Below are positions 1 to 52,019 of a stretch of 52,019 nt of DNA, in pieces. Both the position numbers and the translations under genes were made by a program. A model generated the notes under the pieces. It saw only the letters and a program-made list of their open reading frames with translations. It was not told where the DNA came from and did not search any database. This DNA comes from a virus, in IMG/VR virus record IMGVR_UViG_3300025669_000043, positions 1-52,019 of that record; one strand, written 5' to 3'. Numbering within the stretch: the first letter of the stretch is position 1; the number at the start of each line of letters is the position of its first letter.

Positions 1-193
1 CTGTGGTCGTGGTCGGGGCCGCTGTGGTCGTCGTCGGGGCCGCTGTGGTCGTGGTCGGGGCTGCCGTCGTCGTGGTCGGGGCTGCCGTCGTCGTCGTCCC
101 GCCGCCCGTGGTGGTCGTGGGGGCAGGGGTCGTCGTCGTGGGGGCCGGCGTCGTCGTGGGGGCCACGGTGGTCGTCGTCGTGGTCGTCGTGGG
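1..193 (-). repeat. Thr/Pro/Ala-coding minisatellite (left window end)
   Basis: Imperfect repeats of about 21 nt on the minus strand encode TTTTAAP-type heptads; ACG/ACC Thr codons alternate with GCG-GCC-CCG. The array collapses or branches easily in assembly, which explains why the window ends fall here. Bases 22-140 equal 51901-52019 exactly, but bases 2, 4, 11 and 14 differ from the register expected for a perfect end overlap. The true repeat number is therefore unknown. Confidence 0.85.
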
Positions 194-778
194 CATGGCC
201 GCCGACAACTCCAAGTCCTCGACCGTAAACGAGATGACGTGCCCAGGAATGCCTTCTTCCATAGAGTTGATGGCAAACACATGCCGGTACGCAGTCGTCG
301 GCATCGTGATGCTCAACTTGTCCACAAACTCTGTGTGAGCCGCGTCTGTGTATATCCACACCTCCAGAGCCCCGAGTGTGGGCCTGCTCACAAGCAAATA
401 GTAGTCTGTGCCGTTATCCAACAAAGAGGAGCCATCGCTGTCTCTGTCTTCGGTCTCCCCAAGCTGCAGCCGCGCCGTTCCATTACCATAGACGTCCGCA
501 TACAAGAGCAGAAACGCCGCGGGCGTCTCGTTGGCGTACCAATCGTGGTGGCTCTCCACCGCGTCGGCTACCGCCCAACACATCCCTAAGCCTGCCAACG
601 TGCCGCCCTGGGGTGTGAGCTTGAACGAATGGATGAACGTGCCGAATGTCCCCCAACCCTTGTCATCTGACAGGCTGGCAACTTCAAGCAGGTTCAGCCC
701 GAGGGCTCGGGCCTTGGTCGCCGAGTCCACAACGATGTGGCTGCCGCCGATCTTGCTATAGAGGGTGAGGTTTTCCAT
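1..778 (-). CDS. Giant tail protein, N-terminal part (ConA-like domain plus mucin-like linker)
   Basis: The reading frame starts at ATG 776-778 and stays open to the window edge, so it is partial here. The first ~195 residues look like a beta-rich concanavalin-A/LamG-like domain; the stretch around DNGTDYYLLVSRP resembles NTTYYARLLRPD in the structural protein at 14183-14830. From about base 193 downwards it becomes a Thr/Pro/Ala linker (PTTTTTTAP, GGGTTTTAAP). The same linker in the same frame reappears at 51848-52019, where it leads into the tail-hub gene without a stop. I infer a single gene spanning the circular join: ConA domain, linker, hub, linker, Cys-rich tail. It follows the tape measure gene by 10 nt. 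A separate protein truncated by assembly is the alternative. Confidence 0.75.
   Translation of the reverse strand, partial: MENLTLYSKIGGSHIVVDSATKARALGLNLLEVASLSDDKGWGTFGTFIHSFKLTPQGGTLAGLGMCWAVADAVESHHDWYANETPAAFLLLYADVYGNGTARLQLGETEDRDSDGSSLLDNGTDYYLLVSRPTLGALEVWIYTDAAHTEFVDKLSITMPTTAYRHVFAINSMEEGIPGHVISFTVEDLELSAAMPTTTTTTTTVAPTTTPAPTTTTPAPTTTTGGGTTTTAAPTTTTAAPTTTTAAPTTTTAAPTTTT
22..140. repeat. 119-bp exact direct repeat shared with 51901-52019 (circular join)
   Basis: The last 119 bases of the window are identical to bases 22-140. The offset of 51879 is divisible by three, so the minus-strand frame is preserved across the join. The simplest reading is a circular or circularly permuted genome closed through a coding repeat, not a genuine short terminal repeat. 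Confidence 0.75.
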
Positions 779-788
779 TGTGGGTGGC

Positions 789-2981
789 TCACTCAGTCTT
801 GAGCGCGGTGCGCCCTTCTGCAACGGCCTTCTCGAGGTGCGGGATGGTGGCCTCTGCAACCTTCTCGCCGTCCACGTTCACATTGATCGACAACTCCGTC
901 TTGCCTCTGGCCGCGGCGGCCTGGGCCGCGCTACTGTGGCCGGCCTTGCCAACGTTCGCCGCTCTGGCGGCCATGACCTTCGCCATGTAGGCATCCCGCT
1001 CTGCAGAGGTTTGCTCCGTCCCGCCAAACTGCTCGACGGCCTCCTTGCCGCCCTCGACGCCGCTCATCTTGTCATGGAGCCACTGCCACTTGTTGGCGAT
1101 GGCGGTGATCCCCTCCTCAATATGAAGCAGCTCGCCGATCAACGATCCGAGCTTCCACCCGACAAAGGCAATCGCGGCAACGGCGGCAATCTTGGCAAGG
1201 AATATGCCGATCAGTTGGAGCGTCGCGGCAAGGCCAGCCCCGCCCATAGCGGTCGCCCCCATCCCGGCAACGCTCGATCCGATAAAGCCAACGATCTTCA
1301 TCAGCGCACCGGCCACAGCCGCAAGGGGTAGATGCATCAGAGCCGAGCCAAGGCTGCCAATCATCCCTGCCAATGGAAGGATCAGTGGCCCGAGCTTCAT
1401 CAGCATCAGAATAAGCACGGCCTTCTCGGGGTTCTTGCCAACCCATTCCGCGATCCACATGACAAGCGGGCCCATCTTCTCCCACAATGTTTGCAGAGCT
1501 GCCCCAGCCTGGACAGCTCCGCTCTTGATCGCGGCCCATGCAGCCTCAGCTTGCGTGCGAATCTCTGGCCAGTTGGCCTTGAGCTTGGCCACGCCTTCGG
1601 TAGCGAACTTGCTTACAGCGGCCACGATCTCGGCAACATGCCCACGGATCGCGTCACGATGCTCACCCCACCATTCTTTGATCGAAGCGCTCCACCCTTT
1701 GGCGTCCTCCTGCCAGGACACAAACTGCCCGCGTAAGGCTGCTATGGCTTCGCTCACCATCGGGCCGAACGCATCGCCGGCTTCCTCCTTGAGGTTTTGC
1801 CACGTCGACCCGAGCGCGTTGGCGTCCATGTCGAGCGACTTCATAGCCTCAGCCATTTCGTTCGTCTTGACCGCCCCGGTTCCGAGGGTCTGGCTCATGG
1901 TCGCCGTGTTCGTCTTGAGCGCGTCGATCTGGCCCACGAGCAGCTCGAATACCTTGATACCTTCCTTGCGCCCGAACAGCTCCTTGATCTCGTTCTTTTC
2001 GGCCACGTCAATCACGTCGCCGTACTTGTCTCGCATGGCCTGCAGCAGGTCAGCCGTGCTCTTGAGCGTCCCGTCTGCCTTGAGGAATCCTTTGGTCAAG
2101 TTGTCAACGCCGGCGCGCTCCTCCTCAAGCGCCTTGATCTCGGCCTCGCTCGCTCCTGCATCCCTAGCTTTGGAGATGGCTTTGTCGAGCTTCTCGAGTT
2201 TCTTGGCGCCTTGCTTCACCGCTTGGGACGCGCCTTGAATGAACGCCGCGTAAGCCGTGCCAGCTTCGCCTCCGCCCATAGTGCGCTGCAACATGCCGAG
2301 CACGGAGAGTTGCTCCGCCATGCCCTGGCCGGCCTTCACGCCCGAAGCCCCGAGCGCCGTGATGGCCTGACTCATCTTGGAGCCGTCGGTCTTGAACTGC
2401 TGCACGGCTTGGCTTAGCCCACCGGAGAGCATCTTGCCAAAGTCCATGTCAGACATTTTGGCATACTGCTCTTTGTAGATGCCATACCCGATGGCGAAAA
2501 GGTTGGTCATCTCCCCAACATTCGCCTTCGTCGCGATGGCCGTCTTGGCTGCCATTGCGGTGTACTCGCCAACAGCCTCGTCACTCAGCTCTGCCAGGGC
2601 GCTCTTGATGTCATAGGCCGCGGAGACGAAGTCTGCTTTGCTCCCACCCCATTGGTTCGTGAACTGCCGCGCCTTCTCCTCGATTGCATCCAAGTCCTTG
2701 ATGCCAAGGGACCGCAGCTCGGCAAGGCTGCGCTGGGTGTCCCGCGTGCTCAAGGCCAGCTTGGTGATAACGGTTGCCGTGCCACCAATGGCCGCCGTTG
2801 CCACCCCGGCCGCGATGCCAGCCGACCGTAAGCCGCCACCAATCATACTGCCGAGGTTAGCCTTGAGCGTCTTGGCGTGTCCGTGGAACGCCTTCATGTC
2901 TTTGCTCGCCAGCTTGAGCCCGCGCAGCAGGCCGGCAACATGCGCTGTGATCTCGACCGTGACTTTGTGCTTCTTGGCCAT
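789..2981 (-). CDS. Tail tape measure protein
   Basis: This 730-residue protein sets tail length and occupies the tail lumen. It has the typical composition: Ala/Gly/Lys-rich, long helical and coiled-coil stretches (about 250-300 KKLEKLDKAISKARDAG), hydrophobic segments around 500-560 and 580-610, and a TP901-type N-terminal half with Gly-rich TMGGGEAGTAYAAFIQGAS near 240. It is the longest gene of the tail cluster after the tail fibre. It lies between a small tail protein (TAATG overlap at 2981) and the ConA/tail gene (10 nt gap), the standard order. The length would correspond to roughly a 100-nm tail by the usual rule of thumb. Confidence 0.93.
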   Translation of the reverse strand: MAKKHKVTVEITAHVAGLLRGLKLASKDMKAFHGHAKTLKANLGSMIGGGLRSAGIAAGVATAAIGGTATVITKLALSTRDTQRSLAELRSLGIKDLDAIEEKARQFTNQWGGSKADFVSAAYDIKSALAELSDEAVGEYTAMAAKTAIATKANVGEMTNLFAIGYGIYKEQYAKMSDMDFGKMLSGGLSQAVQQFKTDGSKMSQAITALGASGVKAGQGMAEQLSVLGMLQRTMGGGEAGTAYAAFIQGASQAVKQGAKKLEKLDKAISKARDAGASEAEIKALEEERAGVDNLTKGFLKADGTLKSTADLLQAMRDKYGDVIDVAEKNEIKELFGRKEGIKVFELLVGQIDALKTNTATMSQTLGTGAVKTNEMAEAMKSLDMDANALGSTWQNLKEEAGDAFGPMVSEAIAALRGQFVSWQEDAKGWSASIKEWWGEHRDAIRGHVAEIVAAVSKFATEGVAKLKANWPEIRTQAEAAWAAIKSGAVQAGAALQTLWEKMGPLVMWIAEWVGKNPEKAVLILMLMKLGPLILPLAGMIGSLGSALMHLPLAAVAGALMKIVGFIGSSVAGMGATAMGGAGLAATLQLIGIFLAKIAAVAAIAFVGWKLGSLIGELLHIEEGITAIANKWQWLHDKMSGVEGGKEAVEQFGGTEQTSAERDAYMAKVMAARAANVGKAGHSSAAQAAAARGKTELSINVNVDGEKVAEATIPHLEKAVAEGRTALKTE

Positions 2982-3379
2982 TACTCCACCGCCTCAGAAG
3001 TCTCGATGGTGAACGTAACGCTCCTCAGCTCCCCGTTGGGCGGGTCGACCTCTGGCGGCCCGTCGACAAAGCGCGCACTCGCATGTGACGTCGCGCGCCA
3101 GTCCACCCAAGTGAAGGCGTTGAGCGCCCCGACTGCCCTGCTGTTCCAGAACGACTTGAAGGCAGCGTAGTCCTGATTGCTCGTCACGTCACGGGGCAAG
3201 ATCACTGTCAACGTCGTGCGGTAAAGCGCGACGCCATGGTCAACCACGCGCAAGGCGCCGGCGTAGTTTCGCTCCTCGTTCTGCACCCGCGAAGGGGCGC
3301 AAATATACCCTGGCTGTGGAGCTGGCAACGTCAAGACCGTTGCCCCAATTGTCATGGTCTGGGTAGTGGCATAGCTCAT
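2981..3379 (-). CDS. Small tail protein, unrecognised family
   Basis: This 132-residue protein lies between the frameshifted tail chaperone and the tape measure gene. Its start overlaps the upstream stop (ATGA at 3376-3379) and its TAA overlaps the tape measure ATG. It is beta-rich (TMTIGATVLTLPAPQPGY, LRSVTFTIETSE) and has no membrane segment. Residues DYAAFKSFWNSRAVGALNAFTWVDW recall small minor tail proteins that adopt a distal-tail-like beta fold, but I cannot assign a family. Its position before the tape measure gene is unusual for a distal-tail component, so the function stays open. Confidence 0.7.
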   Translation of the reverse strand: MSYATTQTMTIGATVLTLPAPQPGYICAPSRVQNEERNYAGALRVVDHGVALYRTTLTVILPRDVTSNQDYAAFKSFWNSRAVGALNAFTWVDWRATSHASARFVDGPPEVDPPNGELRSVTFTIETSEAVE

Positions 3380-3771
3380 TTGCGCTTGGCGGCCAACTTG
3401 GCCTCCATCTCCTTATATACGGCTTCGATCTGCCGCGCCATGTCCGCTCCGTAGCGCTCCACCATCGTGGGAACACGTTGACTCCACTTGGCTCCGCGCT
3501 GGAGTTGCATCACCGCGGCCGGCCCGGCGTTGCCGAACATGATGCCGAGAACGTTCGCCATGCCAAGCGCGGCCCGGCTCTGCTGAACTTGCGCCATGTG
3601 CCATAGTCCGATCACCTCAGAAACCGGGAGCCGCCACGCCGCGGGCAATGGCGTTCCAAGACTGGCCGCGGTGTAACACGCCTCCTCGACCCACTCGCAT
3701 AAACGCTCGCTGCTCAGGTCTTTGCTTTGAGCGTCGCTACTTGTAGGGTCAGAAGGCGGTAGGAGTTTTTT
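3376..3771 (-). CDS. Tail assembly chaperone extension (gpT-like), reached by -1 frameshift
   Basis: This frame has no plausible start of its own. It begins at the slippery A AAA AAC site (3765-3771) inside the upstream chaperone gene, where a -1 shift gives KKLLPPSDPTS and continues for about 130 residues to 3376. The product would be a G-T type fusion of about 275 residues. Such fusions bind the tape measure protein during tail assembly in siphoviruses. It lies directly upstream of the small tail protein and tape measure genes, exactly where gpGT occurs. Confidence 0.8.
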   Translation of the reverse strand, partial: KKLLPPSDPTSSDAQSKDLSSERLCEWVEEACYTAASLGTPLPAAWRLPVSEVIGLWHMAQVQQSRAALGMANVLGIMFGNAGPAAVMQLQRGAKWSQRVPTMVERYGADMARQIEAVYKEMEAKLAAKRK

Positions 3772-4202
3772 ACCGCGTCCAATGTCCGCCCGACCAGCTC
3801 GCATCTTACCACGGCTTGCATGGCTTCAAGCGCAGAGGCCAGCGTCACGTTGGATCGCGCCCAGTCCATGTCAATGCCGCCATGCGTGGGGTCTTGTTCG
3901 ACGCTGGCAAGCGTTTCGCTCGTGGGCCGGCAGAACGCCACGACCAACGCCGCTGGCAGATCGTCCACCAACGGCAGCAGGCTCGGCAGCATGGTCATAA
4001 TCTGTTCTGCTACCTTGGCCTCGTCGGTATCTTCTTGGGTCTCACCAATGGTGTCAAGCAAAGGCTGGACATGGCCACTCAAGGCCTCCAACCGCAAGGC
4101 CTGCAACAGCACACGGGAGCCATGGCCGGTGGGCTCTGCCAACCGAACCTCGCCAAGCTCTGGGGTCTCAATCGTGGGGGCTATCGTGGGGGTGTCGCTC
4201 AC
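3714..4202 (-). CDS. Tail assembly chaperone (gpG-like)
   Basis: This 162-residue helical protein lies between the major tail protein and the tape measure gene. The start is GTG 4200-4202, preceded by CTGGAG at a suitable distance. It contains the slippery heptamer 18 codons before its stop, so most ribosomes make this short form and a minority make the G-T fusion. Acidic stretches (GETQEDTDEAKVAEQIM) and a predicted all-helical body fit the family. Identification rests mainly on position and frameshift, not on residue similarity. Confidence 0.82.
   Translation of the reverse strand: MSDTPTIAPTIETPELGEVRLAEPTGHGSRVLLQALRLEALSGHVQPLLDTIGETQEDTDEAKVAEQIMTMLPSLLPLVDDLPAALVVAFCRPTSETLASVEQDPTHGGIDMDWARSNVTLASALEAMQAVVRCELVGRTLDAVKNSYRLLTLQVATLKAKT
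3765..3771 (-). other. Programmed -1 ribosomal frameshift site (A AAA AAC)
   Basis: On the coding strand the zero frame reads GTA AAA AAC TCC, a perfect X XXY YYZ heptamer. A -1 slip gives AAA AAA CTC CTA CCG and opens the downstream 130-codon frame. Family knowledge: tail chaperones of lambda-like and many other long-tailed phages use the same mechanism. Confidence 0.8.
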
Positions 4203-4251
4203 TGTCTTTTCTCCAGTTCTTCGTTACGGGTTAGGGGTAGAAGGCCGCGGC

Positions 4252-4788
4252 TTAGGCCCGCACGCCAAACTTGATATATCCGTGCAACGCACCGTCTTGC
4301 TTCGACGCGTCGGCAAGGCTCTTGAGCGTGACGGAAAGGGCGTCCGCGCCGTCCTTGCCCATGGTCTGAGACAAGTCCGTGTCCGGGATCGCCTTCCACA
4401 TGCACACCTCGACGGTGTCGTTGGCCATCGTCGCGAACGGGCGAATCACGACCTTCTTGCCACGGTCTCGCATGGAGTCACCCGCGGCCCGGCCGATGCC
4501 CCACTTGCCGCTCGTGGGGTAGTCATAGCCTTGGGGCTGGAACAGCTCGAACGCGTCGGCGCTACGCTCTGGCGTAGTGATGTTCACCGTGATTTGCTCG
4601 GAGCTGACCCACTCCTCGTAAGCACCCACGATCGGGTGCGAGCCTTCGATTCGCTCGCCGGTGATTTGCACGTCGGCGCTCTCGCAGAACACCGGCGTGC
4701 TGCCGCTATCTGGGTCAATGATGACCACAACGGGGCCAGCCTTGAGCAGTGCCAAGGCAGACTGAAGATCGGCATTCAGGGTTCCCAT
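4252..4788 (-). CDS. Major tail tube protein
   Basis: This 178-residue beta-rich protein lies immediately before the tail chaperones, the conserved place for the tube subunit. It has alternating beta motifs (GPVVVIIDPDSGSTPVF, EQITVNITTPERS, KKVVIRPFATM) and a C-terminal YIKFGV strand, and no signal or membrane segment. A strong AGGAGAGAG ribosome site precedes ATG 4786-4788, expected for an abundant product. A gap of about 50 nt follows before the chaperone start. Confidence 0.8.
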   Translation of the reverse strand: MGTLNADLQSALALLKAGPVVVIIDPDSGSTPVFCESADVQITGERIEGSHPIVGAYEEWVSSEQITVNITTPERSADAFELFQPQGYDYPTSGKWGIGRAAGDSMRDRGKKVVIRPFATMANDTVEVCMWKAIPDTDLSQTMGKDGADALSVTLKSLADASKQDGALHGYIKFGVRA

Positions 4789-4824
4789 CTCACTCTCTCC
4801 TCTCGGGTCAGAATATCCTCACGC

Positions 4825-5295
4825 TCAGGCCGCCACGATGATGGCGTTGAATCTGAACGTGCGCATTTCAACGAACACATCCCGCGCAACGTGCCGCGGG
4901 TCATAGCCAAACTCGATATCATCATCCACGGAAAACTCGCCACAGCCAACATAGTCATTGGCCAGCGTGTCCACACTCCAAGACGGTGTTTCCCCCGTCT
5001 TGCCGATCATGTCGTTGATGGCAGCCTGCAGGGCGTCGCCGTCGTCCGGGTCCGTGCTGTGGATCGTAAGCGCCACCTCGATCTGGTGGGCCGAAAGGGG
5101 AGCCCCCGATCCTAAGCGCTTGTCTGAAAGCACCGTGAAGGTCAAGCGCGGGTACTGCGCCTTGCTCGGGGGGTAGCCGTAGGTGATGCCACGGGCGCCG
5201 CCCTCGACTCGATCAGTGATGTCCGTATTCGCCAGCAACGGAGCGGCGAACAGCTTGCGGAACTCACTGTATAGGTTGTGCGTGTAGTCGCTCAT
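4825..5295 (-). CDS. Tail terminator / tail completion protein
   Basis: This 156-residue protein is encoded between the gp10-like gene (ATGA overlap at 5292-5295) and the major tail protein gene, the usual place of a tail terminator (gpU-like). The alpha-beta pattern FRKLFAAPLL, YPRLTFTVLSD and HQIEVALTIHSTDPDDGDALQAAINDMIG fits that fold: a strand-rich sheet plus an amphipathic helix. In related phages it caps the tail tube and joins it to the head. The assignment is by position and fold type. Confidence 0.65.
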   Translation of the reverse strand: MSDYTHNLYSEFRKLFAAPLLANTDITDRVEGGARGITYGYPPSKAQYPRLTFTVLSDKRLGSGAPLSAHQIEVALTIHSTDPDDGDALQAAINDMIGKTGETPSWSVDTLANDYVGCGEFSVDDDIEFGYDPRHVARDVFVEMRTFRFNAIIVAA

Positions 5296-5846
5296 AGGAT
5301 TCCGCTTTCAACAAATATATGCATCAGGTCGCTGTGTAGTTGGGTCAAGACTCGGGGGAGCTGTGGCCGTATGAAGGGAATCGTAGACGTGGTCCCGGGA
5401 GCCTTGTGCTTCCAGGTGGTCGCGACGCTCTGGCCGGGCTGCCAGTTGGCAACGCTGCCGCCGGCGATGCCTTCGCCAGGGTACTCAAGATAACCAGAGT
5501 AGGGCATCGCGTTATGAAGGCCGGCCACGAACGTCTTGCCGCGCTTGGCCAAGAACGCTTGGTAGCTCTTGCGCAGGCCGCCTCGTGGGCGCTTGCTCTC
5601 AAGTGGCCGATACACCATGTCGCCAGTCACGCCAAGCTGCATGGACGGCGTGCCCGCGCGTCTGGTCTGCGCCACGGGCGTCGCCTTGACGGCCAGGCCG
5701 CGCCAGTAGGCAAGCGCCTTGCCGAGTGCTCGATACGTCTCAGCAGGCGCAAGCTGTGCCGCGGCGTGGAGCCGCCGGGAGATGTTCGTCTCCTCATGCA
5801 CTCGCACGCCGATGATGTTGGCAATCTCTTGTGGGCTACGAGCCAC
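5292..5846 (-). CDS. Neck protein, HK97 gp10-like
   Basis: This 184-residue protein starts at GTG 5844-5846 with GAGGAG upstream and overlaps the head-closure gene. N-terminal helices (ISRRLHAAAQLAPAETYRALGKALAYWRGLAVKATPV) are followed by a strand region with MPYSGYLEYPGEG and a PFIRPQLPRVL segment. This is the pattern of HK97-gp10 family head-tail proteins, where a xxYAxxxEyG motif and a FlrPAl-type motif recur. Its position between connector and tail terminator genes agrees. Confidence 0.72.
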   Translation of the reverse strand: MARSPQEIANIIGVRVHEETNISRRLHAAAQLAPAETYRALGKALAYWRGLAVKATPVAQTRRAGTPSMQLGVTGDMVYRPLESKRPRGGLRKSYQAFLAKRGKTFVAGLHNAMPYSGYLEYPGEGIAGGSVANWQPGQSVATTWKHKAPGTTSTIPFIRPQLPRVLTQLHSDLMHIFVESGIL

Positions 5847-6201
5847 TCTCGCTACTCCTCACGCTCACTCGCTGCAGGCCCGCGCGGGTATTCTGCAGTG
5901 GCAAGACCATGTCGACAATCCAATCCTGTTCGTCTATCACGAGTAGGTCGGGCTGCTCATCCGTGTTCGTCGGCTTCACTTCAACGCTGGCCGGGAGCCA
6001 GACGGTGGCGCTCCGGGTTGCATGGTGGCCGTCAGGTGCGATAGCGCTTCCTTGCTGGCCGCGGTTTGAGTCGATGACCAGCCGGCCCTTGCACGTCTCT
6101 CTGAGTGCGTAGCCCGTGCGGACCACGCCAGAAGCGTCTTGTGTGTTCGCACTCCTATACACCTCGACAGTCGTCTTGAGCTTGCTGAGTCGGCGGCCCA
6201 T
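5836..6201 (-). CDS. Head closure / head-tail joining protein
   Basis: This 121-residue protein starts at ATG 6199-6201, overlapping the previous stop as TGATG. It is a small beta-barrel-like protein (TTVEVYRSANTQDASGVVRTGY, WIVDMVLPLQNTRAGLQRVSV), the signature of SPP1 gp16/HK97 head-closure proteins, which typically read 'V.v.r....d..G......'. It lies between the connector and the gp10-like gene, as in most siphoviruses. A longer frame open to 6291 would run into the connector gene and lacks a ribosome site. Confidence 0.68.
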   Translation of the reverse strand: MGRRLSKLKTTVEVYRSANTQDASGVVRTGYALRETCKGRLVIDSNRGQQGSAIAPDGHHATRSATVWLPASVEVKPTNTDEQPDLLVIDEQDWIVDMVLPLQNTRAGLQRVSVRSSESGS

Positions 6202-6788
6202 CACACCACCACCCGGGCGGGCTGATACCGCTCCAGCAACTCTTGGGTCGCGGGCCGCATGCCCTTGGCAACTGAGAACGTTTCTGTCCAATCGCCGATC
6301 TTGCTGTCAGTCAACACGTCGTCGCCGTCTTGTGACCGGCGCCGCTGGTTGTACCAGTAGGCCACCTCGGCAAGGAGCGTGCTCTTGATGACCGCGGGCA
6401 TGTCGTCGGCAGACCAGCCGGAGAAGCCTTCCACCTTGATCGTGCGCCGGCCCGCGTACCATGAGCCCGTCCACTTGCAGAGCCGCTGAGGGTCCATCAC
6501 ATCCCAAGTGTAGTCTTCATCGAATCCGTAGGTCAGCAGGTCGGTCGCGGCAAACGTGCGCCCAGAGCTTTGGTAGACCGCGCCGGGCGCTTCCGACAGA
6601 GGCCATGGCATGAACAAATCTTGCGCGCCGGAGCCGTCAATGTAGAACGTCACCGCCTCGCGGAACAGGGGACAGCGTACGAAGTCTCTGGCCGCCCGCT
6701 CCACGCCGTCGATCAGTTCGTCAACGTGGTCTGCTGCGTCGTCGTCAAGGTGCGTTCGCACTTCTGAGGCTGTGAGGATGTTTCCCAC
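6201..6788 (-). CDS. Head-tail connector (gp6-like adaptor)
   Basis: This 195-residue protein begins with LTASEVRTHLDDDAADHVDELIDGVERAARDF, the amphipathic helical start typical of phage gp6-like connectors. Those proteins form a ring under the portal. A central Trp/Tyr-rich beta region (DYTWDVMDPQRLCKWTGSWY) is followed by a helical LLAEVAYWYNQRRRSQDGDD segment and a C-terminal LLERYQPARV. It is the first head-tail gene after the glycosyltransferase block, which separates it from the capsid genes. Confidence 0.78.
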   Translation of the reverse strand: MGNILTASEVRTHLDDDAADHVDELIDGVERAARDFVRCPLFREAVTFYIDGSGAQDLFMPWPLSEAPGAVYQSSGRTFAATDLLTYGFDEDYTWDVMDPQRLCKWTGSWYAGRRTIKVEGFSGWSADDMPAVIKSTLLAEVAYWYNQRRRSQDGDDVLTDSKIGDWTETFSVAKGMRPATQELLERYQPARVVV

Positions 6789-6791
6789 GGG

Positions 6792-7097
6792 TCAACTCCC
6801 GATCATTTTGCGGAGGAGTTCCAAGGACGCTGTAGCTAAAACGGTCGCTGCGGCTCCGCCGCCGACCAGCAAGAGCTTGTCGAGCAACGAACTCCGGCCG
6901 CTGGACGTGGCGAGCTTCATCTCCGCCGCGCCGATGCGCTTCTCGTGATCTTCGCAGTGGGGTTCGCCACGGTTTTCAATCGTCCGGAGCCGGCCATCTT
7001 GCCCGCGCAGCTCCGACCACACCTGGTCCATGGCCGCGCGCTGCTCATCGCGTGATTCCATGACGGCAGCCAGGATAGTTTCGTTCGTTGCGGCCAT
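6792..7097 (-). CDS. Small membrane protein, XhlA/holin-like
   Basis: This 101-residue protein has an N-terminal helical, probably coiled-coil part (SRDEQRAAMDQVWSELRGQDGRL, then NRGEPHCEDHEKRI). One hydrophobic segment follows near the C-terminus (LLLVGGGAAATVLATASLELL), with a basic tail. This architecture matches hemolysin XhlA-like phage proteins that attach to the membrane during lysis. The gene lies between a glycosyltransferase and the connector gene, not in a recognisable lysis cassette, so a holin role is only a suggestion. Confidence 0.5.
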   Translation of the reverse strand: MAATNETILAAVMESRDEQRAAMDQVWSELRGQDGRLRTIENRGEPHCEDHEKRIGAAEMKLATSSGRSSLLDKLLLVGGGAAATVLATASLELLRKMIGS

Positions 7098-7109
7098 TGG
7101 CCTGCTTCC

Positions 7110-8129
7110 CTACAAGAGCGACTCGACACGCTGGCGGCACGCCGCATCGGAGTACCTGACCAGCTCTGCATCGGCATATTCGCACGCCTCTGTCCACCAC
7201 TCAGGATCGTCTAACAGTCTGGCTGTCGCTATCGCCATGCTCTCCACGTCGTACCATGGGAAGGAAAGCGTGGGCCAGAGCCGCTTGTGCGCCTCAAGGT
7301 GCTCTGCGCTCACTACGGGCACGCCAAGGGCCGCGGCCTCGACGCTCCACTGAGCCATGACCATGCGGCTCGTGGTACTCACGGAAGCCATGGCCTGGCA
7401 CGCCTGCTGCGAGAACGTTGCGTTGTCGCATGGGCGCTCGATCTGGATTCCATCGAAGCCGAGCGATGCCAAGCCGGCTACCACGGTCTCGGGTGCGTCC
7501 TTGTTTGCATAGCCCGTGGCCTGAACCTTGGGCTGCTTGCGGCCAGAGCGTAGGGCTTCAAGCCGCCGGAGTACCGCAGCGTGCGCAATCGTGCTCCGGT
7601 TGTCGACAACCCATCCCATGTGCTGTCCAAGCAAGAGCCTTGGGGGTGCTGCGCGTTCGGATCGCGGCAGGCGGTATTTGCGCATGGCGTCGACGTTCAC
7701 CGGGACTGGCATATACACGGCGGGCTTGCCGAACACCGGCTCATAGAATCGCCGGGCGCCTTCATACATGCAGCAGATCGCGTCGCAGGCTTGAGCCGCG
7801 GCGAAGTGCTGGGCAAGGTGGCGGGCCTCGCACTTCTCCCACCAACGGTCCAGGCAGCCATCGAATATCGCGATCTTGACCTTTGGGCAATGCTCTCGCA
7901 CGGCAATCGCCGCCTGAGCGCACTTGGGGGTCCATCCCCACTCCATCCAGACCATGTCATAATCGCGTAGCTGGCTGGCGTCAAATCTGCCTTCCGTGAT
8001 GTCAGTCCATCCGACGAAAAGGCACTTGCCCATGATGGTCGCGACACGGGGGAAGCCGCCAGTGACCACGGGGTCAAGCGACTTGATCTTAGGGCCGGCA
8101 CGTTCAACCAAAGCGGCAATCTTGAGCAT
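7110..8129 (-). CDS. Glycosyltransferase, GT-B fold (GT1/GT4-like)
   Basis: This 339-residue protein overlaps the upstream glycosyltransferase gene as TGATG. The N-terminal half has Rossmann-like strands (DYDMVWMEWGWTP, VKIAIFDGCLDRWW) and ACDAICCMYEGARRFYEP. The C-terminal half contains the donor-site pattern of GT-B enzymes: SVEAAALGVPVVSAEHLEAHKRLW, equivalent to E-x7-E/P-V-x-x-s of GT4. No signal peptide or membrane anchor is seen, so it is cytosolic. It is the last gene of a four-gene sugar-modification block inside the structural region; the substrate is unknown, and virion proteins are the natural candidates. Confidence 0.75.
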   Translation of the reverse strand: MLKIAALVERAGPKIKSLDPVVTGGFPRVATIMGKCLFVGWTDITEGRFDASQLRDYDMVWMEWGWTPKCAQAAIAVREHCPKVKIAIFDGCLDRWWEKCEARHLAQHFAAAQACDAICCMYEGARRFYEPVFGKPAVYMPVPVNVDAMRKYRLPRSERAAPPRLLLGQHMGWVVDNRSTIAHAAVLRRLEALRSGRKQPKVQATGYANKDAPETVVAGLASLGFDGIQIERPCDNATFSQQACQAMASVSTTSRMVMAQWSVEAAALGVPVVSAEHLEAHKRLWPTLSFPWYDVESMAIATARLLDDPEWWTEACEYADAELVRYSDAACRQRVESLL

Positions 8130-11050
8130 CAGCCTTCCCCCTTCAGTGCCCGAAGCGTCTCAGCCGCCCGGTCGTTTTGGCATCGGGCAACCTTGACGAT
8201 GTGCTCCCGAGTCGCGTCGCTCATAGCTTGCCAGTCGGCTTCGTCATCAAGCCGGAGCAGAGCATCAGATATATCGCCAGGGTCGGCGATGTTGCGGTCC
8301 AGCACAAGCTCTAGCTTCCCTGGCTCGTACGCGCACACGGGAGTCAAGTGGCTTCCGACAACCGGCGTCCCCGCGGCCATGGCGAAGGCTGCAGCATAAG
8401 AGAACGTCTCCCCAACACCGGCGGCCACGAAGGCTCGCACGGAGCCGAGCAGTTCCACGACGTCTGCGGCCTTTGGCATGTCAACCCACTCGATGTCCGG
8501 CCCCATCGTGCGGACCAGCATCCGCGCGGTCGTGGCGTCTTTCTGCAGCCACTTGGAGGCGATGATCTTGTATCCCGCCTGCCGCACGGCCAGCGCGATG
8601 GTACTTAGGTTTTTGCGCCCGCCAGCGGGGCCCAGCAGTGCAACCGCGCGCCGCCGTTCTTGGGCGCCCTTGATGGTATCGCGCATAGCCGGCAGCAAGC
8701 GGAAACTCAGGGCCTCAGGCATCCACATAGCCGACACGCCATAGGCGCGATGCCATGCGGGAGCCATGGGGCCGTAACTCGGAAGGAATGTCAAGCGCTC
8801 GCCAAGCTCGCCGGCAAGGTCAAGTGCGGAGTCAAAGGCGTTCAACTCTCGGGGGCTCAACTCCATCTGCAGGTTGTGGGAATGCCAGCTCAGCCCAACG
8901 GGGCAAGAGCAGGCCCGGGCCATGGCTGCATACTCAGGGTTCATGCCGCCGGCCAGCATCAGCGCTGCCGGGTTGCCGATGGCTTCCGGGGTGGCATCAC
9001 AAGAGTCTACGATCCGAACCCCTGTCGCTGCTGACAGGTGCGCCATGGCAGCCGACACGCCCGGGGCGCGCTCGGGGCAGACCACAACGATGCCACGGCC
9101 AGCAACCAGCGTCGCGGCCATCCGCGGGAGCACGGTCACCTCTGCGTTGCACCAGTCGAGCTTGCACTCCATCTCCGGGTGCTCGGCTTGCTGTGCGAGC
9201 ATGGACTTCAGGGCGTCCCGCCACACGCTCAGCGGGCAGTCGCGGCCGACGTCGAGCGGCACAACTCTGTCCATGTGCCCGGCGAAGCTGGGGAGGTTCC
9301 CCGAGTCGCTCAGCAGGAGTGGGATGCCGTTGGCCTTCGCCTCGGCACCGCATCGGCAGAACGTCTCTGCGGTTTTCGTGGCAATATACACGATCTTGGC
9401 CTTGGCGTAGACCGTGCGCATGTCAGTCACGCGGCCCCAGTCCTCGACGTTGGGGGCCGACTCGATCTTCTTGGCGATAGCCTTGACAGGTTTGCAGACG
9501 GCGAACCTTTCATCAGGGAAGGCCCTGGCCAGCTCCAAGAATGTCTCCGCTCCCTTCAAGGGAGATCCGTCAACGGCAACAATATACTCAGGCTTGCGGT
9601 CCGCGGTGGGCACAAGGATCGGCTCGGATTCGATCCGCGGCCACTCTACTTCGGCGCGGGGGAGGCACAGCGCCGCCGATACCTTGTCCGCGCAAAATTC
9701 GCTGTTGACGATCACGCCGTCAGATTCCCACAGCGACCGCACGCCGCCCTGGTCAAGCGTCTCGCCAAAGCGCTCCTCTGTCTCGGGATGGTGTAGAGCG
9801 TACCACTGTTCCTTCGTCTCGAATCGGGCGAAGCCGCGCCAGAATTGCATTCTCACGATTATGGGGATGCCAAGCTCCTGAGCCACAACGATCATCGGCT
9901 CCGTGGCAACCGTGGCGCGGCCGATGTTCATGCCGTCCACCACGATCATAATGTCAGGCAGCAGCTCCCGCACGCGGTTGCCGAGTTCTTTCCCGTCGAC
10001 GCGCTCGGCGTACTCTGGCAACGCGTTTCCGTCGCTGTCGTTCGTCACGACTACGCGCGTCTCAAAGCCAGCTTTCTCCAAGGCAAGGAGCCAGTGGGTA
10101 GAGCTGCGTTCGCCGCCGCCGAAGTCCACCGCGCCCTGCCATTTCACATGGCAAATCAGCGCCAGCGGCTTGGGGCGTAGTGGGCGGAGCTGCGTAGGCG
10201 CTACGGGTTGCTCTTGTGTGCCCCGTGGGCTTGCGTTGCCCCCGTCTTTGGGGGTAAGAGATACGGTCTTCGTCGTGAGGCCGTGTGCGGGCGTGGGGGC
10301 TTTTGGCTTCTCGACCACAACCTGCCGCTCAAAGGTGGGCATCTGCAGGACTTTGACGCCTGCCGGATCGTGGACGCCTTGCAGGCGAATCGACTCAGCA
10401 GCGCCGTTCTCGGCTTGCTTGTTGCCAGCGGTGTGCGTGATACCGCCCTTGTCCAGACAAACATCGTTCAGAATCACCGGGAGCCGCACGATGCCCTTGG
10501 CGTCAAGCACGGCCTCCATGCGCATGTAGAGCACCATGTCGCCGCCGGGGTAGGCCGTTGGCCAGCCGCCGGCCGCGGTGTAGAGCCAGCCACGGTATGC
10601 TGCCAGGCCAGCGGCATGGCATCGCTCCTGGAACGCCCAGGGCTTGTAGCTTGGCTTCGTCACGCGCAGCCGCTTGTCCGTCTCGGGGCTGTAGCTCTCA
10701 TAGTCACCGTAGACGAAACTCACAGACGGGTCTGAGAATGCCTTGCGGATCGCGTCCAGCGCTCCGGCATGGAGCGTGTCGTGATCGTCCAATTCAACAC
10801 ATACGGATCCGCTGAGCGGCAATCCAGCGTTTGCCAGTCGCCGCGCGTGGTTCACGCCGCGGTTCTGGGCCAGCACTGTCAGGCTGATCCTCAAGTCTTG
10901 TGGAAGCGTGGGAACGGGGCCGCCGTCAACCACGACGTTCAGCACGTCATCGTCGCCCATCTGCTCAAGACAGGCCGCGGCTTGCTTCGCCAACTCCTCG
11001 GGTCGGTCGTGGCTCGCAATGCTGATCCAGAGTCGAGGGGCGCTAGACAT
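8129..11050 (-). CDS. Triple-domain glycosyltransferase (GT-A plus two GT-B domains)
   Basis: The start is ATG 11048-11050, behind GGGGAGG and overlapping the methyltransferase stop by 8 nt; the product has 973 residues. Residues ~5-230 form a GT2-like GT-A domain (LWISIASHDRP, CVELDDHDTLHAGA with the metal-binding acidic motif, GDYESYSPETD). After a Pro-rich linker, ~300-650 is a GT-B domain (DFGGGERSSTHWLLALEKAG, GVIVNSEFCADKV, ETFCRCGAEAKANGIPLLLSD). Residues ~655-960 form a second GT-B domain (VALLGPAGGRKNLSTIALAV, GVGETFSYAAAFAMAAGTPV). Three catalytic modules in one chain could build a short glycan in sequence. The acceptor is not shown; the location in the tail/head gene cluster suggests a virion protein. 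Confidence 0.85.
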   Translation of the reverse strand: MSSAPRLWISIASHDRPEELAKQAAACLEQMGDDDVLNVVVDGGPVPTLPQDLRISLTVLAQNRGVNHARRLANAGLPLSGSVCVELDDHDTLHAGALDAIRKAFSDPSVSFVYGDYESYSPETDKRLRVTKPSYKPWAFQERCHAAGLAAYRGWLYTAAGGWPTAYPGGDMVLYMRMEAVLDAKGIVRLPVILNDVCLDKGGITHTAGNKQAENGAAESIRLQGVHDPAGVKVLQMPTFERQVVVEKPKAPTPAHGLTTKTVSLTPKDGGNASPRGTQEQPVAPTQLRPLRPKPLALICHVKWQGAVDFGGGERSSTHWLLALEKAGFETRVVVTNDSDGNALPEYAERVDGKELGNRVRELLPDIMIVVDGMNIGRATVATEPMIVVAQELGIPIIVRMQFWRGFARFETKEQWYALHHPETEERFGETLDQGGVRSLWESDGVIVNSEFCADKVSAALCLPRAEVEWPRIESEPILVPTADRKPEYIVAVDGSPLKGAETFLELARAFPDERFAVCKPVKAIAKKIESAPNVEDWGRVTDMRTVYAKAKIVYIATKTAETFCRCGAEAKANGIPLLLSDSGNLPSFAGHMDRVVPLDVGRDCPLSVWRDALKSMLAQQAEHPEMECKLDWCNAEVTVLPRMAATLVAGRGIVVVCPERAPGVSAAMAHLSAATGVRIVDSCDATPEAIGNPAALMLAGGMNPEYAAMARACSCPVGLSWHSHNLQMELSPRELNAFDSALDLAGELGERLTFLPSYGPMAPAWHRAYGVSAMWMPEALSFRLLPAMRDTIKGAQERRRAVALLGPAGGRKNLSTIALAVRQAGYKIIASKWLQKDATTARMLVRTMGPDIEWVDMPKAADVVELLGSVRAFVAAGVGETFSYAAAFAMAAGTPVVGSHLTPVCAYEPGKLELVLDRNIADPGDISDALLRLDDEADWQAMSDATREHIVKVARCQNDRAAETLRALKGEG

Positions 11051-11729
11051 GGTCCACCTCCCCTGCAATGCGAATAAGCGCGTGGTTCGGGCCTTCGCTT
11101 TCGACCTTGGCCCACGGCCTAACCCCGTCTCGCACGGCCTTGACCAGATGCCACGGGCCAAGCTCGGGGCTCTTGGTATCGTGCAAGCCGATCAAGCCGC
11201 CAGGGCGCACGAATGGGGCATAGGCTTGCCAGTCGCCGAACGCGCCCGCCTTGGTGTGGTCGCCGTCGATGTACAGAAAGTCTATGGAGCCGTCGACTGT
11301 TGCCACCACCGCGGCCACAACCTTAGGGTCCGTGCTTGGCCGGCCAAAGAACGCCGCTGAGTTGTTGCCCCACACGTCTGGCACCGCGTGCTTCTCCCAC
11401 ATGGCGCCGGTGGCGCCGACTCGCGCGGCCGGGCATTCCGGTATCACGAACCCAGGCTTGAGTTCCACCGTCACGAACAGCTCGCTGCAGAGCTGGCGGA
11501 ACAGCCGGTGCGTCCCGCCGTAACCGAAGCCGATCTCAAGACCGACCTTGGCGTCCAACGCGTCGAAGGCCTCCAGCACGGGCAGAATATCCTCACGCTC
11601 CTGCAGCAGCAGCGCCGTCGGCTTTGGCTTCACGCTCTCCGCTTCGCCAAGCGCTACAAGGCGCTCGACGTCTTTGCAGACATGCTCGAATCGAGTCATC
11701 CCAACTGGCCATCGGTCTCCGTTGCTCAT
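11043..11729 (-). CDS. Class I SAM-dependent methyltransferase (CmcI/Methyltransf_24-like)
   Basis: The start is ATG 11727-11729, overlapping the upstream stop as ATGA; 228 residues. Motif I is KVGLEIGFGYGGTHRLF. The later pattern IDFLYIDGDHTKAGAFGDW followed by FVRPGGLIGLHDT is characteristic of cephalosporin-hydroxylase/Methyltransf_24 enzymes, many of which O-methylate sugars or small hydroxylated substrates. It is wedged between glycosyltransferases and probably decorates the same glycan. An acceptor other than sugar is possible. Confidence 0.8.
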   Translation of the reverse strand: MSNGDRWPVGMTRFEHVCKDVERLVALGEAESVKPKPTALLLQEREDILPVLEAFDALDAKVGLEIGFGYGGTHRLFRQLCSELFVTVELKPGFVIPECPAARVGATGAMWEKHAVPDVWGNNSAAFFGRPSTDPKVVAAVVATVDGSIDFLYIDGDHTKAGAFGDWQAYAPFVRPGGLIGLHDTKSPELGPWHLVKAVRDGVRPWAKVESEGPNHALIRIAGEVDHV

Positions 11730-12568
11730 GCCCGGCCCCCTTCCTTCGCCAACGCCGCGGCCGTGTCGATGTTCCGCCGGAGCAGCCCATTCGCCGCGCC
11801 CTCGCGGACCAGTCGCCGCCACACGACGCGGTTCCACTCGCCGACGTAGGGGTCCCACACGCTACCCCAGTCGAGTAGGAAGCACTTCTGGCCAAGCTCA
11901 GGCCAGAGCTTGTGAATCATCACGCACGCGGCCATCCCCGCGCTGATGCAAACGCAATCCGCTTTCGTCGCCTCCACCGCAGCCAGTGTCTCCGCGACCA
12001 GCCGCTCGTGTTGCTCGTGTGCAAAGCGCTGGGGCACTTGCACAAAGCTGACCGGGTCAAGCACATTGTGGGGAAGCGTGCGCATATTCTCAGGGCCAAC
12101 GAGCACGCATCGGTGCTGGGCCAACGCATGGAGTACGGGGCCGAACTCACCGGCGTGGTTCAGGTTCTTGAGCGTGTCCATGTAGACCCACGGCACGTCG
12201 ACGCCCTTTTCCGCGCGGAAAGCATCATACGCCTTTTGCTGCCGCCCGCCACCATGGCCGTAGTAGTACGGCAGAGGCTCAGTCAGGCACTTCAGCAGGT
12301 CCGCTTGCAGGGCTTCGGTGTATGGGCTGCCATCGCAGTTCTTCAGCGCCCAGAACATGCCGCCCATCATAGCGTTGTACTCGCCGTCGCCGAAACGGCT
12401 TAGGGTCCACGGGCGCTCGCCAGCTTGGAGTCGCTTGATCCAATGCTCTGCCGGCACTTCGGCCCATAGAGAGGGGCTTGGGTACTCGGCCAGTTCCGCC
12501 CGCAACGTGTCGAGCGTCACGGGTTCAGATTGAGGCTCCGCCTCCGGTTTCTTTCTTCGCTTCGCCAT
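11726..12568 (-). CDS. GT-D/DUF1792-like glycosyltransferase
   Basis: The start is ATG 12566-12568 with AGGAG upstream; 280 residues. After a basic Pro/Glu-rich leader, residues ~55-75 read WTLSRFGDGEYNAMMGG, close to the 'SlsRfGDGEl' signature of the GT-D (DUF1792) glucosyltransferase fold. Later, CVCISAGMAACVMIHKL and CFLLDWGSVWDPYVG match that fold's second half (G.a...a..L...G....D.G). It is the first gene of the glycosylation block and is coupled to the methyltransferase. GT-D enzymes in bacteria extend O-glycans on serine-rich adhesins, which fits the Thr-rich tail protein of this phage. Confidence 0.68.
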   Translation of the reverse strand: MAKRRKKPEAEPQSEPVTLDTLRAELAEYPSPSLWAEVPAEHWIKRLQAGERPWTLSRFGDGEYNAMMGGMFWALKNCDGSPYTEALQADLLKCLTEPLPYYYGHGGGRQQKAYDAFRAEKGVDVPWVYMDTLKNLNHAGEFGPVLHALAQHRCVLVGPENMRTLPHNVLDPVSFVQVPQRFAHEQHERLVAETLAAVEATKADCVCISAGMAACVMIHKLWPELGQKCFLLDWGSVWDPYVGEWNRVVWRRLVREGAANGLLRRNIDTAAALAKEGGRA

Positions 12569-12584
12569 TCTGTCGCTCCTACTG

Positions 12585-14183
12585 CTAAGACAGGTCACTC
12601 GCAACAACGATCAAATCCCATTTCAACGGTCGCTCGCTTAGGCTGGTAGTCGCCAGGCGAATCTCAAGCCGCCCGTCGTCAAGAGCCGTCGCCATGTTTG
12701 CGGCAGTCAGCCGGCACCAGAATGTCCCGGTCGCTATGTCATCAAGATTGAAGCTGGCGTGCTCGACCGTGTACAGCTCATCGCCGTTCGCCTCGGATGA
12801 CCGGAGCGTGATGGTGTATGCCGTGAGGTCAACTTCCGCGGCGTCCACCTGGGCAGTGAACGTGAGCTTCGGGGTAGTGTTCTGATCGAGCTTGAGCTTG
12901 CCGCTCACCTGGTCATACGGATCGTGCTCGATCTCGACTGTCATGGTCAGGCCGGCCTCGGAGACGCTGGCGGCATTCACTGCCCGCGTAAGGGTGCGCT
13001 TGGAGCGCGTCCAAAACGCGTTCTTGAGCGCAAGGAGCAGGGCAACGCCAATGTCACCCGTGTATTCCCAAACCGCCTTGGCGATGGTCGCTGGCGTGGC
13101 GCCGCTGCCAGCGTTGCTGATGCTCTCGCCGACAGTGTTCGCGATCTTGTGATCGGCCTGGGCCACGTCAAGCACAGCGACGCCAGTCTGGGCTGCGTTC
13201 AGGGGCGCCACAGCGTTGCGGCTGCTCACCTTGGCGTCGAGCCGCGCCAGCCGCGCCTCGGTGCAGACATCGGCGTCCGCGATGTCGCCGCCGGGGAGCT
13301 TGCCGTTGATGGCTTCCAGCTTCACGCGGTCCGCCGCGGTGAAGTCCACCGCGGTCGTGTCAACGACGATGCTCGCCGCGGAATACTCAGTCGTCACGCC
13401 GCCCTCCGTGGCATCGGCCTTGAACACAATGCCCTCGATGGCGTGGTCGCTGGCTACGTTGTAGTCGACATAATAGATGCCAGTGGACGCCGCCTGCTTC
13501 GTGACGGCATCGAGGTTCGCAGACCTGTCTACCGAAGCATTGTTCTCGGCAGTGACTGTGGGGTTGCAGTCGAGGTCTTCGGCTTTGTGCTGCTCGTTGT
13601 ACGCGTAGATCCACACGCGGTAGGGCGTGCTCCCAGAGTCGGGCCGCTCCATCTGAGGAGCGGGGAGGACTCTGACTCGGCACGCCTGCGTGATGCCCTG
13701 CACGTCGGCCTGGCTCGCCACGTTGCCGCCCACGTTGAGGTTGGCGATATAGCCCGCAAGAGCCGCGGTCCATTGCGCGGTCGAGAGCGCCGTCGCCGCG
13801 GGCGCGGCGCTCTTGGCCGCGTCGTAGGCCGCGGCCAGTGCGAAGTTGGCCTTGTCGGTCAGCGCCCGCGTCCCGTGTGTCTCCCAGAGGTAGGTCGCCA
13901 CGTCGGCAAGGGATAGCGTCGGGATGTGCAGCGGGAACACCACGGTGTCATCGGTGCTGCTCGATCCCTCGACCGTGACAAAGTCCGCGTCCATCTCGTC
14001 CGCAGTGAGTAGGAGCGAGTATTCGCCGTTCTCCTCCTCACTGGGCGAGTTGGTCGCCGCGGCCGCGGTCCCGTCCGCGATCACGCGCATGGTCAGGTTG
14101 TCCGCGTCGCCGGTGCGCGGTGCGTTGCCGTCGGTGTTCCAGACGGTGAAGGTGACGGTGAGTGCTTGGTCCTTGATGGGCAT
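12585..14183 (-). CDS. Structural/baseplate-type protein (BppU-like N-terminus)
   Basis: This 532-residue protein is translated from a TGATG overlap with the ConA-like gene. The first ~100 residues (ALTVTFTVWNTDGNAPRTGDADNL, NGEYSLLLTADEMDADFV) resemble the immunoglobulin-like N-terminal modules of baseplate upper proteins and other phage surface proteins. A middle Ala-rich helical part (AAAYDAAKSAAPAATALS, then WTAALAGYIANLNVGG) is followed by a second beta module at ~410-525 (KLTFTAQVDAAEVDLTAYTITLRS, GTFWCRLTAANMA). No enzymatic motif is visible. It is likely a virion surface component and a possible glycan acceptor. Confidence 0.65.
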   Translation of the reverse strand: MPIKDQALTVTFTVWNTDGNAPRTGDADNLTMRVIADGTAAAATNSPSEEENGEYSLLLTADEMDADFVTVEGSSSTDDTVVFPLHIPTLSLADVATYLWETHGTRALTDKANFALAAAYDAAKSAAPAATALSTAQWTAALAGYIANLNVGGNVASQADVQGITQACRVRVLPAPQMERPDSGSTPYRVWIYAYNEQHKAEDLDCNPTVTAENNASVDRSANLDAVTKQAASTGIYYVDYNVASDHAIEGIVFKADATEGGVTTEYSAASIVVDTTAVDFTAADRVKLEAINGKLPGGDIADADVCTEARLARLDAKVSSRNAVAPLNAAQTGVAVLDVAQADHKIANTVGESISNAGSGATPATIAKAVWEYTGDIGVALLLALKNAFWTRSKRTLTRAVNAASVSEAGLTMTVEIEHDPYDQVSGKLKLDQNTTPKLTFTAQVDAAEVDLTAYTITLRSSEANGDELYTVEHASFNLDDIATGTFWCRLTAANMATALDDGRLEIRLATTSLSERPLKWDLIVVASDLS

Positions 14184-14830
14184 CAGATGCCTCCGATCGC
14201 GTCAAACATGAATGCCGGCGGCACGGCAGCCGCGCCGGCTTCGCCGAGGTCGAGGTTGGCTACCCAGCCCGAGGCCGTCAGCGCGGCATGGCCGCTGTCC
14301 CAGCTCGTGGCCACCTGTCCCCATTGCCAGCGCCGACCGGTCGGAATCGAGATTGCGAGTGTGTCCAGCAATACCGTTCGCGCGGCATTGCTATAGAGCT
14401 CGAGCTGTATCGTCGTTTCGTCAGGCCGCAACAGCCGAGCGTAGTAGGTCGTGTTGAGACTGAAAGACGCGTAAATGTCGTGTTCGGGTGTTTCAAACTC
14501 GCTCAGATAGATTGTGGACGCGGCCGCGTAGAGTCGCACCATGATGACTTGTGTGGGGCGCCCGGCATACCAGCTATAAACGTCGTCCCTGGAGTTGGTC
14601 AGTGCATAGACAGTGGGCGAGCCCTCCGCACTAACCGCGGTCTGGCAGAACTCGAAATCATGCGAGAACGGTGGGGCGAACGAACCCACACCAAAATCGC
14701 GCCACGCATAAGTCGTCTCGGCACGAGTCAGGCCTGTGTAGGTGATTCGGTTAGGCGTCTCAGCCGCGACGCTCAGATGGCCAAGTGGGTTGACCAGAGT
14801 CCAATCGTCGTGGAAGTTCTGGTTAGCCAT
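14183..14830 (-). CDS. ConA/LamG-like structural protein
   Basis: The start is ATG 14828-14830 behind CAGGAGG; 215 residues. The beta-sandwich pattern (DFEFCQTAVSAEG, TIYLSEFETPEHDIYASFSL, NTTYYARLLRPDETTIQLEL, LLDTLAISIPTGRRWQWG) matches ConA-like lectin/LamG modules. A clearly similar segment occurs in the N-terminal domain of the giant tail protein at the window start, so the two are paralogous modules. It is likely a carbohydrate-binding or decoration protein on the virion. Confidence 0.68.
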   Translation of the reverse strand: MANQNFHDDWTLVNPLGHLSVAAETPNRITYTGLTRAETTYAWRDFGVGSFAPPFSHDFEFCQTAVSAEGSPTVYALTNSRDDVYSWYAGRPTQVIMVRLYAAASTIYLSEFETPEHDIYASFSLNTTYYARLLRPDETTIQLELYSNAARTVLLDTLAISIPTGRRWQWGQVATSWDSGHAALTASGWVANLDLGEAGAAAVPPAFMFDAIGGI

Positions 14831-15158
14831 TGCAGACCTCCTGCCAGTCGATGGCGAACTCGGGTGCGTCGTCGGGCAGGGCACGCACAGCCACGGTGAC
14901 CGCGCCGGCCTCGGCGTCGGGCATGGGCATGCCGTCGGCATCGAGCACTACTGGCCAGGCCCGCTCGGCACGCCATGCGAGGCGCGCCTGAACAATGGCC
15001 GTCGAGCGCGGCTGGAACGTCTCGCGCTCCCACACGCGCCACGCGGCCACGTCGGCCGCGGACCGGCGGTTGTGCTCGCGGCGCAGACTCTCGCGGCAGC
15101 ACTCGATCCAGCGCAGCCGCTGCCAGAGATCTAAGTTTTCGGGGATGATGAGTTGCAT
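14823..15158 (-). CDS. Small protein of the structural cluster, unrecognised
   Basis: This 111-residue protein overlaps the ConA-like gene by 8 nt. The N-terminal half is strongly basic and helical (LDLWQRLRWIECCRESLRRE, then HNRRSAADVAAWRVWERE). The second half has strands (AGAVTVAVRALPDDAPEFAIDW). No transmembrane segment. Function is unknown; position suggests a virion or assembly component. Confidence 0.6.
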   Translation of the reverse strand: MQLIIPENLDLWQRLRWIECCRESLRREHNRRSAADVAAWRVWERETFQPRSTAIVQARLAWRAERAWPVVLDADGMPMPDAEAGAVTVAVRALPDDAPEFAIDWQEVCNG

Positions 15159-15241
15159 GGTTGGGTTGCTCGGGACGGCGCGTTACCCGCCGCCGCCCCG
15201 AGCGCTCCTATAGGAGGTTGCTGTCGCAAGTTCAGTCGACG

Positions 15242-15376
15242 CTACGAGCCGCTGCCGTCGAGCGTCCCGCCGCACTCAGTCACGAGCGCATCGGGCACCG
15301 CTGGCAATGGCACAGGCTGGCCGGTCAGGCCCGCGCTGATAACTGCGCTTGGGTCTAGTGTGATGGCGATGGTCAT
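15242..15376 (-). CDS. Possible 44-residue small protein
   Basis: A short frame from ATG 15374-15376 to TAG 15242 encodes MTIAITLDPSAVISAGLTG and then a Pro/Gly-rich end with TECGGTLDGSGS. The ribosome site is weak. It fills the gap between the tRNA and the preceding small structural gene and has gene-like third-position GC. Function is unknown. Confidence 0.35.
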   Translation of the reverse strand: MTIAITLDPSAVISAGLTGQPVPLPAVPDALVTECGGTLDGSGS

Positions 15377-15408
15377 GCGTCTACTCAGTAGGGGTTGCCG
15401 TCTCGGAA

Positions 15409-15479
15409 TGGCAGGGGCGGGAGTCGAACCCGCATGGGCGGCTCATGAAGCCGCTGAGTGGCCGTTACTCTACCCTGCT
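15409..15479 (-). tRNA. tRNA with CAT anticodon (Met/Ile2-type)
   Basis: 71 nt fold as a cloverleaf. The acceptor is AGCAGGG/CCCTGCC with an unpaired A1-C72. The D stem is GAGT/ACTC with a 7-nt loop; the anticodon stem is GCGGC/GCCGC with loop TTCATGA (anticodon CAT). The variable loop is CCAT, the T stem GCGGG/CCCGC with loop TTCGACT, and the discriminator is A. CCA is not encoded. The mismatched 1-72 pair is an initiator-like feature, but the anticodon stem lacks the GGG/CCC pairs of initiators, so the identity (Met, fMet or lysidine-modified Ile) is open. It lies alone among structural genes and is presumably processed from the late transcript. Confidence 0.85.
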
Positions 15480-15538
15480 AAATTGCCCCCGAGCCGTGTG
15501 GCCCGGAGGCGTCGTCTAGGAGAACGCCGCATCGGCGG

Positions 15539-15742
15539 TCAAGGCTCGAAAGCTAAGACCACCGTCTTGGCCGCTGTGGGAATATTCTTAGTCGCCTGTC
15601 GAATCTGCACCGCACTGCCGGCGCTGATTAGATCGTGCGCAACGTGCTCGGGCACGGTCGCCTCTTGGCCCATCGCCAGCTTGCCAGGCACAAGCGTGTG
15701 GCCGTCGTTGCGGAGCATTCTGATTGTCGCCTGTCCAGCCAT
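15539..15742 (-). CDS. Small protein downstream of capsid gene, unrecognised
   Basis: The start is ATG 15740-15742 with AAGGAG at ideal spacing; 67 residues. A beta-like N-terminus (MAGQATIRMLRNDGHTLVPG) is followed by PEHVAHDLISAGSAVQIR and a short C-terminal tail ending LAFEP. It resembles small domains that follow capsid genes in HK97-type phages, but I cannot assign a family. It lies between capsid and tRNA. Confidence 0.6.
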   Translation of the reverse strand: MAGQATIRMLRNDGHTLVPGKLAMGQEATVPEHVAHDLISAGSAVQIRQATKNIPTAAKTVVLAFEP

Positions 15743-15809
15743 GGCAACTCCTTCCAAAACAAGGGCGCTGGCCAGGCGCTTTAGCAACGCCCAGCCAGCG
15801 TCAACGGGC

Positions 15810-17189
15810 TCAGTAGGTGATGCCAGTGCCAACCACGAACGCGTCCGTGTGCGTGACGTGCCCACCAAAGCGCTCGGAGAAGACCATGTCGACCTGCTTC
15901 TGCCGGGCGATGGTCTGAGTGACCAACTTCACCCCATGGTTGCGATACACGCGGTAACGCTTGAGGTCGCCGATCAGGCAGTTGCCTTCCGCGATCCGGT
16001 CATCCTCGGCAAAGTCCGGAAGACCCAGGATTTCGATGTGCCGATACGTGGTCGCCAAGTCCGCCGCGAAGGCAAAGAACGTCTTCGTCGGCATCAGGCT
16101 CGACGCGCGCCGGCGGTAGCGCTGAGGGATGGTCTGGAACAGTGTGAGGAACTGGGCCACGGTGAAGGCGCCGGTGACTGCCGTGTGCCTGATGTCCGTG
16201 TTCGGCAGAATGCCCTTGCATTCCTTGTATGTGTCACCACGCCCATACAGGATTTCCCAGTCGCGGTTGTCGGCAAAGACTTCCGAGGCTGCCATGTTGA
16301 CTTCCCGCATGATGTTCACGGGCGAGTCGTCGAGCAGTTGGAACGAGGCCTTGTAGTACGCGTCGGCATCGAAGATGGCCCACGTTTGATCGTCGTAGGT
16401 CAGAGCGGTCTCAGTGACTTCGGCGAGTTCTGCCGCCGCGGCAGTGCCCTTGTTCACAGCGCCCGGCGTGTTGCGCACGGGTCGGGTGACCGTCTTGCTC
16501 TTGGTCGTGCGAATGTCGCACTTCGGCCAGACGATGATCAATTCCGCCATGCCCTTGATGATTTCCATGGTCTCGTCGTCGGGCACCAAGACGCCACCGG
16601 CAGAGTCGACGGACTCCTTGAGCGCTTGGCAGACCACTTCGTCTGCAGCCGCTTCCGCGGGCATCGCTTGGCCGCGGCTCATGTTGCACATGCTCAGCAG
16701 GAACAGACCGGCCTGTCCCGCGGTGAGCTTGCCTTCAAACCCAATGGGGTCATTGGGCAGATAGGCCATCTCGATGGGCCGGCCAGCACGCTCTTCGGCG
16801 GCGATGGGCTTGGTCAGCCGCTCCTTGCGCATCAGGTCCATCATCTCGGTCTTGATCGTCTCCGGCAGTTTGTCCATGGCCTCTTCGCTTCGGGTGAGCA
16901 CGGACGCGAGCAGGGCCAACTCCGCCTTGCTCTGAGTGCCAAACTGGGCAATCAACTGATCCGCCTTTGAGGGCCGGTTGTCGAGAGCCGCATCAGCCGC
17001 CGCGTCCGCCGCGACACCAGCCGCGTCGCCAGCGGGGGCGCCGGCCGCGTCACCGGCCGCCGCATCGGCCGCGGGGGCATCACCAGCTTCGGCTTCCACC
17101 AACTCGCCAAGGCCTTGGGCGATGATGGTCTGGGCATCTGCCAGGTTCATCTCCACGACCTTGCCGCCAATTTTCACGTTCACTTTCAT
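15810..17189 (-). CDS. Major capsid protein, HK97 fold
   Basis: This 459-residue protein overlaps the protease stop (TGATG). Residues 1-70 are a short beta start followed by an Ala/Asp/Gly low-complexity tract (GDAPAADAAAGDAAGAPAG), and ~75-130 form a helical delta-like scaffolding region expected to be removed by the protease. The core (~190-459) has HK97 landmarks: SAGGVLVPDDETMEIIKGM, an N-arm/E-loop region with TYDDQTWAIFDADAYYKASF, and a spine-helix segment SPVNIMREVNMAASEVFADN. It continues with WEILYGRG, GILPN and ends HVTHTDAFVVGTGITY. Gene order portal-protease-capsid is canonical. Confidence 0.93.
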   Translation of the reverse strand: MKVNVKIGGKVVEMNLADAQTIIAQGLGELVEAEAGDAPAADAAAGDAAGAPAGDAAGVAADAAADAALDNRPSKADQLIAQFGTQSKAELALLASVLTRSEEAMDKLPETIKTEMMDLMRKERLTKPIAAEERAGRPIEMAYLPNDPIGFEGKLTAGQAGLFLLSMCNMSRGQAMPAEAAADEVVCQALKESVDSAGGVLVPDDETMEIIKGMAELIIVWPKCDIRTTKSKTVTRPVRNTPGAVNKGTAAAAELAEVTETALTYDDQTWAIFDADAYYKASFQLLDDSPVNIMREVNMAASEVFADNRDWEILYGRGDTYKECKGILPNTDIRHTAVTGAFTVAQFLTLFQTIPQRYRRRASSLMPTKTFFAFAADLATTYRHIEILGLPDFAEDDRIAEGNCLIGDLKRYRVYRNHGVKLVTQTIARQKQVDMVFSERFGGHVTHTDAFVVGTGITY

Positions 17190-18790
17190 CAGTCTGTGTC
17201 CTTTCGGTCTGACTTGCCGGCCTCGTGCACCTCGGCGAACACTTCACGCATTCGCGCCCGTGCATCGCGGGCCATTTCGGAAACACGCTGGCTCATCTGG
17301 GCCACGGCGACCATGATACGGCGCTGCATTCTCATCCTGTGGGCCTGGGCTGCCAGGGCCAAGGAGTCGAGTTCAGCATCCGTCAACGGCGGCGGGGGCT
17401 TGGGGGGACCAGCAGCAGCCAGCGAGCTGAGTCCCTGCTTGACCTGCGACGACAGCGCGGCAGGCGGCTCGACCGGTTCTGGCGGAGCCTCTGGGGGTTC
17501 TTCGGTTTGGATCGTCACCACGGGCTGGCCGGGCACGATGATTTCGCCCTTGGCGGCCAGCTCGGAGAGTTCGTCTTGCGTATATGCGCGCCACTCGGGG
17601 ACTTCCATGTCGGCTTCGGCATAGTGCGCGGCCAGGTGGGCATGGCCCTTGGCTCGCTCCGCGTCCAGCACGGATTGGTAGCCGCCACGCGCTCCGAGCA
17701 GCACGCCCATGCAGCGCCGGGTCGCGTCGGGGGCCATGTCACCATCATCCGCGTGATGCACGCCCTTCACGTCGTCGCCACGGGCAAACAGCGCCAAGGC
17801 CGCGCCGTCGCTGTGGGCTGTGGCAAGCCATTCCGTAGGGGGCTCTGTAGGCTCTTGACCCTGGCCTTGGGGGGGAAGGGTAGCCTGGGCCGTCGGCGGC
17901 TCTGGGAGGGGCTGTTTTGGGGCGTTTGGGGTAGGCGTGGCCATTGGGGGGAGCGCCGATTCGATGCCCTGGCGTACGAACTGCAGGCCATCGGGGTTGT
18001 CTGGCTCCGCGTAGGCCTGCACGGTGGGTGCCGGCATGGCCGCTAGCCGCTCCTCAGCATTGGTCAAGGCCATGCGAAGGCCGCCGTCCGCGTCTGTCTC
18101 AGTCGCCCACTCTGGCGCGGGCTGGGGCATCTTGGTCTCGACTTCGCGAGTCTCTGCGTCGCCCGTCTCTGGTACAACGTCCCCTGCAGCGTCCCGGGTT
18201 ACCCGGCGCACGGCGCTGATAAGCGCGTCCTCGTCTGCCCCGAGCGTTACTACGCTGATCTCGTTGAGCAGCGACTTAATGGCCCGCAGACCGATCCGCT
18301 TGCCGTCGTCATCCTCGACCGGCTCGCCTTCCTTGATGTGGAACGCGATACTGATGGCCTTGAGGATGCCCCGCTCGATTTGAGTCCATGCGTCCCCGAG
18401 CTGATCCATCCAGAGTGGCGACACCATGGCGCGGGCCGCCACGTAGTCCTCCGTGATGGCCAACTCGACCACTTCGCCGATGGGCACGATGTAGCTGGCG
18501 TGCTGGTAGAGCAGTACGGGGTTCTTCACGAACCGGGTCAGGTCCAGGCCCTTCGGCTCAAAGAATATACCCGCGCCGTTGACCTTTTCGTTTCGGGTCA
18601 CCGCGACAAACTCAATCTCAAGCCACTCGCCGGCCTTGTCCCCGAGGCTCTGGCGGACAAAGGCGGGGGGAGGAGTCGACGGTTGGAGCGACAAAGCCGC
18701 CGGCCCCTCCTTGCCCGCTGGGACCGATGCTTGCGGTAGGGCTGAGGTCGCGCGCTGGTCCCACTGTTTCCGAGAATATTTGTGCTTCAT
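17189..18790 (-). CDS. Prohead (HK97-type) maturation protease with long C-terminal scaffold-like tail
   Basis: The start is ATG 18788-18790 (ATGA overlap with the portal gene); 533 residues. Residues ~45-220 form a U35/S78-type protease domain: FVAVTRNEKVNGAGIFFEP, NPVLLYQHASYIVPIGEVVEL with the conserved His region, and GILKAISIAFHIKEG followed by LNEISVVTLGADEDAL. The remaining ~300 residues are Pro/Ala/Glu-rich and end in a helical basic region (MRMQRRIMVAVAQMSQRVSE). That tail is unusually long; a scaffolding function fused to the protease is likely, since no separate scaffold gene is seen. Confidence 0.88.
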   Translation of the reverse strand: MKHKYSRKQWDQRATSALPQASVPAGKEGPAALSLQPSTPPPAFVRQSLGDKAGEWLEIEFVAVTRNEKVNGAGIFFEPKGLDLTRFVKNPVLLYQHASYIVPIGEVVELAITEDYVAARAMVSPLWMDQLGDAWTQIERGILKAISIAFHIKEGEPVEDDDGKRIGLRAIKSLLNEISVVTLGADEDALISAVRRVTRDAAGDVVPETGDAETREVETKMPQPAPEWATETDADGGLRMALTNAEERLAAMPAPTVQAYAEPDNPDGLQFVRQGIESALPPMATPTPNAPKQPLPEPPTAQATLPPQGQGQEPTEPPTEWLATAHSDGAALALFARGDDVKGVHHADDGDMAPDATRRCMGVLLGARGGYQSVLDAERAKGHAHLAAHYAEADMEVPEWRAYTQDELSELAAKGEIIVPGQPVVTIQTEEPPEAPPEPVEPPAALSSQVKQGLSSLAAAGPPKPPPPLTDAELDSLALAAQAHRMRMQRRIMVAVAQMSQRVSEMARDARARMREVFAEVHEAGKSDRKDTD

Positions 18791-21279
18791 CTTCCTGTCT
18801 CCGGTGGTACGGCCACGGCGTTGCAGTTGCAGTGACAGTTCTCTTTCGGGGAGCCGCCCATTCCGGGGAAGCTCATGCTGTCCGCTCCGACGTGGAATCG
18901 CTGACCGTTGCCGCGCACCTGGCCGTCTGCGGAAATATGGGTGTCTCGGCTGTTGACGAACGAACACACCCACTGCTTGTACAGCACCTCGTGTTCATCC
19001 CTGAAGGCCTGCGCGCCGGCGTTCCACATCTTGGTGGACTCAGTCACGGCGATGTTGGCTGGCCGCCCGTGGTCTGGGTCAAGCCAGGAATCGAAGCGCA
19101 CCTCAAGGTCGCCTCGTATCTGTCTCAGCGTGCGTCGCTCCACCATGCCCCGGAGCACCACGTCCTTGATTGCGTTCTGGTCAGTCTGCGCCGGCCCCGC
19201 CCAGTAGGCCTCCGTCCATGAGGAGGCATATTCCCGTGCCGCTTGGCTTTCAAACGTAAACGCCGGAAGCGCCACGTCATACAGCTCCCGCTGGAACTCG
19301 CCGCCGATGACGATGCCACGGGCCACGAACGGCTCAGCAAGCTGACTCAGCTCTGCCGCCGCGGTCTCGGGGTCGGTCGCCGCTGCCAGCATCTTGTCAA
19401 CGATCTCGGCTTCCGTGTCCTGCCGCACCAACCACAGCCCCCCTGCGCTCCACTGCCACCCTCCCCCCATTAGCACATCGCCAGCCAGCGTCCCGATGGC
19501 TGAACGGGGCAATAGAGACCACTCCAGCCCTTGCATAATAGTGCCCTCGGGGTCGTCGGAGAAGTGGGCATCCCACGACTGCAAAAAGCGCTTGGCAAAC
19601 TGCTTCCAGTAGGATCGGATTCCAACGTTCAACTCGGCTCGGAAGGCCTCCCGGCTCTGGTCGGCAAGCTGACTGATGCGTAGGCGCTGCTCCCGTGTCC
19701 AGCCGCGCGGGTAGCCCTCCGAGTCGGCACGCTGGGCCACTACAGCTACGGGGGCCGGGAGTTCCTTCTGAGCCAACAATGGCTTAGGCATGTCGGTGAC
19801 AAAGCCGCCCTGTGGGCAGGCATTGGGATTGTCCGCGAGCGCAGCCACCGCCGTCTCAAGCATCGCTTCCACGACGCTGCTCTCCATGCCGGCGGCCCGT
19901 CCTTCATCGGCCAGGGCATCCAAATATGCCTGGCGCTTGCCGTTGTCGCTTGAGCCGCTACTGTCAGAATCAGCCCCACCATTGCCGACCATGTCAACGG
20001 GCTGCACGCCAGTTGGCGGCCACCACTTGTCACCCCACGGGTAAGTCTGCCAGCCGTTCTCTGCTGCAATTTCATTCCACGGCGCTCCATTTTTCAGCCG
20101 AAATTCGAGTTCCTTGAGTTCCGCTTCTCTGTCTTTCGGTGTCGGGTTGTCGTGCGCGAGCCGAACCCGCCGGCCATAGTTGGGCCGCACAAGATCGTGG
20201 TTCAGCCGGGCGTCAAATATCACGACCAGCGGGCCGAAGTGATACTTGCTGAAAATATACTCAGCGCCCTCGACGTTCGCCTTGCTCGTGTCCCGCGTGA
20301 TGCCCGTTAGAGATTGGGGCACGCCCATCACGCCAAGGACAAGATCGCGGGCCTCCTCGTTCAGACCACGGAATGCAATGGGCGCTTTGTTCGTGAGTTC
20401 CTTCCACTCGGCACGCCCCATGGGCAGGCCAATGACTTCGCCAGCCTTGCGCGCCCCCTCGTGCTTTAGCTTGATCGCATCGAGCCAGGCTTTCCTTTTT
20501 ACCTCGTCGTCTTCCTTGAGCATCACCACGGCGCTGGCCATAGCGCCTTGGGTCATGGTCCAGTACTGCGCGTCGACCACCACGGCTGCCAGGTTGACCC
20601 CGGCCGCGGCGGCCTGCTCCCGACCGAAGCCTTGCCGCAAATCCTTCGGGTGGGGAGCGACGAAGTGGACTATCTCGTCAGGTTCAAATTCGACCTTGAC
20701 CATACCCGTGACGGTGGCAAGACTGTACGTCCACTTCGTGACATGGACCCGGAAGTCGGCGGAGTCAAACGTGGGTCGCATGTTCTGGCTGGGCAGTGGC
20801 CACAGTGCCTTGACCCGGCCTCGGGTGCTGCGCTCGATGTACCAGTATGCATCGCCACACGTAAGGATATACGCGGTGGCAAGCCAGAGCATTTCCTCAG
20901 TCGTCAGGAACGGGTTGGGCTTCTCAAGCAGGGCGCACAGGTCGTGGTCTTCCGTGTCCAGCCATTCCGACTTGCCCGTCTTGCGATTGACCTTGCGCTC
21001 CTGGACTTTGATCGGGCTTCCGACCATGGCGCCGGCAAAGACGTTCACCGCGGCATAGGCCCAGCCGGCCAGCCCTCGCACAGCCGCGGCCTCGCTCAGC
21101 TTGCGCCCCGCCCCGTCGCCCGTGTAGGCGTTGCCCGCGGTGGCCGTGTTGATGCCGCTCGCCTCGAAGATCGGGAGAAGATCGTCAAGGTTCTGAGTCA
21201 CTAAGTCGACAATGCCCCGGGTCTGCTTTGGCAGAATCGCCGCCCCGAGCCGCTGTCTTAGGTTCGCCAGCATCGCCAT
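18787..21279 (-). CDS. Portal protein fused to MuF-like head morphogenesis domain
   Basis: This 830-residue protein is about twice the usual portal length. Residues ~50-430 form an HK97-type portal: AVNVFAGAMVGSPIKVQER, LWLATAYILTCGDAYWYIER, EIVHFVAPHPKDLRQG, and LVLGVMGVPQSLTGITRDTSKANVEGAEY, a hallmark segment (residues split here for brevity at TSKAN). Residues ~560-830 form a MuF-like domain (TESTKMWNAGAQAFRDEHE, VNSRDTHISADGQV, CHCNCNAVAVPP). It is the first late gene, with CAGGAG upstream of ATG 21277-21279. The portal forms the DNA entry vertex; MuF domains are minor head components. Confidence 0.9.
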   Translation of the reverse strand: MAMLANLRQRLGAAILPKQTRGIVDLVTQNLDDLLPIFEASGINTATAGNAYTGDGAGRKLSEAAAVRGLAGWAYAAVNVFAGAMVGSPIKVQERKVNRKTGKSEWLDTEDHDLCALLEKPNPFLTTEEMLWLATAYILTCGDAYWYIERSTRGRVKALWPLPSQNMRPTFDSADFRVHVTKWTYSLATVTGMVKVEFEPDEIVHFVAPHPKDLRQGFGREQAAAAGVNLAAVVVDAQYWTMTQGAMASAVVMLKEDDEVKRKAWLDAIKLKHEGARKAGEVIGLPMGRAEWKELTNKAPIAFRGLNEEARDLVLGVMGVPQSLTGITRDTSKANVEGAEYIFSKYHFGPLVVIFDARLNHDLVRPNYGRRVRLAHDNPTPKDREAELKELEFRLKNGAPWNEIAAENGWQTYPWGDKWWPPTGVQPVDMVGNGGADSDSSGSSDNGKRQAYLDALADEGRAAGMESSVVEAMLETAVAALADNPNACPQGGFVTDMPKPLLAQKELPAPVAVVAQRADSEGYPRGWTREQRLRISQLADQSREAFRAELNVGIRSYWKQFAKRFLQSWDAHFSDDPEGTIMQGLEWSLLPRSAIGTLAGDVLMGGGWQWSAGGLWLVRQDTEAEIVDKMLAAATDPETAAAELSQLAEPFVARGIVIGGEFQRELYDVALPAFTFESQAAREYASSWTEAYWAGPAQTDQNAIKDVVLRGMVERRTLRQIRGDLEVRFDSWLDPDHGRPANIAVTESTKMWNAGAQAFRDEHEVLYKQWVCSFVNSRDTHISADGQVRGNGQRFHVGADSMSFPGMGGSPKENCHCNCNAVAVPPETGR

Positions 21280-21407
21280 GCGATTCGCTCTCCTGCGCTC
21301 CCACCGGTGTCACAAGATTATGCGCACTCGGGATTCCAGGAAAGCATATCTTGGGTTCGCTGTCAAGCACTTTCTGTGATCTGCCCAACGTTCTCTTTGC
21401 TGGCGGT
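21280..21407 (-). promoter_or_regulatory. Putative late-region leader/promoter
   Basis: 128 nt separate a terminator from the portal start. A TTGACA hexamer lies at 21361-21366 on the minus strand, but no good TATAAT sits at 16-18 nt; TATGCT is 13 nt away. If a late promoter is here it departs from the early consensus used elsewhere in the genome and may need an activator. Confidence 0.35.
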
Positions 21408-21446
21408 ACAAAGGAAACGCCCGGAAGTGTTACCTCCCGGGCGCTT
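21408..21446 (-). terminator. Rho-independent-like terminator before the late genes
   Basis: On the minus strand CGCCCGG is followed by a GAGGTAACACTT loop region and CCGGGCG, then the T-rich TTTCCTTTGT. It lies 28 nt after the stop of the last gene of the 23.1-kb transcript and before the portal leader, so it separates an early/middle unit from the late unit. Confidence 0.7.
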
Positions 21447-21473
21447 GGGTGTGAGTATGCGTGACGGGGGAAG

Positions 21474-22133
21474 CTACTCGCCTTCCGCCGGCTGGTTCAC
21501 CTGGAACTTGAGCATCTCGACGTCTATTTGGACGCCATGGATCGCGCTCCATGCGAGGATCAGCCTCTGACGCTCATCCTGGACGCCTTGGTCTCCAGAC
21601 TTCATGGCCTCGTCCAGATCGGCCATCTTGTTTTCCATCTTCTGGACGTGCCCGGCGATGACCTTCTCAGCGTTGCCGGCGCGCTCTGCGAACTCAGCGC
21701 GTAGCTGGCAGATGGTCTGCCCCTGGGCAATAATGTCATCGCGGTCGCCTTGCATAAAGACCTTGGCCCCCTCAGACGCTCGGGTCTGTCGGTCGGCAAG
21801 ATCGGCGATGGCCTGCTTGTTGCTCTCGATGCAAACTGAGAGCGCTACGTGCTCCTCGTGGTTGTTAGACAGGGTAGACGCTTTCTGGACACGCTTCACC
21901 TTCGCCAGGCGGTCGGTAACGTAGTTGGAGAGTGCTGCCGCCGCGTCGCCTCCGAAGTGCTTCTGCAGGACGTTCCAAGAGGCCTGCCCGTCCGGGTCAT
22001 CCTCGGGCTTGGAGTGCAGTGCAGCATCTAGGGCCTCCAGGTCGACCTCCTGGGTACGTGCTTCATCTGAGTAGACGTGACACTCAGGGGCCTGCCCCTG
22101 CGTCCGCTCCATTGTCAGGTAGAACACTTCCAC
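21474..22133 (-). CDS. Coiled-coil protein, unrecognised
   Basis: The start is GTG 22131-22133, 4 nt after the upstream stop with GGAG in range; 219 residues. It is almost entirely helical with long heptad regions (NNHEEHVALSVCIESNKQAIA and EKVIAGHVQKMENKMADLDEAM). It is co-transcribed with the gene at 22138 from a strong promoter and followed by a terminator. Sitting between terminase and portal genes but on its own transcript, it may be a virion accessory or regulatory protein. I do not recognise a family. Confidence 0.7.
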   Translation of the reverse strand: MEVFYLTMERTQGQAPECHVYSDEARTQEVDLEALDAALHSKPEDDPDGQASWNVLQKHFGGDAAAALSNYVTDRLAKVKRVQKASTLSNNHEEHVALSVCIESNKQAIADLADRQTRASEGAKVFMQGDRDDIIAQGQTICQLRAEFAERAGNAEKVIAGHVQKMENKMADLDEAMKSGDQGVQDERQRLILAWSAIHGVQIDVEMLKFQVNQPAEGE

Positions 22134-22137
22134 CGCG

Positions 22138-23082
22138 TCAGGCTCCGCCGTGTCCGTGGTCTCGCATGGGGCGTCTGACCGCGTCTCGGATATAGGCTGC
22201 TCTGGATAGTGCCTCGACGACGCGGCCGACGCACCGGTGGGTCATCCCGGGCTCCGCCGTCATGTGGATCGGTCGCTCCCCTCCAACGGCTCCTTCGCGG
22301 TAGAATATCTTCGGCTTGAGACCTCCCTCGTCGCACCGGATGTAGAACGTCTCCATGTCCTTGCTGTCGGTCTGCCGCACGATGGACACGAGGTCGTAAG
22401 CCCGGCAACGCACCTCCTCACTGTTCACACCGCTGCTCGGACATTTCCATGCGTCCACGATGGCCTCCACGGCCTTGTGGACTGTGCCCGGAAGGAGCAG
22501 CGCAGCCCCGGGCTTTGCCTTCGTCGGCGCGGGCTGCTCCAGCGTGACAAAGCGCTCTCGCAATTCGCTCCGTGCCTCGTCTGCTTTTCGCTCGTGCTCT
22601 TCGATGCCATCCATGCGCAGTTTCGCCTCGGCGATCTCGCCGCGCAGGTCGGCGATGGCCGCCTCGTTGTCGGCCACGCGGTTTTCAAGCGCGGATAGGC
22701 AATCCATGTCGTCATCATCAGCCAGCCCTTGCTCGTCGCGCGCCTCGCCCGGCCGCTGGATCGGGCCGGCGAGTTCGAGCCACGTTTTTCCACCGAAGAG
22801 ATTGTTGAGGACCTGCCGTTGGTATAGACTCCACGGCTCTTTCGGGTGGAGCTTTGCCCAAAACACGTCTTCCCCGTCCCCATCCGGCGGCGGGTTGGCC
22901 GGCGTCCACAGCTGATAGCCCGTCGCCAGCTTCAGGCGCAAGGCGCAGAAGTCGCCATCCGGCCGGTCAACCCACTTGCCAACATTGATACTCTCACCCT
23001 TGTGATTCTCCACCTTGATGAATCGCATACCCTCGCGGCCTGGGGGTCCGTCAAACACGATGTCAATCGTCTGCTCATCCAT
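22138..23082 (-). CDS. Unrecognised protein with central coiled coil
   Basis: This 314-residue protein is the first gene after the promoter at 23124-23151, with AGGAGCGACAG before ATG 23080-23082. It has an N-terminal mixed region (DIVFDGPPGREGMRFIKVEN, LYQRQVLNNLFGGKTW). A central coiled coil (SALENRVADNEAAIADLRGE, KLRMDGIEEHERKADEARS) and a C-terminal globular part with several Cys follow. No catalytic motif is recognised. A paralogue-like pairing with the downstream coiled-coil gene suggests they act together. Confidence 0.7.
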   Translation of the reverse strand: MDEQTIDIVFDGPPGREGMRFIKVENHKGESINVGKWVDRPDGDFCALRLKLATGYQLWTPANPPPDGDGEDVFWAKLHPKEPWSLYQRQVLNNLFGGKTWLELAGPIQRPGEARDEQGLADDDDMDCLSALENRVADNEAAIADLRGEIAEAKLRMDGIEEHERKADEARSELRERFVTLEQPAPTKAKPGAALLLPGTVHKAVEAIVDAWKCPSSGVNSEEVRCRAYDLVSIVRQTDSKDMETFYIRCDEGGLKPKIFYREGAVGGERPIHMTAEPGMTHRCVGRVVEALSRAAYIRDAVRRPMRDHGHGGA

Positions 23083-23123
23083 CTGTCGCTCCTCTCAAAA
23101 GTGTGGTTCTTAGCACTGTCTTA

Positions 23124-23151
23124 ATTATACCACAAGATAGCCCAAAGTCAA
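23124..23151 (-). promoter_or_regulatory. Sigma-70 promoter, CTTGTGG class
   Basis: -35 TTGACT (23146-23151), 16-nt spacer ending CTTGTGG, -10 TATAAT (23124-23129), with TGG forming an extended -10. It drives 22138-23082 and 21474-22133. The 228 nt upstream (23152-23379) hold no gene I can support; they contain two close copies of GTGCGATACG. Confidence 0.85.
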
Positions 23152-23379
23152 GGCGGGGTCATTTGAACCCGTCTCGTACGACTTTCCGTATCGCACAAAC
23201 TCGTATCGCACGAACCACGCTATTCCATGCCTCTCTTGCTTCGCGCTCGCTCTTGTGCCACACGGGCATGAAGAGCGATCTGTGGCAGACCTTCTATGTC
23301 GGATGGTTGGCTCCGAGCTGGTCAACTTGCGGCTTGCGGTCACTGCCCGGGTATGGCAGAATCCTCGGCATACGCTTAC

Positions 23380-23862
23380 TCAAGAGTGGCCCCTTTCCTG
23401 GGGGCAAGTCCCGGCTTGCCACATGAAATGCACTTCCAGCTCGTCGCCGTGTTTGTTCGTCGCGGCCAGCACTGCCGGGCCGTCGCCAAGCGCGGGGTAG
23501 CCTTCGGCAAATGGGTTGACCAGAACAAGCATCAAGCCGTCAGCTTCCTCCCATCGCTGCTTCTCTGGGTTCCACGCTCGCACAAGGAACGGGGCCGGCT
23601 TCTCCTTTGGTGGCGGGTCTGGCAGCCCAGACATGCAGCAGCCGGGGGCGAAGACGTTGCCGGGGTCGCTCACGCTAGGGATGCGCATAATCTCATCGTA
23701 GACTGAGCACAGCCGCTCGCCGTCGCCGTTGGGCGGAAGCAGCAGCCGGCACGGGCCGTCAACGTTCGGCTCGCCGAAGTCTTCGGCCAGGTGGCAGGGC
23801 GCCATCAGACAGCACTGGCCGCACTTGCGGCAGCGGGGGCGCTCGGGGGGCTTCTCAATCAT
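23380..23862 (-). CDS. CxxCxxCC (YkgJ-like) metal-binding protein
   Basis: The start is ATG 23860-23862 behind AAGGAG; 160 residues. Residues 10-22 read CRKCGQCCLMAPC, the CxxCxxCC zinc/iron-chelating motif of the YkgJ family, with further Cys near CRLLLPPN, LCSVYDE and PGCCMSG. The family's function is not firmly established; Fe-S or Zn binding is assumed. Last gene of the transcript from 25129-25156. Confidence 0.75.
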   Translation of the reverse strand: MIEKPPERPRCRKCGQCCLMAPCHLAEDFGEPNVDGPCRLLLPPNGDGERLCSVYDEIMRIPSVSDPGNVFAPGCCMSGLPDPPPKEKPAPFLVRAWNPEKQRWEEADGLMLVLVNPFAEGYPALGDGPAVLAATNKHGDELEVHFMWQAGTCPQERGHS

Positions 23863-23863
23863 C

Positions 23864-24070
23864 CTACACTTCTCCTTGCATAGTTTCGCAGATCGGGCCG
23901 CGGGGCATGGCCCACCATCGCCGGGTGCCAGGCTCGGCCACGGCAATGAAGCCGTGCGCGCCGATGTTCCACGCATAGACATTGTAGCCCGGCCCGTGGA
24001 TCGTCGGCGGGTGCCACGTATCGGGGTAGCGGAAATACGGAAGGCCGCGCCGCGGGACAATGGGCATCAT
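23864..24070 (-). CDS. Small aromatic-rich protein, unrecognised
   Basis: 68 residues from ATG 24068-24070, overlapping the DUF1064-like stop. Trp/Tyr/Pro-rich (YFRYPDTWHPPTIHGPGYNV, TRRWWAMPRGPIC). It is followed after 1 nt by the YkgJ-like start. No family recognised. Confidence 0.55.
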   Translation of the reverse strand: MMPIVPRRGLPYFRYPDTWHPPTIHGPGYNVYAWNIGAHGFIAVAEPGTRRWWAMPRGPICETMQGEV

Positions 24071-24639
24071 CACCAGCTTACTCCTCCGCATTGGTACCAA
24101 TCGTCCCATCCGTGTCGATGCACGATCCAGCCCTTCCGCTTGTAGTCCCGCTCGACTGCCCACAGCGGGGCCGCGGGGTGGTGCTGATCAAACAGCCGTC
24201 GCCGATCCCGGAAGCTCTGCTTCTTCAAGGTGACCGGGCTTTTGATGTCTTCGTAGTGGACCAGCAGCTCCCCATTTGGGCCGTGCCACCACACGGCCAG
24301 GTCAGGCCGGTAGTGGATGCCCGCCTCCACGTCGAGACTCACCCGTGGGTGGACGTCGATATGCACGCAGGACGGCTTGTCTGCCCAGAACGCATAGCGC
24401 AGGGCTTCGGCCTTCGAGTCGCACCGTGTCTGGCCGATCATGGTGGGGATGTTGCCGAGCCGGCCCGCCTTGGGTTTGGGCTTCTCTGGCGTTTCACCGA
24501 GCGGCTCATAGTAGCCGCGGTCTTGCAGAATCCTCTCGATATACTGCCGGGTCTCAGCGTGGGTGCTCCGCTTGTGCATCTCATGCAACTGGGCAGTCGG
24601 CAAGCCGTCCATCTGGATCGAGTTGGCGTGCTTTGGCAT
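24070..24639 (-). CDS. DUF1064-like nuclease (PD-(D/E)XK-type)
   Basis: 189 residues. The C-terminal two thirds match phage DUF1064 proteins: CDSKAEALRYAFWAD, GIHYRPDLAVWWHGPNGELL, VHYEDIKSPVT and a following RDRRRLFDQHHP. The D...E-x-K arrangement (RPDLAV, YEDIKS) is the nuclease core of this restriction-endonuclease-like group. It is probably a DNA-processing or junction nuclease. AGGAGGG precedes ATG 24637-24639. Confidence 0.7.
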   Translation of the reverse strand: MPKHANSIQMDGLPTAQLHEMHKRSTHAETRQYIERILQDRGYYEPLGETPEKPKPKAGRLGNIPTMIGQTRCDSKAEALRYAFWADKPSCVHIDVHPRVSLDVEAGIHYRPDLAVWWHGPNGELLVHYEDIKSPVTLKKQSFRDRRRLFDQHHPAAPLWAVERDYKRKGWIVHRHGWDDWYQCGGVSW

Positions 24640-24642
24640 AGG

Positions 24643-24828
24643 TCAGCCCTCCTGCTTCTGGATTCGTGCGCCCAGGTAGTACCGGCACCAGCCTTCGGCG
24701 CGGTCCTTGGTCAGATCGAAGGCCAGCACGCAGCCGTCCTTGAGGATCACCTTGTATCGGTCGCCGGTGTCGCCGTCCGGTGTCCTCTGCCCCATGCGTC
24801 TGAGTGCTTTGATCGTGGCGTCGCTCAT
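24643..24828 (-). CDS. Small protein, unrecognised
   Basis: 61 residues (MSDATIKALRRMGQRT, YKVILKDGCVLAFDLTKD). A beta-type small domain, 3 nt upstream of the DUF1064-like gene, with CGGAG before its ATG. Function is unknown. Confidence 0.6.
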   Translation of the reverse strand: MSDATIKALRRMGQRTPDGDTGDRYKVILKDGCVLAFDLTKDRAEGWCRYYLGARIQKQEG

Positions 24829-24870
24829 CAGGTCGCTCCGTTGGTTTGCTGTAGAGACAAGGCGCTGCCG

Positions 24871-25080
24871 TCACTCGGGTACCTTAGGCGTCTTGCCGTT
24901 GAGGATCATCTCACCTTCAAGGTCAAGAGCAGCCCATGTCATAACGTGACCGATGTCCCGCACGGCAAATCCGGCCTTGAGATAGTTTTCCATGAGGGGC
25001 TTGAGAGAATCGGTCACTTTGGTGTTCATAGCCAAGCCCTCAGGGGTGTAGCGACCGTCCTCAGCAAAGATGGTCTTCAC
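24871..25080 (-). CDS. Small protein, first gene of 25.1-kb transcript
   Basis: The start is GTG 25078-25080 with AAGGAG 7 nt upstream, about 40 nt after the predicted transcription start; 69 residues (KTIFAEDGRYTPEGLAMNTK, GFAVRDIGHVMTWAALDLEG). Longer upstream frames would begin inside the promoter. No family recognised. Confidence 0.6.
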   Translation of the reverse strand: MKTIFAEDGRYTPEGLAMNTKVTDSLKPLMENYLKAGFAVRDIGHVMTWAALDLEGEMILNGKTPKVPE

Positions 25081-25128
25081 GATTCTACTCCTTGGTTTAG
25101 TTGTCACTCGATCCTTAACTCTGAGTAT

Positions 25129-25156
25129 ATTATACCACAAGAATAGCCAAAGTCAA
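25129..25156 (-). promoter_or_regulatory. Sigma-70 promoter, CTTGTGG class
   Basis: -35 TTGACT (25151-25156), 16-nt spacer ending CTTGTGG, -10 TATAAT (25129-25134). The sequence upstream of the -35 is A/T-rich (AAACTTTGAAACTTTCC), like an UP element, and lies against the terminase gene's end. It drives 24871-25080 through 23380-23862. Confidence 0.85.
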
Positions 25157-25195
25157 GAAAGATTATGGAAAGTTTCAAAGTTTCTCTTCTCCGCC

Positions 25196-26572
25196 TCACA
25201 GCACCCAATTCGCCCCGATGTGGACAAAGGTGAGCGCCAGTGCGTCGGCGTAGTCTGGGGACCGCCCCAAGAGCTTGCGGATGCCCTCCTTGTCAGGCAA
25301 CTTGAAGCGGCCATCCTTGTCATACGTGTAGGGGGTCGCCTTCAACTCATCGGCGAGCAGCTTGTGGTCCGGCAAGGCGAAGCCCTCGCGCAACGCCTTC
25401 GAGGCGAGCAGATACATTTCTGCTCTGACGTTCATGTAAGTCTCATCATCGTAAGCCCCGCCCCCAAAGTGGATACCCCGGGCGTCAACTTCGAGGTTCC
25501 TGTGCATGTGGGCCACCGTCCCCGAGCCTATGCCGGTCATGTCCACCGTGATATTTGTGGCGCTGACTCCCCACTGCTTGGAGAGGCTGGCCGCTACGTC
25601 TCCAGTCCAGATCGGGTCTTGCTTCTGCGCGCTCTCCATGTGCCGCACGCCAAGCCCGTCTCTGATGCAGAAGACGGTCAAGTCTTCGCCCTGCCACGCC
25701 ACGTCGACCCCAAGGCGCAGGCTCCCGTCGTACTGTGGGCTCAGATTCCTGCCACGCTCGATGGCAGCCTCGACAACGGCCAGAGGGAAAAGCCCGTAGT
25801 CGGCGCCCTCCGGGAACTCGCCGCACACCCGCCCGATGTACTCAGCGCTCGCCTCCCCGTAGTCCTTCGCCATCATGGCGATCCACTCCAGGGTCACAGC
25901 CCCCGGGAACAGCGTCGGGTCATCATGCACCACGTTCGGGTGCGTCCATGCGTCCATCTTGACGCAGTGCCACGACCCGGACTTGTACTCGTCAAAGAAC
26001 GCCCCCTCGCAACGGATCGGGTTCCCGCTGAACACGCAAAGCGCGGTCGGGCCTTGGAGTGAAGTCTTGACGCCAAGCATGATCTGGCTTGAGACGCCAT
26101 GCCCTTCGTCAATTGCGAAGAACATATTTTCATCATGCTCGCCAGTGAAGCGGTCCGGGTGGTCTGTCGAGAAGCCGACGGCGTTGCTGTAGGTGTCAAT
26201 CTGCCACCATGGCGTCTCGCCGATGTGCCCCGGGAGCGGGATGTTGTTGGCCTGCGCTTCTCGGAACAGCTTAGGCAGCGTGCCCCAAAGCTGCCGACTC
26301 ACCTGCCGCCCGACGGCTGCTGTCGTGATGATACGGCACGGGCGGAAGCAGCAGCCATACCAGAGCACCGCGCACGCAAGGGCGTAAGTCTTGCCTGTGC
26401 TGTGGCAGGCCCGCAGGTGGACCCGCCGATGCGTGGCCAGGCTGTCGAGAAACACCCGCTGGTCAGGAGTCAGCGTCACCCCGAGGACAAGCTCTACCCA
26501 CCGGGCCGGATGGTGCCTCCCGACCGCGCATATTCGCGCCCAATGCTCAGTTGCCGGAGCCGTCGCCGCCAT
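25196..26572 (-). CDS. terL: Terminase large subunit
   Basis: The start is ATG 26570-26572 with GAGGAG upstream and overlaps the small subunit by 26 nt; 458 residues. The ATPase domain has a Walker A-like LRACHSTGKTYALA near residue 55 and Walker B MFFAIDEGHGV near 150, then a coupling segment CVFSGNPIR. The nuclease domain has three acidic strands: RLGVDVAWQGEDLTVF, ITVDMTGIGSGT and a C-terminal SPDYADALALTFVH. It packages DNA into the prohead through the portal. Confidence 0.93.
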   Translation of the reverse strand: MAATAPATEHWARICAVGRHHPARWVELVLGVTLTPDQRVFLDSLATHRRVHLRACHSTGKTYALACAVLWYGCCFRPCRIITTAAVGRQVSRQLWGTLPKLFREAQANNIPLPGHIGETPWWQIDTYSNAVGFSTDHPDRFTGEHDENMFFAIDEGHGVSSQIMLGVKTSLQGPTALCVFSGNPIRCEGAFFDEYKSGSWHCVKMDAWTHPNVVHDDPTLFPGAVTLEWIAMMAKDYGEASAEYIGRVCGEFPEGADYGLFPLAVVEAAIERGRNLSPQYDGSLRLGVDVAWQGEDLTVFCIRDGLGVRHMESAQKQDPIWTGDVAASLSKQWGVSATNITVDMTGIGSGTVAHMHRNLEVDARGIHFGGGAYDDETYMNVRAEMYLLASKALREGFALPDHKLLADELKATPYTYDKDGRFKLPDKEGIRKLLGRSPDYADALALTFVHIGANWVL

Positions 26573-27071
26573 GGGCGTGCTCCTCGCCTCCCTCAGCGTC
26601 AGGCGCAACCATCTCCGCGGCCAGTTCCTCGACCCGCTGGGCTACTGCGTCCTGGTCAACGCCCCCGTTGACTGTGGCGTCGATGGTCACCTTCTGTGCG
26701 TAGAGCTTGGCCGTGTGTGCGAGCAGGCTGTGCGCCGCGCTCTGGCGAATCTTCTCATCCCGCTCTTGCAGCATGGCCGATCCGTCTGGGTTCTGCCGTT
26801 GCTGTCCGCTCTCGTCTCGCATGGGCTTGAGTGGCCTCGTGAGTTCCCGCTGTGTGAGTAGCGCCTCCGCCTCGACAGAGCCGAGGTATGCCTCCCGTGC
26901 TTCGGTTACGGCCTCCCGCCATTCCTCGGGATGCTCTGCCGTGATGTGGCGTGCGGAGTTCTCATTTCGCCGGCCGATATGCTGCGCGATCTGTGCCCAT
27001 GTATTCCCTTCGATCTGCATTCTGGCGGCCAGCTTTATACGCCGTTGAACCTGTTTACTGAGTTCTGGCAT
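26547..27071 (-). CDS. terS: Terminase small subunit
   Basis: The start is ATG 27069-27071 with AAAGGA upstream; 174 residues. An N-terminal helix-turn-helix (KLAARMQIEGNTWAQIAQHI) for DNA recognition is followed by a helical oligomerisation region (EEWREAVTEAREAYLGSVEA) and a flexible acidic/His tail. It directly precedes and overlaps terL. The match is by architecture and position. Confidence 0.8.
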   Translation of the reverse strand: MPELSKQVQRRIKLAARMQIEGNTWAQIAQHIGRRNENSARHITAEHPEEWREAVTEAREAYLGSVEAEALLTQRELTRPLKPMRDESGQQRQNPDGSAMLQERDEKIRQSAAHSLLAHTAKLYAQKVTIDATVNGGVDQDAVAQRVEELAAEMVAPDAEGGEEHAHGGDGSGN

Positions 27072-27084
27072 CGCTGCAAGTCCT

Positions 27085-28166
27085 TTAGTTTGTACTATCT
27101 GGAGCGGTTCCGCAATACTCAAAGCGTGCTGTTACACGATTGCTTGAAACAGTCTTCTCGAAGGCTCTATTTGTCTTCCCAAATATTCCGACACAGGCAT
27201 GATAAGAGGTACAACGCCACTCGGGTCGTCGTTTTAGACTCTCAATCATCTGACGTTGACTTGTCCTAATCGAATACACAAAACCTTTTCTGACGAACTC
27301 GTTTGCCACCGCCTGCAAGAGCGCGGTTCCAATGCCAACGCCTTGGAAGTCAGGCAGCACGACAAGTCTTGTGCATCGTTTCAGATTCCGTCGTCTCGGA
27401 TGTGGCGAGTGGAGCGTCCCACAGAAGGCAACGATCCGATCCTGCCAAACGCACGCGTGACACCTGGCAGCTTTGTTCAACTTGCAATCTAAATAGTGAT
27501 ACTTGCGAAACATGGGCCACAACGCTGTGCTTGCTTCGTGGAAGTCCAACTGCAGCTTTGGCCGCGCGTCGTTTTTTTTTTCATCTCCATGTCGTCTGTC
27601 GAGAAGACCCAATCTGGCTGAAGCCACGGGATGAAGTCGTCGTGGCAACTCACGACGATCATCTGCTTCCCTGTTGCCTCTATGGCCTTTCTCACAGCAC
27701 GACATGCGAACTGCGCAACCGTTCTGTCCACGGTGCTAGTGAACTCGTCAAAGACGATCAGCAGCCTTTCGTCCAAAAGCGCTCTTGCCAAGTTTATCCT
27801 CATCTGTTCGCCCTGTGACAGCACAGAGTAAGGCTTCAGCCATGATGGGATACTGCCAAAGCCGACGCGATGCAACATCTTGAACAGTCCAACATCATCC
27901 GTCGTCTCAAAGTCATCAATCACAGACGCGGCCTGCCATTGGTAACTCGTGACGTATGCCTCTGGCCACAACTCCCTTGCAAGAGTCGTCTTTCCTGTTC
28001 CACTTCTGCCTGTAATGACGCCGATCTGCCATTCTTGCGGCAGCGGCAGTTCGCCAACGAACCGCTCCTCGATGCGCTTCCCTCTTATGTCGTACTGACT
28101 GCGCACCTTCGCAGCTCGCCATGACTCACTTGGGACGCTGTGTCTCAATATATCAAAAGTCGGCAC
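27085..28166 (-). CDS. ABC-ATPase fused to GNAT acetyltransferase (COG2401-like), frame split at an A10 run
   Basis: The start is GTG 28164-28166 (AGAGGA upstream), overlapping the ParB-like gene by 22 nt. The ABC half has Walker A GRSGTGKTTLAREL, signature LSQGEQMRINLARALL, Walker B LLIVFDEFTSTVDR and H-loop VVSCHDDF. After MEM the coding strand has ten A's (27572-27581). The zero frame stops soon after, at 27489. A -1 shift (or an 11th A) joins KKKNDARPKLQLDFHEAS and a GNAT domain (LVVLPDFQGVGIGTALLQ). The fused product would be ~360 residues, the domain order of COG2401. Programmed slippage, a natural pseudogene or a homopolymer sequencing error are all possible. Mom-like base modification is one speculative role for a phage GNAT. 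Confidence 0.75.
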
Positions 28167-28780
28167 TCGTGATCCTCTTTGAGTTCTTCGTATGCTTCGC
28201 GCACTCCGTTTTCGTCAGTGAACGCCAAGACAAGTTCAAAGTACGTCGGATTCGACGGGATGTTGACATTTGCTCCGTCACCTTCTCCTCCAAGCACGCC
28301 GGGCGCTTCGATGTCCGCCAGCCTGAGCCCGTCCCACAGCTCCGGCAGTTGCGTCTCCAGGTCGGCGAGCATGGGGACCACGCCGTCGGTGAACGTGCCC
28401 TGCAGCGCGGCATTGTTGGCGGCCAGGTTTGCGGCCTTCTCCCGCGGTTCATCCCAATCGACTATTCTGACCGGCCAGCGCGCGCCGTCGTGCTCGATCA
28501 CTGACGTGCCGACAGTGCCCTTGTCGTCTGGCATAGGCGCCACTGGGCCTAGGACCGCCTCAGGCGGGAGTTGGGCGACGCGTTGGTGTCCAGAGACAAG
28601 GTTGCCCGTGCGTGCGTTGTACGTGATTCCTGCCACATCCCCAAAGGCATCCATTGAGAATGCCAGGCCAGCCGCGGCCTCGGGTGCTAAGGTCCGCGGG
28701 TTGTACTCCGCTGGCTTTAGATCCGCGACCGTCTTCGGCCCGGTCACTTCTGGACTTGCTTTGCGCTTTTTAGCGGGCAC
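28145..28780 (-). CDS. ParB-like nuclease-domain protein
   Basis: The start is GTG 28778-28780 with AAAGGAG; 211 residues. Residues ~12-100 form a ParB N-terminal-like domain: LKPAEYNPRTLAPEAAAGLA, then GNLVSGHQRVAQL, the conserved G-x-R-x-x-A-like phosphate site, and VRIVDWDEPREKAANLAANN. The rest is an acidic C-terminal part. Phage ParB-like proteins of this kind often sit beside DNA modification enzymes; here the next gene is the ABC-GNAT fusion. Its first 37 codons after the basic leader are duplicated upstream at 28924-29032. Confidence 0.82.
   Translation of the reverse strand: MPAKKRKASPEVTGPKTVADLKPAEYNPRTLAPEAAAGLAFSMDAFGDVAGITYNARTGNLVSGHQRVAQLPPEAVLGPVAPMPDDKGTVGTSVIEHDGARWPVRIVDWDEPREKAANLAANNAALQGTFTDGVVPMLADLETQLPELWDGLRLADIEAPGVLGGEGDGANVNIPSNPTYFELVLAFTDENGVREAYEELKEDHECRLLIY
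28632..28740 (-). repeat. 109-bp direct repeat, copy A (inside ParB-like gene)
   Basis: Identical over 109 bp to 28924-29032 and in the same orientation. It encodes KTVADLKPAEYNPRTLAPEA and the following residues to DAFGDVA. Confidence 0.95.
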
Positions 28781-28904
28781 GCTGCACTCCTTTCTGCCAT
28801 TCGAGTCATCGTTCCCAAGCATCGGTTGTAGGCCTTCAACATAAATTTCAGGCTATTTTCTATTTCCGCGAACGGGATCGGATCATCCTTCTTGCCGCCA
28901 ATGG

Positions 28905-29243
28905 TCAACCAGTAGAGCCAGAAGCCACATCCCCAAAGGCATCCATTGAGAATGCCAGGCCAGCCGCGGCCTCGGGTGCTAAGGTCCGCGGGTTGTACTC
29001 CGCTGGCTTTAGATCCGCGACCGTCTTCGGCCACTCATACGCGGCCGTGGACCTACTACCCGGGCCGACTGGCAGCCGCTCGGGGATGACCAATGCTTTG
29101 CGACACGCCCGGCAGCGGACTTCAAACATCACCGTGCCGTCACCGAGCTTCCACTTCCTGTGCTTCTCGCGCCGTCCGCCGCAGAGTTCGCAGACGGCAA
29201 GGCCGCCGTGGTGGTAGTCGTCTTTCCATTCTGTGTCCACCAT
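28905..29243 (-). CDS. Zinc-ribbon protein with a fused fragment of the ParB-like domain
   Basis: The start is ATG 29241-29243 behind AAGGAG; 112 residues. The N-terminal part has two CxxC pairs (AVCELCGGRREKHRK, VRCRACRKALVIPERL), a zinc ribbon. The C-terminal 45 residues repeat the ParB-like start (PKTVADLKPAEYNPRTLAP) exactly and end abruptly after DVASGSTG. The 125 nt to the next start (28781-28904) contain a frame reading TIGGKKDDPIPFAEIENSL without its own start, apparently a gene remnant. A rearranged locus is likely. Confidence 0.6.
   Translation of the reverse strand: MVDTEWKDDYHHGGLAVCELCGGRREKHRKWKLGDGTVMFEVRCRACRKALVIPERLPVGPGSRSTAAYEWPKTVADLKPAEYNPRTLAPEAAAGLAFSMDAFGDVASGSTG
28924..29032 (-). 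repeat. 109-bp direct repeat, copy B (end of zinc-ribbon gene)
   Basis: Exact copy of 28632-28740, 292 bp away. Copy B is fused in frame to a zinc-ribbon gene and then runs into unrelated sequence with a stop at 28905, so it is a truncated ParB fragment. Confidence 0.95.
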
Positions 29244-29287
29244 GCTCGTTGCTCCTTCTTTCACCGTAACGCATTTCGCCGTCGCCG

Positions 29288-29590
29288 TCAAGTGCTTTCC
29301 GTCAAGTCTTCTTCGCAGCCAAAGAAACCGCCGATACTCCAACGGCCCTCGAACCGCAGTCCAATCTTGACGCCGAACTTGTCTACGTAGTACGCGACCG
29401 TGTTCACATCGGCCTCCAGGAAGGCCGCGAAGTCCCACAGCCACAGGCTCGCCATGATTCTCGGATACCTGTCGATCACCCGCAAGCCGGTACTCCTCCC
29501 AATCCATACCAGGATGCCCGCCATGCCTGGGAGTAGCCTCAGATCAAGCGTGCGGGAAACACACCGTCTATTCTGGACTCGGGTCAACAC
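29288..29590 (-). CDS. Small protein, unrecognised
   Basis: The start chosen is GTG 29588-29590 because AAGGAG lies 8 nt upstream; 100 residues, overlapping the upstream membrane-protein gene by 23 nt. Content: LLPGMAGILVWIGRSTGLRV, LWLWDFAAFLEADVNTVAYY, GRWSIGGFFGCEEDL. A mildly hydrophobic, possibly HTH-like central part; function unknown. Confidence 0.5.
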   Translation of the reverse strand: MLTRVQNRRCVSRTLDLRLLPGMAGILVWIGRSTGLRVIDRYPRIMASLWLWDFAAFLEADVNTVAYYVDKFGVKIGLRFEGRWSIGGFFGCEEDLTEST

Positions 29591-30236
29591 TGCATCGCTC
29601 CTTCTGCAGGGGGTGGACGGTAATGCCGTAGAGCCGCTCCGACTTGTCACGCAGCAGTCGCCAGTGCTTCGCGTGGTAAGCATATTCCCGCCACGTCGAC
29701 TCAAGTTGCATCTCGGCTTCCAAGCGTTCCGCGCTTCCTTCTCTCTCGGTTACTAGTCGTCGGATCACACATGCGTATGCGTTCGCCATGATCACCGCCC
29801 GGTCAGTCGCCCGTGCGCCAGGGAGGAGACGCCGACATGTGCGGGCCGCGTCCATCCAGCCAGCGGCACAGCCAACGGCAACGAGCAGGACACCAAGGGC
29901 CGCGGCTACTTCGCCCACGATGTCGGGCCGGCTCGTGGCAAGCGCCTCGATCACCATGCCGCACAGCGCGGCCAGAAGGCCAAGTGTCAAGGCGACTCTG
30001 CCAACCTTGCGGCGGTAGTCGCTTGAGCAACCGAGGAGCACGTAACGAGCCCGGAGCCACCCGAGTAGCATCCCAACACTCAGCGCCCCGCCAAGCGCCT
30101 CCAGCCACCATGACGTCCCGGCAGTCAGGATAGCCGGCACGCACATGGCCACCGCGATGGCCGTCCGCTTGCCCAGGGCCTTGTACCGCTCGCCGATGAT
30201 TTCGCTTTGCCTGTTGTGTTGGCGCTTAGCCATCAT
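29568..30236 (-). CDS. Multi-pass membrane protein
   Basis: 222 residues from ATG 30234-30236 (ATGA overlap with the ASCH gene). Four hydrophobic segments: TAIAVAMCVPAILTAGTSWW, ALGGALSVGMLLGWL, VALTLGLLAALCGMVIEAL and AAALGVLLVAVGCAAGW. A basic cytosolic helical tail follows (~60 residues; LEAEMQLESTWREYAYHAKH). Inner-membrane location expected. No family recognised; an early-gene exclusion or host-takeover role is conceivable. Confidence 0.65.
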   Translation of the reverse strand: MMAKRQHNRQSEIIGERYKALGKRTAIAVAMCVPAILTAGTSWWLEALGGALSVGMLLGWLRARYVLLGCSSDYRRKVGRVALTLGLLAALCGMVIEALATSRPDIVGEVAAALGVLLVAVGCAAGWMDAARTCRRLLPGARATDRAVIMANAYACVIRRLVTEREGSAERLEAEMQLESTWREYAYHAKHWRLLRDKSERLYGITVHPLQKERCSVDPSPE

Positions 30237-30739
30237 GCCTCCTCACTGTCGCGGGCGCGGCGTTCGTCATACTTGCGCTTGAAGCGGTCACGGACCGCCG
30301 CCATCGTCGCGTCGTCAAGCGTCCACAGCCCTTGCCGGCCGCGGCACTCGATGGGCGTAGGTAACGGGTGTGCGTGGCCATCTGTAATCCACGCCCACCA
30401 CATACGGCTTCCGGGCAGTGGGGGCAGATCACCAACCAAGCTGTCTCTCGCGTGCTTCGCCTCAAACGGCACGCACTCTTTCAACCACACCGTCGCCACG
30501 ATGGCTCCTGGCACCAAGAGCTTGATGGGGAGCGAGGGGTTGGCCCATGGGCACGCTGCATGTATTTGCCGCACAGCGTCCTTGTCCCGCTCCTTCCCAG
30601 CGTGGATCGCAATTGGCCCCTTGTAGTCCGTCCTCCAGGACCGCACCTCGATACTCTTGCTCCCCATGGCGACCAGCGCGGCCCATGGCTGCTTGAGCGT
30701 CAGGGCCGGCATGTTCGGTCCTATCATCTTACTCGCCAT
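30233..30739 (-). CDS. ASCH-domain protein
   Basis: The start is ATG 30737-30739; 168 residues. The N-terminal PALTLKQPWAALVAMGSKSI followed by EVRSWRTDYKGPIAIHAGK is a clear ASCH signature (L-x-PW-x-x-x-i-x-x-G-x-K-x-x-E-x-R, then HA). A middle GAIVATVWLKECVPFEA and a later WAWI strand complete the beta barrel. ASCH domains bind RNA or modified nucleotides; some hydrolyse N4-acetylcytidine. The role here is probably RNA or nucleotide related. Confidence 0.82.
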   Translation of the reverse strand: MASKMIGPNMPALTLKQPWAALVAMGSKSIEVRSWRTDYKGPIAIHAGKERDKDAVRQIHAACPWANPSLPIKLLVPGAIVATVWLKECVPFEAKHARDSLVGDLPPLPGSRMWWAWITDGHAHPLPTPIECRGRQGLWTLDDATMAAVRDRFKRKYDERRARDSEEA

Positions 30740-30920
30740 CGGGGAGCCCCTTCCCGTGTTCGTCGTCGTTTCTCTGCCGGATTCTGTCCATGTCCCGCAT
30801 ACTCGGTCGCAGGCCGCGTAGCCGGCCCATGAGGTAGCCCCACGCGAAGGAGCCGACAATCATGGCGACCAGCCACAGCACAGCGGCGATCCGTAGCTCG
30901 ATGCTCACAGCGCTCCACAT
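30729..30920 (-). CDS. Small single-pass membrane protein
   Basis: 63 residues with one hydrophobic helix (IAAVLWLVAMIVGSFAWGYL) followed by a basic/charged tail (RLRGLRPSMRDMDRIRQ). GGAGG precedes ATG 30918-30920. It overlaps both neighbours. Function unknown. Confidence 0.6.
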   Translation of the reverse strand: MWSAVSIELRIAAVLWLVAMIVGSFAWGYLMGRLRGLRPSMRDMDRIRQRNDDEHGKGLPDGE

Positions 30921-31177
30921 CGTGCCGCCTCCAGTCTGGCCCGCGCCTCGCTAAAGATCGTGTAGATATTCTCGCCGCACTCAGCACAGCACTTGCCGAC
31001 GTTGCCGCCCGTCCAGCAGTCCGGGCACGTCCACTCTCCGGGCTCCTCGTCTGTCCCGTCCTCGTATGAGTCGACCGCTTTCTCTACGAGCCGGAGCCAC
31101 TCTCGGGCTTCCTGCTCCTTCGTGGCGCACCGCTCATATTCTTGCGTCTCTGCTTCTGTCTTGCCTCTTGCTACCAT
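30905..31177 (-). CDS. Zinc-ribbon protein
   Basis: 90 residues: a helical charged N-terminus (KTEAETQEYERCATKEQEAR) followed by CPDCWTGGNVGKCCAECGEN, which holds two CxxC pairs, and a C-terminal helix. It is a small early protein, probably Zn binding and nucleic-acid associated. Confidence 0.62.
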   Translation of the reverse strand: MVARGKTEAETQEYERCATKEQEAREWLRLVEKAVDSYEDGTDEEPGEWTCPDCWTGGNVGKCCAECGENIYTIFSEARARLEAARCGAL

Positions 31178-31218
31178 CGTCGTCGCTCCATGGGCGGGGG
31201 CTATCCCGCGGTGTTGGG

Positions 31219-31446
31219 TCAGTCGGTCAGGGTGTCAAGGGCATCTGCGATTGCATCCCACAGGTCGCCGCTGACAGCAGCGGTACAGTCGCCGCTGATA
31301 TGCATCCCGTCCCATGTGCCGTGGGCGACGCGGGGCGTGATGCCGTTCTCAATCTCTCCGTAGACCTCGAACTTGTGTCCGGCAAGCGTCACATTGTATG
31401 TCTGGTTGTCGTGATCGAACTCGATTCGCTGCCGCGAGTTGCTCAT
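31219..31446 (-). CDS. Small protein, unrecognised
   Basis: 75 residues (RIEFDHDNQTYNVTLAGHKF, ISGDCTAAVSGDLWDAIADA), acidic and beta-rich with a terminal helix. AGGAG precedes the ATG. A 7-bp GC hairpin with a 4-nt loop (31474-31491) sits just upstream of the ribosome site. Confidence 0.6.
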   Translation of the reverse strand: MSNSRQRIEFDHDNQTYNVTLAGHKFEVYGEIENGITPRVAHGTWDGMHISGDCTAAVSGDLWDAIADALDTLTD

Positions 31447-31515
31447 TCTGTCGCTCCTGGCTTTGGGTTTGGCCCGGCCCGCGGGGGCCGGTTTTGTCGC
31501 GTCTGCATCGTCTTG

Positions 31516-31656
31516 CTATGCCTCCCTAGTTTTCAAAAATGCGGTTCGTCGCTTGGCCCCCATCGCGATTTGGCGAATGATGTTCAGCTCGTCGGCGTTG
31601 GGCTTGCGCAGGCGGCCAATGACCGTCACGGGCTCGCCAACGCGGGTGACCGTGTC
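31516..31656 (-). CDS. Open frame continuing past an in-frame TGA (readthrough or broken gene)
   Basis: Directly after TGA 31657-31659 the same frame stays open for 46 codons with protein-like content (DTVTRVGEPVTVIGRLRKPN, ADELNIIRQIAMGAKRRTAF). No ATG and no ribosome site exist in this frame; GTG is the only candidate. It may be a C-terminal extension by stop-codon readthrough, a coupled gene with a poor start, or a gene broken by one mutation. Confidence 0.35.
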   Translation of the reverse strand, partial: DTVTRVGEPVTVIGRLRKPNADELNIIRQIAMGAKRRTAFLKTREA

Positions 31657-31911
31657 TCATGATACTCTGACTTGCTGGAGCTGCATGGTGTCCATGGCTT
31701 CGCCCTCATCGAGCCAAGGGAGGGGATCAGGGCTGCCGTCGTCCTGCAGCAGCATCACGGCTCGGGGGTCGCCACCCTGTGTGCGCATGATGGCATGGCC
31801 ATAGCCCTCGTGGTATTCGGGATAGACGGTCTTGGCGATGGTCTTCGTGGCGCTCTTGCTCTGATACTCCAGGATCGTGGCGTTCCCGGTCGTGTAGGTC
31901 GCTTCGTTCAT
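31657..31911 (-). CDS. Small protein, first gene of 31.9-kb transcript
   Basis: 84 residues from ATG 31909-31911 (AAGGAG 7 nt upstream; another ATG is immediately before). Content: ATILEYQSKSATKTIAKTVY and AVMLLQDDGSPDPLPWLDEG. It lies about 50 nt after the promoter. Function unknown. Confidence 0.6.
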   Translation of the reverse strand: MNEATYTTGNATILEYQSKSATKTIAKTVYPEYHEGYGHAIMRTQGGDPRAVMLLQDDGSPDPLPWLDEGEAMDTMQLQQVRVS

Positions 31912-31965
31912 CATTTCGCTCCTTGTCTCGTGGCAGCGTGTAGTTCGTTCCTTAACTCTGAGTAT

Positions 31966-31993
31966 ATTATACCACAAGATAGGTGAGAGTCAA
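31966..31993 (-). promoter_or_regulatory. Sigma-70 promoter, CTTGTGG class
   Basis: -35 TTGACT (31988-31993), 16-nt spacer ending CTTGTGG, -10 TATAAT (31966-31971). The A/T-rich upstream sequence AAACTTCACAACTTTTCCC is nearly the same as at 43.7 and 25.2 kb. It drives the genes from 31911 down, possibly through the terminases. Confidence 0.85.
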
Positions 31994-32032
31994 GAGGAAT
32001 TGGGAAAAGTTGTGAAGTTTATTTTTGTGCGC

Positions 32033-32938
32033 TTATTCCCACCTCTCTCGCATCGCGGCAGTCGCCTCGGGTTCAGCCGAATCGTCTGGCTCTGCGTCGC
32101 TGCCAGCCTCAAGCTCTGCTGCCTTCGTCTGGACGTGCTCGGCAAGGCCAGCCACTTCAAGCACCGCCGCTCCGCGCTTGGCGGCAAGAGCGTCGCCAAG
32201 GGACACGGCGGGGCCGTTGCCGCCACACGTCCGAGCCCGCGGGTTGCATTGAGGGGACGCCCCGTTGATTTCATCCCATCGCCGCGTCGACTCGCTGGCC
32301 ACGCTGGCCGCGTACTTCCTCAGCTCTGTTGCGAGCGGCACGTCACCTTCGCTCGCTGCTATTTTTTCCATCAACACCTCCCCAAGCACCCCGAGCCGCT
32401 CCGGAAGCCCTGTCACCCAATCGGCCATGTAACGGCCGGCCCTCTCCCTCACTCTGGCATCGTTCAGCCACAGATGCGCTTCGTCTGCCAGCGGGTCGGT
32501 CTCGCCGCCGTAGTACCGCCCAACGCTGCACCGGCACGCCACGGTGATTATGGCAATTTGATGATGCTCAGCAATCGCCCCTTCGATGTCGTCACTCACC
32601 ACAAATCGCCGCGTCTCTTGATCCCGATAGCCGGGCACACTCACCATGCCATAGCCTCCGCACATGGCGCACGCCTCCTCCGGTGGCCGGTTGGGATTGA
32701 CTGCCCCGAGCCCAAAGCGGTTCCGTGCCGCGGCCTCGATCCGCTTGCGGAAGTCTGTCTCCCTCGGATCGTGCTTCCGGAAATATTCGTCTTCCAGCAC
32801 AGAGCCTATGCCAGCAGTCACGTCTCGCACGTCCCACTGGTCGAAGAACGCCGCCCAGCCGTCAAGCGCATCGTTTGGCGTCCTTGGCCAGTTCATCCGA
32901 AACCTTGCCATCACTGCCGTCAGTTCTTCTGGTTGCAT
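32033..32938 (-). CDS. Possible helicase loader / replication accessory protein with Zn motif
   Basis: The start is ATG 32936-32938 (AGGAGAATAGGGCG upstream); 301 residues. N-terminal ~70: LTAVMARFRMNWPRTPNDAL followed by AAFFDQWDVRDVTAGI, an all-helical layout like phage helicase-loader/inhibitor domains. Residues ~90-150 hold CAMCGGYGMVSVPGYRDQ and a later ACRCSVG, probably one Zn site. The C-terminus is acidic and Ala/Glu-rich. It follows the initiator gene by 4 nt, which supports a primosome role. Confidence 0.55.
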   Translation of the reverse strand: MQPEELTAVMARFRMNWPRTPNDALDGWAAFFDQWDVRDVTAGIGSVLEDEYFRKHDPRETDFRKRIEAAARNRFGLGAVNPNRPPEEACAMCGGYGMVSVPGYRDQETRRFVVSDDIEGAIAEHHQIAIITVACRCSVGRYYGGETDPLADEAHLWLNDARVRERAGRYMADWVTGLPERLGVLGEVLMEKIAASEGDVPLATELRKYAASVASESTRRWDEINGASPQCNPRARTCGGNGPAVSLGDALAAKRGAAVLEVAGLAEHVQTKAAELEAGSDAEPDDSAEPEATAAMRERWE

Positions 32939-32942
32939 CGCC

Positions 32943-33749
32943 CTATTCTCCTGCTGCTTGTTGGTCTTCGGGCTTGGTAAACATCCCCTGCAAAACCGCT
33001 CCGACCTTCTCCTTGCCGTCCGTGTCATCCGGCTTCGACGGCGCCCAGTCCGCCCGGGCGAAGTCCCGCCAGTCGCCACTCCGGAGCCACTGCTTGAGCA
33101 TGGGCCTCATCGTCTCCGGGCGATCCGCATATTCCGTCGCCGCGTTCGCCACAGCGCGCTCGATTCCTTCGCTGTCGAGCGGCGCCTTCCGCCTCATATT
33201 CTTGATAATCTTCGTCACGTCGTCAGAGCCAATCGTGGGGTCGTTGCTGTTCGGGTGGACGTTCCGTTTCCACTGAGCCCCGAGTTTTGCCAGCCATGTC
33301 GCCATGACAGGGTCAAGCACTCCCTTCCAGTCGCTCAGCGGTAGGGGGTCGTCCTTGGCTTTGGCTTTGGGCTTTGGTTCAGTAACACCCTCCGTCTTGA
33401 GCTTGGCCCGGTGCTTCTGCACGCGCTCGTTACCGGCTCGCCGCGCGGCCAGGTCTTCCGTAACCCGTCGGCTCATCAAGACAACGCCGTCGTCATCCTC
33501 AATCACTTGGCCAATCTCGTAGCGTTTGAGTTCAGCCACGATGATGCCGGCCGCTTCTGGAGTCACTCGCCACATGCGCGCCCATCCTTCGATGGTGTCG
33601 CTCAGCGTCCCGTTGCCATCGTGCATCATGTGGTTCAGCGTCCGGCTCCACGCCCCCTCTGTCTCAATCGAGCAGGCCTGTAGCCCGCGATCCGCTAGGT
33701 AGTCGGCGGGGTACCACTTGTGCCAGGGTAGCGCCCGGTGCTCGCTCAT
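32943..33749 (-). CDS. Replication initiator-type protein (DnaD/O-like)
   Basis: The start is ATG 33747-33749 behind AAGGAG; 268 residues. The N-terminal wHTH-like region LPWHKWYPADYLADRGLQAC followed by IETEGAWSRTLNHMM resembles the DUF1376-type start of many phage replication proteins. A basic Lys-rich linker (EPKPKAKAKDDPLPLSDWKG) and a C-terminal helical domain (IIKNMRRKAPLDSEGIERAV) follow. It is expected to bind the origin and recruit the helicase. Confidence 0.65.
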   Translation of the reverse strand: MSEHRALPWHKWYPADYLADRGLQACSIETEGAWSRTLNHMMHDGNGTLSDTIEGWARMWRVTPEAAGIIVAELKRYEIGQVIEDDDGVVLMSRRVTEDLAARRAGNERVQKHRAKLKTEGVTEPKPKAKAKDDPLPLSDWKGVLDPVMATWLAKLGAQWKRNVHPNSNDPTIGSDDVTKIIKNMRRKAPLDSEGIERAVANAATEYADRPETMRPMLKQWLRSGDWRDFARADWAPSKPDDTDGKEKVGAVLQGMFTKPEDQQAAGE

Positions 33750-33774
33750 TCTCTCGCTCCTTGGGGGACTATCA

Positions 33775-34248
33775 TCAGCTTGCGGCAACCTCCCCGTCTT
33801 TGGCATCGGCTCGGGCGCTGAGCAGCGACTCAAACTGCTCCAGCAGCCACCAACACTTATCGCGTATCCTCTCAGGCGTTCCAACCGTCCCCCCCGCAAG
33901 TGCTAGCTCGACAGCACGGTCAACAAGAGCCATTGCCGCTTGATCGTGTTGCGAGAGAAACTTGAGCCCGGGCTGTTCAACGTGCGCCACGCAGGCCAAG
34001 AGCCGGGCCGTCATCACGGGTAGGCCGTAGACCGCGCCGCACTTGGGGTCTCGGCTCTTGACGCAGCCGAGCTTGCCTTCGGCCACAAGCCGATACACGG
34101 TGGTCTGCACGCTCCGCTTGGGTCTGTCAAGCACCCGGGACAGTTGATCCGTGGTCACAAGTCCAAGCTCTGACGCGGCACTCAGGATACCCTCTTGCAG
34201 CGGCGCCTTGACTCCAAGGACGTGTCGAATTGCGTTGCTCAAGTCCAT
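33775..34248 (-). CDS. Winged-helix DNA-binding protein
   Basis: The start is ATG 34246-34248; 157 residues. Residues ~15-60 form a winged helix: ILSAASELGLVTTDQLSRVL followed by RPKRSVQTTVYRLVAEGKLG, the recognition-helix and wing pattern. The C-terminal half is helical. It is a candidate regulator of the early promoters or a replication accessory factor. Confidence 0.65.
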   Translation of the reverse strand: MDLSNAIRHVLGVKAPLQEGILSAASELGLVTTDQLSRVLDRPKRSVQTTVYRLVAEGKLGCVKSRDPKCGAVYGLPVMTARLLACVAHVEQPGLKFLSQHDQAAMALVDRAVELALAGGTVGTPERIRDKCWWLLEQFESLLSARADAKDGEVAAS

Positions 34249-34263
34249 CGCTCTTGTCCTCCG

Positions 34264-34281
34264 AATAAAAGCCCGCGGGGC
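34264..34281 (-). terminator. Short GC hairpin with T tract (possible terminator/attenuator)
   Basis: Minus strand GCCCCGCGGGC followed by TTTTATT, just before the ribosome site of the winged-helix gene. A second 12-nt palindrome GCCCCGCGGGGC lies upstream at 34337-34348. The stem is short, so partial termination is the most it could give. Confidence 0.35.
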
Positions 34282-34354
34282 AGGGAGAGTTTCCAGAGCG
34301 GACGCCAAGGAGCGAGCTTCCCGCCCGCCTGGCCCCGCCCCGCGGGGCAAATCG

Positions 34355-35518
34355 TTAGGTTGTCTCGGGTGCGTCCTCGTTCGGCAGCGCAGCCATCGGC
34401 TCCTCCACCTCTCGGATCGTGTACCTCCAGCTATCCGACTCAGTCAGATATGGGATTTTCATCGCCTCTGGCATGGCCGCCGTGTCGACCCGCCGCATGG
34501 TGGACTTCTTGCCGTTCAGCTCCCACCGGCCACACCACACTTTGATTCGACCGCGTACCGCGGATTTGACGGCCTTGTCTGCTTTGTTGAACGCCTTGCT
34601 CGCCTCGTGGGTGGCAGCCCGATCTTCCAACGCTTTCTCAAGGGCCGCGTTCTCAATCCGTTCGCCCTGGGCGCTCTGCGCCTCCAAGTCTTCCCACAGC
34701 GTCTCCGGCAGACACACGCCAGCGAACTTGCACCGGGCACAGGGCCGCATGTCGAGCAGCCGATCCGGGACAGTGCCCGCGTCGACGTGGGCGTTGACCC
34801 GTACCAGTTGGGCAAGGGCTTCGTCAACGTAGGCCGCCGCCTCGGGGTCGTGCTCAAGGTCGAAGTCCAAGAACCGGAAATGCCCCTGGCTAGTAATCAG
34901 GAACACCCCGCGGCCCTGGCCTTTCATCCTGAGATACAAGCCAAGCTGCGCGGGATAATGCCTGTAGAAGTCGTTCTTGACGAAGTCCTGCCACTTCTCG
35001 ATGCGCTGCCACGCGTTGGCGTCCAAGCGCTTGACCTCCAAAGTCACTTTCTCCCCGGTTGGGTAAACGAGCACGCCGTCGATATGCCCGCGTAGCCGGT
35101 ACTCCGGCCACTGCAAAGACTGCTGGCCCTGCTCGATGTCGAAGCCGGCTTCCATGAGCCGCCTTTTCCAGAGCACCTCCTGGGCGTTGCCGTCCTCGAA
35201 GATTTGCTGGACCCATGCGCCGTGTGGCTCCGCCTGCTCATTGATCGTGCGCGCGTACACGAGCCGCCGGTCACACAGGTCGCCGGCGGAACTGGCCCGG
35301 TTCCAGTCAGAGGAGTAGTTCGGGCCGCCGGCCTTGGTCTCGAAGAACGCGTCCATCACGTTGGTCGCCGCCAGCGCGGGCGATTCCTGCTCGGGGGTTT
35401 GTGGCCGTTCAGCGAGCTGGCGTTCCAGCACTTCGGCCAGCTCAAGCTCCGACTCGGGGTCGCCGTAGATTTCCCGTAGGACGGCCACGGCTCGATTCTG
35501 AGGGGGAAGGGGTGGCAT
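34355..35518 (-). CDS. Cas4/RecB-like 4-Cys nuclease
   Basis: 387 residues from ATG 35516-35518 (AAGGAG upstream). PD-(D/E)XK core: LRGHIDGVLVYPTGEKVTLE followed by VKRLDANAW (D...E-x-K), with an earlier RASSAGDLCDRRLVYAR and a later YPAQLGLYLRMKG Gln motif. Cys at CDRR plus CARCKFAGVCLP give the four-Cys Fe-S arrangement of Cas4/AddB-type nucleases. The C-terminal ~120 residues are a helical extension. It probably acts with the adjacent 35912-37225 protein in recombination-dependent replication or end processing. Confidence 0.8.
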   Translation of the reverse strand: MPPLPPQNRAVAVLREIYGDPESELELAEVLERQLAERPQTPEQESPALAATNVMDAFFETKAGGPNYSSDWNRASSAGDLCDRRLVYARTINEQAEPHGAWVQQIFEDGNAQEVLWKRRLMEAGFDIEQGQQSLQWPEYRLRGHIDGVLVYPTGEKVTLEVKRLDANAWQRIEKWQDFVKNDFYRHYPAQLGLYLRMKGQGRGVFLITSQGHFRFLDFDLEHDPEAAAYVDEALAQLVRVNAHVDAGTVPDRLLDMRPCARCKFAGVCLPETLWEDLEAQSAQGERIENAALEKALEDRAATHEASKAFNKADKAVKSAVRGRIKVWCGRWELNGKKSTMRRVDTAAMPEAMKIPYLTESDSWRYTIREVEEPMAALPNEDAPETT

Positions 35519-35592
35519 ATTCTCGCTCCTTGTCTTGTGGGGGTCAATTTGGACGTTGTGGGATACCTTGCGGCCAGGGCCGCGACTCTACA

Positions 35593-35901
35593 TCAGCCCT
35601 TCTTAGGCGACCAGTAGCGGCAGGTGTCGCCGTCCGCCTTTGGCTTGCTGCTTCGGATACAACCGAACGGGGGAATCCAATGCCTGAACGAAGGCTTGAC
35701 TCCTACGAGTTCGCCCCCGCTTCCGCAGGTGATACAACGCCTGTTGCTTGGGTTGTGGTAGCACTCGGCCTCATGTGTTTTGGCCAATCCGTGCAGGTCC
35801 TTCGGGGAAAGCCAGGAGTAGTCGTCGTCGTCATGGTCGTACTTCTTGTGACAATATTCGCACTGCCACGCGATTTCCGTTCGTGTCAATTTGATCGGCA
35901 T
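35593..35901 (-). CDS. Small Cys-rich zinc-finger-like protein
   Basis: 102 residues: CEYCHKKYDHDDDDY, HEAECYHNPSNRRCITCGSG and a C-terminal CRYWSPKKG, suggesting one or two Zn sites. AAGGAG precedes ATG 35899-35901. It lies between the annealing-type protein and the nuclease. Confidence 0.62.
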   Translation of the reverse strand: MPIKLTRTEIAWQCEYCHKKYDHDDDDYSWLSPKDLHGLAKTHEAECYHNPSNRRCITCGSGGELVGVKPSFRHWIPPFGCIRSSKPKADGDTCRYWSPKKG

Positions 35902-35911
35902 GGCCGGCTCC

Positions 35912-37225
35912 TTACATCAGCCCTTTGGACTTGAGTTCGTCTCGGATTCCGAACAGCACGTCATCGGTGGCTTGGGGCAGGGCGTCGATGCTGCCAAGGC
36001 GGTGGCGCTCCAGAATGTCGCCAAGGGCCGCCCCGTCGCTTTCGCCGATCACGGCCAGTGCCTCCCCGAGCACGCCTTCGGCGAGTTCCCGCTCCGCCTG
36101 GTCCATCGGCTCGCGTTTGGGCGCAGGCTTCTGGGGCTGTGGGGCACTGGGCTGCGCTGGGCTAGGATCCGCGTCCCCTCCGTTCTGCTTCACCCACGCG
36201 GCATACAGAGCCTCCACAGTGGCGTGCGTCTTCTGGAGCCCGTATCCCTTGATCCGCTTGACGTCTCGGAACTCTACCCGGCCGGTCTTGCCATCGAAGC
36301 CGCTGGCGCTGGCCAGCATGTCGGCCATGGTTTTGGCGTCGCCCCCGGTCATCTCCTCAAGCCACCCAGTGATGTCGGCGCGCTTGGCCTGCTCATCCTT
36401 AGTCCCGGCCCCGCCTTGGCTGCCGGCCTTGTAGGTCGCGTCCGCCTTCGGCTTGCCGTCGGCGCCGGTCTTGACGTTGTGCCCGCGTTCTGCCAAGTCT
36501 TCGGCCATCATGCCACCCAAGCCAAGCACGGTCTCGACTGCCCGGGCGATCCAGTTGGTATGGGCCGCCTTGCGGACGTCGAGAATATCCACGCCGTCGC
36601 GCTGGCTCGTGAAGAACTTGTCCTTGGCGCTCCGTCCGCCAACGATCTCAGTCCAGCCTTCATCTTTGCCCGGCGCTCTGCCGTAGACCATCCTGAATAG
36701 CCGCACGCTCCGGGCATACCCACGCATCTCGAATCCGACAATCGAGTCCCGGCGCTTCTCCGCCATGATCATCCAGCGGGTCAGGCCCTCCCAGTCGTCG
36801 GGCCTGGGCTGGGGTAGCGGGATGCCACCCTGCAAGATCAGCGACATGTCCATCTCGCGGAACTCGACGCCGAAGACGGGCGCGATCTTCTTGGCGCCGC
36901 TGGCGCATAAGCTCACAATCGTGCCCGGGTTGTCAGGGTCATTGCTCTGGGTGGCGAACCAGTCCCGCTTCGTGGTCCGCTTGACTGCCGCGGTCAGCAC
37001 CATGTCCAGGAACTCGATACTTGCGTTGACCCGCCCCATGGCACCGGCCCGATCGAAGTGGGGGTCAGCATCGGCATCAAGTATCGGAAGCGCCACCGGG
37101 ATTCTGGCCGGGGGCATGTCCGTAGTCGCCTCTCGGGGCATGTCCTTGGGGAAGGGGTCGGCCTCCTTCGTCGGCGCACGGCGGCTCTCTTGGGGCTGCT
37201 CCTGGGGCTGTCTCTTGGCTTCCAT
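35912..37225 (-). CDS. Putative recombination/ssDNA-annealing protein (RecT-like position)
   Basis: 437 residues from ATG 37223-37225. After a charged disordered N-terminus (~45 residues), MGRVNASIEFLDMVLTAAVK is followed by GLTRWMIMAEKRRDSIVGFE and EGWTEIVGGRSAKDKFFTSQ. A Gly/Lys/Ala linker, a Pro/Gln-rich segment and a C-terminal helical part end the protein. No definite family hallmark is seen. The call rests on co-transcription with the Cas4-like nuclease, as in exonuclease/annealing pairs of other phages. Confidence 0.45.
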   Translation of the reverse strand: MEAKRQPQEQPQESRRAPTKEADPFPKDMPREATTDMPPARIPVALPILDADADPHFDRAGAMGRVNASIEFLDMVLTAAVKRTTKRDWFATQSNDPDNPGTIVSLCASGAKKIAPVFGVEFREMDMSLILQGGIPLPQPRPDDWEGLTRWMIMAEKRRDSIVGFEMRGYARSVRLFRMVYGRAPGKDEGWTEIVGGRSAKDKFFTSQRDGVDILDVRKAAHTNWIARAVETVLGLGGMMAEDLAERGHNVKTGADGKPKADATYKAGSQGGAGTKDEQAKRADITGWLEEMTGGDAKTMADMLASASGFDGKTGRVEFRDVKRIKGYGLQKTHATVEALYAAWVKQNGGDADPSPAQPSAPQPQKPAPKREPMDQAERELAEGVLGEALAVIGESDGAALGDILERHRLGSIDALPQATDDVLFGIRDELKSKGLM

Positions 37226-37283
37226 GTCTCGCTCCTTGGTTTGGATTTACGGGTCAACAATTCACGGCAAACTCAAAGCCGAA

Positions 37284-37460
37284 TCAAAGCACATCCACTC
37301 CGACTGATTCACTCAGCCTCACCGCCTCGGCAACGGCCTGGCGAATGAAGTTGCATAAGCTACGCTCGTCCCTCTTGGCGGCCTCCTTGGCTTTGGCGTA
37401 CAGACCACTCTCACAGTAGAGGGTGATCGACTCTCGTTTTTCTGTCTTCGGTGCCTTCAC
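37284..37460 (-). CDS. Ribbon-helix-helix (CopG/Arc-like) DNA-binding protein
   Basis: The start is GTG 37458-37460 with GAGGAG; 58 residues. RESITLYCESGLYAKAKEAA followed by DERSLCNFIRQAVAEAVRLS is the beta strand plus two helices of an RHH domain. It is the first gene after a consensus promoter, so it may autoregulate or repress the shared-motif promoters. No toxin gene is beside it. Confidence 0.72.
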   Translation of the reverse strand: MKAPKTEKRESITLYCESGLYAKAKEAAKRDERSLCNFIRQAVAEAVRLSESVGVDVL

Positions 37461-37605
37461 TGTCTTACTCCTCTCTCGTGTTCGCGTGATGATGGCAGCA
37501 GGTGCGCCGTGTCGTCGCTTTGCGGGAAGATTTGCACTCCGCCGCCGCGTCAACGTCAACCGCACCTACTGCCAAACTTGTCATTGGTTCCATCTCGCTA
37601 CTTTA

Positions 37606-37634
37606 ATTCTACCACAAGAGTCGCACAATGTCAA
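37606..37634 (-). promoter_or_regulatory. Sigma-70 promoter, CTTGTGG class (TTGACA variant)
   Basis: -35 TTGACA (37629-37634), 17-nt spacer ending CTTGTGG, -10 TAGAAT (37606-37611). It is the only member with a perfect -35 but a weaker -10. It drives the RHH gene and the replication/recombination genes down to about 32.0 kb. Confidence 0.82.
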
Positions 37635-37652
37635 GAGGATTTCTTGATTGTT

Positions 37653-38507
37653 TCAGCGCACGTCCGCGGCAAGGTCGTCGCCGGTGGCGTCCCACTCTTC
37701 GCCGCCAAGCTCTGCGCCGTGCCGCAAGCCGTCGCCAAGGGGCGCCACGTCGTCGCCGGCTTCCGCCTCGGGCTCAAGGTCTTCCAGCACGCTGGCGCGG
37801 ACCCGGCTCACCTCGATCTCCACCTCGGGGTCGTTCTCAAGCACGCCGTCGACTTGGCCGAACACGGCCTCCGTGAGACGATCAACCACATGGGCGCGGG
37901 CCTCAGAGTAAGCCGCCTTCTCCTCCTCCGCTCCCTTGGCCATGTCGCGGTACGCCTTCCGCACTTCGGCCAGGGCATCGCTCGCCGCGCCATGATGCTC
38001 GCTGGCGAGCACGTCCTCCACGCCCTTGATTTCCCGCAAGGCCGTGCGAGCTTCATCTACGTTGCCTTGGCGCAGGCTGTCGCGCAAGACCTGCAGCCCG
38101 TCCTTGATCGTGTCCAGCACGTACTGACTTGCTTCGTCGCCGGGCGCGATCACGACCTGCAGGCAAGCGTAACCCACCCGGGTATGCTGCGCTCGGGAAT
38201 TGTGAGCCTCCGCCTCTTGGCGGTTCGTCTGATGCTGGGCGCGAATCTCAGCGGCCAGCCGAGCGGGCACGGCAAGCCCGACGTCCGTCTTGACCCCATA
38301 GGCGTTGAAGCTCCGCCGCAAGCGCTGGCAGAGGTTCGTGGCGTCCTGGCGCTCCCGCTTGTTGGCGATGACCTTCTCCGTTTCCCATTTGCTGTATTCG
38401 CCCTCGCCTCGCTCCTCTAGCACCTCCTTGCTGTGGCGGTATTCGACTCCGCCGCGCAGGCTGGACTTGATCACCACGATGATGCAATCACTCAGTCTCG
38501 TCGCCAT
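37653..38507 (-). CDS. Unrecognised protein (possibly recombination/replication associated)
   Basis: The start is ATG 38505-38507 behind GAGGAG; 284 residues. The N-terminal region reads CIIVVIKSSLRGGVEYRHSK and then KWETEKVIANKRERQDATNL. A long helical middle (DNQ/E-rich, ALREIKGVEDVLASEHHGAA) and an acidic C-terminus follow (EVEIEVSRVRASVLEDLEPE). The N-terminus recalls phage proteins of unknown role encoded near Ycf46-like ATPases. Last gene before the 37.6-kb promoter. Confidence 0.6.
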   Translation of the reverse strand: MATRLSDCIIVVIKSSLRGGVEYRHSKEVLEERGEGEYSKWETEKVIANKRERQDATNLCQRLRRSFNAYGVKTDVGLAVPARLAAEIRAQHQTNRQEAEAHNSRAQHTRVGYACLQVVIAPGDEASQYVLDTIKDGLQVLRDSLRQGNVDEARTALREIKGVEDVLASEHHGAASDALAEVRKAYRDMAKGAEEEKAAYSEARAHVVDRLTEAVFGQVDGVLENDPEVEIEVSRVRASVLEDLEPEAEAGDDVAPLGDGLRHGAELGGEEWDATGDDLAADVR

Positions 38508-38568
38508 CAGTTTGCTCCTCGGGTATATGTGCGGCACGAAGCTGTGCGCTACGAGCCTCCATGTTTGT

Positions 38569-39180
38569 TTACTGCGCCGCAAGGGGGTTGCGAAGCGTGT
38601 TGAAGGCTTGATCGGTCACCCCGAACTCCGGCTTCTGGGTCGTGTTCGTGCGCATCCCGACCGCCACCGCGAAGGGCTCCGTCGCCGCCATGCAGGCCGG
38701 GCCTGTCCAGCCGGAGGCTTCCATCTCGACTTCGCCTGTCCGGCTTATCTCAAACTGGATCGTGCACTCTGTGCCGGCCATCCCGGCCACCTGCCCGGTG
38801 AGTGGCTTGGCGATGATGCGCTTGCCGCCCTCCGCCGTGTCGGTCGCGGTCAAGGCGAACCCACGGGCCGCGGCCTGGGCGCGGATGCCGGCCATGGCAT
38901 AGCCCACCTTCAGGGCGTTGACGGCTGGCCTGACCGCTTCATCGTAGTCATCAAACTCCACCTCGAAGGAGCCGTCGTCTTGGCGGACAAGGCCAAGCTC
39001 ATAACCGCGCTTGCTGTCGGCGATGCTGATCGCGTGGTCACATTTGCTCTCGGTTCCATACCAGCGATACGTCTTCTGGTCCGCGCAGAATACCAGGCCC
39101 GCGCCGGCGATTTCTTGGCACGCTGCCTTGATCTGCTCGATGTTCCGGAACTGGATTTCCAACTTACTGACGTGGGACAT
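38569..39180 (-). CDS. DUF1257 (Ycf35-like) protein
   Basis: The start is ATG 39178-39180 behind AAGGAG; 203 residues. The N-terminus MSHVSKLEIQFRNIEQIKAA matches the 'MSHft.i.t.i.d...L..al' start of DUF1257, and YAMAGIRAQAAARGFALTAT fits the conserved 'YA...v...a...Gf' region. DUF1257 genes are known to travel with Ycf46-like AAA+ ATPases in plastids, cyanobacteria and phages; here that ATPase is ~0.8 kb upstream. The molecular role is unknown. Confidence 0.72.
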   Translation of the reverse strand: MSHVSKLEIQFRNIEQIKAACQEIAGAGLVFCADQKTYRWYGTESKCDHAISIADSKRGYELGLVRQDDGSFEVEFDDYDEAVRPAVNALKVGYAMAGIRAQAAARGFALTATDTAEGGKRIIAKPLTGQVAGMAGTECTIQFEISRTGEVEMEASGWTGPACMAATEPFAVAVGMRTNTTQKPEFGVTDQAFNTLRNPLAAQ

Positions 39181-39184
39181 TTCG

Positions 39185-39595
39185 TCACTCCTTCTGGGAT
39201 TCAACTGTTGCGGGAACTTCGTTCGTGGTGGGGACGGCCAGGGTCGCGGTGAGGTAATAGGTGGCAAGGCCTAACTGGTCATTCACGTCTACGATGAGAC
39301 TATCGACAACATCGCCCATACTGTCCTCACCCTTGTCTCGTTCTGTGCCACACGCCTCCCACCTCCCGTCAGGCGCAACCGCCACGGCTACGCGGACATT
39401 GACCGTCTCCCCCTCTGGCGAACTGTCAGGCGGCGCCGAAGCATCGGCAGCGTTCAGCGCGGCGCAGACTTCATTCGCATACTCTTCGCTCTGGCATACT
39501 GCTATCTCCCCCTCACCCATACACAGGGGCGCGCGTGTGTCTCTAACAGGCCATCCCAACTCAATTTCAGACCAAACCTCATATCTCTTGCTCAT
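39185..39595 (-). CDS. Unrecognised acidic protein
   Basis: 136 residues from ATG 39593-39595 (GGAG upstream). Content: RYEVWSEIELGWPVRDTRAP, EEYANEVCAALNAADASAPP, VNVRVAVAVAPDGRWEACG. Acidic, mixed alpha-beta. It is 4 nt upstream of the DUF1257-like gene and likely part of the same functional set. Confidence 0.58.
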   Translation of the reverse strand: MSKRYEVWSEIELGWPVRDTRAPLCMGEGEIAVCQSEEYANEVCAALNAADASAPPDSSPEGETVNVRVAVAVAPDGRWEACGTERDKGEDSMGDVVDSLIVDVNDQLGLATYYLTATLAVPTTNEVPATVESQKE

Positions 39596-39632
39596 GTCAG
39601 GCTCCACGGGTTGGGCGTTGGAGAAAGGGTTT

Positions 39633-39809
39633 CTACTGGCGGGTCTCGATGATGGTATGCAGGAACAGCAGGCTATTGACGGCCACCATGGCCTCGGCTC
39701 GGGGCCTGCTCATCCGTGGCAGGCCGATGATGCCCGCGGCCCGCTCGCTGTGGCTTCGTCGCTCGGGGTCGCTTCGTAGGGTCTCGATTGCTCGCTCGCT
39801 TCTGGTCAT
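39633..39809 (-). CDS. Small basic/helical protein
   Basis: 58 residues from ATG 39807-39809 to TAG 39633, with AAGGAG at ideal distance. It begins MTRSERAIETLRSDPERRSH and ends in a hydrophobic helix (AMVAVNSLLFLHTIIE). It follows the hairpin and leader peptide of the same transcript. Confidence 0.55.
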   Translation of the reverse strand: MTRSERAIETLRSDPERRSHSERAAGIIGLPRMSRPRAEAMVAVNSLLFLHTIIETRQ

Positions 39810-39830
39810 CTATCGCTCCTTGGGTATGCG

Positions 39831-39852
39831 GCCCGGCCCCTGTGGGCCGGGC
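39831..39852 (-). other. GC hairpin in early leader
   Basis: Nine-base-pair stem GCCCGGCCC/GGGCCGGGC with a 4-nt loop. It lies between a 9-codon leader frame and the ribosome site of the next gene. There is no T tract, so a regulatory or RNA-stability element is more likely than a terminator. Confidence 0.6.
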
Positions 39853-39865
39853 AGTTGTAGGTTGC

Positions 39866-39895
39866 CTAGTAGGCGTTGGCCTTGTCCATCTTCAT
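39866..39895 (-). CDS. Possible 9-residue leader peptide (MKMDKANAY)
   Basis: ATG 39893-39895 has an excellent GAGGAG at 7 nt and stops at TAG 39866-39868. It is about 45 nt after the predicted transcription start and is followed by the hairpin at 39831-39852, an attenuator-like layout. Confidence 0.4.
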   Translation of the reverse strand: MKMDKANAY

Positions 39896-39947
39896 CGTCT
39901 CGCTCCTCTGGGCTTGGGTTGTGGTGTCGTTCCTCATTACACCCTTA

Positions 39948-39975
39948 ATTATACCACAAGATTACCCAGAGTCAA
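39948..39975 (-). promoter_or_regulatory. Sigma-70 promoter, CTTGTGG class
   Basis: -35 TTGACT (39970-39975), 16-nt spacer ending CTTGTGG, -10 TATAAT (39948-39953), with an A/T-rich upstream stretch. It drives the leader frame and genes 39809 to 37653. Confidence 0.85.
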
Positions 39976-39995
39976 GAGGAAGCATGGGAATATTC

Positions 39996-42510
39996 TTAAT
40001 TTATTTCGGGCGCTTCATCGGGCTCCGGCTCGATCTGCCGCTCACTGCCGACCTTCAGCAGGTCATCCTCACTCAGCTCGGAGCCGTCATTCGTCAAGCC
40101 GGGCACGATGTCTGCCGTCTTGGCCGCCTCGCCGCTGGACCGCTCAAGGTCCGCGGGGAGCGCCGCACTCTCCGCCCAGCGCCGTACGCGGTCCAGCTTC
40201 GTGCGCCAGCCGATGATGACCTGATTGACGTGCTCAAGCCCCTCTATCACGTCCTCAGTCGCCAGCTCCGCCTTGCCGGCGTCGAAGGCCGTGTAGAGCG
40301 CTTGGATGATGGCCTGCTCGATCTCAGCCCCGGTGTAGTCCTCTGTGGCCTCTGCCACCGCGGCCGCGTCCGCGCCGGCCGCCCGGGGGTGCTTGGCCTG
40401 CAGCACCTTCACGATCTGCTCCCGAGCCTCGATGCCCGGCAGGTCACACCAGAAGATCGCGTCAAACCGTCCCGAGCGGAAGAACTCCGCCGGGAGCTTC
40501 AGGGGATCGTTCGCAGTGGCAATCAAGAACACGGGTTTCTCATTCTCCTGCAGCCAGGTGAGGAACTGCCCGAACACGCGCATAGACGTGCCGCTGTCCG
40601 CGTCGCCGCTTCCGCCAACGCCGCTGAATGCTTTCTCGCAAATGTTACTCGGCTTCATGCCGGGGCAGGTCGTTTCCGCCTGCCTCTCCGCATCGCTACG
40701 GAGATCGGACTATATCTTCACCTTGGTGCTGTTGGCGGTAACACCTCCAGCACAAACCTCTCGCGTTGTGGCGCCGATCTGTTGTCCCGCAAGCAATGCA
40801 CCTGTCGTGGTGCCGCGCCCAGCGTCCTGAGACGTGGACCCGGACATGGCATGGCTTGCATAGCGTCACCAGATTCGAGAGTTCGTTGTTCTTGTCTTCG
40901 TGCCTACGGCGACTTCGCCCGTTTCCATCCAGATGATGGACTACAAGGTCGGCTGTCTCGCCGCACTGCTGACATACGTAACCGTCGCGCTCAAGGGCCG
41001 CCTCTCGCGTGCTAGCGTAGTGATATGCCTCTCTGCGCAGCCTATAGTAGGCCGTGCCACCGTTGCGCCGGTTCCAGGTTCGCTTCGTCTCTGCGATCCT
41101 GTCCGCGTGCGCCTCACGGTAGCGGCTCTGATAACACTGCTGACACAAGCCTCTGGCCATATGTTTGACGGTCGCTGTTCCGCACACAAGGCAACGAACA
41201 TGATTCCTTGACCACATGAAACCTCTCCTTGTTTGGAAAAACCTTTCCCAATTATAAGGGCTTCGTGCGGCCAAGTCAAGGGCCTGGCGTGTAGTCTCTG
41301 AGGGGCCAGCCACGGCTTCCCTGCGGATTGTCCGCACAGAGCAACTTTTACCTTCGACGCGCTGGCAAGGCGCAGGTGTGCTCTGATACTCGGATGTTCC
41401 CGCATATAGCCAGGTTTGTCGCATGGATCACTCCACACGGAGACCGAGAGCGTTGATCTCATCAATCCACATTACGCACGGGGCAATGGCATTCGCCGTC
41501 TCAAGCGCACGGCGGATACCGTTCTCGCTCTCGCCGACGAACTTGTTGAACGCGGCCGACACGTCAAACCGCAGCAGTGGCATCTGCCACGCCGTCGCCA
41601 CGCACTTGGCGGTCAAGCTCTTGCCGCTTCCGGGGAGGCCTGCCGCAAGGATGGCCTTGGGTCGTGGCAGCCCGAACTCCTTGGCCTCGCGAGAGAACGC
41701 TTTCTTGCGGCTGACCAACCAGCTCTTGAGCCGCTCCAGTCCGCCGATTCCGTCAAGCCCACGCTCGTCAGGGTCGACCCACGTTACCGCACTGGTCTGG
41801 CCGATCAAGTCCTTTTTCGCTTCCGTGAGTCGTGCAATGTCCAGCGTCTTGCAGGCCGCAATGCTCTGAGTGCAAGCGATCTCTGCCTGGGCCGCCTCCA
41901 ACCCGCTGAGCGCGTCGACCACTTCGTCAAGGCGCTCAGTCGCCTGGGCTGCCACCGCCGCGGGCTTGATGTGCGGGATGATGGATTCCACGATGGCGAC
42001 CAGCTCATCCCGCGTGGGAAGGGGCAGATGCATGGGCACGATACCCGGCAGCTCTGGCGCCGGCTCCGTGTCAACGATGATGATGCCCCGACCATCCTCT
42101 GTTCCCAAGCGAGCTTCGTTCTCGGCTTCGTCGCGCAGCAAACGCGGAATCTGCCACAACATCTTGAGCAAAGCGCTCAAGTCCTCGATCACGTACAGGT
42201 TGCGGCCATGCCGCTCCTTGATTGCCGCGAACAGGCCAAGCGGGTCTTGGGTCTGGGGGTCGACCGTGTTGCCGAATATATGCACGCTCGACTGCCCGTC
42301 TTGCCTCTCAGCGGGGACAAGCCCAGTGGTTGTCCGCCAGCGCCAGAGCGCATACTTGCCGGTCGCGGCCAGGCTCTTGGCCACGGCCTCGACGCGTCGC
42401 TCCTCGCGGGTCTGCACCCAGATGATGCCGGCCCGTGCTCGCAGGTGCCGGCCGACGTCGCGGGCGAAAGCCCTCAGTCCCGTCACGTTATCCGTCTGCT
42501 TCACTACCAT
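39996..42510 (-). CDS. Ycf46-like AAA+ ATPase, gene split by a group I intron
   Basis: Exon 1 is 42510-41456 and exon 2 is 40638-39996; joined they give 565 residues with the frame intact. Exon 1: N-terminal domain, then LAAGLPGSGKSLTAKCVATA (Walker A) and ending in Walker B VMWIDEI. Exon 2 resumes with EKAFSGVGG, LIATANDPLKLPAEF (sensor 1) and RSGRFDAIFWCDLPG (Arg finger), and ends in a C-terminal helical lid and acidic tail. The exact join restores IDEIEKAFSG, the classical Ycf46/FtsH-type sequence. The start has AAGGAG. It probably works with the DUF1257-like protein. Confidence 0.88.
40696..41217 (-). CDS. Intron-encoded HNH homing endonuclease
   Basis: The start is ATG 41215-41217 with AAGGAGAGG; 173 residues. 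Three CxxC zinc units are seen: CLVCG/CQQC, CQQCG/CKPC and CIACG/CWRC. The HNH core is VVHHLDGNGRSRRRHEDKNN, then LSNLVTLCKPCHVRVH. The last codons overlap the intron S element (P7). A longer frame to 41424 has no ribosome site and would cover intron core. It mediates intron homing by cutting intronless alleles. Confidence 0.87.
   Translation of the reverse strand: MWSRNHVRCLVCGTATVKHMARGLCQQCYQSRYREAHADRIAETKRTWNRRNGGTAYYRLRREAYHYASTREAALERDGYVCQQCGETADLVVHHLDGNGRSRRRHEDKNNELSNLVTLCKPCHVRVHVSGRWARHHDRCIACGTTDRRHNARGLCWRCYRQQHQGEDIVRSP
41251..41279 (-). promoter_or_regulatory. Intron-internal sigma-70 promoter
   Basis: -35 TTGACT (41274-41279), 17-nt spacer, -10 TATAAT (41251-41256), ending about 34 nt before the HNH start. 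It lacks the CTTGTGG box of the phage's early promoters, so it probably came with the intron. Confidence 0.75.
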
Positions 42511-42554
42511 CAGTCTCGCTCCTTGGGTTGCCCGGTTGCCGGGCGGTATAGGTG

Positions 42555-43136
42555 TTACTGGGCCTTCCGCCGCTGGCAGTAGAGGTGAAGCCCGACCTTG
42601 GAACTCTCGACTATCAACGCCTTGGCGCCGTCGTGGTACTGAGGGAACGCCGCGCGCATCATCTGCGCATATTCCCGACGGCCAGCCGTGTCTTGAGCCG
42701 CCACATAGCGCAGGGTCATCCGGTAGCCGAACAGCCCGCGCTCGCGCTCCGAACCCACAAGTGCCTGGTCAACCCATGGCCATGGCACCCAGCGCTCGCC
42801 ACACAAGGGGGCCGGCCCAACATCCATCAAGCGCAGGGGTGCCCAACTCCAATGGCCAACCCCGGTGAGTGCGTCCCGCAAAAGCCGCGGGTCAGCCTCC
42901 GCCAGATCGAAGCGCAGCACGAAGCCCTCCTCACTGCCGCACAACTCCCTCCCTTCCCGATGTTCGCACGGCAGATCAACCACGATCCGAGCCGACGCGC
43001 CAAGCGCACCGCGGACCGCGATCTCTGGGTGCCAGCTCGGCAGGGCTTCCACGCCAACATACATCGGGACCATCAGCGCTTCGTCACTGGGGTCCAGCGG
43101 CTCCAAGTCACGCCCGATCATTTCTTCTCTGTCCAT
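42555..43136 (-). CDS. Unrecognised early protein
   Basis: 193 residues from ATG 43134-43136 (AGGAGCGACGACG). Mixed alpha-beta: ARIVVDLPCEHREGRELCGS, FVLRFDLAEADPRLLRDALT, TAGRREYAQMMRAAFPQYHD and a basic C-terminus. It precedes the Ycf46-like ATPase. A 6-bp GC hairpin (42530-42544) lies in the 44-nt gap. Confidence 0.6.
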   Translation of the reverse strand: MDREEMIGRDLEPLDPSDEALMVPMYVGVEALPSWHPEIAVRGALGASARIVVDLPCEHREGRELCGSEEGFVLRFDLAEADPRLLRDALTGVGHWSWAPLRLMDVGPAPLCGERWVPWPWVDQALVGSERERGLFGYRMTLRYVAAQDTAGRREYAQMMRAAFPQYHDGAKALIVESSKVGLHLYCQRRKAQ

Positions 43137-43299
43137 CGTCGTCGCTCCTTGTCACGGAAAACATGGTACACTCGCCGCACGTCAGCGGCCCGTCGTCTTC
43201 GCACTTGAATCGCTCTCGACACTCCGCCAAGGTGAGGCCACGTCCCTCAGCCTCAGCGAAGCCGTTGTCTTGCATCTTGCACCTGCCCTTGAGTCGCAC
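43108..43299 (-). CDS. Small Cys-containing protein
   Basis: 63 residues from GTG 43297-43299 (AGGGAGCG upstream); overlaps the next start by 29 nt. Content: LTLAECRERFKCEDDGPLTC followed by GECTMFSV, a probable Zn-binding cluster, and a basic tail. Confidence 0.5.
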   Translation of the reverse strand: MRLKGRCKMQDNGFAEAEGRGLTLAECRERFKCEDDGPLTCGECTMFSVTRSDDDGQRRNDRA

Positions 43300-43300
43300 G

Positions 43301-43597
43301 CTACGCTCCCTTTGCTTTGGCGATGGCAGCGCTTAGTATTTGATCCGTTTTGCAGCCAAGAACACAACGCTTCCATACATACTCACACGCTGCCAAGAGT
43401 TCAGGCGCGGCGGCGAGCAACATTGCGTCCTCGTGTGATGGAGGTGAAGGTGATCCAGTGGGATCGTCAGTCTCACCACATACCCACACAAAGTCGTCTT
43501 TCGTCTTGTTTGGGTTCGTCTCACATGAGCCGACACACCATGTTTCAGCGTCTTCGTCAAAAACAAACCACCACGGGCCTGGCGTATGCGTCTTCAT
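43301..43597 (-). CDS. 'TPGPW' family phage protein
   Basis: 98 residues, first gene of its transcript, with AAGGAG before ATG 43595-43597. It starts MKTHTPGPWWFVFDEDAETW and has EDAMLLAAAPELLAACEYVW, the typical ends of a widespread small phage protein of unknown function (HTPGPW... A.LIAAAPdLLeAc). Confidence 0.72.
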   Translation of the reverse strand: MKTHTPGPWWFVFDEDAETWCVGSCETNPNKTKDDFVWVCGETDDPTGSPSPPSHEDAMLLAAAPELLAACEYVWKRCVLGCKTDQILSAAIAKAKGA

Positions 43598-43639
43598 CTG
43601 GCAACTCCTTGATTTGGTTGGCTACTTCACTCTGCCCTA

Positions 43640-43667
43640 ATTATACCACAAGGGCAACGGAAGTCAA
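43640..43667 (-). promoter_or_regulatory. Sigma-70 promoter, CTTGTGG class
   Basis: -35 TTGACT (43662-43667), 16-nt spacer ending CTTGTGG, -10 TATAAT (43640-43645). Upstream AAACTTGGCAACTTTCC matches the 31.99-kb promoter's upstream element. It drives 43597 through the ATPase gene. Confidence 0.86.
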
Positions 43668-44018
43668 GAGGAATTAAGGAAAGTTGCCAAGTTTATTTGC
43701 ACCACCGCGAGTCAACACAACCCGCAATTTCCCCTCCGAGATATGGCACCTCGAATGGCGTGTCTGCCAGCGGGGTTGTTGCGCTTCCGGTCGCGTGGAT
43801 TGTGAAGGCTTCCGCCTCATCTCGCCGGGAGAAGGGTCGCGGCTGACTGCGGGTCCGTCAGTGTGTCCGCTCTACCGCTGTGCAACCATTATTCTGGGCT
43901 GGCTACTGCCCGTGTTGGGCGGTTGGCCGCCCGCTTCCCCTGGGCCGGACCGCGCGGTGGGGGCGCTTGACGCCTCGCACGGAAGGGCCGTCGTCGGGGC
44001 TGAGCTGGGCCGCTTCAT
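43668..44018. other. Region without a supported gene
   Basis: About 350 nt between the methyltransferase stop and the 43.6-kb promoter. The promoter-proximal part is A/T-rich. At 43870-43895 the minus strand reads AGCGGTAGAGCGG, like a tRNA D arm, but no cloverleaf closes. No ribosome-site-backed frame is seen on either strand. Confidence 0.5.
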
Positions 44019-44935
44019 TCATCCGCGGCTCCAAAGTGTTTGGAAAAAGCGCTGCACCACGATTGGAACGACTCCGTTGCCAAGGGCTCGCAGTCTGTCC
44101 ACCCGAGCGGGAACCCCATGAGCCACTCGACCCACGTCGGGTTCAGTTGACCACCAGCTTGCGTGCTGAGTGCCGTCCCGCCTTGGGGGTATTGCTTCTT
44201 GCGGTGTCCCGTGTCGTCTGCGCATGGGGTTGTCCACATCTTCACCGTCTTGGCCAGCCCGCACTCGTTCGGCCTGTCCTTGCCCTTCGTCGTGCGGCCC
44301 CCCGTTGCATCGGCGACGCACGGCGTTGGCCACGCCCGTGACGGGTTGGCCTCCAGGCTGTCCTTCGCCGCGGCCGGCAGATCCCAACCGTGGGTCTTCG
44401 TTGCCTTCGCCTTGCCCGCCAGCACCGCAACGCGTGGTGTAGGCCAGAGCCCACCACCTGTCCCGCCTGTGCGGGGCGCCGCAGGCCGACGCCGGTATGC
44501 AGTCCCACAGCACGTCATACCCGCACGTGGCCAGGCCCCCGAGAACGGTTCCCAACGCTCCCCCGGCAGTAAGGATGCCTGGCACGTTCTCCATGAAGAC
44601 GAATCGTGGTCGAACTTCGCCAACGATCCTGAGCATCTCAAACCAGAGGCCAGAGCGTTCACATTCGAGGCCAGCACGCTTCCCGGCGCATGAGAGGTCT
44701 TGGCACGGGAAGCCGCCAGCGACAATATCCACGCGTCCAGTCCAGGGTCGCCCGTTGAAGGTGCGCACGTCGTCCCAGATCGGGGCGTCGTCAATGCATC
44801 CATCTCCGATCCTGGCCTTGAGGACTTCAACGCAGTAGGGCTCCCGCTCGACGTAGCAGACGGTGCGGTAGGTTGGCATGGCGAGCTTGAGCCCGAGGTC
44901 GATGCCTCCAATTCCGGAAAATAGAGAAATGCCAT
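44015..44935 (-). other. Long overlapping frame inside the methyltransferase gene
   Basis: A second minus-strand frame stays open for ~306 codons over nearly the whole methyltransferase gene. It contains DSSSWRTCQASLLPGERW, FSGAWPRAGM, repeated WPTP/WTTP and NPTWVEWLMGFPLGWT, phrases I know from phage proteins annotated as DNA methylases. Either these are real dual-coded proteins or an overlap artefact repeated in databases. I see no ribosome site for this frame. Confidence 0.3.
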
Positions 44936-44966
44936 TGATGGCCTCCGGTTGTTGTTGACTACTCAT
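44019..44966 (-). CDS. C5-cytosine DNA methyltransferase
   Basis: 315 residues from ATG 44964-44966 (AGGA upstream). Canonical motifs in order: I SLFSGIGGIDLGL, IV GGFPCQDLS with catalytic Cys, VI FMENVPG, VIII PHRRDRWWALAY, X RALGNGVVP. The target-recognition part between VIII and X is Gly/Arg/Gln-rich and low in complexity. It methylates cytosine at an unknown site, likely protecting phage DNA from host restriction; no partner endonuclease is nearby. It is first in the transcript from 45214-45242. Confidence 0.92.
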   Translation of the reverse strand: MSSQQQPEAINGISLFSGIGGIDLGLKLAMPTYRTVCYVEREPYCVEVLKARIGDGCIDDAPIWDDVRTFNGRPWTGRVDIVAGGFPCQDLSCAGKRAGLECERSGLWFEMLRIVGEVRPRFVFMENVPGILTAGGALGTVLGGLATCGYDVLWDCIPASACGAPHRRDRWWALAYTTRCGAGGQGEGNEDPRLGSAGRGEGQPGGQPVTGVANAVRRRCNGGPHDEGQGQAERVRAGQDGEDVDNPMRRRHGTPQEAIPPRRDGTQHASWWSTEPDVGRVAHGVPARVDRLRALGNGVVPIVVQRFFQTLWSRG

Positions 44967-45213
44967 ATCACATCCTCAGAACGTAAACGAGCCGCGGCAT
45001 TTCGGCCACAGCTCGGGGTGTACAAGGCGAAGGCCAGCGGGCTGGAACCCCTGGCCTTCTATTCGAGAGAGCGCTGGCGGGCCGACAGACACAGCAACCC
45101 GCGCGCTCATAATCGATGATATGGTATCGGTGACGGTGCATGTGTCTGTTGCTACTCCGCCAGCCAAGACGTTCCAGCGCCAAGGCGGCTTCTCAATCAA
45201 GTTGACTGCATGA
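44967..45213. other. Untranslated leader of the methyltransferase transcript
   Basis: About 240 nt between promoter and methyltransferase start. One minus-strand frame is open (PPWRWNVLAGGVATDTCTVT) down to 44976 but has no ATG or ribosome site near the transcript start. An inverted repeat AAGGCCAG...CTGGCCTT (around 45028-45060) could fold in the leader. Confidence 0.4.
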
Positions 45214-45242
45214 ATTATACCAGATTCCCCATGCAAAGTCAA
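45214..45242 (-). promoter_or_regulatory. Sigma-70 promoter for the methyltransferase
   Basis: -35 TTGACT (45237-45242), 17-nt spacer, -10 TATAAT (45214-45219) with TGG extended -10. It lacks the full CTTGTGG box (AATCTGG instead), so it may escape the regulation of the other early promoters. Confidence 0.82.
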
Positions 45243-45289
45243 GCAGAATCTTTGGGCATCCGCGGTGGCGCCCGTCCCCGTGTGATCCT

Positions 45290-45631
45290 CAGTTCGCAGA
45301 ACACTACCCGCCCCCCTTGGGGGGTAGGGGGGTTCTGTACTCTGGTTCTGACTCTGACTCTGACTCTACCCGTTACAAGTCCGTTACATCGGCGTTACAT
45401 TCCTGTTGCAAAAAGGGGCCGCACAGAGGCTAAGATGCCCCAAGCTAGTGTTTGTGGGAATATGCGCGGGAAAAGGCGCTACGACGCCACTTCGCCGGCA
45501 ACCTATTCCGGGATGGCCCACAGCCCCGTGCCGAGTAACCCCGGTGAAACAAGTTGGCAACGCGCGTGCAACAGATCGGGAACGCCCATGTAACGCAGAT
45601 GTAACGCAGATGTAACGCCGATGTAACACGC
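45290..45631. repeat. Inverted clusters of 11-bp iterons (possible origin or operator)
   Basis: GTTACA(T) starts at 45372, 45383 and 45394, and its reverse complement ATGTAAC at 45588, 45599, 45610 and 45621, each with an 11-bp period. The 18-mers GTTACATCGGCGTTACAT and ATGTAACGCCGATGTAAC are exact reverse complements. Nearby are a (GACTCT)n tract (45349-45367) and a C6-TT-G6 palindrome (45311-45324). No gene is supported here; the region separates the late lipoprotein gene from the early methyltransferase unit. Confidence 0.8.
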
Positions 45632-46123
45632 CTACCAAACGAGCCTCAGAACGCACGTCGCGGCCACCGCTACCCCAGAGATTACGAGCACGGATCGGCA
45701 CCATGAAGGCACGTCAAGCCGTCCCACGGTCAACACGCAGAAGCCGCCCATCAAGCACCCGGCAACAAGCCCAAGGAGCCGGCGGAACCAGGCCTGCCAC
45801 CCGAAGCCGAGCCGCTCCCGTGCCGCATCCAGTCCCCACGCGCTGCTGCTCTGGCTCGCGTCCACCGCACCCGTCGTGCTCACCGCCCCGAGGCCGCCAG
45901 TGGCCGCCCCCGAGTCCTGGCTCTGTCGGCTGTGCTGCTCGCTCTCGTGTTCGCTGTGGACGCTAACCGTCGCCGCCCCGCCTCCTGTGTCAACACCAAC
46001 GGACGTCGGCGAGCTGGCCGCCGGCCCGGTCTGGCCAGTCGGCGGCGCCCCGCCTTGGCATCCGGCGAGAGTCACGGTGATGAACACCGCTGCGAATATG
46101 ATTCGTCGTGCGAATATACGCAT
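45632..46123 (-). CDS. Lipoprotein with C-terminal membrane segments
   Basis: 163 residues from ATG 46121-46123 (AAGGA upstream). Type II signal: MRIFARRIIFAAVFITVTLA followed by GCQGG, the lipobox LAGC. A Ser/Thr/Gly-rich disordered middle (TGPAASSPTSVGVDTGGGAA) is followed by two hydrophobic stretches (LLGLVAGCLMGGFCVLTVG, VLVISGVAVAATCVLRLVW). It is a late, envelope-located protein; a lysis/spanin-like or superinfection-exclusion role is possible, but neither is shown. Confidence 0.68.
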   Translation of the reverse strand: MRIFARRIIFAAVFITVTLAGCQGGAPPTGQTGPAASSPTSVGVDTGGGAATVSVHSEHESEQHSRQSQDSGAATGGLGAVSTTGAVDASQSSSAWGLDAARERLGFGWQAWFRRLLGLVAGCLMGGFCVLTVGRLDVPSWCRSVLVISGVAVAATCVLRLVW

Positions 46124-46265
46124 CGGTTTTTCCTTCTCTCAAGTCGACTCTACGGAATCCTTGCTACAGATGCCAGCAAGGGCCTTGACGCTTGTCGTTG
46201 TTTACTCAGGCCGGCCGCTGCGGAAGCCAAGATCGCGAGTTAGGACGCGAATATGTGCAACATAA

Positions 46266-49136
46266 TTAACCTTCGGCTACCTCTTGCCATTCTTTCCATG
46301 TGAGTCGCGGGTTATTATAATAGGGCACAACCGGCATAGGCTCGTTGGCGCGAAGCCATGCCTTGCGCGAACCATACTCTCCCTTGCTCTCAAGCCTCTC
46401 GGCTCGAAGCTCAGCAGTGTGATACGCCATGTGGCGCAACGGATACTTGGCTCGAAACGCATTGCCTGCATTCGCCGGCGTGGCGAAGCCTTTGTATGGG
46501 TGCCACGACAGATCGGGCTTGTACCGCACGACGACGGTATGCGCAGATGTGTGAGTCGTGATCTTCGGCAACGCCACAGCGCCCACCTCGTCCCAAGTGC
46601 AAAGATACTCAATCATCATGTGTCCGCAGTCCGTCCGGAGGAACTCGGCACGGTCAAGCGCGTACATGTCCGGCGGTGGAGGAAGCTGATCTTGCGTCGT
46701 GAGGAAGACTGTCTCTGGCTCATAGCCTTCCGAGGCCAAGTGCCGGATCGCTCGCTCGAAATGGTCTGGACTTCGATGCGGCTCCGGGTCCTGCCACACT
46801 TCAAGCACGCTGTGATGCTGCGCGGCCTGCTCAATCATCGTCGGCACGGTGTCGCGGTAGCAGACGGCCACGATCCCGTTGCAGACTTCCGCCGTCCTGT
46901 CGAGTGCAAAGCCGAACAGATCAAGCCCGTCCGTGCGCCCGAGCGCGTGGGGGAAGTCGTGAAAGAATATCATCGCGAGATGCTTGAGTCGCTTGAGACC
47001 AGTGCGGTTGCTGAGAACAAGCGTCCCGCCAGGCTTGTCATTCTTGGCCTTTTCGGCCTTCAAGGCCATGGCTGTGTCGGTGTAGTCTTTGGCGAACACC
47101 GGAAGCAGCGGCAAAAGGAACTCGTTGTCGTCGCGTTTCTTGACGGCCTGGAATTGCCGGTGCTCCTCCAGTAGGGCTTCGCCATGCACGAAGTCGGCTA
47201 AGCCTGCCCTGGTCGCCTCCTTCTCCATGTGAGGCCAAATCACATCGTTCCATGCGTCCTCGCCGAACACGATCCGCAAAGCGGCGAGCCAACTCTTGAG
47301 GGACTCGCCGGCTGGCACGTCGAAGCCGCGGTCCTTCATCGTCTCTCCGCTGTAGTAGTAATGCCTCGCTAAGTGGTCTCTGGAGAGCAGGATCGGAACG
47401 CCGGCAAACCAAGCCTTGAGAGAGATAATCTCCTCGCCAAAGCCCCAGAGCCCGCCATTGTCCATCGTCCCTTGTAGGCGTCGCCAGATCGCAAGCGGTG
47501 CAACGTAGCACGCACCAAGCACCGTCTCACGCTCCTCGATGGCCTCGGTCGGGTGCGTGGTCACCCACTTGACCTTGAAGATCGTGTCAACAGACGGAAA
47601 CCACCGTCCGCCTCCTCCGAAGAACTGACTGTCATCCGTATAGCCGCGATTCAGGGGCTGCACGATGGCCTTCCGCTCATCTGCAATCTGAGCCATCACC
47701 GCAAGGTCGGCACCACTGATTAGCATGTGCGCGTCGAGAATGGCAACGCTCTCAGCAGTCGCGGCTCGAAGCCCAACGTTGCGCGAACGGGAGACGCCAA
47801 ACCGTTTGGGGTTCCGGATCACCGTTGCTCCAAACCGCTTGGCTGCCTCTTGCGGTGCTCCATCCGTGCCAGCATCGTCAACGATGATAACGCGCCAGTC
47901 TCCACTCCCAAGCGTCTCAACAGTCTTGATCAGTCGCTTGCCCTCATTCAGGCATGGGATAACGATGTCCAGCTTGGCCGCGGGGGTTGGGGTCGCGTCG
48001 ATCTTGGTCTTACTCACGGTCGCTCCTTTTCTGGTTCTGGCGTGTTCGGCCTGCTTTTCATACAGGCGCTCGAAGGTAGGGTTGCCACATAGCTCCTCGC
48101 ACAAGCGAAGCGCCACCTCGTGTTCCTTGATTTTCCATCGGCACAGCGGAGACTTGCGCCAGTCGCCGTATCCTGTCGTCCCGTGTTGGCACAGCCTGAA
48201 CCCACTACACCAACCCCATGCCGGGCATGTGCGATCCGTGCACCCGGGAAGGAGCGAGTATGCTTTCTCGCCGCTGGCATCGAAGCCGTCAAACACGTTG
48301 CCGAGCGCATATTCTCGCCGCCCAGCAAAGCGGTGGCAGGGTATGAAGCTCCCGTCTGTGTCCACCCCGTAGTAACCCCTCCCGACGCTGCACCCCTTCG
48401 CGCACTTCGGGGCATCAGGGTCTACCACCTTGAGCATGTTGACAAACAGCCACCACCGCACGGAATTGCCGGCGACAAAGCTATCGCGGATCACCGGGGC
48501 CAGAGCGTCAAGGCCAGCCTCCATGGCCAACAAGTCCGCCTCGCTCCAGGGGACGTTGGTCGCCACGTCCATGTTGATGCTCGTCGCCCCAAGCTCGACA
48601 TACCGCGCGGGCCATGCCACCATGTCGGATAGGTTCGCCGGGCAGAGCGTGCCACGCACAGATGCCCACCCAGCCGCCACCATGCGCTCGAAGTTCTGCT
48701 CTACCACATGCCCTTGCAGCGTTCCTTTCACCATGCCGCACGCGTCGGGAACCTGATCCGCGCTTAGCCTCAGGCGCAGGCTGAAGGCTTTCGCTTTGGC
48801 CACAAAGTCATCTGACAGAATCGAGCCGTTTGTGGGTGCTCCAAAGTAGACAATCTCGACCTTTGAACCGATGGTCTCCTTGATCTGCGCCGACTTCTCT
48901 AGAATCCAGTCCCATCGTAACGCTGGCTCCCCTGCGCCAAGCCAGTACACGCTAAGCGCTTTTTGGTCTGGCGCAAGGTTGGACTCAAGCCAAGACAGAG
49001 CAGCAGCAAAGACTTCTTCACTCATGTCCTGGGCAGATCGCGCTCCGGCAGAGTAGCAATATGCACATCGGGCGTTACACCGATCCGTTGCTGACAGGTC
49101 AAGGTATCGCACGTTCTTGGTCAAGGTCGCTCTCAT
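46266..49136 (-). CDS. Radical SAM/SPASM enzyme fused to GT-A (polypeptide GalNAc-transferase-like) glycosyltransferase
   Basis: The start is ATG 49134-49136 in an ATGA overlap with the tail gene and behind AAGGAGA; 956 residues. Residues 8-210: radical SAM core with C20-x3-C24-x2-C27 (DRCNARCAYCYS). ~240-330: SPASM-type auxiliary cluster region (CAKGCSVGRGYYGVDTDG, IPCHRF, CTDRTCPAWGWCSGF, LCRWK). ~388-600: GT-A domain: LDIVIPCLNEGKRL, IIVDDAGTDG, VAILDAHMLIS (DxH near 465), GGLWGFGEEIISLKAWFAG near 562 and ARHYYYSG. DxH plus the W-G-E...H layout recall GT27 ppGalNAc-transferases. ~700-956: a further domain without a recognised family. Coupling to the Thr-rich tail gene suggests the tail as substrate. 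Cytosolic; no signal peptide. Confidence 0.85.
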   Translation of the reverse strand: MRATLTKNVRYLDLSATDRCNARCAYCYSAGARSAQDMSEEVFAAALSWLESNLAPDQKALSVYWLGAGEPALRWDWILEKSAQIKETIGSKVEIVYFGAPTNGSILSDDFVAKAKAFSLRLRLSADQVPDACGMVKGTLQGHVVEQNFERMVAAGWASVRGTLCPANLSDMVAWPARYVELGATSINMDVATNVPWSEADLLAMEAGLDALAPVIRDSFVAGNSVRWWLFVNMLKVVDPDAPKCAKGCSVGRGYYGVDTDGSFIPCHRFAGRREYALGNVFDGFDASGEKAYSLLPGCTDRTCPAWGWCSGFRLCQHGTTGYGDWRKSPLCRWKIKEHEVALRLCEELCGNPTFERLYEKQAEHARTRKGATVSKTKIDATPTPAAKLDIVIPCLNEGKRLIKTVETLGSGDWRVIIVDDAGTDGAPQEAAKRFGATVIRNPKRFGVSRSRNVGLRAATAESVAILDAHMLISGADLAVMAQIADERKAIVQPLNRGYTDDSQFFGGGGRWFPSVDTIFKVKWVTTHPTEAIEERETVLGACYVAPLAIWRRLQGTMDNGGLWGFGEEIISLKAWFAGVPILLSRDHLARHYYYSGETMKDRGFDVPAGESLKSWLAALRIVFGEDAWNDVIWPHMEKEATRAGLADFVHGEALLEEHRQFQAVKKRDDNEFLLPLLPVFAKDYTDTAMALKAEKAKNDKPGGTLVLSNRTGLKRLKHLAMIFFHDFPHALGRTDGLDLFGFALDRTAEVCNGIVAVCYRDTVPTMIEQAAQHHSVLEVWQDPEPHRSPDHFERAIRHLASEGYEPETVFLTTQDQLPPPPDMYALDRAEFLRTDCGHMMIEYLCTWDEVGAVALPKITTHTSAHTVVVRYKPDLSWHPYKGFATPANAGNAFRAKYPLRHMAYHTAELRAERLESKGEYGSRKAWLRANEPMPVVPYYNNPRLTWKEWQEVAEG

Positions 49137-52019
49137 TCTCCTTCGCAAGGGGCCTGGCACGCTGGCTCACAGCCTTCACACGCGCCTTCGCACGCGTTTT
49201 CGCACGCTGGCTCACATGGTGCCGCGGTGGTCATGGGTGCGGCTGTCGTCGTGGTGGCTGGCGCTTCTGTGGTAGTCGTGGGTGCCGCGGTCGTCGTGGG
49301 TGCCGCGGTCGTCGTGGGCGCCGCGGTCGTCGTGGGTGCCGCGGTCGTCGTGGGCGCGGTTGTCGTCGTTCCCGCTGGCGTGGTCGTGGGTGCTGGCGTG
49401 GTCGTGGGCGTGGGCGTGGGCGTGGGCGTGGGCGTGGGCATGGGCGTGGGCGTGGGTGCTGGCGTGGTCGTGGGTGGCTCATCACAGCCTTCACACGCGC
49501 CTTCGCAAGGGTTTTCGCACGCTGGCTCACATGGTGGCTCACATGGTGCCGCGGTGGTCGTGGGTCCTGGCGTGGTCGTGGGTCCTTCTGTCGTCGTGGT
49601 GGTAGTCGTCGTGGTGCCTTCATCATCCGTGCCTGGCCAGTGTGGCCAGTATGGAGGGTCGTCTTGCCCGTCTTCGTCTGCGCTCGCATCAGAGGGGTCT
49701 ACATACATCGGGCTTGGCGGATCGTAGGTGACAAACCACTCCCTCGGCGGAATGTCAATCTTGAACTCGCCGCGTCCGGTCGGCAAGTCGAGTGCCACGT
49801 CCTTCACCCACCCACGCGCGCCCGCGCTGCCAAGCAAGCTGGCCGTCACGCCGACTAACTCCCCGACCAGCACATTGCTCATGTCGATGAACGTGGGGAC
49901 GCGGAGCTGCTCACGAGCGTAGCGCTCCCGGTAGAGAATTTCATAGTTCAGCCAGCGCACGGGGTTGCGATGCGAATATGCCCACGCATCGACGCTCCGC
50001 TCTCGCATCCCGTAGCGCAGCATGGGCACTCCGGCAACGGGATCGCGCAGCCGCTCAGTCAACTCGGCTGGCTCCTCCGTGTCGTTTTCGTCTTGCTTCG
50101 CTCCACGGGACTTATAGCGGCTGGCCACCTCCGTGACGATGTGCCGCACGTCGCTCTTGGCCAGAGCCCGCTTGTCAATCAACGTGGTCGCGTTGCTGAA
50201 AGTGTTGGTCACAGCAGTGGCCTGGCCGAAGTCATTCTCAAGCACCACGATCCGAAGGCCCCGGCTCCAGTCGATGGCAAGCCAGCCAAGGTAGGCCAGC
50301 TCGTTCAAGGCCTGCGCAAGAGGCTTGGCCTCTGTGAGACAAAAGCACATGCGCACGTGCGCGCGCGCGGCCTCTGCCGTCGCCAAGGCGGTGGCGTCGA
50401 TGTCAGCGCTTGAGATTCCCTCGGCTTGCGCCAAGTGGTCAATGATGGTCGCGGGGTTCTGGATCAAGTCGCCACCGTCGGTCGGCCCCTTCACGTCACA
50501 CACGATGGTGTCTGTCTGGTCCCCAACGATCCGAGTCAGCTTGCTGGGCGGCTTGGAAAATGTCAGCGTGGCGATATTGCGGCCCAGCTCCGTGGCGAAC
50601 TGGCTGTCGTTTGTGTCGAGCGTGTAGAGGTCAGTGGGGATGTTCCACAGCTTCCCGTCTCCCAAGCGGATATATGCCCGCTCGACTGTGACCCCAACCG
50701 TGGCGCAGACGCCATACACGTACTCGTCATTGGGGCTGGCGAGCCGCACGATGGAACCGCGGTCGTGGCCAGAAATGTCGCTCGTGATGGCCCCAACAAA
50801 ACTTGTGACCGTATCGCCGGGGTGGTAGCTCTCAAATCCAATCGGCAGACCGGACACCTCGTAAATCACCTCGACCACGTCTACTACATTCTTCACCTGG
50901 GAATAGGGAGCTTCGATGTAGACAACGGTGTCTGCCCCATCCTGCTCTGTCCAAACGATCTTGCGGTATTGGTGGTTCGTGCCGGCTCGCACTCGCAGAC
51001 GCAAGCACGACCCGATCAGGGTATGGGGGCTGGGCTGGTAGTTGTGTAGCCGGAGCCATCGGGTCTTGTCTACCTTTGTGTTGCTGTCCCATGTAACCCA
51101 GATGCCAAGTTCGTCGTTGTCGTACTGCACTGAGGGACGGTTCGTGATGGTAAACTCGTTGCCCGTGAAGCTGCCATCCATCAACTCGTCGTCTAACCAA
51201 ATCTTGATCGCGCCAGAGCCGAAGTCCGTCGGGTCGGCAACGTGGAAGGTTGTACCGCTCCACTTGATCGCTGTGGTCGCTTGTGTCTTGGGGCCGCCGC
51301 CCTTGAGGAACACGGCCGGCACGCGCTGCGCGTAGCCGTAAACCAGAGGCACGACTTTGCCTTCAACTGCCTCACTGCAGTAGGGGAACTCCGCCCGGGT
51401 CACCACGTCGCCGCCGGCTGGGGCACGGTGTGCCGTCCCAATGTCCTGACAGCGCAAGGACACATCCCCGGCGATGGCGTCAACTGTGCTGTCTGGCAAG
51501 GTCACTCCGCGCCAGAGGAGGAGCCAGTCGGCTTTGTCCATGCCCGTCCACGCTCGGTATACTTTCACCTCGTGGCCTGCTGTGCCTTCGTCTTGGATCG
51601 CGTCCAGGATGCTGTGGCTGTCGTCTGGTATTGCATCAAGCGCGAGAGTGGCATTGAACGTGCCGGGCCGGCAGTCGCCACAGTCGGCAAGGTGCGCGGT
51701 CGGCTTGCCCCATTGGGTCACCCGTCCCTTGACTGCCGTGTCGCCGATGGTCTGCGTTGCGCCGCCATAGTAATGGGTTCCAACCCCGCCCCCCCAGGCA
51801 ACCTCAAGAACGGGCATTGTCTGTTGGGCCGACAACGCCATCTGAATAGCTGCCGGCCCTGGCGTCGTCGTGGTGGGGGCCGCGGTCGTCGTGGGGGCCG
51901 CTGTGGTCGTCGTCGGGGCCGCTGTGGTCGTGGTCGGGGCTGCCGTCGTCGTGGTCGGGGCTGCCGTCGTCGTCGTCCCGCCGCCCGTGGTGGTCGTGGG
52001 GGCAGGGGTCGTCGTCGTG
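49133..52019 (-). CDS. Giant tail protein, hub part with mucin-like and Cys-rich C-terminus
   Basis: The frame is open to the window end. The first internal ATG (51839-51841) has no ribosome site and is preceded in frame by the TTTAAP linker, so I treat it as internal. Residues after it: a tail-tip/hub protein (VLEVAWGGGVGTHYYGG, DDSHSILDAIQDEGTAG, RCQDIGTAHRAPAGGD, LAYLGWLAIDWSRGLRIVVL, GARGWVKDVALDLPTGRGEF). At ~720 it becomes T8EGPTTTPGPTTTAAP, a Cys block (CEPPCEPACENPCEGACEGC), a PT/PTP tract, TTTAAP repeats and a final Cys block ending PCEGE. The product is assumed to be ~1,200 residues once joined to 1-778. Likely roles: host recognition and tail-tip. Confidence 0.85.
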   Translation of the reverse strand, partial: TTTTPAPTTTTGGGTTTTAAPTTTTAAPTTTTAAPTTTTAAPTTTAAPTTTTPGPAAIQMALSAQQTMPVLEVAWGGGVGTHYYGGATQTIGDTAVKGRVTQWGKPTAHLADCGDCRPGTFNATLALDAIPDDSHSILDAIQDEGTAGHEVKVYRAWTGMDKADWLLLWRGVTLPDSTVDAIAGDVSLRCQDIGTAHRAPAGGDVVTRAEFPYCSEAVEGKVVPLVYGYAQRVPAVFLKGGGPKTQATTAIKWSGTTFHVADPTDFGSGAIKIWLDDELMDGSFTGNEFTITNRPSVQYDNDELGIWVTWDSNTKVDKTRWLRLHNYQPSPHTLIGSCLRLRVRAGTNHQYRKIVWTEQDGADTVVYIEAPYSQVKNVVDVVEVIYEVSGLPIGFESYHPGDTVTSFVGAITSDISGHDRGSIVRLASPNDEYVYGVCATVGVTVERAYIRLGDGKLWNIPTDLYTLDTNDSQFATELGRNIATLTFSKPPSKLTRIVGDQTDTIVCDVKGPTDGGDLIQNPATIIDHLAQAEGISSADIDATALATAEAARAHVRMCFCLTEAKPLAQALNELAYLGWLAIDWSRGLRIVVLENDFGQATAVTNTFSNATTLIDKRALAKSDVRHIVTEVASRYKSRGAKQDENDTEEPAELTERLRDPVAGVPMLRYGMRERSVDAWAYSHRNPVRWLNYEILYRERYAREQLRVPTFIDMSNVLVGELVGVTASLLGSAGARGWVKDVALDLPTGRGEFKIDIPPREWFVTYDPPSPMYVDPSDASADEDGQDDPPYWPHWPGTDDEGTTTTTTTTTEGPTTTPGPTTTAAPCEPPCEPACENPCEGACEGCDEPPTTTPAPTPTPMPTPTPTPTPTPTTTPAPTTTPAGTTTTAPTTTAAPTTTAAPTTTAAPTTTAAPTTTTEAPATTTTAAPMTTAAPCEPACENACEGACEGCEPACQAPCEGE
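49203..49630 (-). repeat. Thr/Pro/Ala and Cys-block repeats in the tail gene
   Basis: Degenerate 15- to 21-nt repeats encode PTTTAAP, PTPTPTP and TTTAPTTT. Two Cys-rich modules with the same CExACExxCEGACEGC plan flank them (about 49140-49215 and 49475-49545). The DNA repeats of both modules are long enough to recombine. Confidence 0.85.
51848..52019 (-). repeat. Thr/Pro/Ala-coding minisatellite (right window end)
   Basis: In-frame continuation of the linker (TTTTPGPAAIQ immediately upstream of the hub domain, AAPTTTT units further up). 51901-52019 equals 22-140. Confidence 0.85.

Follow-up and report, generated by a model that had tools for sequence, protein, structure and literature searches.

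The four genes at 7110-12568 of the 52,019-base window, which is the entire IMG/VR virus record IMGVR_UViG_3300025669_000043, probably constitute a late-expressed virion-glycosylation cassette that likely builds a methylated sugar chain on a protein of the phage's own particle. The type of cassette is already known from mycobacteriophages; the one described here is a variant with a GT-D-type glycosyltransferase and a three-domain glycosyltransferase. New here is the presence of distant relatives of the GT-D protein in glycan blocks inside or next to the head module of eight other environmental phage groups, two of which carry the block in the capsid-to-connector slot.

Matches to capsid, protease, portal and tape measure proteins identify the window as a tailed phage, which by our own reading is probably siphovirus-like. 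The late genes lie on the minus strand (as do all features of the window given below with coordinates), with capsid, protease and portal at 15810-21279. Each of the four block genes, which run from 12568 to 7110, has an ATG start, and neighbouring genes share 4 nt (ATGA), 8 nt and 1 nt (TGATG) at the successive junctions; the head-to-tail layout with overlapping stops that was described in the initial annotation is thus correct, and the genes form a translationally coupled run. The slot is bordered upstream by the gene for an HK97-type major capsid protein (15810-17189; PF05065 E 2e-28, phrog_10 E 3e-24). From there, in transcription order, a 111-aa ORF, the genes for a 252-aa and a 532-aa protein, the block, and a 101-aa ORF (6792-7097), which has a hydrophobic C-terminal segment by hydropathy and no family match in Pfam/PHROGs profile searches, lead to the head-tail adaptor, or connector (6201-6788; phrog_442 E 3.4e-17). 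Whilst the connector side of the block is as first annotated, the upstream neighbours had been called baseplate-type, and neither the 532-aa nor the 252-aa protein matched a baseplate family; a role as head fibre or decoration is more natural for both, since they are placed after the capsid. A tRNA-Met (CAT) lies at 15408-15480, between the capsid gene and these two head-proximal genes.

The usual gene order of HK97-type phages is the basis for calling the block inserted; the searches turned up no relative whose site is empty. No close relatives of the window were recovered from a collection of 50,697 phage records by megablast or by tblastn with the four block proteins, nor by IMG/VR peptide-pattern scans (with the 973-aa protein, the GT-D protein alone, the capsid, the fourth gene and the radical SAM fusion) or a contig profile search using the GT-D alignment. 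Composition gives no sign of a recent foreign acquisition, as the GC content of the block (63.5%) and its codon usage (r 0.92-0.97) match the remainder of the genome. We interpret the ORFs on the complementary plus strand of this region as shadow frames of high-GC DNA.

The first gene of the block (11726-12568) encodes a 280-aa protein with a DxE motif, RFGDGE, at residues 58-63. It falls below the gathering score of both GT-D Pfam profiles of the PF08759/PF22882 pair (PF22882: E 0.0017, 18.2 versus 27 bits; the second profile: 11.6 versus 27 bits) and below the NCBIfam GT-D_rel cut-off (16.9 versus 75). Relatives gathered by a pattern scan for RFGDGE[FY] and an alignment search are distant, with 24-29% identity across some 200 residues, and keep the acidic motif in the alignment. 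An AlphaFold model from a seven-sequence alignment (pLDDT 80, pTM 0.83) matched the DUF1792 GT-D structures 4pfx and 4phr in Foldseek (E 1-2e-6, prob 1.00, TM about 0.5; 14% identity over the fold alignment); at E <= 0.001 it had no other match in the PDB. The GT-D assignment, although under the Pfam cut-off, is therefore confirmed by the predicted fold, and sugar transfer is predicted from this fold together with the DxE motif. Matches in BFVD place GT-D-like folds also in multidomain methyltransferase/glycosyltransferase proteins of a giant virus (Homavirus).

The second gene (11043-11729) encodes a 228-aa SAM-dependent O-methyltransferase of the Methyltransf_24/CmcI-like type, which scores over the cut-off of PF13578 (E 1e-10; 42.7 versus 26.3 bits), has intact GLEIGFGYGG, DGDH and HD motifs, and weakly matches PDB 6g7d; by family it would be a sugar-type O-methyltransferase, so that the glycan could be methylated, as had been proposed. 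The 973-aa product of the third gene (8129-11050) has a GT2/GT-A-like domain (residues about 1-240) followed by two GT-B domains. PF13692 (Glyco_trans_1_4; E 7e-12, 46.2 versus 27 bits) and PF00534 (Glycos_transf_1; E 6e-8, 32.9 versus 26.4 bits) each match two stretches above the cut-off; PF00535 is sub-threshold over the GT2 domain (14 versus 23.3 bits), which nonetheless carries DDHD (88-91) and GGD (169-171) in the correct order. The first GT-B domain (about 300-690) has an intact EX7E motif (E562/E570), whereas the second (about 690-973) reads EX7F, its second Glu being replaced by Phe. In NCBIfam, the GT-B domains come nearest to families of lipid- or polysaccharide-type enzymes, with every score far short of its cut-off.

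The assignment of the fourth gene (7110-8129; 339 aa) to GT-B is possible, and we treat it as unproven: a C-terminal EAxxxGVPVV motif speaks for it, but no profile in any library scored above the cut-off (Glyco_trans_1_4 E 0.16, Glyco_trans_1_2 E 0.31), a single-sequence model was uninformative (pLDDT 40), and hhalign aligned only 16 columns with a phage GT-B protein. A suspected likeness to a protein in one of the environmental blocks (L018/L006) was not supported. The enzyme classes first proposed are hence upheld for the methyltransferase and the GT-B stretches of the 973-aa protein by Pfam, and for GT-D by fold. At least six catalytic sugar domains had been counted in the phage; four are comparatively firm, and two, the second GT-B domain and the fourth gene, are doubtful and may be inactive or something else. 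The loss of acidic residues, named at the outset as evidence against catalysis, affects the second GT-B domain, the residues being intact in the GT-D, GT2, first GT-B and methyltransferase domains.

Relatives of the GT-D protein were scored with a local HMM (the pattern biases the selection, yet most E-values reach far beyond the motif), and their surroundings were read from PHROGs matches and the gene order of ORFs. In eight further contig groups they lie in glycan-enzyme blocks within or beside the head module. The slot of the window recurs in L012/L024, where an MptE-like gene, a GT-D and methyltransferase, a GT2 and a further glycosyltransferase stand between capsid and head-tail adaptor, and in L018/L006, where glycosyltransferases including GT-D stand between capsid and tail completion genes. 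The block follows the portal and adaptor in L004/L022 and the portal (phrog_113) in L045; it lies between terminase and portal in L047, as does the GT-D gene in L003/L044/L029 (with a PHROG portal match in L003, and none for L044 and L029), beside terminase and portal, in part on the opposite strand, in L002/L021/L023, and immediately upstream of the terminase in the L010 group. The exception is the lineage L013/L041, in which GT-D is beside a gp32-like gene and not head genes. As the relatives in L011, L016, L026, L032 and L038 are unplaced and that in L046 is placed by our own reading, these cases document recurrence, not a rate. The blocks of the L012, L018, L045, L047, L010, L004, L003 and L023 groups resemble that of the window in combining GT-D with methyltransferases and glycosyltransferases in or beside the head module, but differ in slot, gene order and partners, which include TOD1_MUCI70, Methyltransf_24, MptE-like, GT2 and sulfotransferase-like proteins. 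In L046, a 110-kb contig, a long glycan block at 9983-20618 holds by our own reading GT-D, GT2, methyltransferase, DegT-like and GDP-mannose-dehydratase-like genes, and this phage may make its own sugar nucleotides.

The closest described arrangements come from mycobacteriophages. Corndog (cluster O) carries an O-methyltransferase (gp35) and glycosyltransferases (gp36-38) between portal and protease, from which its authors suggested that methyl groups and glycans modify the capsid in a complex way (PMC4351075). Glycosylated proteins in Che8, Corndog and Myrna were reported later, and gp38 was termed essential for capsid glycosylation, according to Freeman 2023 as cited in PMC12363180. The window has the same layout of O-methyltransferase and glycosyltransferase genes inside the structural module, and Corndog shares with it the number of four genes, one of them an O-methyltransferase, within the virion structural operon (PMC4351075); the slots differ (portal-protease in Corndog, capsid-adaptor here), and the GT-D and three-domain enzymes distinguish the window's cassette. 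In the cluster J phages Omega, Thibault and LittleE, 8-10 genes, including many glycosyltransferases and methyltransferases, lie between capsid and connector, their target then unknown (PMC3706429). This is the slot of the window, and a two-domain glycosyltransferase is likewise present, but the insertion is larger and has kinase and peptidase-like genes, and GT-D is not mentioned (PMC3706429). Tblastn of the four block proteins found no match in the 50,697 phage records; the comparison with Corndog and Omega relies on published descriptions. For GT-D itself, DUF1792 transfers glucose to the glycan on the adhesin Fap1, extending a protein-linked O-glycan (PMC5063993). The window's protein shares with dGT1 of this Streptococcus Fap1/SRRP system the fold with its acidic motif and would likewise extend a protein-linked glycan; in dGT1 the substrate is a bacterial adhesin and GT-D is fused to GT-A.

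The virion is favoured as the target because the genes form an overlapping run in the head module with no sigma-70-like promoter at 6000-16000 (a consensus scan, which may not suit this organism), because the GT-D fold is that of DUF1792, an extender of a protein-linked glycan, because the O-methyltransferase is of a sugar-type family and catalytic motifs are intact, because GT-D relatives recur in blocks inside or next to the head modules of eight other contig groups, and because similar cassettes occupy the head modules of Corndog, with its reported virion glycosylation, and of cluster J. That no base-hydroxylating enzyme was matched among the about 45 proteins scanned, and that none of the four block proteins has a strongly hydrophobic segment, points the same way. 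Against this reading stand the two doubtful domains, the relatives without poly-Thr proteins, the L013/L041 lineage, and a terminator-like hairpin at 15800-15766, just after the capsid gene, which is the sole strong one on the minus strand in 6000-16000 by the same kind of consensus scan and due to which block and capsid gene may be transcribed separately. The initial proposal that the enzymes act on virion proteins thus gains from late-module placement and, by analogy, from Corndog, with the acceptor remaining a candidate.

In the mechanism that we propose, the block genes would be made along with the head and structural proteins, and a first sugar would be transferred to Ser or Thr in some exposed protein of the virion; this initiation may fall to the 973-aa protein, through its GT2 domain, or else to a separate radical SAM-GT2 protein. 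Further sugars from host nucleotide-sugar pools would then be added singly by the GT-D, GT2 and GT-B domains, and the Methyltransf_24 enzyme would cap the chain by O-methylating a sugar. Such a coat would protect the particle or adjust how it attaches. Likely acceptors are the upstream 532-aa protein (12585-14183; 10.7% Thr), a putative head fibre or decoration protein that matches phrog_1084 (E 0.009, unknown function) and has no PDB match, the 252-aa protein (14183-14941; also 10.7% Thr), which has no family match in Pfam, PHROGs or NCBIfam profile searches, the capsid, or a mucin-like tail protein. The first two, whose genes precede the block in the same run, are as plausible acceptors as the last.

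This last candidate is a 902-aa protein (49133-51841), probably a tail protein, with CxxxC repeats and a mucin-like Thr/Pro-rich C-terminus in which 23 Thr fall within 40 residues, so that the Thr-rich protein of the initial annotation is real; it also weakly matches the radical-SAM-target family TIGR04117 (E 0.058). Its gene overlaps that of a radical SAM/SPASM-GT2 fusion away from the block (46266-49160). The radical SAM part resembles thioether-forming maturases of the PapB/SCIFF-like type (PapB E 4e-33, PDB 5wgg E 8e-10) and lies under the curated NCBIfam cut-off; the glycosyltransferase part contains the motifs DxH and WGxGE, and the GT2 enzymes that it matches include, weakly, polypeptide GalNAc-transferases. 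Taken together, 46266-51841 possibly encodes a RiPP-like and mucin-type modification of a virion protein. A narrower form of virion glycosylation, in which the fusion initiates on this tail and the block extends and methylates, can be put forward with low confidence: the Thr/Pro-rich C-terminus with its CxxxC repeats, the overlapping genes, the motifs and weak GalNAc-transferase matches of the fusion and up to six glycosyltransferase domains in total fit it, but the two loci are far apart in the genome. In addition, no poly-Thr run occurs in eight records with GT-D relatives, and three that were read throughout (46-47 kb) have only moderately Ser/Thr-rich proteins; a block of this kind hence needs no poly-Thr tail. 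Such blocks without a Thr-rich virion protein, which the initial annotation had counted as contrary evidence, are thus encountered in part. As the phages concerned are unrelated to that of the window and may use another acceptor, this weakens the case for the Thr-rich tail protein without weakening virion glycosylation as such. It is doubtful that both parts of a broader statement hold jointly, namely that the phage builds on its own tail a mucin-type glycan that is methylated and holds several sugars, with the fusion cross-linking the CxxxC repeats and initiating on Thr and the block extending and capping, and that the head modules of environmental phages have acquired GT-D glycan blocks repeatedly and separately.

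In the main rival to virion glycosylation, which we consider unlikely, the enzymes modify the envelope of the infected host, whether its lipopolysaccharide, capsule or wall polymer, for instance to exclude other phages, and the head module serves only as a tolerated cargo site. Phage glycosyltransferases are often so interpreted, as in pelagimyophages (PMC7029224), the nearest NCBIfam neighbours of the GT-B domains would suit such a role, and the slots vary between phages. However, by hydropathy none of the four proteins has a strongly hydrophobic segment, no flippase, polymerase or nucleotide-sugar enzyme was seen, late expression would come late for envelope remodelling, and the Corndog precedent favours the virion. 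Glycosylation of hypermodified bases in the phage DNA against restriction, of which virus-encoded glycosyltransferases are capable (Pyle 2024 as cited in PMC12619734), is very improbable and was rejected since no enzyme supplying a hydroxylated base (thymidylate-synthase-like or TET/JBP) was matched among about 45 proteins scanned; moreover, the enzyme that GT-D matches acts on a protein glycan.

Among phages, a few mycobacteriophages are documented cases of virion glycosylation. That GT-D glycan blocks lie inside or next to head modules in nine dissimilar contig groups, with no cultured-phage matches for those tested, suggests that phage particles with a sugar coat may be common in nature, which would bear on phage attachment, particle stability and recognition. 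A phage GT-D gene adjoining terminase, portal, capsid or connector offers a search signature for further cases. Elsewhere in the window, the two exons of an AAA ATPase gene (39996-42510) are separated by a group I intron (RF00028, 40686-41474) that carries an HNH gene, and a DUF1257-DUF2997 fusion (38569-39267) adjoins the ATPase gene.

Follow-up and report, generated by a model that had tools for sequence, protein, structure and literature searches.

The window, namely the whole 52,019-nucleotide stretch of IMG/VR record IMGVR_UViG_3300025669_000043 analysed here, carries on its minus strand an ABC ATPase ORF at 27489–28166, which starts with GTG at 28166 and encodes a product of 225 aa. The ORF contains a run of ten A's (A10) at 27572–27581, which is read as ATG AAA AAA AAA ACG in the ABC frame and is regarded as a putative slippage site. 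Downstream of the run, a GNAT domain extends from the conserved W..F..YHYL to the end at 27088–27519, as defined by the Pfam match and the conserved residues, the most conserved of which are retained in the window; its frame lies on the same strand at −1 relative to the ABC frame and ends at 27085. In Pfam, the two halves matched ABC_tran (4.2e-9) and Acetyltransf_1 (5.3e-9). In PHROG_11143, a profile of 357 positions and unknown function, the ABC half covers positions 6–197 and the GNAT half covers 197–352, which indicates a continuous single protein in other phages. The ABC/GNAT pair split by A10 with the GNAT half at −1, as given in the preliminary description, is confirmed by the ORFs, Pfam and PHROG_11143.

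The A10 run is the sole A/T run of at least nine in the window, and runs of nine A's gave a mean of 0.05 matches per shuffle in 100 dinucleotide-preserving shuffles of the window. Read by eye, ATG AAA AAA AAA ACG holds a −1 heptamer of the type X_XXY_YYZ in the zero frame, as A_AAA_AAA. An RF2-type cassette (Shine-Dalgarno, 3 nt, CUU in frame) is absent at the window junction. The translations of the ORFs overlap at 27489–27571 (minus strand), where the linker and the beginning of the GNAT domain are encoded in the GNAT frame, denoted g, and the tail of the ABC product in frame g+1, which ends in GPCFASITI before the stop codon; selection on both frames of this stretch is shown in the relatives. 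The claim that the GNAT half has no start of its own proved nearly true but not strictly so, because possible start codons exist 3' of the run, namely TTG twice and the ATG in W-P-M-F, whose use would cost conserved residues. The listed 206-aa ORF has its ATG start at 27705, within the ABC gene. The GC content falls to 0.51 across 27001–28000 from about 0.62 elsewhere in the window, as would be seen if the ABC-GNAT gene had been imported.

The neighboring genes, all on the minus strand, were as claimed beforehand: a ParB-like gene (28145–28822; phrog_9353 and phrog_620) overlaps the start of the ABC gene by 22 nt (28145–28166), and the large terminase subunit (25196–26608) matches phrog_2 at 1.6e-29. 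The ORF at 26547–27122 is a probable small terminase subunit by its position between GNAT and the large subunit, with weak matches to phrog_2109 (5e-4) and phrog_645 (0.019). An ASCH-domain protein is encoded at 30233–30859 (Pfam ASCH, 2.2e-4), and an ASCH protein is also annotated beside the gene in Streptococcus phage MismyG. When 229 loci were examined, the exact 22-nt overlap with a ParB-like ORF was found in 134 of the 201 that have an upstream ORF, and a TerL-like ORF lies downstream in at least 85 of the 126 deduplicated loci that were eligible by having at least 3.5 kb of sequence. Pfam ParB_N is found in 61 of 67 members of the ParB-like partner family, whose structural model is of middling quality (pLDDT 76.4); the ParB-like protein of the window has no Pfam match. 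An exact direct repeat of 109 bp (28632–28740 and 28924–29032) places a copy of the beginning of the ParB-like gene at the end of the ORF 28905–29507, and is either a recent duplication or an assembly artefact.

Relatives were collected by tblastn against 50,697 phage records, of which 80 contained the ABC half and 48 the GNAT half, and from three IMG/VR scans and one GTDB scan, from each of which the best 80 loci of a larger number were taken. The first scan of viral contigs, with the ABC protein of the window, gave no relative because its patterns were not conserved ones; scans with the GNAT half and with alignments succeeded. The resulting 323 records comprise 322 loci and the window; five records lack one half, and 318 have both. 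Among these 318, a tally that takes in L011 and L012, in which the ABC domain itself is broken, and L247, whose GNAT match is split in two, the GNAT half is in frame with the ABC half in 282, at −1 in 29 and at +1 in 7. Deduplication before counting reduced the genes with A10 from 139 to 73, those with G5 from 48 to 26 and those with no run from 84 to 78, and the alignment A4 was made without L043 and L048, which have longer loops. Across most of the range L170–L242, many loci come from planctomycete genomes, and in the phylum of L176 a match at 1e-20 was found in 8 of the 49 genomes searched, some of the matches being partial. Terminase genes lie downstream in all five genome-contig neighborhoods checked, namely those of the planctomycete loci L176, L225, L206 and L217 and of the Alsobacter locus L215. 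These five loci, at least, therefore look like prophages and not chromosomal genes, and the set is named here for the genome contigs from which it was collected.

The overlapping frame g+1 encodes a tail of approximately 25–30 aa that ends in ITI or III and a stop codon within the codons of the GNAT motif H-H-Y-L, and it is conserved alongside frame g. In three sets of in-frame genes, frame g+1 is open for 24 codons before H-H-Y-L and then stops in 68 of 69 genes from genome contigs, 33 of 33 from phages and 73 of 73 from the A10 clade, whereas synonymous-codon shuffles give an expectation of 17.2, 5.1 and 14.3, respectively; two genes with no readable motif were left out of this count. As a control, a stretch of the same length taken upstream is free of stops in 30/69, 12/33 and 11/73 genes. 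The mean pairwise identity of the tail is 0.416, 0.421 and 0.627 in the three sets, against 0.274, 0.269 and 0.497 when shuffled, and the tail consensus of the genome-contig set, GxCLxxITI before the stop, can be compared with the end of the window ORF given above. In the −1 lineages, the tail frame is the standard reading. At the level of sequence comparison, this family shows programmed recoding and not a broken gene. The conservation of both g and g+1 indicates that a short ABC product and a long ABC-GNAT product seem to be made throughout, so that the pair of products would seem to be constant and the shift signal variable: an RF2-like cassette in some lineages, −1 sites and A/T runs in others, including the window, and, in one clade, a covarying hairpin with an exact A10 immediately behind it.

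The RF2-like lineages were analysed as in-frame relatives that have no long A/T tract, 71 deduplicated from genome contigs and 33 from phages, and the letters and the 3-nt spacing of the prfB cassette served as general background for the comparison. The junction in these genes mostly reads xGG AGG or xGG GGG, then NNN CTT, and then mostly CGG, CAA, TGG or AGG. The in-phase pattern xGG [AG]GG NNN CTT occurs in 55 of the 71 genome-contig genes and 19 of the 33 phage genes, compared to 3 occurrences in 429,003 codons of other ORFs at the loci, and xGG [AG]GG at the junction is present in 63/69 and 26/33 genes, respectively. The codon 3 nt past it is CTT in 54 genome-contig and 19 phage genes, GTT in 9 and 1, and CGA in 0 and 6. 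Codon choice in the genome-contig set is correspondingly narrow, with Arg encoded by AGG in 53 of 54 cases (expected 3.9) and Leu by CTT in 61 of 61 (expected 9.4). According to the available text of the sources, the RF2 +1 site is CUU with a Shine-Dalgarno sequence, the Ty1 site is CUU_AGG_C (PMC5009743, PMC10885494), and in the PRFect material every +1 RECODE entry with CUU before a stop is prfB. The ABC-GNAT relatives resemble prfB and Ty1 in having a Shine-Dalgarno sequence, 3 nt and CTT, often followed by CGG, AGG or TGG. They differ from prfB in that the site has no stop codon and the output is a second isoform, and the window differs in having no such cassette.

The gene order of the window, with the GNAT half at −1, is found in Lactococcus phage P335, in Streptococcus phages Javan523, MismyG, Javan141 and phiGBSVK-E1, and in Oenococcus phage Vinitor-27. 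All six have a ParB-like or "methylase" gene, the 22-nt overlap, the ABC gene and the GNAT half at −1, and the terminase comes next except in Vinitor-27, where the sequence ends. These phages have short shift sites and not long runs, the exact sites being a reading of the sequence; read in the same way, the −1 shift lies at A_AAA_AAG in Enterococcus phage 9184 and near G5 in Thomasclavelia phage TR-TP1.

In the A10 clade, the standard reading passes through the run into the GNAT half. When a scan was ranked by the full protein, all of the best 80 loci had A10 in frame; this ranking favors in-frame genes. Ranking on the GNAT half, which does not do so, yielded 68 new two-half loci within the best 80 kept, comprising 57 with A10 in frame, 6 with A9 (−1), 4 with A11 (+1) and 1 with A10 (−1); many contigs are common to the two scans. 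In the 73 deduplicated genes of the clade, CAA AAA AAA AAT is invariant. If one A were lost, a stop would follow after 26 to 29 codons in 73/73 genes, and with one extra A the next codon would be a stop in 70/73. Four members, L257, L262, L278 and L293, have A11, so that the standard reading hits a stop right after the run, and the same hairpin is present in L257, L262 and L278, which were those checked.

The predicted hairpin of this clade ends 0–1 nt 5' of the run in 73 of 73 genes and folds better than 95% of synonymous shuffles in 68 of them, with a mean z of −3.66. Rare codons before the run are kept, Gly as GGG in 61/65 (expected 6.5) and Thr as ACC in 64/72 (expected 8.0), and they sit in the two arms. 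Pairing is preserved in 94.4% of cells (71 sequences, 40 distinct), and the covariation is 0.213 compared to 0.119 when shuffled (0 of 500 reached the observed value) and at most 0.079 when the hairpin is slid, with changes on both sides at three pairs. The same 73 genes contain 20 A8 and 7 A9 runs at other positions, which indicates that long A runs are not banned and that the evidence lies in the hairpin together with the invariance and not in the run alone. The hairpin model, a folding prediction, is shown to hold for the A10 clade and not for the window, where a 5' hairpin next to A10 is no better than in shuffled sequence (z 0.12 and −0.73). In out-of-frame lineages beyond the A10 clade, the results are mixed, with z of −2.36 for L071, −2.0 for L289, −1.03 for L205, −1.13 for L179 and −1.12 for L232, and values near 0 or positive for the others.

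On a FastTree phylogeny of 169 rows, the frame state must change 12 times. A clade of 89 rows (support 99) contains the window, the Streptococcus, Lactococcus and Oenococcus phages and almost every member with an A/T run; as read from the printed tree, 89 of 89 rows in it either carry an A/T run of 7 or more or have the GNAT half out of frame, and the deep branches are −1. The out-of-frame rows outside this clade are L249, L032 and L011. The window itself forms a long branch, and its exact place in the tree is unsure. We consider it likely that the two-isoform output of this large ParB-like/ABC-GNAT/terminase family of tailed-phage genes predates any single recoding signal in it. The lineages would have exchanged the RF2-like +1 cassette, −1 slippery sites and hairpin-plus-A10 transcriptional slippage at one protein junction while both overlapping frames stayed under selection, and the short form would serve as a regulator or dimer partner of a DNA-modifying long form.

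For the window, the reading with strong support is that one gene encodes two proteins by programmed recoding, the long form being made by slippage at A10. As the sequence shows, standard reading yields the short ABC ATPase, whose tail of roughly 30 residues ends within the codons of the GNAT motif Y-H-Y-L, and a fraction of reads would shift by −1 at A10 to give a long ABC-GNAT protein of about 360 aa (27085–28166, minus strand). The shift could arise either when the RNA polymerase adds an A or when the ribosome slips back by one base, and the run in the window is judged from its letters to suit both alike. In the relatives, the same two products would be obtained by an RF2-like +1 cassette, by −1 sites, or by a hairpin followed by A10. 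The suggestion of a two-product gene in the preliminary description is well supported by the comparison, since the overlapping frame is kept in three sets of relatives and the same gene order with the −1 frame recurs in Streptococcus, Lactococcus and Oenococcus phages. Since ABC ATPases function as dimers, the ratio of the short to the long form would set the number of GNAT domains per dimer. The ParB-like partner with its 22-nt gene overlap and the location just ahead of the terminase suggest a role on phage DNA at about the time of packaging.

The run could also be explained by phase variation, in which DNA replication alters the length of the A tract and the phage population mixes GNAT-on and GNAT-off genomes. 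A9, A10 and A11 do occur in or near the A10 clade with the frame following the length (10 of the 68 new loci have A9 or A11 and an out-of-frame GNAT half), and several A11 rows stand in the tree as isolated tips next to A10 rows. However, near-identical genes on different contigs have equal tract lengths in 67 of 67 pairs, which are not independent, and in the next similarity band 143 pairs agree and 8 differ, all 8 involving one locus. Many relatives have C5, G5, A6G or RF2-like sites, which in length or type do not suit DNA slippage, and selection on frame g+1 is not expected under on/off switching. Phase variation is thus unlikely, and it was set aside on the agreement of tract length among near-identical genes. 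An assembly or sequencing error, behind which the true gene has one frame, or a decaying gene, appears quite improbable. Homopolymers are error-prone, and a one-base error would be invisible from the sequence alone because both frames of the window are intact past the run. Nevertheless, the same out-of-frame layout is found in the independent isolates or prophages P335, Javan523, MismyG, Vinitor-27, TR-TP1 and 9184, several of which have it at runs so short that errors of this kind are uncommon. The window also keeps the most conserved GNAT residues and the conserved ITI end of the short-form tail, and an assembly error is unlikely because the frame of ABC relative to GNAT is the same in all related lineages. 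Two separate genes, with the GNAT half starting by translational coupling at the ABC stop codon, would agree with the annotation of P335 and Vinitor-27, where the GNAT start was placed so as to overlap the ABC stop by 4 nt. This arrangement is scarcely probable, as a coupled start would leave out W..F and the greater part of Y-H-Y-L, residues that vary little or not at all in frame g, and many relatives carry a continuous ABC-GNAT protein; a self-start of the GNAT half may still yield a minor third product.

If recoding is accepted, the substrate of the long form has to be considered. DNA-base acylation was predicted for the ABC-coupled GNAT family by Iyer et al. 2013, as cited in the available text of PMC7824862, and we regard DNA acyl transfer, as predicted in print, as the most likely reaction. 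The cited member QAX98348.1 is homologous over both domains, the match of Aeromonas phage AsFcp_2 being 42.9% over the ABC core and 33.9% over the GNAT domain. The accession lies on the homologous gene of AsFcp_2 according to the fetched records, and the available text of the jumbo-phage paper PMC7824862 ascribes it to phage pT24, whose own copy has an extra break inside the GNAT domain; the loci concerned are L334:1877-3055 and L325. Action on proteins, tRNA or small molecules instead of DNA is a substantial alternative, with somewhat less than an even chance. For the fused relative L036, the structural model (83 rows, pLDDT 90.2) consists of an ABC cassette followed by a GNAT fold. Among the PDB matches listed, its ABC part is closest to ABC ATPases (Z about 16), and its predicted GNAT part to 1y9k (Z 15.1) and to the protein acetyltransferase RimI, 5isv (Z 15.0, 128 residues aligned, rmsd 2.3), a proximity that would suit a non-DNA substrate; a second fold search barely covered the GNAT half. 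In a PDB sequence search, no acetyltransferase of known function stood out (best E 0.01). Mu Mom, whose database record describes it as acting on phage DNA shortly before packaging, is called a GNAT-superfamily enzyme in the available text of PMC7824862, yet hhalign with a single Mom sequence detected no similarity to the GNAT half (E 0.28, probability 0.2%), which also favors the non-DNA alternative. Against this alternative stand the linkage to the ParB-like gene and the terminase and the published prediction of DNA-base acylation (PMC7824862).

The two-product reading has its closest counterpart in dnaX, whose tau and gamma forms arise by −1 ribosomal frameshifting in E. coli and by slippage on nine A's in Thermus thermophilus, according to the available text of PMC5009743 and PMC1088944. 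Both systems would produce long and short forms of an ATPase from one gene, use A runs and reach the same end by lineage-specific mechanisms. In contrast to dnaX, another protein is concerned, three kinds of signal are found, and the standard reading is short in some lineages and long in others. The A10 clade resembles Thermus dnaX and, in having a predicted nascent-RNA hairpin directly 5' of the tract, also the Roseiflexus IS630 element, in which a stem-loop stimulates transcriptional slippage (Penno et al. 2015, as cited in the available part of PMC5009743). The tract in IS630 is T5C5, whereas in the ABC-GNAT clade it is A10, seen in DNA. The family of Iyer et al. is homologous in both domains, and recoding is not mentioned in the available text of PMC7824862; no earlier report of recoding in ABC-GNAT proteins was found in a literature search that reached few subscription papers. 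If true, the present reading would make this family a phage counterpart of dnaX, in which the decoding trick was swapped repeatedly and two proteins were kept, and would place the RF2-type cassette in wide use outside prfB. It would also make the purpose of the ratio of the two forms testable, give the uncharacterised ABC-GNAT enzymes a clear first experiment, and correct the annotation habit of missing the GNAT half or calling it a separate gene.

PADLOC gave only ATPase-type matches and one methyltransferase-type match, all below use. A probable DNA methyltransferase is encoded at 44015–44935 (phrog_1008) and a radical SAM protein at 46266–49160 (phrog_1802), and these two are other DNA-modification candidates in the same phage.
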